A DNA stretch of 64,000 nucleotides, taken from the NCBI RefSeq assembly GCF_963675165.1, contig NC_087377.1, forward strand, positions 13,512,198 through 13,576,197. Direction: 5' to 3'. The stretch's first letter is position 1, and the number at the start of each line of letters is the position of its first letter. The position numbers and the translations under genes were made by a program. Below are positions 1 to 64,000 of this stretch, one piece after another. The notes under the pieces are model-generated. The model worked only from the letters and a program-made list of their open reading frames with translations. It was not told the DNA's origin and ran no database searches. This DNA comes from Halichondria panicea. Taxonomy: Eukaryota > Porifera > Demospongiae > Suberitida > Halichondriidae.

Positions 1-60
1 ACCTAGTAGGTGATTCTGGAAAGATATAGTTTGGATTAGCTCCTTGGGCTAAGAGAAGTA

Positions 61-178
61 CAGTAGACTCTCGTTAATCCGGTCACCCTTGGGACCATGC
101 AGCTTGGCCAGAATAGCGAGGTGGCTGCAGCTCAGGAAATAGCCGCGGCCTAAAAACGACCTTACCTCGAATCTAATG
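61..178 (+). repeat. pogo/Tigger-like terminal repeat sequence
   Basis: The stretch begins CAGTAGACTCTCGTTAATCC, which looks like the ends of pogo/Tigger DNA transposons. An inverted, diverged copy lies at 49561-49677. A related end (AGTAGACCCTCGCTAATCGG) occurs near 21007 and another (CAGTGGAACCTCCATTAACG) at 49285. No transposase was found with any of them, so these are non-autonomous or solo ends. The rest of 1-460 shows no gene. Confidence 0.5.
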
Positions 179-460
179 ACTATTTTTGCGGTTCTTGTCT
201 CGAGGATAATGTAGGATAATGATCATTCTGTTATATTGGGTGTGGTTGAGCAAATAAAATTGGATCTTGGCTAGTGTTCTTCAAAACGCTGTATCTGATT
301 CTCTGCATTCGCTTGACCAAATTGTTTATCCAGTTGCCTAGAATGTGCAAGAGATAGTATACACATTATATAACATAGGAGTTAGAAGCCGCAAAAACGA
401 AAATTGATCTATGTAAACGTCATTAACCACACGCTTCCGTTGCCAACACTATCCTTAACC

Positions 461-1540
461 TAGCCTCGATCCCAGGCCGAGTTTTCGCTTTTATAACGGT
501 TAGGCAAACATGGTACTAGTTGTCTGCGCATGCGTCAGTCGTTCGTCAGATTCTGACCAATGGATATTCTCGTTCACTTTCGTGACATTTATATTCGTGT
601 ACTATCGTGTACTAGAAGTCAGTTCCCGTTTTATCATTATTGGAATCGATTGGAATGGCTCTTAGCTGAAGCTTCTCTCTTCTCTGAAGCTTATTCTGAA
701 GACTGAACAACAAGGGAAGAGGTATAAAGCTTTGTCAAGCTTGTTAAGGTCAGATATTTTTGTGTGGGCCCTATGGCCGGCTATGCTATCAAGTCTTGTT
801 CATGTTTGGCAAGAATGTAGGTAGACTATAGTTTCATCATTAATATGGTGGATCAAGTGAAGAGTGTGAGCTAGAGAACTTGGTGCTGCCATCATCAGCT
901 CGTCGACAATGACACTATAACCGAGAAATTTAATATGTATAGATCTACACGTATTTAAAATGTCTACTTCTCTGTACAGGAGCAATGGCTAATATCCAGC
1001 TATCCCAACAGTGCTCCTCTTGGCTATACTAACGGACGAGACTGGACAGTTTGAGGTAAGGGTTTAACCGTCTTTGGTTTCTTTTAATATTGTCCTATAC
1101 TCACAGACACAGGACTGGAGTATGACCTGCTCATTCGAGCGTTGCTGGGTAGCTCAGAGACATCAAGAGAATCTACGTTTTCTCAAGCAATGAGTTACGA
1201 GTTGGGGCCTAGAATCAGAGAAGTCCAGCAGGCTGCTAAATCTTTTTGAAACGTAATTTGAAGGCATTCAATCATCCTGAAGTTGCCCTGGGTCACTGTA
1301 ATTGTGCTGCAGCACAACTGGCAACTCCCCAGGCCTTTGTGAAGCAGCTCCCTATGTGCATCTTTTGTGTACTCACTCTGTGCATTTTCTGTGTACAAAT
1401 TTCTATTATTGATTTATTAAATATTTTTGCCGACCACAAATATACAATGAAAATTTGACGCATGCGCAGACAACTAGTACCAGGCCCAGTTGTTCGCCTA
1501 ACCGTTATAAAAGCGAAAACTCGGCCTGGGATCGAGGCTA
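461..1540. mobile_element. Non-autonomous DNA transposon, TAGCCTCG family, 9-bp target duplication
   Basis: Inverted ends TAGCCTCGATCCCAGGCCGA (461 on) and its complement (ending 1540) continue inward for about 80 bp. The 9-mer TCCTTAACC stands directly on both sides (452-460 and 1541-1549). Five other copies in this window show the same ends and nine-base duplications (13682, 15095, 16374, 60751, 62043). A 9-bp duplication with long inverted ends is the habit of Mutator-like elements; the superfamily is inference because no transposase is present. The small open frames inside are not convincing genes. Confidence 0.75.
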
Positions 1541-2123
1541 TCCTTAACCTTGCAAGTTGCTGTGAGTCTGACCTCCTGCAGGCGTGCCTGTGTGATCTCA
1601 GGCTCAGAAGGTCCCCACCTGAGTTCCTCTGACCTGCTGTAGGTGTACCTGTGGCCTCCATGCAGAGTCTCTGCATGTATCTTGTCTAAGCCTTTGTTGC
1701 TGAGTGTCTGAGTGTAGCTATACAGCTCTTGTGTAGGTCCCTATATATAGTTGATAGTTCATACATGATAGTTCATTGGCAGCATACTACCAACTGCCTA
1801 GTCGGCAAAGATGCTGAAGTATACATCAGCATCTTTGCCGACTAGGATACTTACACAATCATGCAATTAACTATTATAGGTATAATCCCACGAAATTTAC
1901 CAGTCTATATACGGTATATATAGTATAGCTAATTACTCAACATGCACTGCGTACTAAAATCAAGTCTCATGCATGTAACAAACCAGGCAGATATAAAAGT
2001 ATTATAATTCACTCAAAAATGTGACTTTACAGTATAATTTATACACCTCGAATACTGCTGTTACTAGCTATATAGCATAATTACCTTTAATAGCAGTTTG
2101 ACACTAACTGTCCTACTCTATTG
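1541..2123. other. Intergenic, one perfect hairpin
   Basis: No gene was seen. At 1798-1845 a perfect inverted repeat has 20-base arms (CTAGTCGGCAAAGATGCTGA) around an 8-base loop; it looks like a tiny transposon relic rather than a terminator. Confidence 0.5.
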
Positions 2124-3220
2124 CTATAGGACAACTGCTGCAGCTGAAAGAATTACCCAGAACACGTACGCTGTTTTTTTACCTGCACGAATAAAAAAGT
2201 ATTGATGCCACGGTATGGTCACATTACATAGATAGATATACTCCAGATCTCAATAAACAGGCTTATATAGACGCGTAAATGGTATGTAATTATACTAACT
2301 TTTACTAGCTGTCTCTGGTACAGCTATCTCTGGTATAGGTATAGCTGTCTCTGGTATAGCTGTCTCTGGTATAGTTGTCTCTGGTATTCGAATGGTGCGA
2401 GTTAAAATTCCCTTGGTTGTCTCGTTACATTTGGACGTCACTATTATCCTTGCATGGACATCCACCACGGCATTAAATGATACAGAGAATATTGCTACTA
2501 AACTATTGCTTTCTGCAGAAATAGTGATGTATTCAGTTTCAGTGTTATTCTCAAATAACTGGACGGTGTAGTAACTAGGATCATAATTCCCATTATTGTG
2601 TGCCCAGCTAACTTCCACACTAGCAGTGTTATAGTCCTCTGGTCTGAAAAGAGATCCTATCACAGGAGAAGTCACATCTAAAGGAGGACCTATATAGTAA
2701 AGAAATATTAAATGACATTACTTTAACACCCCCTCCAATATTAAGCATTAAACCATATCCCCGATCGCCCTCTAGGGCAATAGTCTTAGCGGTGGATTAT
2801 GATTGGTTTTAATATAGACTGCAATTTACCTGAAGGTCTGTGCTGCTGGGCTTCAGCATTTTCAGAACTCACGCTACAAGTAATAAAAAACTCCGGCAAT
2901 GACGAGTTTAGCACGAACAGATCTGCTTCCATCAAAGGTAAAATAGTTGAAGTAAGATTTGTTTTAATAGGACCTAAAACATACTCAGTCCCCGGAGTGT
3001 CAAATCCACGCATATATGACAAAGGAAAGTCCGATGGAACATGCGGTGGTGCATAAAGGTTGATAACATCTCCCACTCCACTGCAGACATAAGTAACAAT
3101 CTCATCAGGACAAACATAAGTTTGGTTGGTTGATTGCAGAGAAGACCTAAGCATCGTCTGACTGGACACATTCACAATCAAACATGTACACACTCCTAGA
3201 AGTAGCACTGACCAAGTCAT
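2124..3220 (-). CDS. Small Ig-like + FN3 surface protein with hydrophobic C-terminus
   Basis: Three exons join in frame (3220-2830, 2689-2306, 2182-2124; 834 nt, 277 residues), with phase-1 introns. The first ATG that makes sense is at 3220 and opens a signal peptide (MTWSVLLLGVCTCLIVNVSS). Then comes an Ig-like domain with CPDEIVTYVC as its first cysteine strand and FFITCSV as its second, and an FN3 domain (VEVSWAHNNGNYDPSYYTVQ). A linker of IPET/TAIPE repeats follows. The last exon codes a hydrophobic segment (AYVFWVILSAAAVVL) that ends at a stop with no cytoplasmic tail, so the protein is either GPI-anchored or tail-less. It is divergent from gene A, 269 bp away. The last exon is short and is the weakest part of the model; without it the frame would run to a stop at 2295. 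The ligand is unknown. Confidence 0.65.
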
Positions 3221-3489
3221 CTGAACAAATAGCAAACCTATTATCTCATAGTTAGTCTATAGATCTACTTACCATTGGCATTGGTGTCATGCTCTTTATG
3301 GACGATCTGTTAATGTATCTTCTTTGCCAGTTGGCATTTGTTTTCACAAAGAAGCTGCTTTGCGGATGTATAGAATATTTTAAGGGATTGGTGGTCCGCC
3401 CCCAGCTAACCTGGCCCCCTTCCCCTTTTATACCACGTCACGCTTCTCGTTTAACTGCATGGGAGGACTGCTGAAACAGTATTAAAATT
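3221..3489. promoter_or_regulatory. Shared divergent promoter region
   Basis: Only 269 bp separate the start codons of the two divergent receptor genes. Facing gene A there is a TATA-like TTTTATACC followed by CACGTCA (CRE-like) about 55 bases before the ATG at 3490. The minus side has no clear TATA box. Joint control is inference from spacing. Confidence 0.35.
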
Positions 3490-6400
3490 ATGTCTCTCAA
3501 GTTAAACATCGACGTTGTAGTCGTGTTCTATTTTGCTTCTCTGAGTGCTATCACTGGTACATGGTAGATCTATAACAAGCTACTGAACAGTGTCTCTCAG
3601 ACAGTGGGACCAATACCATAGATCTATGCCAATACCGCGTCCATCAGTGCATGCAGTGGATACTTTGTTGCTATAGTTCTAGCATTAATTATACTGCTTT
3701 GAATTTTATATTAAATCTATCTGTTTTCTTTACAGCACAGTATTCAGTGAGTACGAGTTCGAGACTATATTAATTAACCAATACGTCTTTACTTTAATAC
3801 TACGTTCCTTCACAGCACAATATTCAGTGAGTGTGGAGAGACCATGTCCAATGGAAACAGTCACTTTCACTTGCACTGCTGCTGGAGATTCCTTGAGATG
3901 GATACCATCAGATACCTCAGCTCCCATCACCGTTCGCAACACCATTGATCTCAATGTATCACTAATGCAATCAGGTTACACTGTGAAACTAACTGCATTC
4001 AATGACACTAGCTTAACATCTACTCTATCAAGAACAGCAGAGAACGGGATCACTGTGATGTGTGTGGAGTTTGTCCCTGTAAGCAATATAAGATCTTCAA
4101 CAATTAATTTGGTTGGTGAGTTGCAGTCTTATCCATATACTAACTTTAATATAATTATATATAGATGCACCAGGACCACCTTCCATCATAAGACACTCCA
4201 CTCTGAGCAACTCAGCCAATAAAGTTAATGTGACTATTGGTTGGGACCTTCCTGCTGAGACTGGTGGTAGAGATGATCTCACCTACTCAGTGACCATCTC
4301 ACCTCCGGCCCAGCACTCTGCTACTGTCCTCACATCCACCTCTGTCACTGTGACTGCTCAATACAATGTGAACTACACTGTCGGTGTTGTAACTACCAAC
4401 TGTGCTGGGAACAGTACAATTGCTGGGTACAACTTTAGGATTGGTGAGTCGACAGTAATTTCGTTTTTGTATACATGTACACCACCGATAGTACCACATG
4501 CGTGCAGATTCGATTCCAATACATAATTCTATCCAATTCTCCTTGTATATCCAGTTTCCTGTGTCCTGCCTGCCCCTCCACTAAATGGAACTTTGCTCAA
4601 CACAAACTCTCACCTAACTGAGGGCTCAATCATTACCTTCCAGTGTGATCCTGGGTTTTCACTGGTGGGTGCAGCAACTACCACTTGTAACAACTCTGGT
4701 CTCTGGAATCCTGACCTGGCTCTATTGGAATGCTCATGTAAGTTTATTTGTGTCTTAATGTATGCTGTATATAACTATATTGACCTATATATAGACCCAG
4801 AAACTGGAAATGTTGCTGCTGTAGCTGGAGGTGTTGTTGGTAGTATAGTGATTGTGGCACTTATCATCCTGGTGGTGATAGTTCTCTTGGTGGTTCTCAG
4901 AGAAAAGAGAGAAGGTGAGTTGACACGTTCTCTCATCGTCTAACAAAATGTAATGATTATATTCACAGAGAGTGTAAGACTTAAATCAAACGACAGTATG
5001 GAAATGGATGATAAATTTGATGTAGGCTTTCTTAATTGTCATAATAGTGGAGTATTTTGTCTAGACTTTATACATGTGTTTTGGGGATTTCACAAAATTA
5101 TATGACATGCACACTACTTCTGCTTGCGCAGGATCGGAGTACATTGTACAGATCTGTTTCTGAAATGTAATTCTTTACTTTATCTGTTTCCCGACATCCC
5201 AGGCTACAGTGGAGCCGGTAATCTATGCTGCCCTTAGCTCCAGCCAGCCCCACAAGAAAAGCAACACGACTGCCACAGTGGACCATCATCAGGTGACCTA
5301 CGCCACTGTAGATGTCGCTGCCACCTGCAGGAAACAAGCAGCTAAAGCAGCCACCCTCCCCACCAGCCCAACAAGTGAGTCTGTTTGTGTTTGCTTCTGT
5401 CATTGTGGATGCATGGTTTTGATAGTTGTACAAGATAATGATAAAATCTTCTCATGCAGTGTATACAGGCTAATGCATATAGTCTGTTCCTGGTAGACAA
5501 TGTCAGAAGCCTCTATCAATTATAAGTTTCCCATTCTTGTGATTAACAAGAAGTGTACTGCATAGAGTTGTCTATTCCTGGTAGAGTTGTGTTGTGCCAG
5601 TATTTCTGGAAATTTGCCTCTAAATTGTGTGTTAGACCATAGATAAAGGAAAGAGAGATTGGAAACGAAAGTACACTTGAATGAACAACTGCGTTGCGAA
5701 TGTGGTTTAACCGAGGTTGCCTTATACGTTGCCAAAGAGACAAACCATAGACAAACGATAGTCTTACTCATGCAGTGAAGGAATTCTGCTTATAGCTTGC
5801 AGTTCCATACAATACTTGAGACCATATATGTGACACAGTACACTATACTTAGTTAGATAGCTCTAGCTATATAAGACTTTGTATCCCTTTAGCAACTTCA
5901 TGTATAACAATCGACATTTATTTTGTCATTTTCCAAGTGATACCTGCCAACAAGGGGCATTGTATCGAAGCTTTGAGAGGTTTGGAAGAGTCTATAGATT
6001 TGCTTTTAACCTTATTTTCCCCCATTTGGGCTGACAAAACGGTTAGTTTTCAAATTAAGCCACACCCCTGCACAAAAGTAGCCGTTTTGATTTCCGTTTC
6101 CAATCTCTCTCCTTTATGGTCAGACTTGTCAGTTCCTCATAATAGCTTTAGTAGGGGAAATGGTTTGTACCCCTAATCACATTACTGACAGTCTTGTTGG
6201 CTGTATCTATATTAAATTTGGATGATTATAGTTTGTCCATACTAGGGCTTCTGTCCACACTTAAAGCCTTGTTCAGCCTGAACAGAATAATTATGAGTAG
6301 CAAACACTTACAGTGTATGTTTACACAGAGCCACTCCCTCTCTAGAAAAAACAACGTGCAGCTCTAGACCAGCTCCTTTCTATGCCTGAGCCCTATAAGC

Positions 6401-9400
6401 CCTCTCCCAGTCACAGTGTCTCTATAAAGCAGCTCCTACCTCATCATTTTGTTTCTCATGCATGCAAGACATTTCTTTCATCCTTCATTCATCTTAAAAC
6501 ACCATTATTGTACTTTTACTGCATTGCCTGAGGTGCCAGTTTATGAACCATTACCTTGTAGCCCTGGGCCCCATGCTGAGGTGCCAATTATGACAGTTAA
6601 AATTAATGTTTAAATTTCCACTAGACAGACTACACATGACAAAAGTGTAGTATACCGCATAGCGCGAAATTTTCGAGGCACTTATATTTCGTGGATTGGC
6701 CTCTAAAAGCCATTTCGTTGCACAATGTTCGCGGAAGCCACGCCTTTAAATCTTGCACGTTATAGCAGGTAAAGAACGATTTTCGTGGACTTAATTTTCG
6801 TGTAGGATTGCTAACCCACGAAATCCACGAAAATTAAGCCCCTCGAAAATTTCGCGCTATACGGTAGGTGGGAAATAATATTAATTATAGATGCAGTACA
6901 AATGTTTGTCCAGTCCATGTGGATTGTTTCTGTTTCAGTGTCTTTAGAAACAACTTTTACAGTGTTTTTACTCCCATAAACATACAGCCTCAGCCTCGGC
7001 AGATGTGGACAAGCTCCTGGACATTGACCAGGCCTTGGTGCAGATCAGGTCAATGAAGCACAAGTGGAGGGAGCTGGCTGAAGCTGTGAGGCTGCCAGAG
7101 ACATTGATCAAACAGGTTTGTAATCCTATCTAGAGGCAATCATTGTATGCTGCGTGTATAAAGATATCAATTGCAAGTGTGAGCAGATGATATAAACATA
7201 ATAGATTCATCATCGAATCATTCCTTAATAGGTTGAAATTGTTGATGGTATGAGCTACATGTTCTTTTAGTAGACAGTAACTTTCTCATGCCCTGCTTTA
7301 CCATATTGTTTTGTCACACATTACTACTGGCAAAATAAAACTATACTTCATTTTCTCAACTATAGATTGAGGATTCATGCTGCAATGACAATGCTGGCTG
7401 CTTGACGGAGGTGATTAACCAATGGAGTTGCTCTGGACAACCAACGTGGAGTGAGCTGACTAACCATCTCAGTAAGATTGGGGAGGAGCAACTGGCAAAG
7501 GAACTCATGACTATCTACGACATTAGTGAGTACAGTCAGTCAGTGCATATATACACTAATTTTTCTGAATAATTATAATATTTGATACTCCAATGCTTTA
7601 TTAAGCCCTACTATTATCTAAGCACTATATAAGATTGATATTGTTACATAGTTGAATCGTTAATAAATTATGCAGTACATTTCATAGTTGATATTGTCAC
7701 ATAATTATTATACATATAGTTGTTGAACAGCCTAAATAGGATGCATTCTTAACTTGCCTATCAATTTATTTTGATGATGTCACTAACATCATGTATAATA
7801 ATTGTTATGATGCTTTCTTAAAAGGTGATGATCCAGTGTTGCAAACATACATTTTTTCCCAAGAGTGGGTTGTGTGTATAGTGATAGTGCATATGTTGTC
7901 CTAAGCCACCACATACATTCACTATGACTGACCTGTGGTATACCACCACAATTCATAGTGAATCAGAGTGGTGGCTTCAAAAAACATAATTGTACATGTA
8001 TGCTTCCTCGCTTCCTTGTACTTAGGGAACCACTATAGTATACACCTACGTACCTGACAGTGTCCACTGTGTGATTCATTTGCTGACATACCAACCTACT
8101 GTGTAGCTGCATGTCTCAGTTTATAGTATACTGTATATACGCAGACTATGTACGTATAGTTCACATGTTGAACAATCACCAACACGATGTACTTCACCTA
8201 TAGTCACCTTTAGCCCTTTGATATGTGGAGGTTCCAGAACAATATAATTATTGTATAGCGGGTAAATTTGGCGAAAAAGGCAATTGAACTATTATTGGTA
8301 ATTTTTAATTTGACAATCATTTTATGCTGCATGCATTGATCTCTTACGGAATACTGGGACTGAGTAGGAAGGCAAACATTGGCGAATTTTAATTTTGGCG
8401 ACCCAGCTCGCCTTGATTTGCCAAATTTCCAAATTTATACCCACTGTATACAGTATATCTAAGTTGTACAACATGCAAGTAGTTGTATTCTGCTGAATTT
8501 TAGAGAGCTGATCGATGTAAAGATCTGTAACTTTAGCTAGTTTTTCTATTTACGATACTAGAATGGTGAGAATCATTCCAATGACACGTACACTCTCTAC
8601 ACATACACACAGGTTGTCTCCCTGTGGAGTTGAGCTCTTGTTTGGCAGCACCAAAAACATTGCATAAGTACGACAAAACCTCTCCCCTCCCCTCTCAATC
8701 CCCCACAGTGACCGATGACAGCCCTGGACTACTAAATACACTTCCTCCGTCACGCCCTCCAAAACTGTAAGTTGAATACTAAAATTAATGTTCACCCATA
8801 ATTATGTATGTATGGTATAATAATTATATCTTACCATTACAATTGTTATGGCTGTTCCTTAGTACAACCAAAGTCTTAATACACCAACCTACAGACACTA
8901 GCAAAGAGGTGTTGGTGTCTGTAGGTTGGTGTAGTGTGTCCATGCATAAAGCAACTAGATTACTTATTTTTATATCAAATGCAAATGCACTGAGTGCCCC
9001 CGTAAGTATGAGTAACAAGCAATGCAAGGATACTAATATAATTATTAACCTTGCCAGTGCTTGTTATGAATCCCTTATTGCACGAGTATAGCCATACTAT
9101 TGATTGTTAATCGTTTGTGATGCAGTTTTAAGGACATTTTTAGCAGCAGTTTATTTCAGTAAAAAAAATTTGCCGCGGCCGTTATTCGAAAGTATGGTCG
9201 TCAAGGCAGTGATTACTGGTACGCGATTAATCACTGTACGAATCACAGTGAATAATAGGACAACATGCGATTTTCACTATAATTACGTCAAGACGCTGCC
9301 ATGTACTTGTGTATAGCTACATGATCCTTATTTCCTCTCCCAATACAGAACTGGTGAGATGGTTCCAGCCCGTCCCCCTAAACCAGCCCCTAACATCGAA

Positions 9401-9433
9401 CCCCCGGCACCTCCACACCCCTTTAAGCACTAG
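3490..9433 (+). CDS. Receptor A: Ig-FN3-sushi-TM-tandem ITIM-Death domain-proline-rich tail
   Basis: Hand-built exons: 3490-3556, 3816-4115, 4165-4443, 4555-4737, 4795-4914, 4969-5021, 5203-5374, 6988-7115, 7366-7525, 8709-8766, 9349-9433; total 1605 nt, 534 residues, all phases fit. Signal peptide (MSLKLNIDVVVVFYFASLSA); Ig-like domain (RPCPMETVTFTC ... ITVMCVEF); FN3 (TIGWDLPAETGGRDDLTYSV); sushi/CCP with four cysteines and W; transmembrane helix (VIVALIILVVIVLLVVL) followed by REKRE stop-transfer. The tail has VIYAAL and VTYATV, both fitting (I/V/L/S)xYxx(L/I/V), tyrosines 25 apart. Next is a Death-domain-like pair of exons (KWRELAEAVRLPETLIKQ, then TWSELTNHLSKIGEEQLAKE), then proline-rich exons (PPSRPPKL, PARPPKPAP) that could bind SH3 domains. 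ATTAAA follows the stop at 9448. The join across the 1.6-kb intron 5375-6987 rests only on phase and open frames; unspliced, the receptor would stop near 5494. The exons up to 5374 are firm. Confidence 0.68.
6653..6866. mobile_element. TACCGTATAGCG-type MITE, in an intron of receptor A
   Basis: Ends CCGCATAGCGCGAAATTTTCG and CGAAAATTTCGCGCTATACGG are inverted and flanked by TA, giving a roughly 210-bp palindromic insert. Relatives: 13213-13410, 19602-19840, 55250-55492 and a worn copy near 8255-8455. TA flanks suggest a Tc1/mariner-type mover; that is inference. Confidence 0.6.
8881..8932. repeat. Perfect 18-base hairpin in an intron of receptor A
   Basis: ACACCAACCTACAGACAC and its exact complement are separated by 16 bases. 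An imperfect larger hairpin lies at 7903-7978 (AAGCCACCAC ... GTGGTGGCTT). Both sit within the intron 7526-8708 or 8767-9348 and look like small transposon relics. Confidence 0.5.
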
Positions 9434-10535
9434 GTTTGTGGTATGGCATTAAACAATTCTTTTAGCACAAGATCAACTCAATACATGCATGAATTCACTT
9501 TTATTTTGTGCTGTAGTTTGGTCACCATCACTTAATTTTCAGCTTACATGCTTAACACATCAAAGTTTGTTATTCGTTCATTTTACTGCTGTTTTAAATC
9601 ACTTTTACACATTAATTTTTTATCGCTGCTTATCCTCGAAATATATTTTGGCATCCTCTAGATTGCATGCATGTTGTATTTAATGTATGTGATCAGGTGA
9701 AGTTGTTTTGTAGCTCTTGTTCTAAATGATCCTGGCTTTTATTGCCTACTTTTAATCAGTTTCCGTAATGCATCAATGGAGAAACTTAATAGCTATATCT
9801 GTACATGTACATAACAAAGCTTTCTTGCAAGCATATGATAATTCACAATGACATGCATATGTTTTAAACAATGCCAATTAACTGTCTTGATATATTGTTC
9901 CCTACAATAGTTATAGGTCATTATTCATATCTAGGAGTCTGTACAGTCATCGTAATTATATAATGATGCATTTATAACTACTGCATTGGTGCTGTACGTA
10001 TATAGCATGTACATGTATCTCTATAGGAAAGTAAGTTTTCCTGCTATAAAAGCAGTTGTTTAATTTTAAGGCTATAAAGTCCATTTTATTTTCTTGGTTG
10101 TTTATGAATGCATGGGATGCCAGCATTATGTATTGACTAGTGTATACAGAGTCTATAATAGTGTGTTTCCCACTGTGTACACTGAAGCTATAATGTTTCT
10201 CGATTTGCATTTCAAGTGAGGTGAAAAGAGGATTGTTGAGGCCTATAGTTGAATTGCTGTCTCTTCTCAGGGATAGGAATATGCATTGTCAGTTTATGGT
10301 CAGAGGAGGTCCGACATGGGTGCACAATTCATGCATTGATGTCATAATGATTGCAGACATGTGATAGTATTCATGCAGGCCAATGCACTATCTAGCTAGC
10401 ACTTGTAGTGATTTGTGCATGCACACATGAATGTCGACCTCTGGTTTATGATAGTTGGGTTATAGTGACTAAGTCTATCTTTCAATCATAAGGTTTTATC
10501 CCTCTGCATGGCCTGGCTGTAAACACTAATAAGTG
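9434..10535. other. Intergenic, no gene seen
   Basis: Downstream of receptor A this stretch is AT-rich with scattered short open frames but no splice-consistent coding sequence, RNA gene or clear repeat. Confidence 0.5.
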
Positions 10536-11671
10536 TATCAAAACTAAAAAACATTTGCAATGTGAACGTTGCTAGGATTGCCAGGAAAAGAAAAGCGCGA
10601 AAAAGCGAAGAAACAAGAAATTCGGCGAGTGCATAACTCCAATCCGTTACAACGTCATTCACATGTACTATTTCAAGAAATTTAAGCTATATATATACTT
10701 GTTTTGGTACTTTTCCTGGCCAATCCTTTCACATCAGTTGCAAGTAATAATAATTATTATTTAGTTTCACTGTCCAAAGGTGAATTCTTATTTAGTGCAA
10801 TGACTGTGCCCAACCTGTATTTTGATTCTAAATTCCTTATCAACAGTAGGCCACTTGACTGTACATGTTCATGACGTTGTAACGGATTGGAGTTATGCAC
10901 TCGCCAAATTTCTTGTTTCTTCGCTTTTTCGCGCTTTTCTTTTCCTGGCAATCCTAGCAACGTTCACATTGCAAATGTTTTTTAGTTTTGATTCCCTTTC
11001 TTTTTCAATACAGTAGTACATTAATGATAAGATAAAATTAATGTGACGTTGATTAATTTGTCATCGTCCTGTAATCTTGTTGAAGATAATATATAAGTGG
11101 TCGTTGGACAGAATTATATTATACTCCTCAATAGTCTCGATCCCAGGCCGCACTTCACTCAGGGAATTGAGGAGTTAGCCTCCTTCACCGGCCTTTTTTT
11201 CTCAATAATGAAAGTGAAATACCTATGAGGAACATCAAGAAGCAAGAGAAGTTAAGAAGAGAAGACAGGACTGGAATAAACATTTAGTATTTTATTCAGT
11301 CATTTATCTATGATAAAAATAATGGCAGCCATGTTTATACTGTAGATGTACTTCCAAGTGCAAAAGCATGGAGGCCTATGGTAGATCCAGTCAGTGCATA
11401 CATCTAGCATAAATAGCATACCTGAAGTGAGAGAATGGAGAGCTGAGCTGAAGAAAGGAGGTTTTGTGTTTATCGATGTCACAGCCACGCCCACCTCATA
11501 AGTTGCCATGCGTTGCTGTGGCAGTCATTTAAAGATGGCGGAATTGCGTAGGTAAGAAAAGTGGAGCCTGAGAGGTCACCTGCGTCTTGGAAGCGGACGC
11601 AATTCTGAGAAAAACGCCCATGCTCCGGTTTGTAGTCGACTAGAGGCTGTATCTAGAATCTTCTGAATATT
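10536..11671. repeat. 1.14-kb repeat, copy 1 (inverted copy at 51286-52433)
   Basis: The left 459 bp (10536-10994) is itself a palindromic element with inverted ends ATCAAAACTAAAAAACATTT and inner arms of about 130 bp. The rest includes a TAGTCTCGATCCCAGGCCGC element piece (11134 on) and a block ending CTAGAATCTTCTGAATAT. The whole unit returns inverted at 51286-52433 with few differences by eye. Similarity stops abruptly at both edges, at the terminal ATCAAAAC on one side and after GAATAT on the other. A weaker relative is at 46370-46520. No coding sequence was seen. Confidence 0.65.
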
Positions 11672-12429
11672 CACCTCCACTGTGGCCAGGCCTGTCCTGG
11701 TGACACTGTTGTCTTCACCTGCACTCTGCCTGGTGTTACGAGTGGTAGTCTTATATGATGAATGGCAATCGAGTTGTATCTCTGATTCTGAGTAAAATTT
11801 GCAAAGAAAAAAGTTTGATTTTCCCTGAAAAATAACATTTTATGTCCACCAACACCAAAAACTAGGTCAGTATAGTCACCTATAATTATACAAGTTAGCC
11901 TCAATCCTCTGGTGCAACATAATTACCCCCTTTGATCTAGCTAGCTGTAATTAGATTGAGGCTCTACCAGAACATGCATGTTTTATTGTTGGTTATAATT
12001 TATACAGTGTGTTCATATCATAATTATCTTCTTTTCCCTCACAAGTCCGATTGCTGACTTTAATTTATCAATGCCGTGCAATCTGACATCATTCAGGAGG
12101 TACGTTTATACAGTATAAGGTATAATATTATGCAGTATGGGTCCACAGTGACACTGAAAAATGTTCGAGGGTGAGGGTGAGGGGTGTATGTAGGGATAGG
12201 TATTTAATTTGGGGTTTCTAATGCTTTAAGCTACATACAGGTACACGTAGTTTGCTTATATTGCTATGCAGACACCTAAAAGATTGCAAAACTTACCAGC
12301 AATGCATCATATTAATGGATTTCCTTGTGTGTGTGCACATAATCAACAAAAGCAAGAACCATGATCACTTGCAGGAGGTGGAGAAAATGTAACAATTAAG
12401 ACTCCATTCTCAGCCTCACTCACAGGTCC
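11672..12429. other. Intergenic, no gene seen
   Basis: No coding exon, RNA gene or strong repeat could be supported here. Confidence 0.45.
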
Positions 12430-12745
12430 GTCTGCCAGCTAGTATAGAGTTGAACATGAATGCTGTACCGAAGACCGTGTACAAGTATGCATGACGGAGC
12501 CTCGCCCCCTCCCATCTCCTCTATCTCACATGTTGACATGCAAGGTGACAGCCCTGAGAAACTAAAGACGCTGCCTTCCTCATGCCCACCTAAACTGTAA
12601 GTTGAGTGCCACAAAACCAGATGCACCCATGTCTTATAGTACGTTTGTTGTGTATAGCACAAAGTTTTCATCAACGAAAAGGTGTTGGCTGGTATTTGGC
12701 TAACAATGAACCCCACGCCTTTCTAAACAATACACCAAGCACTAG
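12430..12745 (+). pseudogene. Decayed copy of the last exons of receptor A
   Basis: 12541-12596 matches the proline-rich exon 8709-8766 (GACAGCCCTG ... AAACT followed by the donor GTAAGTTG), but the acceptor is replaced by CATGCAAG and PPSRP is altered. Downstream, AAGCACTAG followed by a TGTGGTATG tail (12736 on) repeats the stop-codon region of the gene at 9425-9445. The intervening exon is missing most of its coding sequence. It is a fragment, not an expressed gene. Confidence 0.55.
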
Positions 12746-13212
12746 GTGTGTGGTATGAAATTATTTTTCTAAATTGTTTGCACAAAAAAATCAACTCGAA
12801 TTCATGGAGTTTGCAATCATTTGTCAGCTTACACATTTAGCATGTCAAGAGAGTTTATTCAAGTTAGGGCTTCTCCATTTCATTTGCATCACTTTACCAA
12901 TAATTATTGTTTGATTATCCAAGGAACATTTGTAGAATAATTGTCAAATAGCATCTACTGAGTTGATAGGCATGATCAAATATATATTAACACATAGCTC
13001 ATCAGACATAGCTTATTTTAACCATTGACCCCTAACTGTCTTTCTCAAGTCCAGCTGTTTTGTTATAATACCTCAAACTGTTGTATAGGCCTAAGAAATT
13101 ACCATGTATTATTATTGTTGAGTATAATTGTAGGCCCCAGTCTCACATGCATGTACCTGTAACTTGAGCTATATGAAGCAGCTATAATTATAGTGGATCA
13201 TCTAGATTGCTC

Positions 13213-13410
13213 TACCGTATATATAGCGGGTAATTTTCGTGAGGTAAAAATTTGTTCAACTCGAACAAAAAATGGTGGTAACATTATTTTCGTTTGACTT
13301 CATTACATGCACTACATTGCATGCGTTCCAGTAAACAACACCTATACGTTTTTTGGGAGGAAAATTTCGTAGATCAGCTTGCCCACGAAAATTACCCGCT
13401 CTATATGGTA
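13213..13410. mobile_element. TACCGTATA-type MITE
   Basis: Ends ACCGTATATATAGCGGGTAA and TTACCCGCTCTATATGGT are inverted, bounded by TA, with ACGAAAATT inside both arms as in the other copies of this family. Confidence 0.5.
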
Positions 13411-13681
13411 TATGACATTGTATACACTGTACACTGTGGTTATTAGTTTATGGCTCCATCATTGTCATCACATTGTTACCATAATGCAGCAACATCGAAA
13501 TGAATGCTATATATATAGCCCTTGATTGTTCTTTGACGGCTTATACGTCGTGACAATTGAATGCTTTTAAGCACATGACAATTGACATCATGCCAACTGT
13601 CTTTGTATTGTTCACTACATTATGGCGCTATACAGGCATCTGTAAATTGAACATCGAAATTGTAAGCTAATCTGTTTGTGG

Positions 13682-14179
13682 TAGCCTCGTCCCCAGGCCG
13701 ATTTTTCTTTAATTAATAGAACGGAAAGAGAAAAATAAACTGGGTAAATATTGGGTGTGTGCATGTGGGCGTAATTTGTTCAGATCCAACACATTCCACT
13801 GGCTATGACATTTATTCTTATGGCAACCATGCATACTTTTTCAGGCGATTTGTTGCCTATTATATACAACTGTTGTAAGACAAATTGCCTGCAAATTTGC
13901 AAGCAACTCATTGCATACAATACTTGTGGCAATTCACAATGGTTGGAGGCAAAAATTAAAATTGCCTGAAAATTGCCTGGTGTATGTGGTGACCTTAATT
14001 ATTCTTTCTGGTTTGCTAGTTCGTTCACTGGTTCTCAGGTTTAAGTGTATACTGGTGTTCCCTGAATTTACCTATTAGTGTGGTCATTGGATCATCCGAT
14101 AGTATATGCAATTATCAAGCCTATTTTTCTCCTTGGCCTTTCGTTCTATTAAAAGAAAATCGACCTGAGGATGGGGCTA
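13682..14179. mobile_element. TAGCCTCG-family transposon, 498 bp
   Basis: TAGCCTCGTCCCCAGGCCGA at the left and a worn complement ending GGGGCTA at the right. The flanks are TGTTTGTGG (13673-13681) and TATTTGTGG (14180-14188), an eight-of-nine target duplication. A TTAGGGTTAGGGTTAG run just outside at 14205 is telomere-like but short. Confidence 0.6.
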
Positions 14180-14189
14180 TATTTGTGGT

Positions 14190-16373
14190 ATAGTTAGGGT
14201 TAGGGTTAGTTTATATTCAGTGATATTTTTTAATCTAATGTTAACCTCTTAGGCATTTTCATTTCATGAGTGGGGAGTATAACTCGTATAGTTCCTCCTT
14301 TCCAACGAATTACTTTAAATATTATCATGTGCTACTGTTGTGGGTGTAATGCTAATCTTTGTTAGCTAGACCAGTGCATGCATAATATAGAGAGTAGAAT
14401 ATGTTTTGGTATGTGGTAAAAATCAATACCTAAAAGCTAATGAACAATGCATATGTTTAGTTAACACTCTTTACCAAATCAAGGTTTAGATCTCTGGAAA
14501 TCATTTACTGCCACAAAACTGCAAGTATATATATATATAATGCCCATTTTGTTGATGCCCTTGTCCAAATTTTACAATCATAATTATGGTTTTATTAATC
14601 CACTATTCTACTTATAAAGTGTTAATACTATTAGGTGGCAGATATTATATTATGCCTCGGGGTGTAACTACAGAGGAACACCATAAAGCTGACCGTCTGT
14701 GTGAGGCTGGTGAGTATGCAGTCAGTGCATTAGTGCATTAGATATTGGCATGTGGTAGACTCTAGTAAGTGCATGGGACTGCATACAAACTGGTCATTCT
14801 AACAACATCTACGCAACAACACATCATCTGCATACATGAATCTTCCTTTGCCTCATTTAAGTTGTTATTCCCTTTTAATGCATCTCGTTAATACTAAACC
14901 CCCCACCCACACACACACACATACACATGCTTGCAGTTCGACCCTTAATTGTCTCACTTAATGTTTTTAATTGGTTGTCTGACGCCCCAATGCCTACACA
15001 CCCACACGTCGGCTATATCCAAGGGTGTTACTGTACAACATGCACTGTAAGCTGTTGAGGTAACTGTTAATAGATCTCCCTTGCATAAATGTGATTAGCC
15101 TCAGCCCGGGGACGAGACTAGAATGTGGTATGCCTGGTACTATCCTTGGGAAAGCCTGGGTGCTATTTATTCCTTCCCACAAACCCTATAGCTGTGGATG
15201 AGTTTTTACATTATATATATAATATTTAACTGTTAAAAAAATAATCTCGCTCTGTCCATAATTTATGTACCAAAAGACGTGTGGGATCGTATATGCCAAC
15301 TTGTGTTTTCGTCAAATGAATGAAGTTTTCTTCAGTTCTTGCCTGCCTTAGCTAACATGTATGTATGCATGCGTGCAGTCTATTATGACACCAACATTTT
15401 GGTGCATGTATTCAGCAGTAGCAATTGGCTATGCATAATTAACTCTATACCTACCTCATGCACTACCCTCAATGGTCACTCTTTGCAAGCAGGTGAATAA
15501 TTTCCACTAATTATGTCCGTTGATTTCTGTCTGCTTTGTTTACTATTGTGCTAGTTATTTGCTCGTCTGCGTCGGTAAATTTGATGTCACACTTAGTTTT
15601 TCCTTTTAGTGTCTTCCATTAGGCTGGCATGCTTATGGCCCTGAGAAAATAATTAAAGTCTGTGTATTTATTTGTACACAAAAGTTAAATTTCTAATTTC
15701 TATTAATAGCTAAAAAGAGTTAATTATAGGTTCACACCTCACATAGCAAATACAACATCACACAGCACAACACAGTATATAGGAATTTCCCTCAACGTAT
15801 ATACTCTCTCCAAGGTTGATTTCACTTGCTATCATGTGGTTTTTAAGATTCACAGAGGGCTGTCCCTGGGAAAGTCCCAAAGTAAGTGGCGCCAAGAGGT
15901 AGTGGTGCGTTCAGTGGTCGCTATACATAGGCTGCTACTGTAAATAATGATATCCCACATCCCACAATTGATTTAGTGGTCATTATGAAGACCTATAGTT
16001 GTCTAAGTGCACAGACATACCACCATCTGCCCATTCTCACTGTTATGGTATCCCGTGCTTTATAGCGACCCAATAGGCTGCTTTGCTTCTGTCACATGAT
16101 TTGTTTTTGTGTGTGATGTAATCAGCAATACCTATTGGTATAAAAGTGGTACTTCTCCACTCTATCTTAATTGTAAATTCCATGCTGCCAATAATGGAAT
16201 TTCCCGTTGGTCGTCACTACGGTGACTAACAATCGGTTGGTGGCACCTTTTCACAGGAACCCTCTTCTTAGAGTGGGCACCTGTTCAAACAAAATATGCA
16301 CATAGTATATCAGTGTTTGCTTTTATAAAATGACTACTATTTTTGTCTGGTGCTACACTATATGGAAGAATTG
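14190..16373. other. Intergenic with small relics
   Basis: At 14640-14710 a short piece ends CTGTGTGAGGCTG before GTGAGTATGCAG, resembling the end of the Death-domain exon fragments elsewhere. At 15095-15119 TAGCCTCAGCCCG is joined head-on to GGGACGAGACTA, a minimal copy of the 9-bp-duplication transposon family. The block TGGTACTATCC...GGGAAAGCC near 15130 recurs near 18716. No intact gene was seen. Confidence 0.45.
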
Positions 16374-16905
16374 TAGCCTCGTTCCCAGGCTCTCCTTTTT
16401 TCTGTTCTTTGTCACAATCGTTCAATAAGATAAATACGGTATTAATTGGAGGAATAAAGAAAGAATAAAGGTAAAGTTAAGAAAAGGGAGAGCCTGGTAT
16501 GCGAAGTCGCGTGACGGTAGAAGGATGGTAAAAGTATGAAATTGAGTATGGGCAGGTAGATGTTGAGATATTGGACTGCCCCCACACCTCAATCTCTATG
16601 ACTAAAAACTTTGTGCAGGACTGGTGGACATGCATGACCATAGATTTGGAATTGGGTGTTATACAATATTGATCCTGGCCTTGGTAGATTTTCTTAGTGT
16701 CTTAATTAATGCGTGGGCGAACTCTACGTCATGATTGTGGGCTACATATCGCACGTTCATAAAAATGTATGTGGATCACGCGATTTCGCATACCAGGCTT
16801 TACTTTTTCTTTCACGTCCATCATGTCCTTCTTTAGTGCCTCCCATCATCTCTAACTCATTTATATTGAGGAAACAAACAAGAACAAAGCCTGGGGACGA
16901 GGCTA
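16374..16905. mobile_element. TAGCCTCG-family transposon, 532 bp
   Basis: Begins TAGCCTCGTTCCCAGGC and ends GCCTGGGGACGAGGCTA; the exact 9-mer GAAGAATTG flanks both sides (16365-16373 and 16906-16914). The interior carries a CAGGCTCTCC...GGAGAGCCTG hairpin and a CACGCGATTTCGCATACC block, both also found in the copy at 60751-61518. Confidence 0.75.
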
Positions 16906-16914
16906 GAAGAATTG

Positions 16915-19393
16915 CATGCTATACTAAAGAAGGATTGTCTGTGTCTATAAGAGGAAAATTTAAACTTCACCTTTACAATCTTTCTTAGTGATTAATTTTG
17001 CTATACTTGACAGTGTAGCTGCTATATAGGTGTAGCTGTTTCTAGTTTAGTGACAAAGATGTTTAATTGTTGTGGATCTATGAATTCTGTTTCTATATCA
17101 GTTAAAATGTAGCTATAAGAAAGAAAATGAAGCCATAGGTTCGCCTGGCAATAGCTATGTTTACTGCATGCATGGGTTTATAATCCCAGGTTTTTTTTTA
17201 ATGAATATGCTTGTCTTTACTGCAAGGAATTTTAAGGCTCGATCTGCAGTCACTTTGCCTATGTGCACTAAGTGATTACCCTATACGTGATTCAATATCT
17301 GTAGCTGCGTCTAATTGTAGTCACAATGAATGTTTGTGTGGAACTATACGAATTATTCAAGTGTATATACCGGTAATTAAGGCCCGTGTTATTGCGTGTC
17401 TTGCATGCACTTCCCACTAATAATTATTGATTGCATGATCACTGATATGACACTATTGTGCAAGCTGGGTTTGGCACTGATTTGGACCAATGAGAATCAA
17501 TGATGATGATGTATTGCTGATAGGTCCCTTTGTATATAAGGCACCAATCAGGCAAGCCAGGGTAGTACATGTGTACAGCTGTGTTCCACTGTACTTTCAA
17601 GAGTTTTCAAAGCCTTTTTGCATAATGTTGATACCTTTCAAATAATTGGAACGAAAGAGAGGGACCTCTTGTTAGAGTGCTCCCTCTTACAATAAAACAA
17701 ACAAAAATCCACTGTGTATGTATGTATGTGAGTTAATATTTTTATGCTAATCTTTGCATGAGCCTTACAGCAGTATATATTATATCTTATCTACATGTAT
17801 GTGCAATTGTTTGTTCGAGGTTTACTTCATACAATACACATATAATTTCTGCTTGATGTACATGTACATGTAGCTACTTATAACTTTTTGGCTAAGCTAT
17901 GAGCAACCGACACTGTTACAGTATCAAAGTCCTGCATATGTAGTATACCTTAGTCTACAGTGTTTCTATTTGACAGTCATATATGTGTGGAGCAGCAGAG
18001 CTGCGCAGATGCATGCCTTTGAATTATGTGTTAGCCCATGAACTCAATTAATAACTCTGCCCAGAAGATCATGGATGTGAATGTTTTATAGTCAATGGTC
18101 CCCGTTAACACCTGCTTTTCGTTTAACACATGCTTTTTGCATAGTTTTTAGTTGCCCTTGCATCCCTATACCCCATGCATGGTGAATACGAAACGGTGGA
18201 TGAATTGGTGCAAGGGGGAAATTTTGCAGCACATCCCTATTAAGTCAACTTTTCATGACTCATGTGTTAGTTTTCTCAACCATCCATGCAAGGTCTTCAC
18301 ACAACACTGTACTGTTGGCTGCATGTACGTGTCTACTGTTTGAGAATTTCCCTGGGAAAGCATGCATGCACCCTTTATGAGCATTTCAATTGAAAGTGTG
18401 ACCTTCTTTTTATCACACTATTATTCAGTAGTATTTAGCTGTCTGGTATATAGGTACACTGTAAAAAATGATTGAAAAAAAGTGCGGTGGACACACTAAA
18501 ACCGTCGCATATAGCACGCTTTTTTGAAAAAGTGTGCTATATGCGACGGTTTTAGTGTGGTCACCGCACTTTTTTTTTTACAGTGTATATGTGTATATAA
18601 TTATACTGAGGTACATTAAAGATGACTATATTATATAGGGTGAATCAGAAACTAAATGTTTGTGTTGTTTACTATACATGAGCTGCATGGTTTAGGTAAC
18701 TAATGTATATACATGTGGTACTATCCCTGGGAAAGCCCCAATGCTGTTTACTCCTTCCCACACACGCCTATACCCAACTGTGGAGTTTCTACAACATGGA
18801 CTCTGAGTGAACCTTCTGTGACCTTCTTTTTATCACACTTTTGTACTTATAGCTATAGCTATCATGTGTTTCTTCAACATAATTATGAGCTGCATGCAGG
18901 TACGTAACTCTTGTTATCTCGTGCGTGTACGCATGCACAACAGGGATAGAGTGATTGGTGTGTCTGTGGGTCTGTGACTGTGTTGAGCCAACTATAGACA
19001 CTTTTATGAATTGCTTTAACTGCACCCTGGCAACCATAAAACTAATCTAGCTATTAGCACTGGTCTAGCTATAACTGTGTAGCTCTATCGAATGCTATAT
19101 AATGCAACTACATTGCATTGGCAACCCTCAGAGGATGATAGTTAGTGGTGCATGGGTGTGGTTCCTGGCATTGAACCGCGAATATTAGAACCCACAGACA
19201 TTTCTGCTGAGGGCCAAATAACAAAAATTTACACCTGTGAAAATTTCCCACTATACGGTATCTCTTTCTCTAATCAGTTACCTTGTAAGCTATCAATATT
19301 GTTGTACATTGAGCTTACCTGAACAGCTGTCTGAAAGATTTGTATTTGACTTAGATATTGTGTTTGAATTAGTTCTTCCTCCCCCTTCCTCAG
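16915..19393. other. Intergenic, one hairpin transposon
   Basis: No gene was supported. A CACTG-ended palindromic element lies at 18457-18585 (separate entry). Open frames around 17211 and 18152 lack splice partners or family resemblance. Confidence 0.4.
18457..18585. mobile_element. CACTGTAAAAAA hairpin MITE
   Basis: The 129-bp element is almost fully palindromic, from CACTGTAAAAAA to TTTTTTTTTTACAGTG. The AAAAAAAGTGCGG just inside the end matches the inner right end of the large CACTA element (AAAAAAAAGTGCGG near 40443-40457), so it may be mobilised by that family; this is inference. A relative with CTGTAAAAAAAATGGG ends is at 45414-45530. Confidence 0.6.
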
Positions 19394-20776
19394 CTCCTCT
19401 GGTATTGATACTGGACTGGCTGTATTTGGGGTGGTGCATGTATCGTATCCATGATGACATGGCCCACACAAACCAGCAGATGTACTCGTGTGGTTCACTG
19501 GCCCCCAAAATGAGGAGGGGAGGATGTATGGACTCACACTATCACAAGCCAGGAGAGCCATGGGAGAAGAGTGAAGGGTAAGGGTGTGTGATGTATGTGA
19601 ATACCGTATAGTGTGAAATTTTCGAGGCACTTATATTTTGTGGAATGGCCTCTAAAAGCATTTCGTTGCACAATGTTCGTGGAAGGACTGCTCACCGGAA
19701 GCCACGCCTTTAATCTTTGCAACGTTATAGCAGATAATTCTAATTAAAGAAAATGTTCGTGGACTTAATTTTTGTGTAGGATTGCTAACCCATGAAATCC
19801 GCGAAAATTAAGCCCCTTGAAAATTTCGCGTTATACGGTACGTATGCTATATGATTGAGGGTGTAGTGGGGTATGGGATAAAGGTATGTTGATGTTATGT
19901 AGATTAGGTGTACTGATCATGTACAAAGATGTGTGTGATAAGGTACTTTGTACATGTGCATGTGGTATAAATGTGGTGGTCACCGCACTAGTGAGCGTCC
20001 AAGTGTTGAGTACAGCTTGACATGTGAATGTGTTGTGTGATGTAAATTGAGGCAGAGTATAATCAAGAGAGAGAGAGAGTATCGAATGTAGGCATACTGT
20101 GTATCAGATGTATGCGGAGAGTAATGTGACTACTTTTTATGCACACTGACCATGCAATCCAAGTGTGGGTGATGATATGAAAGCAACTCTCCAGTTGCTT
20201 TAGTGATAGTGTATGAGTTGACATTTCTTAGACACCAGTGCTTCACTGAAACAGAGTAATGTCCTCAAAAGCTGACACTGTAAGAAACTTTCAAAGTGGA
20301 TTCCATAGAACATTACAAAATATTTTGTGTTGTACTGTGACTACGGTATCTTGAGTGCATGTGTTCAATGTTGCTCTAATATTTTTTTTCTCTCTCCCTC
20401 TCTCTCTCTCTGTCCACATTTTCCAGTGTTTACCAAGTTGCTGGGTAAGAGAGTGTTCAAGAGATACCTCGAGCTGTTCCTGGACTCCCCATATTTCATG
20501 GACTGGTGGGTTATTATGACTCTAGAAGCCATTATTTACAATATCATACAAGTTTGCTCCAAAACACTTTCTGTTTGTGTACTTTGTTGCAATTTCAACA
20601 TTGATAATGTACTCCAGTTATTTACATGTACCCCCCCCTCACACACACATGCACATACACCCCCAGAGCAATATGACAATGCCTAGTGCAATATGCTGGA
20701 GTGGTCTGTCTCACCTCACTCTGTCAGCTGCTAGGGAGAATGATCCTCAGAGGGAGAATAGAACAACACATCCAAT
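19394..20776 (+). pseudogene. HEAT/ARM-repeat gene fragments (three exons)
   Basis: Exon-like pieces with sound splice borders: 19394-19577 (LVLILDWLYLGWC ... MYSCGSLAPKMRRGGCMD), 20427-20505 (VFTKLLGKRVFKRYLELFLD) and 20667-20776 (AICWSGLSHLTLSAARENDP). They resemble parts of a long alpha-helical HEAT/ARM-repeat protein of wide eukaryotic spread; the match is from memory of the family and the name is unknown. The first piece should come last in such a protein, so the order is scrambled and this is not one working gene. A 239-bp TACCGTATAG MITE sits between the first two at 19602-19840. Confidence 0.5.
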
Positions 20777-21582
20777 GTGAGTCTTTGAATAATATCTACG
20801 TAGCTAATGACTTATAGGCGAACAACTCAAAGCCTAGGACGACTGCATGTACCTATATTAAGTCGTATATTGTATCATTCGGGATTCCTTTGTACATGTA
20901 CTAGTCCCGTATTAGAATATGATCTACGTGTGAGAAGTACCTCAGAGGTGGTAATCGTGTACTGCATAAAGAGAGTGCATAGGGAGGCGCACGGGCTGTT
21001 TTAAAAGTAGACCCTCGCTAATCGGAATAGAGCGGGACCAGACTCCATTCGAATGTATGAAATTCCGGATTAACAGATGTCATTAATCGATTATAAATAA
21101 TCGTTAACAAAGACACTTGTACGTGTACATGTATTATGAATATACATGTGACCTTTATTCAAGGTGCGTATTCTCAGCTGAAGTGATCCTTTACCAGGAG
21201 TAATGGAACAGGGTCCCTTAAGTAGAAAGCTAGAATTGTAGTTTGTTCTTTAGCCCCAGAACTTCTAAGACTCCAGGCTTCTTTGAGCTTTATGGGTTCT
21301 GGTTTTACCCTTACCTTTTAAGGCACATAACCTGTTATTGTCATGAGTTAAAGCGTACTCACTGCTATAGAGTCCCCAAGGCCATGATAGTGTTCATGGT
21401 TGGAGTGTTGTGAGTTGTAGCTTTCATTGCTTCCTCTAGTACTGGCTTGTAGTGCTGCCTTGAAGCTGTAGCATTGCCTACTGCTGTTTTAACAGTTAGT
21501 GCAGATGTTACCATCATTAGTGTTCAGCTTATGAGTTTTTGTTTCTCTCTCTCTCTCTCAACACACACACACACACACACAG

Positions 21583-21713
21583 CCTCAGCCTCAGTCCCAG
21601 CCCTGCCTGATGTAGACAAGCTCCTGGACATTGACCAGCATATCAGGTCAATGAAGCACAAATGGAGGGAGCTGGCTGAGACTATGAGGGTGCCAGAAAC
21701 AATGATTGAACAG
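21583..21713 (+). pseudogene. Death-domain first-half exon, orphan copy
   Basis: Acceptor after a CT/CA tract, then KHKWRELAETMRVPETMIEQ and donor GTACGTAC. It is near identical in design to receptor A's exon 6988-7115, with a few extra residues at the start. The second-half exon that should follow is absent; the next piece downstream is a HEAT exon at 21961. It may be an alternative exon, but an orphan fragment is more likely. Confidence 0.5.
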
Positions 21714-21854
21714 GTACGTACTCGAATCCATCAAGGGTCAAACATTGATAGTCATCAGGAGTACATGACATGCACATGTACTGTACATACATACATGTAC
21801 TTATAGTAGAGCAGCATAATTATCCACAAAATGCGGGAGTTTCCGTGCGTGGAA

Positions 21855-23400
21855 TACAAAATTAATGTGGATAAGCTAGCCAAATCCATGATATTTTTGC
21901 AGCACACATTTTTTAGCAGATCTATCTTGCTGTGATGTTGGTGCATGTGTGTGTGTGCAGGTGGACTTCTACATCTCCCAGAACCAGGCGGTCAACCATG
22001 CAGTGAGAGAGGCAGCCTGCATCTGTACTGCAGAGCTGGGCACTAAGGTGAGTGGGTGGTCATGTGATTATGCCTGTGTAATCTATATCCCCTAAAGTCC
22101 GGTATCATGTGTTCAGTAGCACACATGATTATAATAATTATATTTACACATTACAGCTCAACAATTCAACCCCTCCTCCACACACACGCACACACACGCA
22201 CGCACACACACACACACACACACATGCAGGTGAACAAGGATTGTCTGAAACCATACAGGGGACGACTGGTGAGTGTACTGTTGTAGTGTTTCCATGACAA
22301 TGTGTGGAGTTTTATGGTGTAGTGGGGTATGGGATAAAGGCGTGCTAGCTTATGTGTACAAAGTGTTTGTGATACGGGTACGTGTGCTTAGTAGATTATG
22401 TGGTAGATAAATGTGGGCCAGTGTACACAAGAGATCCCTCAAGTGAGCTTATGTGTTGTGGATGTAAATAGAATTGTAGAGTCATACGTAATAGCAGTTC
22501 TAATCTTGCCCCCCTTCCCTCCAGTTCAATATCCTGCTTGGAGTGCTGAGTGGTGTTAGACAGAATAATAAGTGTGTGTGGTGACCGAGTGTCCTCCCTC
22601 CTCCCCCTCTGTGCTGAGACACTCACGACACAGACACTATCCTCAACACATCAACCTCCTGGAGACACTGCTCAAACTGGTGAGATGGGTGATAAATGGA
22701 TCTCATTGTGTCATCGACATGCATGCACAAATCACTATTATAAGTTCAGTGCATTAATGTCCTTGCTTGATAACGTCCAGGCCAAAAAAAACACTAGCAC
22801 TTATAATTATTCGTGCACGCATGTTGAACGTCCTCTGATGGCGACCCTATAATTATGCTCTCTAAGTCTATAAAGTTACTTTAGTGATGTATGTTGTACT
22901 ATCGACAGCGTGGATTGAAATTTCTTAGACAGCTAAGTTCCTCAAAAGCTGACACTGTAAGAAACATTCGATACTTTTGAAGTAGGTTCCACATAACAAT
23001 TTCTTTGTAAATTGTACTGTGACTATACACGTATCTGAATGTGTTCAATGTTTCTCTGTTCTTATGTTTCTCTGTCTTTGTTTCCTACATTTAAGCTATT
23101 TCAATAGATAATGAGATCTGCATACTCCACTTATTACAAGTACTCCCCACCACATGCAGAGCAGTGACAATGCCTGGTGGTGCAGTCTGCTGGAGTGGAC
23201 TGTCTCACCTCACTCTGTCAGCTGCTAGGGAGAATGATCCTCAGAGGGAGAATAGAACAACACAATCCAATGTGAGTCTTCGAATAATATCTATATACGT
23301 TGCTACATGACTTAGGCTTGTATAACCAATATTATTATGACTTAAGCCAACAACTCAAAGCCTATAAGACAACTTTCAAATCATATGTAGTGTCATTCAG
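21855..23400 (+). pseudogene. HEAT/ARM gene fragments, tandem unit 1
   Basis: Pieces: 21961-22047 (VDFYISQNQAVNHAVREAAC, a clean HEAT repeat), 22230-22268 (VNKDCLKPYRGRL), 22525-22679 (FNILLGVLSGVRQ, then a TGA in frame; shifting one base reopens it up to INLLETLLKL) and 23160-23271 (MPGGAVCWSGLSHLTLSAAR). A CA tract precedes the acceptor at 22229. The block is repeated almost unchanged at 27540-29180. The stop shared by both copies means this gene was broken before it was duplicated. Confidence 0.55.
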
Positions 23401-23738
23401 GATTCGTTTGTACGTGTATGCATATTAGACGTTAGACTACATATTGGCTGTTTTAGTTGAGATTGTCTTTGAAGGTGGTTTGACATAGCGTTCACAGCTT
23501 TTACTTTATGTACATCACTACATGCACTGCATACTTTTTATTTGGTTTCTTTATAAATCATGTCACCAGCCGAGGGTTTGCACTTTAGTGCTCTAGTTAT
23601 AACTTCATACAAAACATGTGTAGTGGCTTTTTAATGAACAACGTTATTGTTTACATTGTTCTTAAGTATATAGTTGAACGGATGTAGTGCTATATTGTTT
23701 ACATGTACATTAACTGAAGATGAAAATTACCAGAAGTT

Positions 23739-23796
23739 TCACAGTCCTACTGGTCCATACGCCTGGTTAGTGTTCAGTTCAATCTCCTCTTTGGGT
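23739..23796 (-). pseudogene. Truncated last exon of a B/C-type receptor
   Basis: Only the final codons are present (PKEEIELNTNQAYGPVGL and stop) followed by the same downstream flank as receptors B and C; homology ends abruptly after CTTTGGGT. It is a leftover third copy of the receptor's 3' end. Confidence 0.65.
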
Positions 23797-24002
23797 AACT
23801 AGTCCAATTAACTTTGAAGTCAATTAACCGTACTGTCTGCAGCAACCAAATTAAGCCACTATAGTTCTAATGAATGTGTCCACTAGCTAGCTACCACCAC
23901 TAAAATGAATCTGATTAGAGCCTTGCTTCGCTCGGAATTATTTTGCATAGGAAATTTATAGGGTCCTTCGTTATTGTTCCACTATCTCTCCCTCCCTCTC
24001 AG

Positions 24003-24262
24003 GTACTCTGTGGCTGAGGATGTGAGGCTCTACTCTCAGCAGACCTGGAGGGTGGTCACACAGACCAGGGGAGTGCAGCTGGTAGAGCAGCACATCCACA
24101 AAGTGGTGAGTTTTCGTGCTTGGAACACGAATATGGACAAGCTAGCCAAATCCATGATATTTCTGCAGCACAAATTGTTAGTTGAGATCCTTATCACGCA
24201 TGCACGCGCACACACACACACAGGTGAACAAGGAGTGTCTGAAACCGTACGAGAGACGACTG
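24003..24262 (+). pseudogene. HEAT/ARM gene fragments (two exons)
   Basis: 24003-24105 codes YSVAEDVRLYSQQTWRVV ... VEQHIHKV and 24224-24262 codes VNKECLKPYERRL, again after a CA tract. The exon that should lie between them (VDFYIS...) is missing, so the piece is internally deleted. Confidence 0.5.
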
Positions 24263-24669
24263 GTGAGTGTATTGTTGTAGTGTTTCCATGACAATGTGTA
24301 GAGCTTTATGGTATAGTGGGGTATGGGATAAGGGATAAAGGGATAAAGGTATGCTAGCTTGACGAAGGTATTTGTGATAAGGGTACTCAGGTAGATTAAG
24401 GCCGTTTTTTAATTGAAATTGAAGAATAAGTGTACTATAAAGAACTACCATTTTTTGTAAAAAATGTTGTCAATTACACATTATTTTTCACAAAATCAAA
24501 AGATTGAGGGTGTTGCATATTTGGAGGGGTGCTTTAAATCAAATAAGTACGGTAGTGGCTTTTTAATGAACAATGTTATTGTTTACATTGTTCTTAAGTT
24601 GTTGATAATAAACGGATGTAGTGCTATATTAATTGTTTACATGTATATCTACACTGTTGATGAGAGTTT

Positions 24670-26082
24670 TTACAGTCCTACAGGTCCGTACGCTTGGTTA
24701 GTATTCAGTTCAATCTCCTCTTTGGGTGACACCTCCTCATAAACAGGACCAGCTGGTGCAGTGGGTCCTACGTTAGCTTGCTCTTTAGCTGACGGGGAGT
24801 ACACATTCTTCTTATGAATGAACAAATAAATTATCAAGAGTCCCACAAATAATCCTATTATCGTGAACACAATTGCCGTGACAACCACGCTGATGGAGAC
24901 AGCTGCATCAAATCGACTCCCTTCAGATATGCTGGCGCAATTACAATTACAATTACATGGAGCAGCTGTAGTTGGTTCAAGTGGTGGGGATAGTGGAGCC
25001 GTGCAGTTTATTGGAGGGGCTGTGTAATAGAATTGTATAAGAATATCCATTACTATATATACAACCAAGAGCTTAAACTTACGAGTTGTGGGAGTGGGTG
25101 TGGTTAGTGATGTACACTCAATAGCCTCAGGGTCTGGACTCCACATCAGTGTACCCTCACATGTCACCATTGTAACAGCAGACACATACCCAACATCACA
25201 CTGGATGGTTACCGTGGATCCTGGCAATCTGCTGGTGGTTGGTCCAAAGGCTACATTTATGGGGTTAGTCAGCACAGGACAGCCGCCTAAGAGGATCAAT
25301 TGATACTGTGTGCAAAAAATATATATACTCACCTACTCTGAAGTTGTAGTCAGCAGTTGTACTGTTCCCAGCACAGTTGGTAGCCACAACACTGACAGTG
25401 TAGTCCATATTGTATTGAGCAGTCACAGTGACAGAGGTGGATGTGAGGACAGTAGCAGAGAGCTGGGCCAGAGGTGAGATGATCACTGAGTAGGTGAGGT
25501 CATCTCTACCACCAGTCTCAGCTGGAGGGTTCCACTGTACAGATACACTAACTTCATCGGCTGAGCTGCTCAGAATGGAGTGTCTGATGGTGGACGGTGG
25601 TCCTGGTGGATCTATGTAACTTATATTGTGAGATAACGGACGAGGCACTTATTGCAACTCACCAACCAATTGGATCATTGAAGATCCAATAGTGGTTAGA
25701 GTAGGCACAACCCCCACACAGGACACAGTGATCCCATTCTCTGCTGTTCTTGACAGATTAGATGTTAATGTAGTGTCGTTGAATGCAATTAGTTTCACAG
25801 TGTAACCTGAATGCATTAGTGGTACATTGAGATCAGAGGTGGAGAGGATATCGATGGGAGTAACATCTGACAGTACCCATCTCAAGAAATCTCCAGCAGC
25901 AGTGCAAGTGAAAGTGACTGTTTCCATTGGACATGGTCTCTCCACACTCACTGAATATTGTGCTTTATGAAACATGCAGCAATAAGGAAATCTATAATTG
26001 AATAGTCAGTCTTACCAGTGCTGAAGCCACCCAGAAAGCAAATCAGAAGAACTCTAATGAGCTTTATCTCTATTAGTGTCAT
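24670..26082 (-). CDS. Receptor B: Ig-FN3-sushi-TM with YEEV/YGPV tail
   Basis: Five exons (26082-26016, 25962-25663, 25611-25333, 25286-25083, 25019-24670) join in frame with phase-1 introns: 1200 nt, 399 residues. Signal peptide (MTLIEIKLIRVLLICFLGG), Ig-like domain (PCPMETVTFTC ... ITVSCVG), FN3 (VSVQWNPPAETGGRDDLTYS), sushi with cysteines at CPVL, IQCD, VTCE, IECT, a threonine/proline stalk with a CNCNCNC run, one transmembrane helix (VVVTAIVFTIIGLFVGLLII) and a tail ending PVYEEVSPKEEIELNTNQAY. YEEV resembles a Src-family SH2 docking site. The Ig-FN3 part is close to receptor A, while the tail is unrelated. The Ig exon acceptor TTTCATAAAG is weak; a second acceptor (TATTCAG) 12 bases on keeps the frame. 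It looks intact and functional as a surface receptor; ligand unknown. Confidence 0.8.
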
Positions 26083-26539
26083 CTCAAAATTTTATTCTTG
26101 ACAGTTAGAAGGTTGCATTTCAATGTGATTGCTGACTAGACAATCTGTTGTTTACTTCCTTTTATATTCATAGCTTCTTTTTTAATTATAATTCCTGCTG
26201 TTTTGAACAAAACCAGACAACACTCTGCCAGCCTTATAGGCTTTGCTTTCTATTCTTGATTTTTTTCTCATGGTTTGCCGCCTATTAATAATATTTATAT
26301 GCTGTGTATAATAATTATGTATAATTGTGCTCAGAAATACTAGATAGATAATTATGTCAGTCTTGTGTCCATCAAAATTACTAATGGTTGTGACCCTTTA
26401 TCAGATCAGAGCTATATAGCCTTGTCTCATGCAGTTGTTTATTGTGTAGTGGATCTTTACCATCTCTTTTGTCTCAGCTGCTGAAGTGCTGTGATTGACT
26501 AGACTACTGGTACTATAGTCCCAGTGGATGGATGGAATG

Positions 26540-26648
26540 ATGAAGAGTTGCCCTGGACGACCAACATGGGAGGGAGCTGGGAGACCATCTCAGTAAGATC
26601 GGAGAGGAGCAACTGGCAACAGATTTCCTGACACTATCTGTGAGGCTG
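26540..26648 (+). pseudogene. Death-domain second-half fragment
   Basis: The DNA resembles receptor A's exon 7366-7525 (GACGACCAACATGGGAGGGA, then CTCAGTAAGATCGGAGAGGA) but has small insertions that shift the frame, and the first third is lost. It ends at CTGTGAGGCTG before GTGAGT. Confidence 0.5.
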
Positions 26649-27539
26649 GTGAGTATGCATCAGATAGTAGATCTAGTAGTAATGAGTACCTAATTTATCG
26701 GACATTTCTAATTATCCCGGACACTTTTTTAGGTAATTTTTTTTGTTCTGATACAGCAGACACTTAGGTGCTTTAATATCTGCCTTGAAAAGTTGAGATA
26801 CATTCCAAGCAACGTAGCTTTATAGCCAGTAAGATAGATAGCTTTGAGGATTAGATAGCTAGTGCAACTCTAGATCTTAAGTCACACACTATAGCTGTTG
26901 TTCAGCTATTCATTTTAACAACATTTACGTAAGCAATCACAGTAGTTCATATGCATGCATGAATATTCCTTTGCTTCATAATAAGTTGTTATTCTCTGCA
27001 TCTATTGACTGAGTTAATACTAACCCCCCCCCCCCACACACTGTTGCCTCACTTGTAGAGTGGGTCTTTACCGTCAGTTTGGGCTCAGTGTAATTGTTGT
27101 TTATCCGTTCTGAAGTCTCTACCAAATCTACCCACTCTAGTACAGAATGTGCATATTGGTTGAATGATGCTTACCATTTACAACTCTATTATGTTTATTC
27201 TGTAGGTTTTTCACCACTTTATAAATGGTAGAGAGGTTGTCCTTGCAGATTGTAACTACGGATACACTGCAGTATTACTAATGTTGAGGTGTGTCACAAT
27301 AGGGTTGTGTGTGGTAATGATCTAAATGTCACGAATCATCAACCATTATGTAGCTTATAATGACAAGAATGCTTGAAAAATGCCTTCTGAGCTGTAGACC
27401 TGAGCTAAAAGGTCCTTAGTAACCGAAGTCAAACCGCCAATTTAGGCCACTACTTCTAATGAATGTGTTTGCCGTCGTTGTCCACTACCACCACTAAAAT
27501 GAACCTGATTAGAGCCTTGCTTCGCTCGGAATTATATTT
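26649..27539. other. Spacer between tandem units
   Basis: No gene seen. The block 27400-27540 repeats 23800-23945 (both end in GCCTTGCTTCGCTCGGAATTA), marking the duplication structure. A sentence-like repeat around GGTCTTTACCGTCTG...CAGTGTGATTATT recurs here (27060), at 33490, 41150 and 42170 and inverted at 54000. Confidence 0.45.
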
Positions 27540-27910
27540 TGCGTGGAATACAAAATTAATGTGGATAAGCTAGCCAAATCCATGATATTTTTGCAGCACA
27601 CATTTTTTAGCAGATCTATCTTGCTGTGATGTTGGTGCATGTGCGTGTGTGCAGGTGGACTTCTACATCTCCCAGAACCAGGCGGTCAACCATGCAGTGA
27701 GAGAGGCAGCCTGCATCTGTACTGCAGAGCTGGGCACTCAGGTGAGTGGGTGGTCATGTGATTATGCCTGTGTAATCAATATCCCCTAAAGTCCGGTATC
27801 ATGTGTTCAGTAGCACACATGATTATAATAATTATATTTACACATTACAGCTCAACAATTCAACCCCTCCTCCACACACACGCACGCACACACACACACA
27901 CGCACGCACG

Positions 27911-27970
<60 letters not shown>

Positions 27971-29180
27971 CAGGTGAACAAGAATATTGTCTGAAACCGT
28001 TCGGGGGACGACTGGTGAGTGTACTGTTGTAGTGTTTCCATGACAATGTGTGGAGCTTTATGGTGTAGTGGGGTATGGGATAAAGGCGTGCTAGCTTATG
28101 TGTACAAAAGTGTTTGTGATACGGGTACGTGTGCTTAGTAGATTATGTGGTAGATAAATGTGGGCCAGTGTACACAAGAGATCCCTCAAGTGAGCTTATG
28201 TGTTGTGGATGTAAATAGAATTGTAGAGTTATACGTAATAGCAGTTCTAATCTTGCCCCCCTTCCCTCCAGTTCAATCTCCTGCTTGAAGTGCTGAGTGG
28301 TGTTAGACAGAATAATAAGTGTGTGTGGTGACCGAGTGTCCTCCCTCCTCCCCCTCTGTGCTGAGACACTCACGACACAGACACTATCCTCAACACATCA
28401 ACCTCCTGGAGACACTGCTCAAACTGGTGAGATGGGTGATAAATGGATCTCATTGTGTCATCGACATGCATGCACAAATCACTATTATAAGTTCAGTGCA
28501 TTAATGTCCTTGCTTGATAACGTCCAGGCCAAAAAAAACACTAGCACTTATAATTATTCGTGCACGCATGTTGAACGTCCTCTGATGGCGACCCTATATA
28601 ATTATGCTCTCTAAGTCTATAAAGTTACTTTAGTGATGTATGTTGTATTATCGATAGCGTGGATTGAAATTTCTTAGACAGCTAAGTTCCTCAAAAGCTG
28701 ACACTGTAAGAAACATTCGATACTTTTGAAGTAAGTTTTGACATAACAATTTCTTTGTAAATTGTACTGTGGCTATACACGTATCTAACTTCTTTGAGTG
28801 TGTTCAATGTTTCTCTGTCCTTGTTTCTTACATCTATTTCAATAGATAATGAGATCTGCATACTCCAGTTATTACAAGTACTCCCCCCACCCTCACAGAG
28901 CAGTGACAATGCCTGGTGGTGCAGTCTGCTGGAGTGGACTGTCTTACCACACTATGTCAGCTGCTGGGGAGGATGATCTTCAGAGGGAGAATAGAACAAC
29001 ACAATCTAATGTGAGTCTTCGAATAATATCTATATACATAGCTACATGACTTAGGCTTGTATAACCAATATTATTATGACTTAAGCCAACAACTCAAAGC
29101 CTATAAGACAACTGTCAAATCATATGTAGTGTCATTCGGGATTCCTTTGTATGTGTATGCATATTAGACGTTAGACATTA
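27540..29180 (+). pseudogene. HEAT/ARM gene fragments, tandem unit 2
   Basis: Repeats 21855-23400 in the same order: 27655-27741 (VDFYIS...), 27974-28014 (VNK exon with two extra bases, so frameshifted), 28272-28426 (same TGA as unit 1) and 28899-29010. The CA tract before the second piece has grown to about 95 bp (27874-27968). Differences from unit 1 are few, pointing to a recent duplication. Confidence 0.55.
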
Positions 29181-30249
29181 GTTGATAAGACGTACCTAAC
29201 TGTACATGGGAAAAGTACCTCAGGTGAGGTATACTGTGGGACTTAGTATACCTGCAACTTACTTAGTATCCTGTTGTCAAGCAAAGTAAACTTGCTGTAT
29301 TGTAGTCAAGCCTCGAGGCAAGGTTTGCGCATGCGCACTAGTATCTAAATGAGTTAGACATCGTTTTGTCGGTGTCCATGTGATTTAATTAAAAGCCCTC
29401 AGCCACTTGTAGTACCCTCGCTACGCTCCAGTGCCTTTGGCCTTCTTTCTAAATCCTATAGACTCCTCCAAAACAGTGTCTAAGCTTATATGATCTAAAT
29501 GTGAGAAGTGCCTGTAATCGCTTGTACTATACATATTAGTTGGCTGTTTTAATAGTTGAATGTTGAGATTGTGTGGAATTCCTTTGAAGGTTTGACATAG
29601 CGTTCACAACTTTTACTTGCTTTTATCACGGTTTCTATAGAAGCCTCCAGACTCCTGAGTTGCTGTGATAGACAGCCAAGTCATACATCACTACATGCAC
29701 TGCATACTTTTTATTTGGCTTCTTTATATTATGTCACCAGCCGAGGGTTTAACCAGTTATATAACTTCATACAAAACATGTGTAATGGCTTTTTAATGAA
29801 TAACGTTATTGTTTACATTGTTCTTAAGTATACATAGACACCTCCAAAACAGTGTCTAACTTTTATATGTGTGAAGTACCCCAGAGGTGGTAACCGTGTA
29901 CTACATATAGAGAGTGGGAGTGGCTGTTTTAATAGTTGCATGTTGAGATTGTGTGGAGTTTCTTTGAAGGTTTGACATAGCATTCACAGCTTTTACTTTA
30001 TGCTTGCTTTTATCACAGTTTCTGTAGAAGCCGTGTAAGAGAGATTGCGCACGCATACTATTGTATCTAAGTGAGTTTTATAATTATGTCACCAGCCGAG
30101 GGTTTAACCAGTTATATAACTTCATACAAAACATGTGTAGTGGCTTTTTAATGAACAACGTTATTGTTTACATTGTTCTTGAACGGATGTAGTGCTATAT
30201 ATTAATTGTATACATGTACATTAACTGTTGATGAAAATTACCGTAAGTT
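29181..30249. repeat. Spacer with internally repeated blocks
   Basis: The block ACTTCATACAAAACATGTGTA...CATTGTTCTTAAG occurs twice here (29765-29828, 30119-30181) and again at 23603-23667 and, in part, 24548-24599. GTTTGACATAGC...TTTTACTT is also doubled. It holds no coding exon. Confidence 0.5.
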
Positions 30250-31668
30250 TCATAGTCCTACTGGTCCATACGCCTGGTTAGTGTTCAGTTCAATCTCCTC
30301 TTTGGGTGACACCTCCTCATAAACAGGACCAGCTGGTGTAGTGGGTCCTACGTTAGCTTGCTCTTTAGCTGACGGGGAGTACACATTCTTCTTATGCATG
30401 AACAAATACATTATCAAGAGTCCCACAAATAATCCTATTATCGTGAATAGAATTGCCGTGACAACTACGCTGATGGAGACAGCTGCATCAAATCGACTCC
30501 CATCAGATAGGCTGGCGCAATTACAATTACAATTACAAGGTGCAGCTGTAGTAGGTGGTTCAAGTGGTGGGGATAGTGGAGCCGTGCAGTTTATTGGAGG
30601 GGCTGTGTAATAGAATTAATATCCATAATTATATATACAGCCAAGAGCTTAACTCACGAGTTGTGGGAGTAGGTGTGGTTAGTGATGTACACTCAATAGC
30701 CTCAGGGTCTGGACTCCACATTAGTGTACTCTCACATGTCACCATTGTAACAGTAGACACATACCCAGCATCACACTGGATGGTTACTGTGGATCCTGAT
30801 AATCTGCTGGAGACTGGTCCAAACACTCCATTCATTGGGTTAGTCAACGTAGGACAGTTGCCTGAGAAGGTGTTGACACTGTGTGTCAAAAATAAAACTC
30901 ACCAATCCTAAAGTTGTAGTCAGCTGTTGTACTGCTCCCAGCACAGTTGGTAGCCACAACACTGACAGCGTAGTCCACATTGTATTGAGCAGTCACAGTG
31001 ACAGAGGTGGATGTGAGGACAGTAGCAGAGAGCTGGGCCAGAGGTGAGACGGTCACTGTGTAGGTGAGGTCATCTCTACCACCAGTCTCAGTAGGAGGGT
31101 TCCACTGTACAGGTACACTAACTGCATCGGCTGAGCTGCTTGAAATGGAGTGTCTAATGGTGGACGGTGGTCCTGGTGGATCTATGTAACTTATAGCAGT
31201 GATTATAATTATAGAGACGATAGACGAGACACTAACTGCAACTCACCAACCGATCGGATCGTTGAAGATCCTATAGTGGTTACTGGCACAAACCCCAAAC
31301 AGGACACAGTGATCCCATTCTCTGCTGTTCTTGAAAGAGTAGATGTTAATGTAGTGTCATTGAATGCAATCAGTGTCACAGTGTAACCTGATACAACAAT
31401 GGGTACGTTGAGATCAGAGGTGGAGAGGATACTGATGCTAGTACTATCTGAAGACACCCATCTCAAGGAATCTCCATTAGCAGTGCAAGTGAAAGTGACT
31501 GTTTCCATTGGACATAGTCTCTCCACACTCACTGAATATTGTGTTTTATGAAACATGCAGCAATGTAAGGAAATCTATAATTGAATAGTCAGTCTTACCA
31601 GTGCTGAAGCCAGCCAGAAAGCAAATCAAAAGAACTCTACAAATGAGCTTTATCTCTATTAGTATCAT
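30250..31668 (-). CDS. Receptor C: tandem duplicate of receptor B
   Basis: Exons 31668-31599, 31531-31247, 31181-30903, 30861-30658, 30602-30250 give 1191 nt, 396 residues, in frame. Domain order is as in B: signal peptide (MILIEIKLICRVLLICFLAG), Ig-like, FN3, sushi, transmembrane, tail with PVYEEVSPKEE and QAYGPVGL. The upstream Ig acceptor used by A and probably B is lost (AAAG has become AAAA), so this model uses the TATTCAG acceptor 12 bases downstream, which keeps phase 1. The Ig domain differs from B mainly in one stretch (SSDSTSISILSTSDL against LSDVTPIDILSTSDL). The FN3 exon has the same length in A, B and C (279 nt). Confidence 0.78.
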
Positions 31669-32109
31669 CTCAAAATTAATTATTTCTTGACAGTTAGAAG
31701 GTTGCATTTCAATGTTGTGATTGCTGACTAGACAACCTGTTGTTTACTTCCTTTATATTCGTAGCTTCTTTTAACTACAATTCCTGCTGTTTCCGTAGAC
31801 AGTATATGAATAGTTTTTGTTGATACAAAACCAGACAGCACTCTACCGGCCTTATAGGCTTTGCTAAAAAAATTCCTATCCTGGATTTTTTTTCTCATGG
31901 TTTTGCCGCCTATTATTCTAATTAATTAAGCTATAATAATATTTATATGCTATGTATAATTGTGCTCAGAAATACTAGATAGACATATCAGTCATATGTC
32001 CATCAAAATAATAATGATTGCGACCCTTATCATAGATATCCTTGTCTCACTTGATGTTTATTGTATAGTGGATCTTTACCTTTTATTTTTTCTCAGCTGC
32101 TTGGCTGAA

Positions 32110-33315
32110 ATGATTGGCTAATGGATGATGAAGAGTTGCTCTGGAAGACCAATCTGGAGGGAGTTGGCAGACCACATTAAGATCGGAGAGGAGCAACTGG
32201 CAAAGGAACTCATGACTATCTGTGAGGCCAAGCAGTCAGTACATTAGATAGATATTGGCATGTGGTAGATCTAGTGGTAATGAGTATAAAGTGGGACTAT
32301 ATACAAGCTATTCATTCTAACATAAGTACTGTTATATCCCCTGCAGCTATGAGAGAGTTCCTGGTCCTCCCCTCAGAGGAGGGACACAACCACACCTACC
32401 CACACTGCTACCAGCCATGCGGTAATAAGTAATTATGACATCAGATGCTTTGGGTGAACATTTTATTTTCTATTTTTAAAGGCCCTCCTCCCTGATTTTA
32501 GAAAAGAAGAGCTAGCATATTTACCTAACAGCAACCCCACTCTTTTAAATAAGAGCTGTTGCCACTAACCAATTCCTCATCATAGAGTCTCGTGACTAAC
32601 AGCACTGCTCATGATTAGTTGTACAGCTCAGTAATTCAGTAATCCACCCCCCCGGCCTGTACTGATAATTTGATGTGTACTACATGTAGCTGTTGATGTT
32701 GTCAAGATTGTTACTTGTTTGCCCATTATTTCTTTTCTGTATAATAGAGAAAAGTTGTTCTCATTATTCTTACATTGCGAAAACAATGTACACTAAACAT
32801 ACATGTACCCAGTAAGAAACTGTGACAGTATTATGGGACCTAGCTAGCTGGCTGTGGTTTTATTTTGTAATCCTGTTACATTGTGCTGCAGTAATTACCA
32901 TTGTTTTGTCACACCTTATACCTGCCTACTATTTTTCTTTTAATTACAGTGCCTACTAAAATTATGATTTTTCAGTGGCGCACAAAATAATAGAACAAGA
33001 AAAAACTGTTTGGCGCTTATATTAGAGTCTGATACAAGCTAACATGCTCTGAAGAAGATGAGGTTACAGCATGTAAAAAGAGCTTTGTGGTCACCCATTT
33101 TCATACAGCCAGGTTGACCAGCCCAAAGCCCCCAAAACATGTTCTGCAACCACCTTTTTATTACGATCACTGTTAGTCTAGAGGTTCCACTGTGTCAAGT
33201 AATTATATACCCACCTGTTATATCCCCTCCCCCCTGCAGCTACGAGGGAGTTACTGGTCCACCTCCCCTCAGAGGAGAGACAACCACACCTATCCACACT
33301 GCTACCAGCCATGAG
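32110..33315 (+). pseudogene. Death-domain second-half and two HEAT first-exon fragments
   Basis: 32110-32222 is a Death-domain second-half fragment (ATTAAGATCGGAGAGGAGCA...). 32347-32421 and 33240-33315 are two versions of one HEAT exon; the second reads ELLVHLPSEERQPHLSTLLP with donor ATGAG/GTAATA, the first has deletions that break it. Their neighbours do not continue a gene. 32430-33230 otherwise shows nothing. Confidence 0.5.
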
Positions 33316-33740
33316 GTAATATAATGGCTGTAGGTTGTATGACCCTTTATCAAAATTATGACCCTTAATTGTTGTCTCACGTAATGTTTATTGTATAGCA
33401 GATCTTTACCTTTTGGCTCAGTGTGATTATTACTTGTCCACTCTAGAGTCTTTACCAAAAGCTATATATCACTTATTGTAAAGTGGATCTTTACCGTCTG
33501 TTTGGGCTCGGTGTGGTTGTTGCTTATCCATTCTTAAGCCGTTACCAAATCTACCCACCGTAGTACAGAATGTGTATATTAGTTGACTGATGCTTACCAT
33601 TTACAAACCTTTCGTACTGCCTATTGTTTATTGGCGCTTGATATGATAATTATGATAGTCTAAGAAAGGTTTTCCTTTTGTTTGGAGGTTGTATAGTTTG
33701 AGTAGGAAAATTCAGGGACGGAAGCACTGTCCTTCCCGTG

Positions 33741-33965
33741 CGAAAAGGAATGCGCTTTCTCGCGTTATTGCCCGTATATGCGCACCATCTCGCTCTTAAG
33801 ATCGCGCGCGCTACCGCAAGCACACGTTATCGCCCCGCTGCATAGCGCGTACGTATACGCACAATAGCGCGCTGCATCGCGCGTGTATATACCCACAATA
33901 GCGCGCGTGCGCATACTCACAAAAGCGGTAAGCGCATATGTATGGTACCGCCTATACCCATGCAT
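33741..33965. repeat. Left subterminal CpG-rich array of the transposon
   Basis: Dense GCGC/CGCGC words spaced by about 10-25 bases (for example CAATAGCGCGCTGCATCGCG) in otherwise AT-rich DNA. In plant CACTA elements, arrays near the ends bind an element-coded protein; the same role here is inference. Confidence 0.55.
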
Positions 33966-34011
33966 GCATTACACAACAATGAGCATGCACAAAAGTGATC
34001 ATGTCAATGCT

Positions 34012-36923
34012 TCAAGAGTCCTGGGGAAGTCTTTTGGATCGACATTTCGCATTTAAATTCTTGGTAAGCAAATTATTCCATCTTTTTGGTTCGTCCTGCT
34101 TTGCACATGGAAATCGGTAGTTCACATGATCTGAAAGTATAAGTTTACAGTAAGAGCAATAACATTATTATCATCACATTGAACTCACATCTTATTCCAC
34201 ACATTTTCTTTTGATCAAGCAGCATAATACCAGGTTTGCGAGGCTGGGTACAATTACCAGTAGAGATGTCCTCCTGGCTAAACAGAGCACAGAGGAGGTT
34301 TACTGCTAGTTTAGCAGGGGTGGTTCCATCGTTTTCTGCTCTAGCTATATCCTCCTGGTAAAGGCTCTCTATGAATGTGCTCTGGCCAGTGCCTCTCTCA
34401 CCGAGCCAACATCCTGCTACGAAAATAGTAAAAAAATTAATATTGCAAACCTGACATTAGAAACTTTTACCTTTAGTGCCACTTGTGTCCATCTCTAGGG
34501 GTGAGTCTCTGGGAGTAGGAGGATAACAATCAGACTCACTGGATGTTTTAGCCTGCATACATATAAGGTCCTTTCAGCATATGGACCCCAAACTCTATTT
34601 ATAAGTAGCCATAAAACCACACTCACCCTTTACCCTAGCTTTCACACTTATTTGGGGAAAACACTGGACAATAATTAAGACGCACTGTCTTGATATAAGT
34701 GCTAAGGCATGTTACTTAGACTCTAGTTTTGCTTCAACAAGGAGCTGTACACACTGTTTTTCTGGTAGTCATAGCACACAGAATGGGTTCAGTAACGCTT
34801 GAATGCAGTATGGTACCTTCAACTTCTTCTTTAGCTTTAGCACTGATCTCACTTGGTCCATCTGATTTCTTAGTTTACGTATCTCACCCCAAAGATTCTG
34901 CAATCAAAAACACAAAAACACATTCCAGTCTTTAGCCATGAATACTGTCTTCTACTAGGCCCTGGCAACATAATTTATGCATAATAGGTTAGGTCAATAA
35001 GCTGGCATAATAGGGTACATATATACAACCCTCCTCTGCCGCTACTGAACGTGTTTTTTCTCTTTTAAGTGCCTCCTTTACATCTCAACAACAAGGATCA
35101 CTAGAAGATTACGTTAAATCTTCAGTGATGTTACTATACAATTTTTTGTATAATACTAATATTGTTGAAAAAGATTCTTCAATGTGGGGCATAATGGGTT
35201 GTTTCAACAAGGCTGAATTTGGGGGCAATGCTTTTAAGCATAATAGGGGCAAAAATAGCATAATTTGCCAGGGCCTATCTTCTACCTGATAATCTCCTGA
35301 AGAGGAACTAGGTGTTGAACTCCTCCTCAATTCCATAGCATCTTCACCAGTAAAAGAGGAATGTCTGGACAAATTCATCCCACCACTCCAGGATGTCTGC
35401 AATGTAGGATAACTTAATTAGTGGTCTGCGGTTTGGGCATGCCTCACACACGCACACGCACACACACACACGCACACACAGAGGAGAAGACAAAATGCAA
35501 CTTACTTCCGAGGAAGGGTGGTTAGGAGAATTGTAATTCCCGTAGACTGCGCCAATTGGAATGTGCCCAGGTGAAGTGTTAAATACAGGTGATGACTGGA
35601 ACTGAGCAAGTGCTGATGGCTGGAACTGAGCAAGTGTTGATGGCTGGAATGGAGTAGCGGTTGATGGCTGGAAGGGAGTAGTGGTTGATGGCTGGAAGGG
35701 AGTAGTGGTTGATGGCTGGAAGGGAGTAATGGTTGATGGCTGGATCTGAGTAGTGGTTGATGGCTGGATCTGAGTAGCGACTGGTTGGGTGGATGTGATA
35801 GTTTGTGTGGGTGTTGCAGGTAGCACAATCAATCCTTCTTTCTCGAATTGACTCTATAAGAACACAATAATTAGGGTGCATGGGGTGTCAAATGCACCAA
35901 AAATTGGACTATCATGTTGCCCATTAGCCTCCTACACAGGCCTCGCGCATGCACAAAATTATCTAAAATTTCCTGTAAAACTGAAATAAAAATATCCTGA
36001 ATAAATATAGGCAAAGATTATTATGTAAGAAATAGGATGCTGGCGCCCTTTTGGACAAGTTAATTCCCTTTGATGAGGTTACTATTGGAAGACTACAGCA
36101 CCCTGTTTGCTTGGAAGGGGAACACCCTGTACAGATCAAAAATACTGTACCTTGAGAGCTGTAGCCTCATCAGAAACTGTAGGACTCAGTTGCACCTCTT
36201 CCCTTGCTGATTTCTGTGCACTCTTGGCCTTTGAAGCAACAGTCTTTGCTACCTGTTGAATCAGATAATACAAAGTTAATTACCTACACAGTAAAGCAAT
36301 TAGTCCCACCTTCCAGTCCTCCATTGGAGTTTTCTTTTTTATTTTCTGGGGCTTCTTACGTCTAGGAGTACTTGTTTTGGGCGCTTTAGGAGCTTTTTTT
36401 TGCTTTTTGTTGGGGCTAGGCATGGTCAGTGACTGTGGTGAGTCACTGCGGTCAGGTAGGTCAGGTAGGTCAGGCAGGTCAGGCAAGTCAGGTAGGTCAA
36501 CATCACCGTCCTCAACTTCAGATGTAATCTCCCTCTCCTCCATTAGCTGCTCCATCTCCACTTTCGTACCTACATATTATTATGGTCAATATAATAGACA
36601 TCTTCCTCTTGAAAGGGGCTGGTACTCAAGTTACCTCTTCCAAGTACAATGGCATCATAGTGCTTTGGTCCCACCCTGACCTTCACTTGTTCACCAACAT
36701 CAGCACATTCATCGATGTCTTTGGATGGTACAACACTGTGAGTGTCTTCGCCCACCCAGTCAACAAGGAAAAATGCTTCTACAATAATTATTAAAATATT
36801 ATTGTGATAACACAAGAATTTCATACGACCGACATAGGTCAGTAATTCTAGCTACGAAGCAAGCCATGTACAGCATATATTTGTTTGCTTACCAGTTTTT
36901 CTGCACAGGTCACGGACAGACAT
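34012..36923 (-). CDS. Transposon-encoded BEN-domain protein
   Basis: Ten exons join in frame (36923-36893, 36778-36635, 36569-36310, 36252-36151, 35853-35506, 35396-35286, 34897-34817, 34552-34471, 34416-34189, 34130-34012): 1506 nt, 501 residues. Order: short start MSVRDLCRKTG; a conserved-looking module (EQVKVRVGPKHYDAIVLGRG, about residues 40-60); acidic LPD repeats; a lysine-rich likely nuclear signal (KKQKKAPKAPK); a QPST-repeat linker; a short coiled coil (WGEIRKLRNQMDQVRSVLKL); and a C-terminal BEN domain (LLCALFSQEDISTGNC ... YHVNYRFP ... NLLTKNLNAKCRSKRLP). BEN domains bind DNA or partner proteins in chromatin. Its place inside the transposon, head-to-head with the transposase, suggests a TNPA-like end-binding or regulatory role (inference). 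No lesion was found, so the copy may be young. Confidence 0.72.
35590..35790. repeat. 24-bp coding minisatellite
   Basis: About eight units of GTTGATGGCTGGA(A/T)(G/C)(G/T)GAGTA type, each coding an eight-residue TPFQPSTT-like unit of the BEN protein's linker on the minus strand. A second short coding repeat (9-bp, LPD) is at 36450-36502. Confidence 0.7.
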
Positions 36924-37084
36924 AGCTAGACTTTAAATGACAACAGATCAGAGCTGTGTATGTGTAGCTAGCTAGCTAGTTAGATGCAAAGTGCCATGCC
37001 ACGTGTTGTGCCACGTGACTTGAATTTAGGCCTACTTGGGTGTGGCCGGGACGGGAAGTACATGCAAAGAAGTTTTAGCTAGCT
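36924..37084. promoter_or_regulatory. Divergent promoter of the transposon's two genes
   Basis: 161 bp separate the two start codons. It contains GTGCCATGCCACGTG...GCCACGTGAC, with two CACGTG E-box-type sites (around 37000-37018). No clear TATA box was seen. Confidence 0.45.
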
Positions 37085-40000
37085 ATGTATATGGCGTTCG
37101 AGTGCAGCTCCCCTCTTTTTGACTCTGTTGAGCTCAGCAGCATTGAAAGTACTCATGCCATGGAGTATGGTATCGTAGAATCAAGTACATCTCCAACTGT
37201 TAGCCTGGATCTAGATTTTTTCAGCACGGACGAAGGTAATACCGACGACGACACTGACTTAGAGTCTGAGGGTAACACCACTTTCAACGAGGATAACGAG
37301 ACCGAGAGTGACTCTTCTACTGCACCTGAAGTGTCATTTTTTTGACCACCAGTTACCAAGATAGCTTTGATTCTAGTACGCTAGTCGATGTTGGTTATGA
37401 TATACCTGGTACTATACTGGAGGTGGACAAGCTCTAAGTACTAGCAAGGAACCTCTCTATGAAGGAGCTACAATAACTACCATGGAAAGCAATCTCGCAT
37501 TGTTTCAATATGCTATACGTCATGGACTCTCAGGAAAGGCATTCAATGAACTCTTACTGCTTTTTGCAGCACACTTACCAGAAAAAAACAGACTCAGTTT
37601 GTCTGTGTACCGGCTGAAGAAGTGCTTTGCTGAACATTTTTCCAGTGTTAAAGCAACGTCCAACTATTACTGTAGCGTGTGCCTGGATTTTTTGGAGAAT
37701 GGATCTGAACCATGCGAGCGTGACCGGTGTATTACAGCAGGCAGTTGTATTAAAGAGTTTGTGAGCATACCCCTAGCTTCACAAGTACGAAAAGTAATGG
37801 AAGGTAAGTACATAATTATATATATGCTTTAAAATTAATTGATCTTAATTACAAATCCTATTTTGTGGAGCGCTCTTAAGGAGCAGAAAACACTACTTGA
37901 ACACACAAGTAGCGATAAGATCTGTGACGTACATGATGGCCACGAGTACAAAAGGCATTCCAAATTTTTATCGGAGCCTAATCACATTTCATTTATATTA
38001 AACACTGATGGAGTAAGCCTCTACAAGTCCAGTAACGTCTCTATATGGCCTGTGTGGTTGGTTATCAATGAACTTCCCAAGAACCTAAGGTTAGAAATAA
38101 TTTGTAGTGTTGCAGTGTTGTTTACCTATTCATTAATTTATGCAGATACAGTAAGAGAAATATGATTCTGCACTCTATTTGGTATTCTGCCGAGAAGCCC
38201 ACCATGACCACCCTACTCAAGCCTCTTGTTAATGATGTCAATCAACTGTGCCTTCAAGGTTGGTGTTCACCCTTCTGTAATGTCTTGTCCTGACCTTATA
38301 AACTGTGGCCATAAGTCCATTGCAAATGTGAATGCTGGTGTGTACACTTTATAGCCATTGCATGTCCCTTTGTAGGTGTACATGTATCGACACCTGATGG
38401 GGTCAAACTTGCCAGAGGAATTATCTTACAGTGTTCTGTGGACTTGCCTGCAAGGGCTTGTGTGCTGCAAATGAAGCAATTCAATGGTGCACATGGTTGC
38501 TGCTATTGTGAGCAAAAAGGTGAAACTGAGCCATCCAATCCCATGCATCGTTTTTGGCCCTATGAAGCATCTGTTACCAAACGAACACATGAGTCTTTAC
38601 TCTCCAACGCAGAAGAGGCTGTCCAAACGAAGAGTGCCGTAAGTGCACACGTACCACTCACACATGCTATGTAGGTACTTTCTTTTTCAACAGGAAAAAG
38701 GAGTTAAAGGATATTGTGCGCTTTATAGGCACCCACCCTTTAACCTTGGAGCTGGCATTGTCATTGATGATCTACACTGCCTCTATTTAGGGGTTGTCCT
38801 AAGCATGCTGAAGTACTGGTTTGAGAAGGGAAATAAAGGGAAACCATTCTACATTGGTGACAAGGTACAACTAATACGTTGCCTAAGTTTTTACTTTAAA
38901 TTTCTTGGCACAGATTGAATTTTGCAACAAGAGGCTTCTAGGCATTAAAGTGCCAGACATTATTTCCCGGGTGCCTCATACCTTGCACGAATTCAAACAC
39001 TGGAAAGGTACAGTCTTGACCTACCACTAATTTGACCACAATTGTTTGATAAACACTTTCCACCTTTAGGCTCTCAACTGAAGGCATGGCTTTTGTACTT
39101 TGCTGTACCAGTGTTGTGTGGAGTCCTACCTGCTACATTCATGAATCACTTCTACCTTTTGGTTGCGGCTGCCCATTTCTTATCATCAGAGATGATAACC
39201 AGTAGACATATTGACCTGGCCGAAGGCTTTCTTACTCAATTTTACATGCAGATGTCAGCCTTGTATGGTAAGTTACTCAAACATTATATGGATGGAGACT
39301 TAATTAGCTCTTCCTTTTTATAGGAAAAAAGAAGTGTACTATGAACTTTCACATGCTTTCTCATTTCACTGAGTGTGTCAGGAACTGGGGCCCATTGTGG
39401 GCATACTCATGCTTCCATTTTGAGTCCATGAATGGGCAATTAAAGTCCTTCTTTCATGGAACAAGGGACATGACCCAGCAGGTATATAGTGTATTACTTA
39501 TGTGCTGTTCCAACAATCAACCGATGTTCTTTTGCTAGGCTATATTTTCTTTTGCGATGATGCAATCACTGCCAAGTTTAGCAATATCAAGTGAATGCCC
39601 CCAAATGAAAGCCTTACTAGAGGTTTTATTTGATCGCAAAAAGTAAGTGTTATCGATAAGAAGTCCTGTGCACAGCTTATAATAACTAATCCCCACAGAC
39701 AAGCCTGTCACCCCACTTACACTGGGCTACCCACAGCAGTTGTTGGTGGTAATACGTTAATGCTGCCATCCCCAACACTTCAAGCAGTTTGTCCGGAAGT
39801 CAGAGGAAACTCTCGCATTAACGTGTTTTATCGACTCTCTCTTCGAAATTGCCTGTATTACAGCAAAAAGTACCATAGAGTAAAGAAGAGAAACAGCTAC
39901 ACCGTTAAGTTTCTCTCTACTGGTGGTTCCGTAGCTTTGGGCCAAATTGACTACTTCATTTTGCTGGACAATTCTTCCCTACTTGCTGTCGTAACAAAAG

Positions 40001-40197
40001 CTATTCCAAATGCTCTTATGCATGAGAAATTAAACGGTGCAATCGAAGCTTTAGACAAAGTGATCGTGCCTGTGTCATTTGGTCCTGGAGTTGAAGTAAT
40101 ACCTGTTTTGAACATATTATGCAAATGTGTGTGTGTAGACATCCTATCTACTGAAAAGTATATTATTTTATTCCCAAATACTGTGTTTGGAGACTAA
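37085..40197 (+). CDS. CACTA/EnSpm-type transposase (Transposase_21-like), 5' end doubtful
   Basis: Exons from 37881 on are solid: ~37881-38089, 38146-38258, 38376-38638, 38694-38864, 38914-39007, 39070-39267, 39324-39481, 39539-39642, 39699-40197, all in phase. Likely catalytic acids: D in ILNTDGVSLYKSSN, D in IVIDDLHCLYLGVV, E in CFHFESMNGQLKSFFHG; a C-x2-C zinc-like cluster GAHGCCYCEQKG lies between the first two. The upstream exon (to 37803) reads ALFQYAIRHGLSGKAFNELL and NYYCSVCLDFLENGSEPCER, typical of this family's N-terminus. The acidic first frame 37085-37345 needs a frame change at a T-run (37338) and another near 37408 to reach it, and the 37803/37881 join does not keep phase with the obvious sites. 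So either small introns were missed or the N-terminus carries lesions. Confidence 0.7.
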
Positions 40198-40284
40198 TTT
40201 TTTTATCCACTAACAGTAATGATTTTTATGAACAGTATACAAATGATTATTTCATGGAATATATCTCTTGGACTTGATTCCTGG

Positions 40285-40463
40285 AACTTGACTGTGAAAT
40301 TACGCGCACTGTGCAATTGCGCGGATGTACGCAGTTGAGCGTACACGAACGCGATTTTGCGCCTAACGCACGTATTGCGTAATATTGCGTCGCATCGCGT
40401 ATATTCGCGTAATGCCGCGCTCGTGCGGTAAAACCGCGCAACGCCGCACTTTTTTTTGCACGG
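40285..40463. repeat. Right subterminal CpG-rich array of the transposon
   Basis: Repeated TTGCGT/CGCGTA/CCGCGC words (for example GCATCGCGTATATTCGCGTA), mirror in character to the left array, ending in TTTTTTTTGCACGGG. Confidence 0.55.
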
Positions 40464-40545
40464 GTTATTATTACAGTGTCCCTTTTCTCTGAAGGTTCTT
40501 TGTTTATTGTTCCACTGTATTTCACTATCTCTCCCTCCCCCTCAG

Positions 40546-41490
40546 GTACTGTGTGACTGAGGGTGTGAGGCTCTACTCTCAGGAGACCTGGAGGGTGGTC
40601 ACACAGACCAGAGGAGTGCAGCTGGTAGAGCAGCACATCCACAAAATGCGTGAGTTTCCGTGCGTGCAATACAAAATTAATGTGGATAAGCTAGCCAAAT
40701 CCACGATATTTTTGCAGCACACATTTTTAGCAGATCTATCTTGCTGTGATGTTGGTGCATGTTGTGTGCAGGTGGATTTCTACATCTCCCAGAGCCAGGC
40801 AGCCAACCATGCAGTGAGAGAGGCAGCCTGCATCTGTACTGCAGAGCTGGGCACTAAGGTGAGTGGGTGGTCATGTGATTATGCCTGTGTAATCTATATC
40901 CCCTAAAGTCCGGTATCATGTGTTCAGCAGTTCCACTGTGTCAAGTAATTATATACCCACCTGTTATATCCCCTCCCCCCTGCAGCTACGAGGGAGTTCC
41001 TGGTCCACCTCCCCTCAGAGGAGAGACAATCATACCTACCCACACTGCTGCCAGCCATGAGGTAATAATTATGTCCATCAAATAATGGTATGACCCTTTA
41101 TCAAAGCTACGACCTTTTATTGTAGTGTTTATTGCCTAGCAGATCTTTACCGTCTGTGTTGTTTGGCTCAGTGTGATTATTACTGTCCACTCTAGAGTCT
41201 TTACCTAAAGTGGTGACTCATTTCATTACCTACTTTGAATGGTTTCATAAGATACATGTGCCGTTATGTTGTTTTTAATCATACTACCCACTCAATTATA
41301 TCTCATTTTCTCCACTAGATTGAAGATTTATGTTGCAATGATAATGCTAATTGCTTGACTGAAGTGATTGATTAATGGATGATGAAGAGTTATTCTGGAC
41401 GACCAACATAGAGGGAGCTGGCTGATCATCTCAGTAAGATCAGAGAAGAGCAACTGGCAAAGGAACTTAAGACCAGCTACGAGATTGCAG
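40546..41490 (+). pseudogene. HEAT/ARM and Death-domain fragments right of the transposon
   Basis: 40546-40648 (YCVTEGVRLYSQETWRVV, donor spoiled to ATGCGTGAG), 40772-40858 (VDFYISQSQAANHAVREAAC, clean), 40986-41061 (REFLVHLPSEERQSYLPTLL, clean but out of order) and 41319-41490 (Death second half with TTGATTAATGG, an in-frame stop). A mixed set of fragments rather than a gene. Confidence 0.55.
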
Positions 41491-42414
41491 GTGAGCTAGT
41501 AGCAATCAGTGCATATGATGATGTGGTTGATGGAATTGTAGTACTGCTATAAAAACAGTCACCTATTCGTTTTGAAACACTCTCAACCGGTAAATAATTG
41601 GGGCGAGCGAAACGAGTCCCTACCTAGTGCTCAACGTTGCAATTTTGTCTGTCTGTCTGTCATGATCATGGACCGGCATGATATTTGTTTTTTTTACTCA
41701 CGACCTTTTACCAACTTTTACGTGAATTGCTGTGCATGGGCACAACTAGATAGCTAGCTACAATGAAGCTCAGACAAGACACAACTAAGACTCTTGAGGC
41801 CACCTGCAGCAGATGACTTGCTAGAACTCCTAGTAAGTAGAACATTGCTTTTATCATCAATAATAATTTCATGAGGTCACACAGGCACGCTTGGAAGTTT
41901 TTTTATCAATTTGTTCTGCTTGTACTTGGATCCAGCAAGAGTTCTTGATAACCTTGCTCCTCCTGTTGGGCTGTACACTCAATTCTTTTAGCATACTGCT
42001 GTAATTGAAATGGCTAGCATTGAAATCATATACATTATACAACGTAACTCCGATACACAATTCACACATACTCGCCCCAAAATGCTCTGCATGCTCCTAT
42101 AGTTATGTCTGTCAAATAATGGTATGACCTTACCAAAGCTGTATATCACTTATTGTATAGTGGGTCTTTACCGTCTGTTTGGACTCAGTGTGATTATTGC
42201 TTATCCATTCTGAAGTCTTTACCAAATCTACCAGTTATTATGTTTAGAGCGACACTCTTTGGTGGGTCAAATACATGTAGCTGTATTTTAAGATCGATTC
42301 TGGTAGTGCAATATTTAGTAGCAGGTTAGCTCACAATGTTCAATATTTAATATTAATGAAGCAATTCTATGTATAATATTAAAGCATGTGATGTCAATGT
42401 GTGTGTGTGTGCAG

Positions 42415-44080
42415 GTGGACTTCTACATCTCCCAGAGGCAGGCAGCCAACCACGCAGTGAGAGAGGCAGCCTGCACCTGTACTGCAGAGCTGGGCACTAA
42501 GGTGAGTAACCTACGTACTGGCTGACAGGGTTTCATCTAGGATTAAAAGTTTGGGGGGGAAGGTTTACCACGCCGCAAAAAGTCTGGCCACTCCCACATG
42601 TGTTGACCACACACCCTATTACATGCTAGTGCATCACAGTAGAGCTAGTTACATATATATTGCACATCATAGACAGTACTATTGTGATGATGTCATTATT
42701 ATACACACATTTTGGGAGAGAAGGTTCACCCCAGCCCCCCCCCCCCCCCACTAGATGAAACTCTGGCTGAATAACGAGTTGTTTGATTGATTTGAGATTT
42801 GCATATCCCCTAAACTCGAACTACATGCACCTTGTCGTTATTTCTCACTTGTACCCAAGCATATTTAGGAATCCACCCTCCCCCACACACAGGTGAGCAA
42901 GGATTGTCTTAGACTGTATGCAGGTGTACTGTTAGAGTGTACTGTTAGAGTGTTTCCATGACGATAACTGGCCAGCCCGTGAGAGATGGTTAGTGTCAGT
43001 CAAGTAAATCATCTATTCTTTATTTTACTCACCCCTTTGCCGCCTGTCTGGCCTGTGGTAACTTCTTGGGACACTTCCCAGATGAGTGCAGGTAAGAATT
43101 ACACACCCTAACTATTAAACTACATGTGTACATACTTATGACAATATCCATCAGTTTCAATTGGATTAAGCACTTGCCTTCTGGTATTTTTTTAGTTTTG
43201 ATCAGTTGTACTTTTAGTATTTCCCCCTCTCCTCAGATCGTATAGCTGCATGGATGAACTGATCCCACTGTTCTCTGCCAATCTTGAAGACAGCATACCC
43301 TCAGTTAGACAAGGGACAGCTGCTGCTCTCACCAGTGTCACCAAAGCCTATGGTGAGATACTGTACAGACTAGAGGCCGTGCTGATAATTTGAGGTGTAT
43401 ACTGTCAAAATTGTTTGCATGCTCAGCTCATTATTACCTCTTCATTGTGTGTGGAGAATAGTCGTGCTCTTTATTTACTAGCTGACCGTGTGAAACAACA
43501 CTACAAGCATACATGATTGTATATATGAAAGCCCCATTAAGAAACCTTTGAAGATACTAGCTGCACTGTATTATGGGACCTAATAGATATCTAGCTGTAG
43601 TTAGTCTAAAACCATACATACTAGCAGTACTCTGAGTCTCAAGTTGGCACTAGAGCATATAACTGACTGTGCCGGTTGTATTTTGTAATCCTGTTACAGT
43701 TTAGCTAGTATTTTTTTTGTTTTGTCTTTGTGTTCTGTAACAGATCATCAAGTTGTGGGTGACCACTGTACTACATTCCTTGTCTTATCTCCATCTTGTA
43801 CTTCACTTGTACAGCACTCAAAGTTTCTCTATCTCTTTCTCTAACCTTGTAAGCTGCTGCTTTCGTAATCAATATTGTTGTACATTGAGCACTTAAAGCT
43901 CTTTCGACTATTTCACTACCTGAACAGCTGTTTGAAAGAGTGTGCAATACACTTTGATAAGAAGCAAATTATATTCGTTCTTCCCCCTCCTTCTTCAGCT
44001 CCACTGGTATTGATCCTGGACCGGGTGTATTTAAGGTGGTGCATCGTCCATGACAACCCAGACCAGCAGATGTACTCGTG
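42415..44080 (+). pseudogene. HEAT/ARM gene fragments in near-natural order
   Basis: 42415-42501 (VDFYISQRQAANHAVREAAC), 42893-42923 (shortened VSKDCLRLYA), about 43034-43091 (ACLACGNFLGHFPDEC, acceptor lost: CTTTGCC instead of an AG), 43237-43352 (MDELIPLFSANLEDSIPSVR ... TSVTKAYG, a clean HEAT repeat) and 43999-44080 (LVLILDRVYLRWC ... QQMYSC). The order matches what the other copies imply, but missing and spoiled exons argue against a working gene. 42510-42890 has no exon and a poly-C run at 42736. Confidence 0.55.
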
Positions 44081-44084
44081 TGCC

Positions 44085-45212
44085 AGTCTACTTCTAAAAC
44101 TATCTCGTGGACTGTCCTGACGATACTTGCCTTCAGCATTTGATTTATCATATTCTGGGGCAGCTATCGCTATTTCAATCTCACGTACATTCGGTAGATA
44201 TGTTTCAGCATTTCCTCTCTGAAGCCGATTACCATACCTTAAATCAGCGTTCGGGTTACAAGGAACCCAAAATGCCATACAATAACTCGAATTGTCATTC
44301 TCCCAATAAGCAATTGTGTTATCAACAGTCTTCTGTCTATATGTGATATTGCAAACCGTGTTCCAATTTAATCCACCTTCAATATCTTGTATTATTCCAT
44401 GTGTTGATGACAATTTTCCAAAATATCGCTTATCAAATACCGAAAGGTCATTGTCCTCCCACTTCCAGTACGGTAAGCCAAAACTAGTATTGTCTAGCAC
44501 TCTTTGAAGTGCTCTTTCCAAAATCAGCAGATATGTTCTGTGCCAGACTAGAAAATTTGGCCCAGAATGTGCAAAGTCAACATTTATACCGCCATTAAGT
44601 GTTTGACATGACTTCGAGGCATCTCGGGACACGTAGTTGTGTATGTAGACAAGGAAATCATATGTAGAAACATCTTACAGTGTAACTGTGCCAGATACAG
44701 TTAGTGGCTCTTCAATAACAACACTCCAATAACCCATTTCACTCTTTAGCATGAGCATACCATTCTTAACGTTTTGCTTTTCAGAATCCGATAGACTGCC
44801 AAAACTTCTTCTTTGAACGACTTGTTTTTTCATTCCACAATTTTCTCCTGACCAGCCAAACGCACATTCATTGCAATCGACTCCATAGAATTTCCCCGAG
44901 CAAATACAAACATTTTCAAACACCATCGTCGGCCAAAGATATCTGCTATCAATCCTATTTCCTTTTTCCGAAACATTGGATGTATTTTTTAGAACTGCGA
45001 CAATTTCTGGATCAGCATCAACAGATTGACGCTCTGCTTTTGATTTAACGTTCACACAATCTCCTCTACCATTACAGTTGTTCGGACAACATACTTTACT
45101 CTGGAGGTTCTGGAGTGTTGCAAACTGCCGGAAACTGTGCAAAAGTGCACCTTAGAAGGCACAACAAAATAGTTAGTGCCCAAAGCACTTGAAGGGGGCT
45201 TAGAGATGCCAT
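44085..45212 (-). pseudogene. Tyrosinase-like pseudogene, truncated, one frameshift and one stop
   Basis: Single-exon reading from ATG 45212: a signal peptide (MASLSPLQVLWALTILLCLL), a cysteine-rich EGF-like part (CCPNNCNGRGDC ... CICSGKFYGVDC ... GWSGENCG), then RRSFGSLSDSEKQNVKNG and the CuA half of a tyrosinase with all three likely copper histidines (YIHNYV, DFAHSGPNF, LVWHRTY) and PYWKWEDND. Lesions: one extra C near 45105 (GAACCTCCAG) shifts the frame, TAA at 44677-44675 interrupts VTL/DVSTYDFLVY, and the CuB half is missing because the sequence changes at about 44085 into the antisense of a HEAT exon fragment. Lack of introns suggests a retrocopy or an ancestrally single-exon gene. It cannot make an active two-copper enzyme. 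Confidence 0.75.
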
Positions 45213-47644
45213 TTGCCTCCTATAGCACTTACTCTAGTTGTAATAAATGTAACACTTTTGTCTAACTATAATTATATGCAAGCTTATGTGTAATGAATAT
45301 TCTTACCAAAAGCTGAATGGGTGTGGTGTGGTGATGACTCAATAGCTTAATTGCATGTATACCACGGTATACATTTCGCACATTGCATATGCATACAAAT
45401 GCACTATTGATTACTGTAAAAAAAATGGGTTGAAATGACCATTTTTGGTTTACCTGAATTGCAAAATTGCACACAAAATGCAATTCAGGTAACCAAAAAT
45501 GGGTCGTTTCAACCCATTTTTTTTTTACAGAATTATTATAATCAGTTTACTCAAATATATATAATTATTTTTATTACAGTTAGAAATGTGAAAATTATAC
45601 TTAGAAGGTAAGAAACCAATAAATTGTATGTTATGAATGTCATTATAATTATGTGTGAGTTACTCCCCCATTCACATGCCAATAAATATACACTGTGTAT
45701 GCTCAGATAATTGTGAATTGTTTAGGTTTCCTATACATTGTATATCCTCAAGACAATTTAACAGTAGATGTGGAAATAGGAGACCAGCCGAGGGTTGGTG
45801 TAGGGCTCCAGACACAAGAGATGTATTCCACTATTAAGTTAAGTGTGTGGTTAATTAAAGCGGGATTGGTTTGTGGTTAGCAGCTGTGATGCCATCAAAA
45901 CGGTAGAAAATAGTAGAATGTGCCAGTAGTTTTTGGGTGTTATCTCAACAGAGAATGTTCTTGGCATCAAAATGTAGTCCGTTTATAAGCCAACTAAAAT
46001 AAAGCTTAGCTTTAATTCAATTTCTGAACAATAAAAAAACTCATAATTATAATCACCTAAATACTGGTAAATTAGATTGTCAGGAAATCTAAATCATTCA
46101 ACACAAAGTCTGAGACCTTCCTTAGCTGTTTAATGTTTAGTGTTTCACTACTCTAACTATAACATTCTATTGATCACCACAAAACCACCATAATTATATA
46201 TGATGTTTTCACGGAAACATTTTTTTACAATTGAGTACATTTTATAACTACCCACATCTTGGTTATCTACTCTCAAGGCTGCAAGCACTGTACATCATGT
46301 AAACATTTAGACCGTGTTTGTCAGTGACATCATTTGCATTGTTAAATTGGCCTTTGTACATGTGCATATCTATGACGTTGTGACAGAGATTAATGTATGG
46401 CTCTCTCCCTCCTGCTTTCTTGTTTCCACGCATGCACGCTTATAATTTTCAGTGCTTTCTTTGGCCAATCCTAGCCATTTTCACATTGCAAATCATAAAT
46501 GTGCCTGTTTTTTGGAAATCTAAAACAGATCTATCTTCCTACACCACATGCATGCACGGACCGACTGTCTGCATGGGTTGATGTTGACTTTACCGGCATT
46601 AATTTTATATATCTAGCTTCATCCACCATGCACATGCATGTACCATAATTATGCATGGGTTGCTGTTGAACTTCCTATGTGATTATCTGCATATAGATCA
46701 GTAACCATAATTCAATCTGTGAAGGTAAATCCTACAGCTTCCCCAACCATATCATTATGGACCATCTGGGATGACCAAGGATGTTGTTGAACTTCCCACA
46801 TAGTTACTCCTATCTGTTGGAAATAGATTTAGATCTACCCATAATTCAATCATATAATTATAGGTAAATCCTATACAGCTTCCCCACATGCACATGGACC
46901 ATCTGCAATAATGCCTGCATGCATGCATGGGCTGTTGTTGGTGAATTTTATCTAAGATTGCCAACTTTAAAACTGTCAAAATGAATTAAAGTTTCCCGGT
47001 ATATAGACACAACGTCATTGCTGTAGTATAGCCACGCCTGCATGCGACGCCAAATAAAAAACACCAAGTCGATTCAAATGGCTCATTCACTAAATATAAT
47101 ACCCCCCAATATTATAGGCTGTTTAAGTTACACAATTAACCTGGTGCTAGATCTAATAGTAACATTCCTCAGTGCATGATTCTAGCAATACTATTATAGG
47201 CAAGTGCATAATATACATGCATGCACTCACTTTAATGTGCTTCATAAAGCACATTAAAGTGAGTGTATATATATAAATACAATAAATACAATAATTATTA
47301 TAAGGTTTATACCACCCTTTATTGTTCCTTTAACACAAGTTATACATATACGGTAGTGTTTGATTAGCAATATCTATAGTGCATGTGGGTATAGTACATA
47401 CTATAGTGATTTTCGTTTTAGTTTCATTATAAACATCACATATACAACTAATTATATGCTCATTGTGGTCAGGCATCTGTGACGTAGGTTTGGAGGAATG
47501 CTTTTTGTGTACAGTATATTGGAGTTGCGTACTGTTCCTAATGAACTCTTGATGTTACCCAGAATTAGGGTGTGGTCGTCACAGCCCAGTAATTATACTG
47601 CTTCCATGGACTACAAAAAAGATCTATACTTCTGAAGAAAATTA
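45213..47644. other. Intergenic with hairpin elements
   Basis: No gene seen. 45414-45530 is a palindromic MITE (CTGTAAAAAAAATGGGTTGA ends). 47224-47265 is a perfect 19-base-arm hairpin (CACTCACTTTAATGTGCTT). 46370-46520 is a diverged relative of the 10536-10994 element. GTTG-TTGAACTTCC blocks around 46660, 46785 and 46930 form a three-fold degenerate repeat. Confidence 0.5.
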
Positions 47645-49172
47645 ATGGATAGATCTACTTATGTTGAAAGAGACTGTCATACACAAAGTCAGACATTCGA
47701 ACCTTGTAGGCCAACCGAAGTTGATGTTGGGGGAGAAACAGGCCATTCTGCAAACAAATTCAGGGCTAGATCTATATCTAGCACAAGTAGTGATGATGTC
47801 GAGAGAGACTGCTCTAGATCTATTAAGAGAACCAGGCCCCAGAGTGATGTTGAGGGAGACTCTCCAATAAAAATACCTCGTGTTTTCAACAGTGTTCACG
47901 ATCAGTCGCTCTACTTAGCTACTTCAAAGGATAAGATTGAAGAAGCTATATTTCTCTTAGCCCAAGGAGCTAATCCAAACTATATCTTTCCAGAACCACC
48001 TAGGTATAGCACACTTCACAAAGCATGCTACAATAACAACTCACAATTAATAAAGGAACTACTAAAACATGATGTACTGAACACAATCAATCTAAAGACG
48101 ATCAATGGCTATACTCCCTTGCACATAGCGTGCGTGTTTGGACACATACAATGCATAAAGCTTCTTCTCGAAAGTTGTATCTGCAATACAGGTAATTTTG
48201 TATGAAAAAGGTTGTTTTATCCACAAAAGAGACCTCCATTATCCTGCATGCATGCATGCTTGGAAAATGCGTTGACCATGCAATGGCCTAACTCCATTGA
48301 CTCATGCACTCACTGCATTTCTGAATCTGATTCACTATTATACTTGGCTAATTGCTGTTGAAATTCTAGTAATGCCATGCATGTCTGTGGTAAAATTAAT
48401 GCTGCATGCGTGCATGTACATTGTATATATTTATCATTTGCATCGTATAAATTATCCACTTATTAACTGCCAGAAGTGAAAAATAACGAAGATAAAACAC
48501 CCTTGGATCTGGTAAAAGCAAAAGCAAAAGGTGAACTAAATGGAAAATTCAACAAAATCCAGAAGTACATGGAATGTTTTCTTGCTAACAGCCCACCTAG
48601 CAATACCTTTATGACAAGTAAGCTCGTCCATGCATGTTTTTATACTCATGCAGTCTGCTGCATACATGAATGATATAATTGGCTGCATGTCATGAGTTCA
48701 TGCATGCATGTGTATTATAATTATATACAGTCTGCTGCAAGCTATGCTCAAAATTAACAGTGTTTTCATTGTGTATACCAGTATAACTGCTTATACATGC
48801 AGGTTCTGACGTGTTTTCCCATCGTATTGATATTGACAAGCACCTGCGTTCACTTTTGGAGGTCTTATATCTGAAGTGTTTTGTAAATGGTTTGAATTTG
48901 GAGTTGAACTTCAAATTGAAGGCTCTGAGCTAGAGGTATATATAAGATAATTTATTATCAATCAATGTATAACAATGTATACGTTTCAGCGATTCAGTAT
49001 GGAAAATCAAGGAGTCCAACAACAGTGTTTCACAGCTATGCTGGTATATTTTTTCACTCATGATACAACTTCTACTTGGTCAAGCATCATTAGGGTAGTG
49101 CAGTCACGTACTGTTAACTGTCCACATTTAGTGAAGCAACTTATCAATTTGGCCGAAAAATTTGCTAAGTAA
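47645..49172 (+). CDS. Ankyrin-repeat protein with C-terminal helical (death-fold-like) region; probable frameshift
   Basis: Exons 47645-48191, 48474-48617, 48803-48935, 48990-49172. The N-terminal ~85 residues are serine/arginine rich and likely disordered (RARSISSTSSDDVERDC). Then ankyrin repeats: QSLYLATSKDKIEEAIFLLA, YSTLHKACYNNNSQLIKELL, NGYTPLHIACVFGHIQCIKL, NNEDKTPLDLVKAKAK. Exon 3 starts in one frame (FSHRIDIDKHLRSLL) but the natural continuation (GGLISEVFCKWFEFGVELQI), which matches the phase of exon 4, is in the next frame: exon 3 is 133 nt where 134 or 131 is needed, so one base is probably missing near 48860. As written the frame stops at 48932. Exon 4 (CFTAMLVYFFTHDTTSTWSS ... 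LVKQLINLAEKFAK) has the helix-W-helix look of a death-fold domain; that identification is tentative. Role probably as a cytosolic adaptor. Confidence 0.6.
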
Positions 49173-51285
49173 TTTCTTTATTATCTTCATTCCGTTAATT
49201 ACTACATGTACTATTTCCCCATGCAGCACAATACTCAAGCGTACCTATTTTGCCTATAATTATGCTAGCCTATAATTATATATACAGTGGAACCTCCATT
49301 AACGACCACCTCCGAAGAGCAACCACACGCTATATAATGACCAAGAGCTCAGGTCCGGATTGAAACTACAATGACTTCAATGTAAAGCAACCTCTCAGGA
49401 GCGACCACTTTTCTACTCCGCGTATATAACGAGCAGTTTTCTAGTCTCTGATCAGCTTTAGTAATGGAAAATAACCTCCCAGAACGGACAGCCACACTCA
49501 GCTATATAGACTCATCTATCTATAGGTGCGCTTGAGCATATCTGCAAAATTATATATAGTCATTAGATTCGAGGTAAGGTCGTTTTTAAGCCGCGGTTAT
49601 TCCCGAAATATAGCCATCTCGCTATTCCGGCCAAGCTGCATGGTCCCAAGGGTGACCGGATTAACAAGAGTCTACTGAACCAATGAAATACTGCGTTCTC
49701 TCTGATAATGATTTGTGTTGACTATAATAGTTATGTTAGCAACACAATAAGTGCTTAGATTCAGACAGCGTGGTTGACAGCTTATAATTATTAGCCTCGA
49801 TCCCATGCCGCACTATCTATAAGGCCTGTGAAGGAGGCTATCATCATAGATAATAGAAATTTCCTATTATAATTATGCCCTATTATATCTATGATTCCAT
49901 GCATACATAAATACTCCATTGTATAGTACGAGAGGAGACCGCATAGAATAATTTTATTATGTGTGTGTCTGAGTTGGCATGTGCTGCCACACCGGCGTCA
50001 ATTAGCTGCCGCCATTTGTCTAGTATATGTTAATTATAATAAAGTCTTCAATTAACATGGGAGAGGCAGTGCCATTACTTTATAAGGAACGAGTGTTTAT
50101 GCTGTCAATAGCATTATCTCTGACAGACGTGAGAGCATGTGTGTGTTGATGAAGTAAGGCATAATTATAATTATACGTATTTCAACCCCCTCCCAAAGCA
50201 ATGTGATTTGCTCGGCTAACACTGATTCGATTGATGTCAGCCGAGTTCAGAGTGGTGCCGAGTGTTGTACTACTGGTGGGGGAGTGGCTTTCATAGACAT
50301 TGCAGAAAGATGTTTCCGATTAAGTGACTTGACTCTTTAAATACTCCACTTAACTACTCCATAATAGTTTCATAGACAAAACACATTATGTTTACTGCAT
50401 ATGGTTGCTAAGGTTTTAAAGTTGTGGTAACTAAAATTAATGTGATACTCAGGGATATGCCCACTGGTCTGTGTTGGTCCATACTAACCAACTCTCAGCA
50501 GCCACTGTTGGCTTGCATCAGAATCTTTTTTCCAATTCTTTTACTCATAGACAAGAACGTTCTTTGAGAGACTATGATTATCGTTATGATCCAAGATGCT
50601 TATAATCGAACTATGTGTATATAAGGCGTATAATTGCGAACGGCGACTTTCACTCCAATATACCCCCACCCGCGGCCTCAAATTGAGGCTTACACATGTG
50701 GCTATGATAATTGGAATAATAGGCAGAACCATGAGCATGCATGCCATAAACAATATTTTTTAAAATTGGTCAATGCATAATTATATGCATGCATGCCTAA
50801 TAACTATGCTGTCCCTATAGGAACATGTGAGTTATAGCCAGTAACAACCCTTATAGAATTATAATGAATGGCATTTTCTTGAACTCCATCCAACATTATA
50901 TAGTATACAATAATTATATAATTATATACATATATATAATATAATAATTTTTATATACAATTAGTACAACCAGTAGGTTGTACATAGGATTGACAGTGCA
51001 GTTGTGTGTGTTTTCAATTATTGCACAAATTTTGACTCGTGTTTAGACTGCTCTATTTCTGCAGGGAAAGGCCACAGCAAGAAATGGACTGGATAGATAG
51101 CTTAGTTAGCCTTTTATCTGTATAAATGTGTGAAATTATAGTCTATGAATATTCTCATGCATTACTATTGATATTTGAAAAATTGCACTATTTTCATATT
51201 TCACCGCGTTTCGTCTGACTGACTAAGTAAGTTAGTAAGTAAGTAAGTAACATTCTTGAAAAGCATTTCCTCCTTGTACAGACAT
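49173..51285. other. Intergenic with transposon ends
   Basis: 49285-49677 is bounded by CAGTGGAACCTCCATTAACG and, reversed, CAGTAGACTCTTGTTAATCC, consistent with a small pogo/Tigger-like element. A worn TAGCCTCGATCCCATGCC element end is at 49793. 49840-51285 holds no supported gene. Confidence 0.45.
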
Positions 51286-52433
51286 ATTCAGAAGATTCTA
51301 GATACAGCCTCTAGTCGACTACAAACCGGAGCATGGGCGTTTTTCTCAGAATTGTGTCCGCTTCCAAGACGCAGGTGACTTCTCATGCTTCACTTCTCTT
51401 GCCTACGCAATTCCGCCATCTTTAAATGACTGCCACAGCAACGCATGGCAACTTATGAGGTGGGCGTGGCTGTGACATCGATAAACACAAAACCTCCTTT
51501 CTTCAGCTCAGCTCTCCATTCTCTCACTTCGACTTCAGGTATGCTATTTATGCTAGACGTATGCACTGACTGGATCTACCATAGGCCTCCATGCTTTTGC
51601 ACTTGGAAGTACATCTACAGTATAAACATGGCTGCCATTATTTTTATCATAGATAAATTACTGAATAAAATACTGAATGATGTTTATTCCAGTCCTGTCT
51701 TCTCTTCTTGAACTTCTTTCTCTTGCTTCTTGATGTTCCTCATAGGTATTTCACTTTCATTATTGAGAAAAGAAGGCCGGTGAAGGAGGCTAACTCCTCA
51801 ATTCCCTGAGTGAAGTGCGGCCTGGGATCGAGACTATTGAGGAGTATAATATAATTCTGTCCAACGACCACTTATATATTATCTTCAACAAGATTACAGG
51901 ACGATGACAAATTAATCAACGTCATATTAATTTATCTTATCATTAATGTACTACTGTATTGAAAAAGAAAGGGAATCAAAACTAAAAAACATTTGCAATG
52001 TGAACGTTGCTAGGATTGCCAGGAAAAGAAAAGCGCGAAAAAGCGAAGAAACAAGAAATTCGGCGAGTGCATAACTCCAATCCGTTACAACGTCATGAAC
52101 ATGTACAGTCAAGTGGCCTACTGTTGATAAGGAATTTAGAATCAAAATACAGGTTGGGCACAGTCATTGCACTAAATAAGAATTCACCTTTGGACAGTGA
52201 AACTAAATAATAATTATTATTACTTGCAACTGATGTGAAAGGATTGGCCAGGAAAAGTACCAAAACAAGTATAATTATATATAGCTTAAATTTCTTGAAA
52301 CAGTACATGTGAATGACGTTGTAACAGATTGGAGTTATGCACTCGCCGAATTTCTTGTTTCTTCGCTTTTTCGCGCTTTTCTTTTCCTGGCAATCCTAGC
52401 AACGTTCACATTGCAAATGTTTTTTAGTTTTGA
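51286..52433. repeat. 1.14-kb repeat, copy 2 (inverted relative to 10536-11671)
   Basis: Runs in the opposite orientation to copy 1 through the same sequence of blocks, ending at AGTTTTGAT (52433). Small differences include CTTCTCATGC for CTCTCAGGCT and an extra TCGACT in the AGCTCTCC...ACTTC stretch. No gene inside. Confidence 0.65.
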
Positions 52434-52598
52434 TATTATATAGTGGGTGTACTCCAAAACTACATTAATTCGGATTTCCTGTATAATTATAGTGACACCC
52501 ACTATTAGAATCTAAGTGAGGTGTTTACGTGCCAGAATCGTCCTAAATATCTCCCCTACACTCACCATGTACAGTCTCAGACAATCCTTCTTCACCTG

Positions 52599-53137
<539 letters not shown>

Positions 53138-53802
53138 ATGTGTGCGGGCGTGTGTGTGTGTGTGTGCATGTTTGGAGGGGGATATTGCTGAGCTGTTTAA
53201 GGTGTAAACATAAGTATAATAATGTGCTACTACTAAAGAAGTAGCCATGACGGAGTTTAGGGGATTATATGTAAAGCTCCAGTAGGTTACACAGGCACCA
53301 TTATCACATGACCACCCACCCACCTTAGTGCCCAGCTCTGCAGTACAGATGCAGGCTACATTCCTCTCTCTCACTGCATGGTTGGCCGCCTGGCTCTGGG
53401 AGATGTAGAAGTCCACCTGCACACACACATAAATTATACACACATCAACATCACAACAACATTGAGTAATAATAGGATAACGTAAAATGTATTTTAAAAT
53501 AGTCCACATATTTTTGCACAAGATCGTTAGTCTAAGCACACCGTCCATAAGCATCTTTTTAGGCACTCAAGTAACAATCTAACACTTTACAAAAGATTGC
53601 AAAAATCCCATCACTCACTCACCACTTTGTGGATGTGCTGCTCTACCAGCTGCACTCTCCTGGTCTGTGTGACCACCCTCCAGGTCTTAAGAGTAGAGCC
53701 TCACACCATTAGTCCCATGCATAGTACCTGAGGGAGAGGGAGAGATAGTGAAATACAGTGGAACAAACAAAGGACGTTAACAAAGAACCTTGAGAAAAGG
53801 GA

Positions 53803-53816
53803 CACTGTAATAATAA
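53803..53816 (-). other. Transposon-free counterpart of the CACTA insertion site, or excision scar
   Basis: On the minus strand GGACGGAAG is followed by TTATTATTACAGTG and GTCCC. The flanks match those of the transposon (left GGACGGAAG at 33716-33724; right TCCCTTTTCTC at 40479), and the 14 bases between equal the transposon's last 14 bases. Confidence 0.5.
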
Positions 53817-54399
53817 CTTCCGTCCTCGAACTTTCCTCCAAAAACTATATAATTATAACCTCCGAAAAAAATAAACCTCTCTATCATATTAAGTGCCTTA
53901 AATCAATAACAATAGTACAGTATGTAAAATGGTAAGCATCAGTCAACTAATAAACATATCCTGCATGTAGTAGAGTGCATGGGTAGATTTGGTAAAGACT
54001 TCAGATTGAATAAGCAATAAACACTCTGATCCCACCACATTAAGTGATATAATTATAGTTTTGGAAAAGGTCACACAACCTACAACCATTACATAATTAT
54101 TTACTTACTGTATATAGGTGACTGCTTTTATATATAGCACTGCTACATGTATACAATTCATACTGATCGCATATATGCTCACCTGCAATCTCATAGTTGC
54201 ATGGTCATATGAGCTCTTTTACCACTTGCTCTTCTCTGATCTTACTGAGATGATCGGCCAGCTCACTCTATGTTGGTCGTCCAGAGCAACTGCATGTTCA
54301 TCCATTAGTTAATCACTTCCGTCAAGTAACCAGCATTGTCATTGCGACACGTACAAATCTTCAATAGTGGGGAAATGTGATAATAATTGAGCAGGTAAT

Positions 54400-56852
54400 A
54401 TATGATTATTGTCAGAAGCTTATTCTCAAGAGCTATATAAGAGCCAATTAGACAAAGGCTAACATCTGTATGCTACACAGAAAATAGCCCTAGCTCTGTC
54501 GACATGGATGCATGGTTAGCTTTTGTCTTCACACACTGCTTTGTAAACGTACTTTGATACGTTTGCACAGAGAGAGAAGGCTCACAAAATTAGGCTGAAA
54601 CTGGAGTATAGCAAAGACCGCAGTAATTATATGCTAGATGTTCAGGCTGTAAGCAGGATAATTATGAGTATAATTGTGTTGTGTCAGTGATGAATAAGCT
54701 AGCAGAGTATACTACTTTTCGTATATTACATGAACCATGCATATAAGTACTTCATTAAGTTGACAATTAATATAATATAGGTGAGGTGAACGAGTTAAAA
54801 CCACGCCCACATACTATTTTTCTCCTTGCACATTAATTTTTATGTACAACTTTTGCTGGGTCACTGCATGTTATTTACTAATAGGTGACTATTGTAAGTA
54901 AAAAGAGTTCATAGTCTGGTCAAGGCAAAACTAGCATGCATGCATTTGCTACCTGATAGAATTATAGGGTTAATTGGGATTAGCATGCAACAGTATTATA
55001 TATATAGTTATGCATGTAGACTACTAGATTTTGATGATGACCTGATGTCTAGAGTATATGATATAGAGAGAGTATCGGACGTAGGCATATACTGTACATC
55101 ATGCAGGTGTATGCGGAGAGTAACGTGACTTCCTGTATCTGTCACAAGCTTGGAATTTGCACACTGACCAATCCAAGCGTGGGTGATGTAATCTATCAAC
55201 CCATCCATTGATCCAAGTGTGGGTGATGTAATCTACTTTCTTGATAGATTACCGTATAGCGGGAAATTTTCGCGGGTGCAAATTTTCGCTATTTGGCTCC
55301 CAGAGCCCTCAGCAGAAATTTTCGCGGTTTTAATTTTCGTGTCAATGCCAATAAACCACACCCACCAATAGGTTTTGCACCTGCGTATACCGGTGCGTGG
55401 GAGTTTATCCCAGTTTTAATTTTCGCGTTGACTACTCTGCCCTCGAAAAACGCGAAAATTTGCACCCCACGAAAATTTCCCGCTATACGGTATACAAAAA
55501 TCACTGCCATCTGATGCACCAGTTTGCCTAAAGAAACGGTTGTATACACATCACTAGTGAAATCCTACATCACAGTAGAAAAGGTACAATAGAAAGCGAC
55601 ATAATTATTATTCTGAATAACTATACTCACTTGATATCATCTTCGCCTATCCTCACACATAATTATACCGAGCATTCTTGTCCAGCAAAAGAATATGTAA
55701 CTTTTTGCTAATATTAATTTTATGAGAGCACAAAATTATAATGTATTGGCTAAAAATGCAAGACATAACCGCTTACATGACCCGAACGAACGTACAAAGT
55801 AACATATCTTTCTCTTTATATAATTATACAGCTACATGTGCCGGTTTGGATATCAAACTTATATAGGGGTTGAAAATTATGTTGGTATAATTATAATGGT
55901 AACAATAATAGGCAGGTTTAGGTCAGAATCACATTAATTTTCATAATAATAATTTTATTATAGGCCTGATGGACTGAAGTTACTGATGGTTAATTATCTC
56001 GTTGCATAGTGTTAATAGATCGATAGAGTCCTGTGGGCTGTGGCCATTATTTATAGCTTGAGGTTGTACGACTGACATGAGGTCTATAGTTATGTTGTGC
56101 TTTGGAGGAATGTAATTATAGGAAATTTGAGGAATAGCTTAAAGGTTATATATACCGTAAACTGTTTGCTCATAAATTAATATTCACAACTTATATATAA
56201 TATAAATACCATGACTGTCATGTGTGCCTTTGCCACCCCTGTACCTAAGCTATTTCTACGACCCTGCATGCAATGCATGAACAACTGACGTTGTTGTAAC
56301 ATTATAGTCCATCATGCAAAGAAGCAGGAAACTCATGAAATCAATACATTTGGAGCCATCTTAGTAGCAGCTGTTGTATAATTATGGAGCTATTTTGTAT
56401 TCAACCAAAACTACAAAGAAGCATGGGTAAAAAGATTATGAGCTTGTAAGCTGCATATCCTATACATGATCTGAGGCTAAAAGAATGCACATCGGCAATG
56501 AATTTCCTGGTGACGAGGCAATTCATTGCCTATACAATCAAAATTAGTGTAGGCAATAAATTGCCTGGAAGTTTGAACATTCCTGGTTATTGTATGGTGG
56601 CCTTAAAGTGTAGATACTGGTTGGCACTGCTATATATGAGTTTCCCGTGATTATGCCTGCATGCATACAATAAGTAAAAATTAATATTCAGCATGATATC
56701 ATGTGTGTATATTAGCAATAAGTTTTAATTAGTAGCTTTATATTTATGTTATATATAGCTTTGACACGTACATGTTGAGGCATCAGCACCCGCAGGCAGT
56801 GCTTTCATTACAAAAGTTCTCAGCAAATATTTAATCTTTTATTCCTTCACAA
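54400..56852. other. Intergenic, one MITE
   Basis: A 243-bp TA-flanked palindromic element (ACCGTATAGCGGGAAATTTT ends) lies at 55250-55492. GGCAAT-rich inverted words at 56490-56575 resemble 13845-13985. No gene was supported. Confidence 0.5.
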
Positions 56853-58053
56853 TCACTTCAACTGATGTATTTCCATGAGCTGAAGTCCAATATTAGCATG
56901 TATGCTGGGATTATAGAAGCACATTCGTAGCTCAATGAATGTCATCAGTAGTTGGAGTTGATAGAGTTTTCGTAAACCACGGAGGATTGTTGTTATTGTA
57001 ACATGTGTTGAGGCTAGATTGACCATCCCACAACGCATTATCGGGATGAAAACGAAACGGGTTTACATTATAGTTATTAGATGTGGCCACACTATCACAA
57101 AAGTAGTCATTTCCGAGTAAACCACGGAGGATTGTTGTTATTGTAACATGTGTTGAGGCTAGATTGACCATCCCACAACGCATTATCGGGATGAAAACGA
57201 AACGGGTTTACATTATAGTTATTAGATGTGGCCACACTATCACAAAAGTAGTCATTTCCGACAAATGGAGGAGAACCAAAAGTGTTCCCCTCATCACAAG
57301 GACAGCGCACGTGAGCGTCAGTATCACCACTGGTTCCATTAAAATAACCACTAGTAAACGTCCAGATATGTGTGCGTGGAGATTGTCCATGCGTGACACT
57401 GAGTCCATCGACATATGCAACATTGATAGTATTCCTACCTGCAGAATGGTATCCAGCGAATGCGTAGTTGTGTCCAAACCGATAACCTATTGCTCTCCCA
57501 CATACTTGCCTGTATTGGACACCACCCACTGGAAACATGACAGATGAGCAAAGACCAGCAGACAATTGTGTACGACCACATGATCTTATCAAATAGTCTG
57601 TCAGTTGAAGTCCTTGAGGGCATTGTTGGTTGGGATTGGTCATATTAATGTAGGCCACTCTCGCCCATCCTGGTCCACCGCAAGTGTCAGAAGCACTTGG
57701 TGGGTCTGTGGTCATTGCTGTTGGTTTGCTGGTAGCAGCAGTTGTTGCTTCGATGGTTGATGTGTCTGCTGTTGGCATGCTGGTAGTTGGCATCGATGCA
57801 CTTGCATTTCCTTCAGCATCTGTACTGTCTAGTTAAGAGAGACAGATTATTGTAGTGACATGCATGCATGGATAGCACACACACTCTTTGAACTTTTTAC
57901 TGTGAGCATAATTGTTACTTACTTACCCTGTAATCTGTCAGCAATAGTTTCCAGTGCTTTACGAATGTGTTCCAGCTCTGATAGATATTCGAGTGATTCT
58001 CTAATCTTTGTCAGCTCTGTCTCGGTTCCATGGCACTGGAGCAGGTTTGGCTC
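56853..58053 (-). pseudogene. Coiled-coil plus cysteine-rich extracellular domain gene, damaged 3' end
   Basis: Exon 58053-57927 codes a coiled coil (EYLSELEHIRKALETIADRL); the next exon from 57828 joins in phase 1 and codes a threonine-rich linker and a cysteine-rich globular domain (CGGPGWARVAYINMTNPNQQ, SCGRTQLSAGLCSSVMFPVG, YFCDSVATSNNYNVNPFRFH, NTCYNNNNPPWF). I recall this domain from sponges and cnidarians as a secreted, possibly lectin-like module without a firm function. The 3' part is duplicated in tandem (56972-57116 and 57117-57261, offset 145 bp, not a multiple of three) and four bases (ATTC) near 56935 shift the frame again before IELRMCFYN. Thus either a pseudogene or an assembly error. 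The start exon is probably the Ig-like piece at 59094-59560. Confidence 0.6.
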
Positions 58054-58139
58054 CTAACACAGCAGGTGCTCGGTTGGTTCCAGGCTGACCCCAGACCAAG
58101 GAGGCAGCAAAATATTAGGAGTACAAAAGACATAGCTAG

Positions 58140-58790
58140 TATAATTATAGTCTCCACGGGAATAATTGAGTAGTGTCGTAAGTGTGGTGATAATCAGTCG
58201 GATACAGTTTGCTGTAGCTGTGCAATTTATAGACTTAATTTGCACTTTGAAACACTCACATGTAACATGATACGTAGAGGTAATACACATGCAGGACAAT
58301 TCAAATTAAGATTTTTATGTTTGTATAAAGTCTCCATGGGAATAGGTGAGTAGTGTCATACGTGTGGTGATAATCAGTCGGATACGGTTTGCTGTCAGGG
58401 GCGGATCCAAGATTCTTAATAGGGGGAGCAAAAATATTTTACTAAAAAAAAGGTTGTCTGTTTTTCAAGCACAATGTGTTTCCTGCATGACTCATCAATA
58501 ATTGTTCATGCTCAGTAATAAACTGGGTGTGGCCTGTGGCCATGATAATGTGACCGTATCTACGTGCTATCCAGTGCATGCAGTGAGTTGATAGCTAGCT
58601 CTAGATTCTATTTTTCAGGCTTGTCATCAAGGCCAGGGGGGTGCTCAAGCCCGCAAAGCTCCCCACTGGATCCGCCACTGGCTGTAGCTGTGCAATTTAT
58701 AGACTTAATTTGCACTTTGAAACACCAACACGTATAACATGACACGTAGAGGTAATAAATACACATGCAGGACAATTCAAATTAAGATTT
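58140..58790. repeat. Tandem duplication, one copy interrupted by a MITE
   Basis: The block from TCTCCACGGGAATAATTGAG to AGGACAATTCAAATTAAG occurs at about 58151-58310 and again from 58331, where it is split at 58395 by the 285-bp insert 58396-58680 and resumes at 58681. Confidence 0.75.
58396..58680. mobile_element. CAGGGGCGGATCC MITE with mapped insertion point
   Basis: Ends CAGGGGCGGATCCA and TGGATCCGCCACTG are inverted. The sister copy without the insert (TTTGCTGTAGCTG near 58209) shows that GCTGT was duplicated on insertion. Such GGCGGATCC ends are common to hAT-like MITEs, but a 5-bp rather than 8-bp duplication leaves the class open. Confidence 0.7.
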
Positions 58791-59093
58791 CTGTGTCTGT
58801 CTACACTAGACAATTAAAGATTTCCCTGCATGTTTGTAAAAGCTAGTGACATTTACGAAAAAATGAAAGAAATTCTGAGAATGTTTTGTGAGCATTGTAT
58901 GGTTATTTTGCAACAATAAAATAGTACTGAACAGTCTACACACACACACACACGCACACACGTGCACACACACACGTGCAGACACGCACACACACACACA
59001 CACTACCGTATACCTCGCTTGCGCATGTGCACCGAGGCCTAATAACTTTTACAGCAACAGTATATTCAAGACAATTCACTCACCTAGGTTAGC

Positions 59094-59560
59094 ACAGAGG
59101 CTCAGGGTCATATCTCCTCCAGTAGTTGGTACAGTACAACAGTAGGACCCGGTTGGAGTGAGCTAAGGATTGGTCACTCTGTAGTTTAGTCTAATGATCT
59201 GAAAACCAATATTCCTAGAACTGCTGTCCTGGTTCACCATCATTGTTCAGTATCATACTCCCACCATGCGCAGGATATCTCCACTGTCCTAATGGTCCAT
59301 TACCATTGTTGTCAGCACCACTTCTACAGAATGTAGTGACGTCAGTGCGAACAGTGAGAGAAGGGAGACCACCAATGATTATGTATCTCTCTCCAATGTC
59401 AGTGATGAAGATCTCAGAATTGTTAGTCTAGTATGTTAGGACCATATCCCATGCAGAGTCAGGTAGACTGTTCAGTGATTTATAGCTTCTACCACAGGAT
59501 TACATTGCTGTCCCAAGCAGGTGGACACAACACACAGTAGCAGAAGCTGAATGAACAACA
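59094..59560 (-). pseudogene. Signal peptide + Ig-like domain exon, degenerate
   Basis: Minus-strand frames give LFIQLLLLCVVSTCLGQQC (signal peptide, its ATG apparently mutated), then FITDIG, TDVTTFCRSGADNNGNGPLG, MILNNDGEPGQQF, IIRLNYRVTNP and PTGSYCCTVPTTGGDMTLC, a pattern I associate with Ig-like N-terminal domains of large sponge gene families. Several stops and frame changes interrupt it (for example after INH and QQF). The donor CTAG/GTGAGT at 59094 is intact. Probably the lost first exon of the coiled-coil gene downstream. Confidence 0.5.
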
Positions 59561-60750
59561 CCCTGAGCAACCTTTATATCTGTTTGGAAGTTGTTTCATT
59601 AATGATCCTTACCCACCCAGAGCTGGGGCCAGACCCTTCTCAGGGGGGGAGGGGGAAGAGCTCTCTTGATTTTGCCCCCGAGCTATTAGGTCTGGCCCCC
59701 AGACCAGCCCAGAGCACGCAGCAAAATTTTGGTCCACACCACTCCTCTGAGTCCTCAGAGACACCATCACTGTCCCTCACCCGCTGTCCTGCAGGTTGTG
59801 CTGTCCTGCAGGTTGTATCTCCATGCACGGCAGCTCTCCGCTGGATTGGTTTAATAGGTCGGAATTGTCCTCTTGTGACTTGTCTCATTCATGCGCATCT
59901 TCATAATCATGGCATTCTTATACACAAAACAATAGCAATAGAAATATGTTATAGTTATTGACTGGTTGACTATATTGTAATTATGGCTTATGTTTATAAG
60001 CCATAATTACAATATAGTCAACCAGTCAACCAATGCCGAGGGCGCAGAAATACAATGAACCTGCAAAAGAGAAAATGCTGAAAAAATACAACTCGGGAAT
60101 ATTTATCACAGGGAAAATATTTAAATTTCCTGCTACAGTGCTGCTACAGTGCAGCCCATAAAATCTGCACATTTCCTGAAAAATGGCAGGTGTCCTGCAA
60201 GTGTCCTGCAACCTACTTACAAAGGATAGTGCAACGTTTCCTGTATAGTTTCCTTTACTATTCCTGAAGAAGTTCAGGACATGCATAAGATTCATAAAGG
60301 AAAGTCTACAGGAAATTTTGTACTATCCTGAAAGTATAGGAAATTTAGATATTTTTCCTGTGTATTTATAAGGGACCACAATACGCTTAAATTAACAGTA
60401 TAATGCTCACTGAAGCATGTAACAATGTATGCATCGAATCCGAATTTTAGCCCAGTGACAGGAGAAGTCTTTAGAGGAGCCAGTGCTAACGTACATGCAG
60501 GCGGGAGCACGACTCACTGCATGGACATCGCTGCTAACGGTGTTTGTGGAGGTACGTACATTTTTAAATCAGAAGCTAGTGCAGTGACAGCTAGCTGGGA
60601 GTGTGAGGAAGAAGTCAGACTGCTCATTTCCTTGACGGCCAGTAGCTATTTCTGAAACTGCTGACTAGACACAATAATAAATAATAGCGCCGACTCAGCA
60701 CATTTATAGCTTCTCTGTGTCGGCGCGGCAGCTACACCGACCTTGAGCTA
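59561..60750. other. Intergenic with a perfect hairpin
   Basis: 59958-60029 is a perfect inverted repeat with 33-base arms (starting TTGACTGGTTGACTATATTG) and a 6-base loop. 59610-59720 is GC-rich with GGGGCCAGACC...GGTCTGGCCCCC inverted words, a likely small element. 60080-60350 is rich in TTTCCTG/CCTGCA words. An open frame at 60425-60655 has no recognisable domain. Confidence 0.5.
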
Positions 60751-61518
60751 TAGCCTCGTTCCCAGGCCTTACTTTTTCTTGCTGTTGTCACTGTTCATCC
60801 ATAAACATAAGAAAGACATAGTGAGGCAGCAAAGAAAGAAATGGGCGTACAGTTAAGAAAACGTAAGGCCTGGTTTGGGAAATCGCGTGATCCACAAGGA
60901 TTTTTATGAACGTGGGCGATATGTAGCCCACAATCGTGACGTAAGGTATTCTCCCACGCATTCCGAGTAAGACTGTACTGTACTGCACTGAGACAACCAC
61001 CAAGCTGTGCTGCAAGTCAGATCAGAGAACCAGCGTGGCCAGCTCTGGTGGCAGTAGCTACCTGCTATATGATAATGATGACTAAGCTATTCTACTATAG
61101 CATGTAGAAAGACACAAGAAAAGGTAATAGTGATAGAATCTAAACACACAATCTAGACTAGTAGATCATCTAGCTAAGCCTAAGGTATAGAGCTAGCTAT
61201 AGTGCTTGCAAACTTCCAGTTCCAAGTCCATGTCCAGCTTGCAGCAGGCAAAGTTTTACTAGTCGTAGACCTCTGCGTGGGCAGTCCAACATCTCTAGCT
61301 CAGTATGCCCACGCTCATTTTCACCCTTCTACCACCCTTCTACCCTCACGCGACTTCCCGATACAGGCTCTTCTCCTTTTTCCTAACTTTACGTCTATTT
61401 CTTTCTTTATTCCTCCAATTAATACCGTATTTTATCTCATTGAGCGAATAATACAGTATTTTATCTTATTGAACGATTGTGATAAAGAACAGAAAAAGGA
61501 GAGCCTGTGTAGAGGCTA
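60751..61518. mobile_element. TAGCCTCG-family transposon just upstream of receptor D
   Basis: Left end TAGCCTCGTTCCCAGGCCTT, right end ...GTAGAGGCTA, with the exact 9-mer CTTGAGCTA on both sides (60742-60750, 61519-61527). The right side carries the CAGGCTCTTCTCC...AGGAGAGCCTG hairpin shared with 16374-16905. It ends 13 bp before the start codon at 61532, so it has pushed the gene's original upstream DNA 768 bp away. Confidence 0.75.
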
Positions 61519-61531
61519 CTTGAGCTATGCA

Positions 61532-64000
61532 ATGGGAGAAATGGAATTTCTTGTCCAAAGATGTCTCCTGCTTTGTCTCTACACAACATCAGCTCTAGGT
61601 GTTGCAAGTAAGTTCATGTGGTTGTGTATGAGGCTAGAGCTTGTCTGCTTGAGGCCTAGACTCTAGCTAGCTTTAATCAGGGAGTGTATGAAGATACACA
61701 TACACTCCTGCTTAATTAATAGCTTTTTGCTGATGATTGTACATGTAGAGTTGGGAGGCAAATAATAGTGATTGGAAGTGGTTAGTGACAGTTAAATTCG
61801 AGGGATCAGGCTCAAAAGGTAATGTCAGCATCAATCAGTAAGGAGTCGATGATTTGATGACCTTGTCCCACAGTAGCCTCGGTCCCAGGCCGATTTTTTT
61901 TAAGAACGAAGTTGAAAAATACGGCCTGGTATTGATTGTATCTGAGCGTGGCAGGAACCGGAAACAAAAGCAGAGATTCTTCACACTTTGTTTCCTGTCA
62001 TATTTCCCTGTATAAGTTTAGTACCGTAATTTAGCTTCGTGTTAGCCTCGTTCCCAGGCCGATCTATCGACTAGGAGTCGACCTAGCATTCAATTGGAGA
62101 CGGATCGGCCTGGGAACGAGGCTAGCTCCGTGTATGCTCTCAAGTAACAAAATCTAGCCATAGATTGTCTAGCTAGCTAGCTATGGCAAGTTTAAGTTGT
62201 TCAGATTAACGTATACATTGTCTTGCTTCCAAGAAGGCCCCACTCTCATTGCAGAACAGTCCCAACTCTTGTCAGAAGGAAGAAACGTCTTTGCCCGGTA
62301 TTTATCGACACTTTATTTACATAATTATGTGATGTAGTTACCGGATTAGTAATTCCTATTCCTCCTAGATGGACAAGAAGAGCCAGTAAGATTTCTCACT
62401 TCCCTTGAACACACTGCATGGTGGTTCAGTCAAGGCAAAAAGCAAGTCGTGTTGGACCGTGTCCTCCAGAGGGTTGCAGCAGGTCAGCAATGTCTGGAAT
62501 CGTACGTGACAGGAAGGACCAACAACTGGAAAGACCATGCATGAACATCGGCACAGTAGGCTGCGTGGGGTTGTGATTGGGCAATATTAGCTAGTAGTTT
62601 TATCTCCTCCGACTACTTTCTGACTTTGCTTGTCACATATTCAACAGTGTGGGATCTCGAGCCAATTGCAGCTTTAATTAATAGTAGAAATTTGCAATGA
62701 TGAGGAATACATTAATCACAAGGCCAGAGGTCAGTCGAGGTAGTTGAGCCACTATAGCTACAGGTCGGTTAAACTTAATAAAATGTGTCTTCTGAAATTG
62801 AGGCGATTTAAGTGCCATGTATATGATTATGAGTGAACAATGTTCAAATGTCGTATATTTAGAGGGTCACCTCTGATACAGGTTGGTTGGTAGAAAATTA
62901 AAGTTGAAATGCAGTCAAGCATGACCACTAATTGCATTAGTGAAGTAGACATACACTGTATGACATGACTGGCTGCACTTCAACTTCTAACTGGTGTCAA
63001 CCAACCTGAAGTCCTCTGTAGGTAGCTAAGACTATATAGTTATAGTACAAGCTATGCTTATACCAACTCAGGTCTTGCTAATTACTGTCTCAGATCGTAT
63101 TTTTCGGTATAAATTATGCTATAAATTACTTTACTGTTATTTCTCTACCAAAAAGAGGCATCTCTAATGTCCAACACGAGTGTAGCATGTCCTGGTGAGG
63201 CTGTTCTGTTCACATGCTCTTCGCCTGGTACTGCATTGAGATGGCAAGTAGATCTACTATCACCAGCAGGGACGTCACTGCAAAGTTTCTTCCTTCCCTC
63301 ACAAGTTGGTGTTCCAAGGACACTTGAATCTGGGGTGATCATATTTGAGGCTGTTCTTGTAAGCAATGATGGTGGAAATCTGACGTCCACTCTCATCAAC
63401 CTCAGTGAAGTGTCTGTACTGGGTGATAGCAATGTCACCTGTACTGTTATTAACAATGGTCCTACGTCACAGCAGCAAGCCATCATGGTTGCTGGTGAGT
63501 ATTGTAATTCATAGCTAAGCCTGTTGAGATGTTATTATTGCAGTTGTCCCAACACATCCACTCAATCCAAGCGTATCCTTCATTCAAAACCAACTCAGTT
63601 CCTCGATTATCACTCTGGACTGGGATCCTCCCTCCTCTACTGGTGGTGTGTCTGTCAGCTATGTCCTCATCATCTCCCCAACACCTCTCTCCGGGTCACC
63701 AGTCACCATGGACACCACCTCCATACAGATCACTGTCTCCTATAGCACTCCCTACGATGTGACTATCAGAGCTGTCAACTGTGTTGGAATGAGTCAAGAA
63801 AGTTCAATTGTGGATCTAAGTAAGCTAGCTATTTCATGGTGACTGCCGTCACATATATACGTACTCATTCCCTATCATACTTTTATCAATGCAGTTGTGT
63901 GCCCCACTCCATCTACTGCTGCTGGTGTTACCATCACCAACACACCTCCTGTCACTATTGATGGATCCATGCTCACCTTCACTTGCAGTGGAGACAATGA
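61532..64000 (+). CDS. Receptor D: signal peptide-Ig-FN3-sushi, cut by window end
   Basis: Exon 61532-61607 codes a signal peptide (FLVQRCLLLCLYTTSALGVA; a second ATG at 61541 is also possible). 63156-63494 is an Ig-like domain (VACPGEAVLFTCSSPGTALR ... SNVTCTVINNG), 63544-63819 an FN3 domain (ITLDWDPPSSTGGVSVSYVL ... VTIRAVNCVGMSQE), and 63895 on the start of a sushi domain (VCPTPS ... FTCSGD), open at the edge. All junctions are phase 1, as in A-C, but the sequence is far more diverged. The 1.5-kb first intron holds a mini TAGCCTCG element (62043-62124) and an open stretch at about 62369-62544 (TSLEHTAWWFSQGKKQVVLD) of unknown meaning that might be an exon of another form. An imperfect hairpin lies at 62890-63000. 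Confidence 0.72.
62043..62124. mobile_element. 82-bp minimal TAGCCTCG-family element
   Basis: TAGCCTCGTTCCCAGGCCGA meets its exact complement across a short centre; flanks GCTTCGTGT and GCTCCGTGT (eight of nine identical). It is the smallest well-formed copy in the window. Confidence 0.75.

Follow-up and report, generated by a model that had tools for sequence, protein, structure and literature searches.

Can a single animal receptor carry both inhibitory tyrosine motifs and a Death domain? A locus in a sponge genome raises this question. The initial annotation of a 64,000-nucleotide stretch of contig C1 (C1:13512198-13576197; hereafter the window, whose own numbering is used unless a contig or Mb position is given) had proposed one receptor that joins an Ig/FN3/sushi ectodomain to tandem ITIMs, a Death domain and a proline-rich tail. 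We re-derived the gene model and searched the 131-Mb assembly, which comprises 39 contigs and whose gene content is that of an animal, for relatives of the gene and for candidate signalling partners.

The focal gene occupies positions 3490-9433 on the plus strand and has eleven exons. All introns are GT-AG, the phases are consistent and the exons total 1605 nt including the stop, for a product of 534 aa; the coordinates, phases and length first annotated were all correct. Exon 1 (3490..3556) contains the start codon and, judged by eye, a signal-peptide-like segment; it is 95% identical in a twin gene described below. The predicted ectodomain follows, with an Ig-like domain in exon 2 (3816..4115), a fibronectin type III domain in exon 3 (4165..4443) and a Sushi/CCP domain in exon 4 (4555..4737). 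A second, short form of the start of exon 2 is present at 3725-3760, upstream of the real one and with its own acceptor (CAG followed by CACAGTATTCAGTGAGT). In exon 5 (4795..4914) we recognized by eye a transmembrane helix, the hydrophobic stretch VAAVAGGVVGSIVIVALIILVVIVLLVVL followed by REKRE, and exon 6 (4969..5021) adds the juxtamembrane segment ESVRLKSNDSMEMDDKFD, which has the same sequence in the twin.

The tandem ITIM exon is exon 7 (5203..5374). VIYAAL (5218..5235, Y342) and VTYATV (5293..5310, Y367), whose tyrosines had been placed 25 residues apart, both reappeared in our translation, and each is a cytoplasmic (I/V/L/S)xYxx(L/V/I) motif of a predicted transmembrane protein. The two halves of the Death domain are encoded by exon 8 (6988..7115) and exon 9 (7366..7525). 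Exon 10 (8709..8766) encodes the tail segment PSRPPKL (PxxPxK, RxxK), also present in paralogues, and exon 11 (9349..9433) ends the protein with the proline-rich PARPPKPAP and a TAG stop. The last exons had been described as PxxP rich, and PSRPPK and PARPPKP can indeed be read in them. Exon 11 was found in 8 of 15 gene copies, the focal gene included; the compared sequence of the remaining copies ends short of it.

How secure are these domain assignments? The Sushi domain scored 31.6 bits against Pfam, above the cut-off. The FN3 exon matched Pfam fn3 in all four window copies, and its profile matched FN3 domains in the PDB. For exon 2, Pfam returned just PKD (E 0.042) in one of four exon copies, and the top result of a PDB profile search was antibody light chains at E 0.064. 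Because neither sequence search gave a firm Ig match, we based the Ig call on the predicted fold: of five Ig models one could be used, and it has an immunoglobulin superfamily fold that appears nearest V-type among Ig subtypes. The exon pair had originally been called Death-domain-like, with a Pfam search suggested as a check. Both exons matched Pfam Death, and the domain scored 26.3 bits when scanned alone (cut-off 22.6) and 21.5 bits, slightly below that cut-off, within the whole focal protein. Death was matched in 12/12 family regions scanned (12 of 19 regions), and the family Death profile found FADD as its best PDB match, at E 5.7e-6, with RIPK1 at 0.0074. SH3BP4_C was a weaker candidate for the same regions, matching 8/12 (best 7.3e-4) compared with 12/12 for Death. 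We also rejected Pfam SIT, the SHP2-interacting adaptor, which matched residues 294-355 at 20.2 bits, below its cut-off of 27.6 and mostly over the membrane helix. No TNFR family appeared among the nine Pfam matches up to E 1, a range in which we looked for a TNFR cysteine-rich ectodomain. We conclude that the predicted product is almost certainly a type I receptor composed of an Ig domain (perhaps nearest V-type), FN3, Sushi, a transmembrane segment and two ITIMs, followed by a Death domain of FADD type and a proline-rich tail that resembles SH3-binding sequences.

Are the ITIM exon and the Death exons parts of a single gene? Searching with the cytoplasmic region gave 109 exon matches (the best 150 of 307 candidates were scored), 16 of them off C1. 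Among the matches listed, 19 cover the ITIM exon, and six of these report a stop. At 13.633 and 13.720 Mb the match overruns the exon and the exon itself is open; the other four have TAA in the matched stretch, one of them in a match that overshoots the exon by about three residues. Excluding the four matches that report TAA, we examined 15 copies, the focal gene among them. In every one, both Death exons lie downstream of the ITIM exon on the same strand, are stop-free and have phase-compatible AG/GT sites at or near the homologous borders; both tyrosine motifs are retained as well, with the tyrosines 23-26 residues apart. The agreement in phase is partly built in, because our splice-site script chose the nearest site that had the required phase, 1 between ITIM and Death and 0 within Death. 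The ITIM exon starts at the exact expected position in 15/15 copies and ends there in 13/15 (three codons earlier in two), while the acceptor of the first Death exon shifts by -3 to +9 nt. For the copy at 12.75 Mb, the ITIM-Death intron sequence lies outside the data compared. Across the copies examined, identity to the focal gene is 66-90% for the ITIM exon and 80-93% for the first Death exon.

Two distant members on the minus strand (C1:14427116-14431205 and 14505120-14509241) have the order ITIM-type exon (VSYAMV), one Death exon, another ITIM-type exon (VDYTTV), another Death exon. Their phase-1 sites are compatible, though in one of the two no acceptor in phase was found for the leading Death exon. 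That these members double the module, and that all 15 copies keep the ITIM-Death pair, bears out the original claim of a single receptor, and we regard it as strongly supported that the ITIM and Death exons form one predicted gene.

The cassette also looks constrained. Within the motif hexamers, 10/12 positions are invariant, compared with 9/45 elsewhere in the ITIM exon; the Fisher p of ~1e-4 is a guide only, since the copies are related. Pooled pN/pS over the 15 copies is 0.39 for the ITIM exon and 0.19 and 0.27 for the Death exons. The twin lies at C1:12.29 Mb, 1.2 Mb from the focal gene, and keeps the complete set of eleven exons. The two proteins are 89% identical, and dN/dS between the genes is 0.39 overall, 0.30 for the ITIM exon and 0.25 for the Death exons. 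By these ratios, the ITIM-Death cassette evolves under purifying selection. At least 15 copies are open across the ITIM and Death exons. Not all copies can be functional, because four of the 19 ITIM matches report TAA and the copy at 13.630 Mb has a stop within its FN3 exon.

What lies in front of the cassette is more variable. Two copies, at 12.998 and 13.630 Mb, share just 33-39% identity with the focal gene in the Ig/FN3 exons and 39-50% in the membrane exon, compared with 86-88% in the ITIM exon. Judged by these identities, the cassette sits on differing ectodomains. Comparison restricted to matches of at least 60% identity gave dN/dS values of 0.56 for Ig and 0.68 for FN3 (10 copies each, both tail types), as against 0.26, 0.20 and 0.20 for the cassette exons (15 copies). 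On these estimates, the Ig and FN3 exons evolve faster than the cassette exons.

Related ectodomains also occur on a different tail. Two sister receptors lie on the minus strand of the window. Receptor B (24.67-26.0 kb) has Ig and FN3 exons with an intron between them at 25334..25963 and a tail at 24673..24816; receptor C (30.25-31.5 kb) has the same arrangement at 30904..31541 and 30253..30396. By tblastn, the Ig and FN3 exons of both are ~70% identical to those of the focal gene. Both tails read YEEV...QAYGPVGL in translation (HKKNVYSPSAKEQANVGPTAPAGPVYEEVSPKEEIELNTNQAYGPVGL, with C differing once), and neither contains the ITIM consensus. The YEEV/YGPV tail is present in at least 150 exon copies (the best 150 of 292 candidates), and all scored ones are on C1 at 11.25-14.93 Mb. 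A search with the whole focal protein placed 98 of the 100 matches listed on C1; the other two fall on C32, a small contig. Hence, genes with ~70% identical Ig/FN3 exons on either ITIM-Death or YEEV tails are clustered within 3.7 Mb. This is a paired-receptor arrangement, because shared ectodomains carry few ITIM tails and many alternative tails. The initial annotation described a single receptor and missed that the gene belongs to a very large 3.7-Mb receptor cluster. The YEEV motif resembles a Src-SH2 site, and from this likeness we infer that the YEEV tail would be activating; going by the motifs, the two tails would signal in opposite directions. At 14.43 and 14.51 Mb, the distant members have GPVYSEVS before the second ITIM-type motif, a weak match to the YEEV tail (E 0.88) that hints at a common origin of the two tail types.

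The window holds further fragments of the family. The second Death exon survives as relics, interrupted by stops or a frame break, at 26546-26636 (+), 32098-32220 (+), 41319-41486 (+) and 54208-54352 (-). Those at 26546 and 32098 look like passengers of a duplication unit, because they lie head-to-head upstream of YEEV-tailed genes, an arrangement also seen at locus L011. At 11640-12750 (+) there is a degenerate paralogue that includes a piece resembling exon 10, and at 21582-21715 (+) an orphan yet open first Death exon. The head-to-head neighbour of the focal gene (2295-3256, -) has Ig-like and FN3-like exons without a convincing Pfam match; by eye, it appears to be a diverged cluster member.

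Apart from the family, the window contains a tyrosinase domain at 43919-44674 (-), ankyrin repeats at 47636-48202 (+) and a long CA repeat at 52509-53566. An exon reading VDFYISQ..HAVRE..CICTAELGT recurs at ~21960-22050, 27655-27740, 40493-40906 and 53330-53420 and belongs to a repeated gene or element. Rfam at gathering thresholds gave no match in the window. The sole COX1 match in the assembly is a nuclear fragment at C1:5280527-5280718 (+) with two in-frame TGA codons and a peptide that looks sponge-like; a DNA pattern for the silicatein active site gave no match.

Does the genome encode proteins that could read such a tail? On C3 (8404573-8406287, minus strand), SH2, SH2 and tyrosine phosphatase domains occur in that order, and the second SH2 region has PTPN11/SHP-2 as its best PDB match (E 1.7e-55). 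Tyrosine phosphatase domains are greatly expanded in general, with 176 exon matches across the genome; of those listed, most lie on C4, at many places between 0.04 and 7.6 Mb. A FADD-like gene, DED then Death domain, is located at C7:1623085-1623814. Among PDB entries with a passing stretch, its DED matched caspase-8 first (9.3e-8) and FADD next (7.9e-6); a designed repeat protein headed that search by whole-sequence E (3.4e-8), but no stretch of it passed. The DED-DED-caspase arrangement is found at two places, C10:859830-862894 (+) and C10:2921362-2923384 (-). Because SHP-2-like, FADD-like and DED-caspase genes are all present, it is plausible that the focal receptor carries both inhibitory and death signals. 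That such partners are encoded does not prove that they bind the tail.

How might such a receptor work? We see an even chance that, in a paired complex for self-recognition or immunity resembling the fester co-receptors, the ITIM-Death receptor is the inhibitory/execution arm. Engagement of the ectodomain would lead Src-type kinases to phosphorylate Y342 and Y367, and the SHP-2-like phosphatase could then bind both phosphotyrosines through its tandem SH2 domains. The bound phosphatase would silence neighbouring YEEV-tailed activating receptors. Clustering of the receptor, in turn, would allow the Death domain to seed a FADD-type platform with caspase or NF-kB output, and a single receptor would thus govern restraint as well as cell fate. 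How these events are ordered, and any gating of the Death platform by SHP, is a guess; the ITIMs might brake the Death output or act alongside it. The fuller proposal, that the inhibitory arm doubles as executioner by coupling phosphatase recruitment and death-platform assembly in cis within a large, fast-evolving self/non-self complex, is one we advance only tentatively.

Perhaps the Death domain is just a clustering or trafficking module, as in some NF-kB or kinase adaptors, and gives no death signal, which would leave a plain inhibitory checkpoint receptor? Scaffolding of signals other than death is a common role of Death domains, and this genome is rich in Death-domain exons, with at least 148 matches. 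However, the family profile matches FADD more strongly than it does the other Death domains listed, RIPK1 among them, and the genome encodes FADD-like and DED-caspase genes; we consider a scaffold without death output unlikely, though a serious competitor. The tyrosine motifs might instead be non-inhibitory and recruit other SH2 partners (PI3K, Grb2 or Src kinases), making this an activating or survival receptor. ITIM-type sites bind other SH2 proteins too. The ITAM/ITIM-like motif of CD95 at Tyr291 is described in PMC4572867 as a docking site for SH2 proteins. Yet VxYxx(L/V) occurs twice at the conserved 23-26-residue spacing in 15/15 copies, which suits a tandem-SH2 phosphatase of the kind the genome encodes, and a non-inhibitory role seems to us quite improbable.

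It could also be that the locus makes two transcripts, a receptor that ends after exon 7 and a separate soluble Death product, with the fused form minor or absent. Intron 7 is long (1613 nt), and exon 7 stays open for ~40 codons into it before a stop. Still, phase-compatible donors and acceptors at or near homologous borders in 15/15 copies, and the same order in the distant members, make such a split very unlikely; Death exons in another transcript are improbable because ITIM-Death order, strand and splice phases are kept across copies. Broken relic exons of the family share the window, and the focal copy might itself be a non-functional member of a duplicating array. Against this stand its intact 534-aa frame and the dN/dS with its full-length twin, and we give the idea scarcely any weight. 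The reading we prefer remains that of an inhibitory/execution arm.

If the coupling in cis is real, the family would form a class of checkpoint-death receptors: at least 15 genes carry the cassette, and two distant ones have the ITIM-Death module twice. The sponge host puts a clustered, two-tailed receptor complex and SHP-2-like plus FADD/caspase partners in one genome near the base of the animals. ITIM/ITAM-linked recognition in Botryllus and Hydractinia leaves the route from recognition to cell death open, as far as the accessible parts of PMC12065747 go. In the sponge that route would be directly testable, because one predicted receptor tail holds both ITIM and Death modules.

The initial annotation had called the mix of inhibitory and death modules unknown among described animal receptors. 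In that breadth the claim needs qualification: an ITAM/ITIM-like motif surrounds Tyr291 of CD95 (PMC4572867), SHP-1 binding by death receptors is the subject of a title cited there (Daigle 2002), and Ig-Sushi receptors with ITIMs in Botryllus and ITIM-bearing candidates in Hydractinia are published. What stands is narrower. Among the matches listed in open PMC literature, no title or abstract start names a receptor that combines a Death domain with tandem ITIMs outside it.

Several vertebrate families resemble the focal receptor in part. KIR, LILR and SIRP place related ectodomains on opposing tails, and vertebrate paired receptors and PD-1/BTLA carry tandem tyrosine motifs ~25 residues apart for SHP phosphatases. 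To our knowledge, KIR, LILR, SIRP and PD-1/BTLA are without a Death domain and have mostly Ig-only ectodomains; opposing tails and motif spacing are therefore common ground, whereas the Death domain is found in the focal receptor alone. Death receptors of the Fas/TRAIL type are membrane receptors with a cytoplasmic FADD-type Death domain, a TNFR cysteine-rich ectodomain and a tyrosine motif that lies inside the Death domain, not in a tandem-ITIM exon of its own. The focal receptor shares the Death domain with them but has Ig, FN3 and Sushi in place of TNFR repeats, and by its predicted domains it is not a member of the TNFR-type death receptors. UNC5 netrin receptors combine Ig with a cytoplasmic Death domain in a thrombospondin/ZU5 architecture and, as far as we know, have no ITIM pair; Ig and Death are common to both, while thrombospondin/ZU5 marks UNC5 and the ITIM pair marks the focal receptor.

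The invertebrate parallels are closer in genomic arrangement. In the sections of PMC12065747 at hand, the fester co-receptors (FcoR) of the fuhc locus of Botryllus schlosseri are a clustered multigene type I family with V-type Ig and Sushi domains, whose tails carry an ITIM or a hemITAM/other tyrosine motif and form inhibitory and activating partners; Hydractinia allorecognition (Alr) candidates likewise bear ITIM/ITAM-type motifs. ITIM-type motifs are thus common to Alr and the focal receptor, whereas those sections mention no Death domain in Alr, and the main text of PMC12065747 contains neither the term "death domain" nor "fibronectin". The focal cluster and FcoR have in common clustered Ig-Sushi type I receptors with ITIM or other tyrosine tails. 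FcoR, from a different animal group, carries two additional Ig domains of C2 type, and the same sections name no FN3 for it, whereas in the focal gene model FN3 and Sushi separate the membrane from the Ig exon, and no other Ig exon is present. On predicted architecture, the focal receptor is analogous to the fester co-receptors and not a member of them, and we file the ITIM-Death receptors as a putative variant of clustered ITIM/paired receptors.
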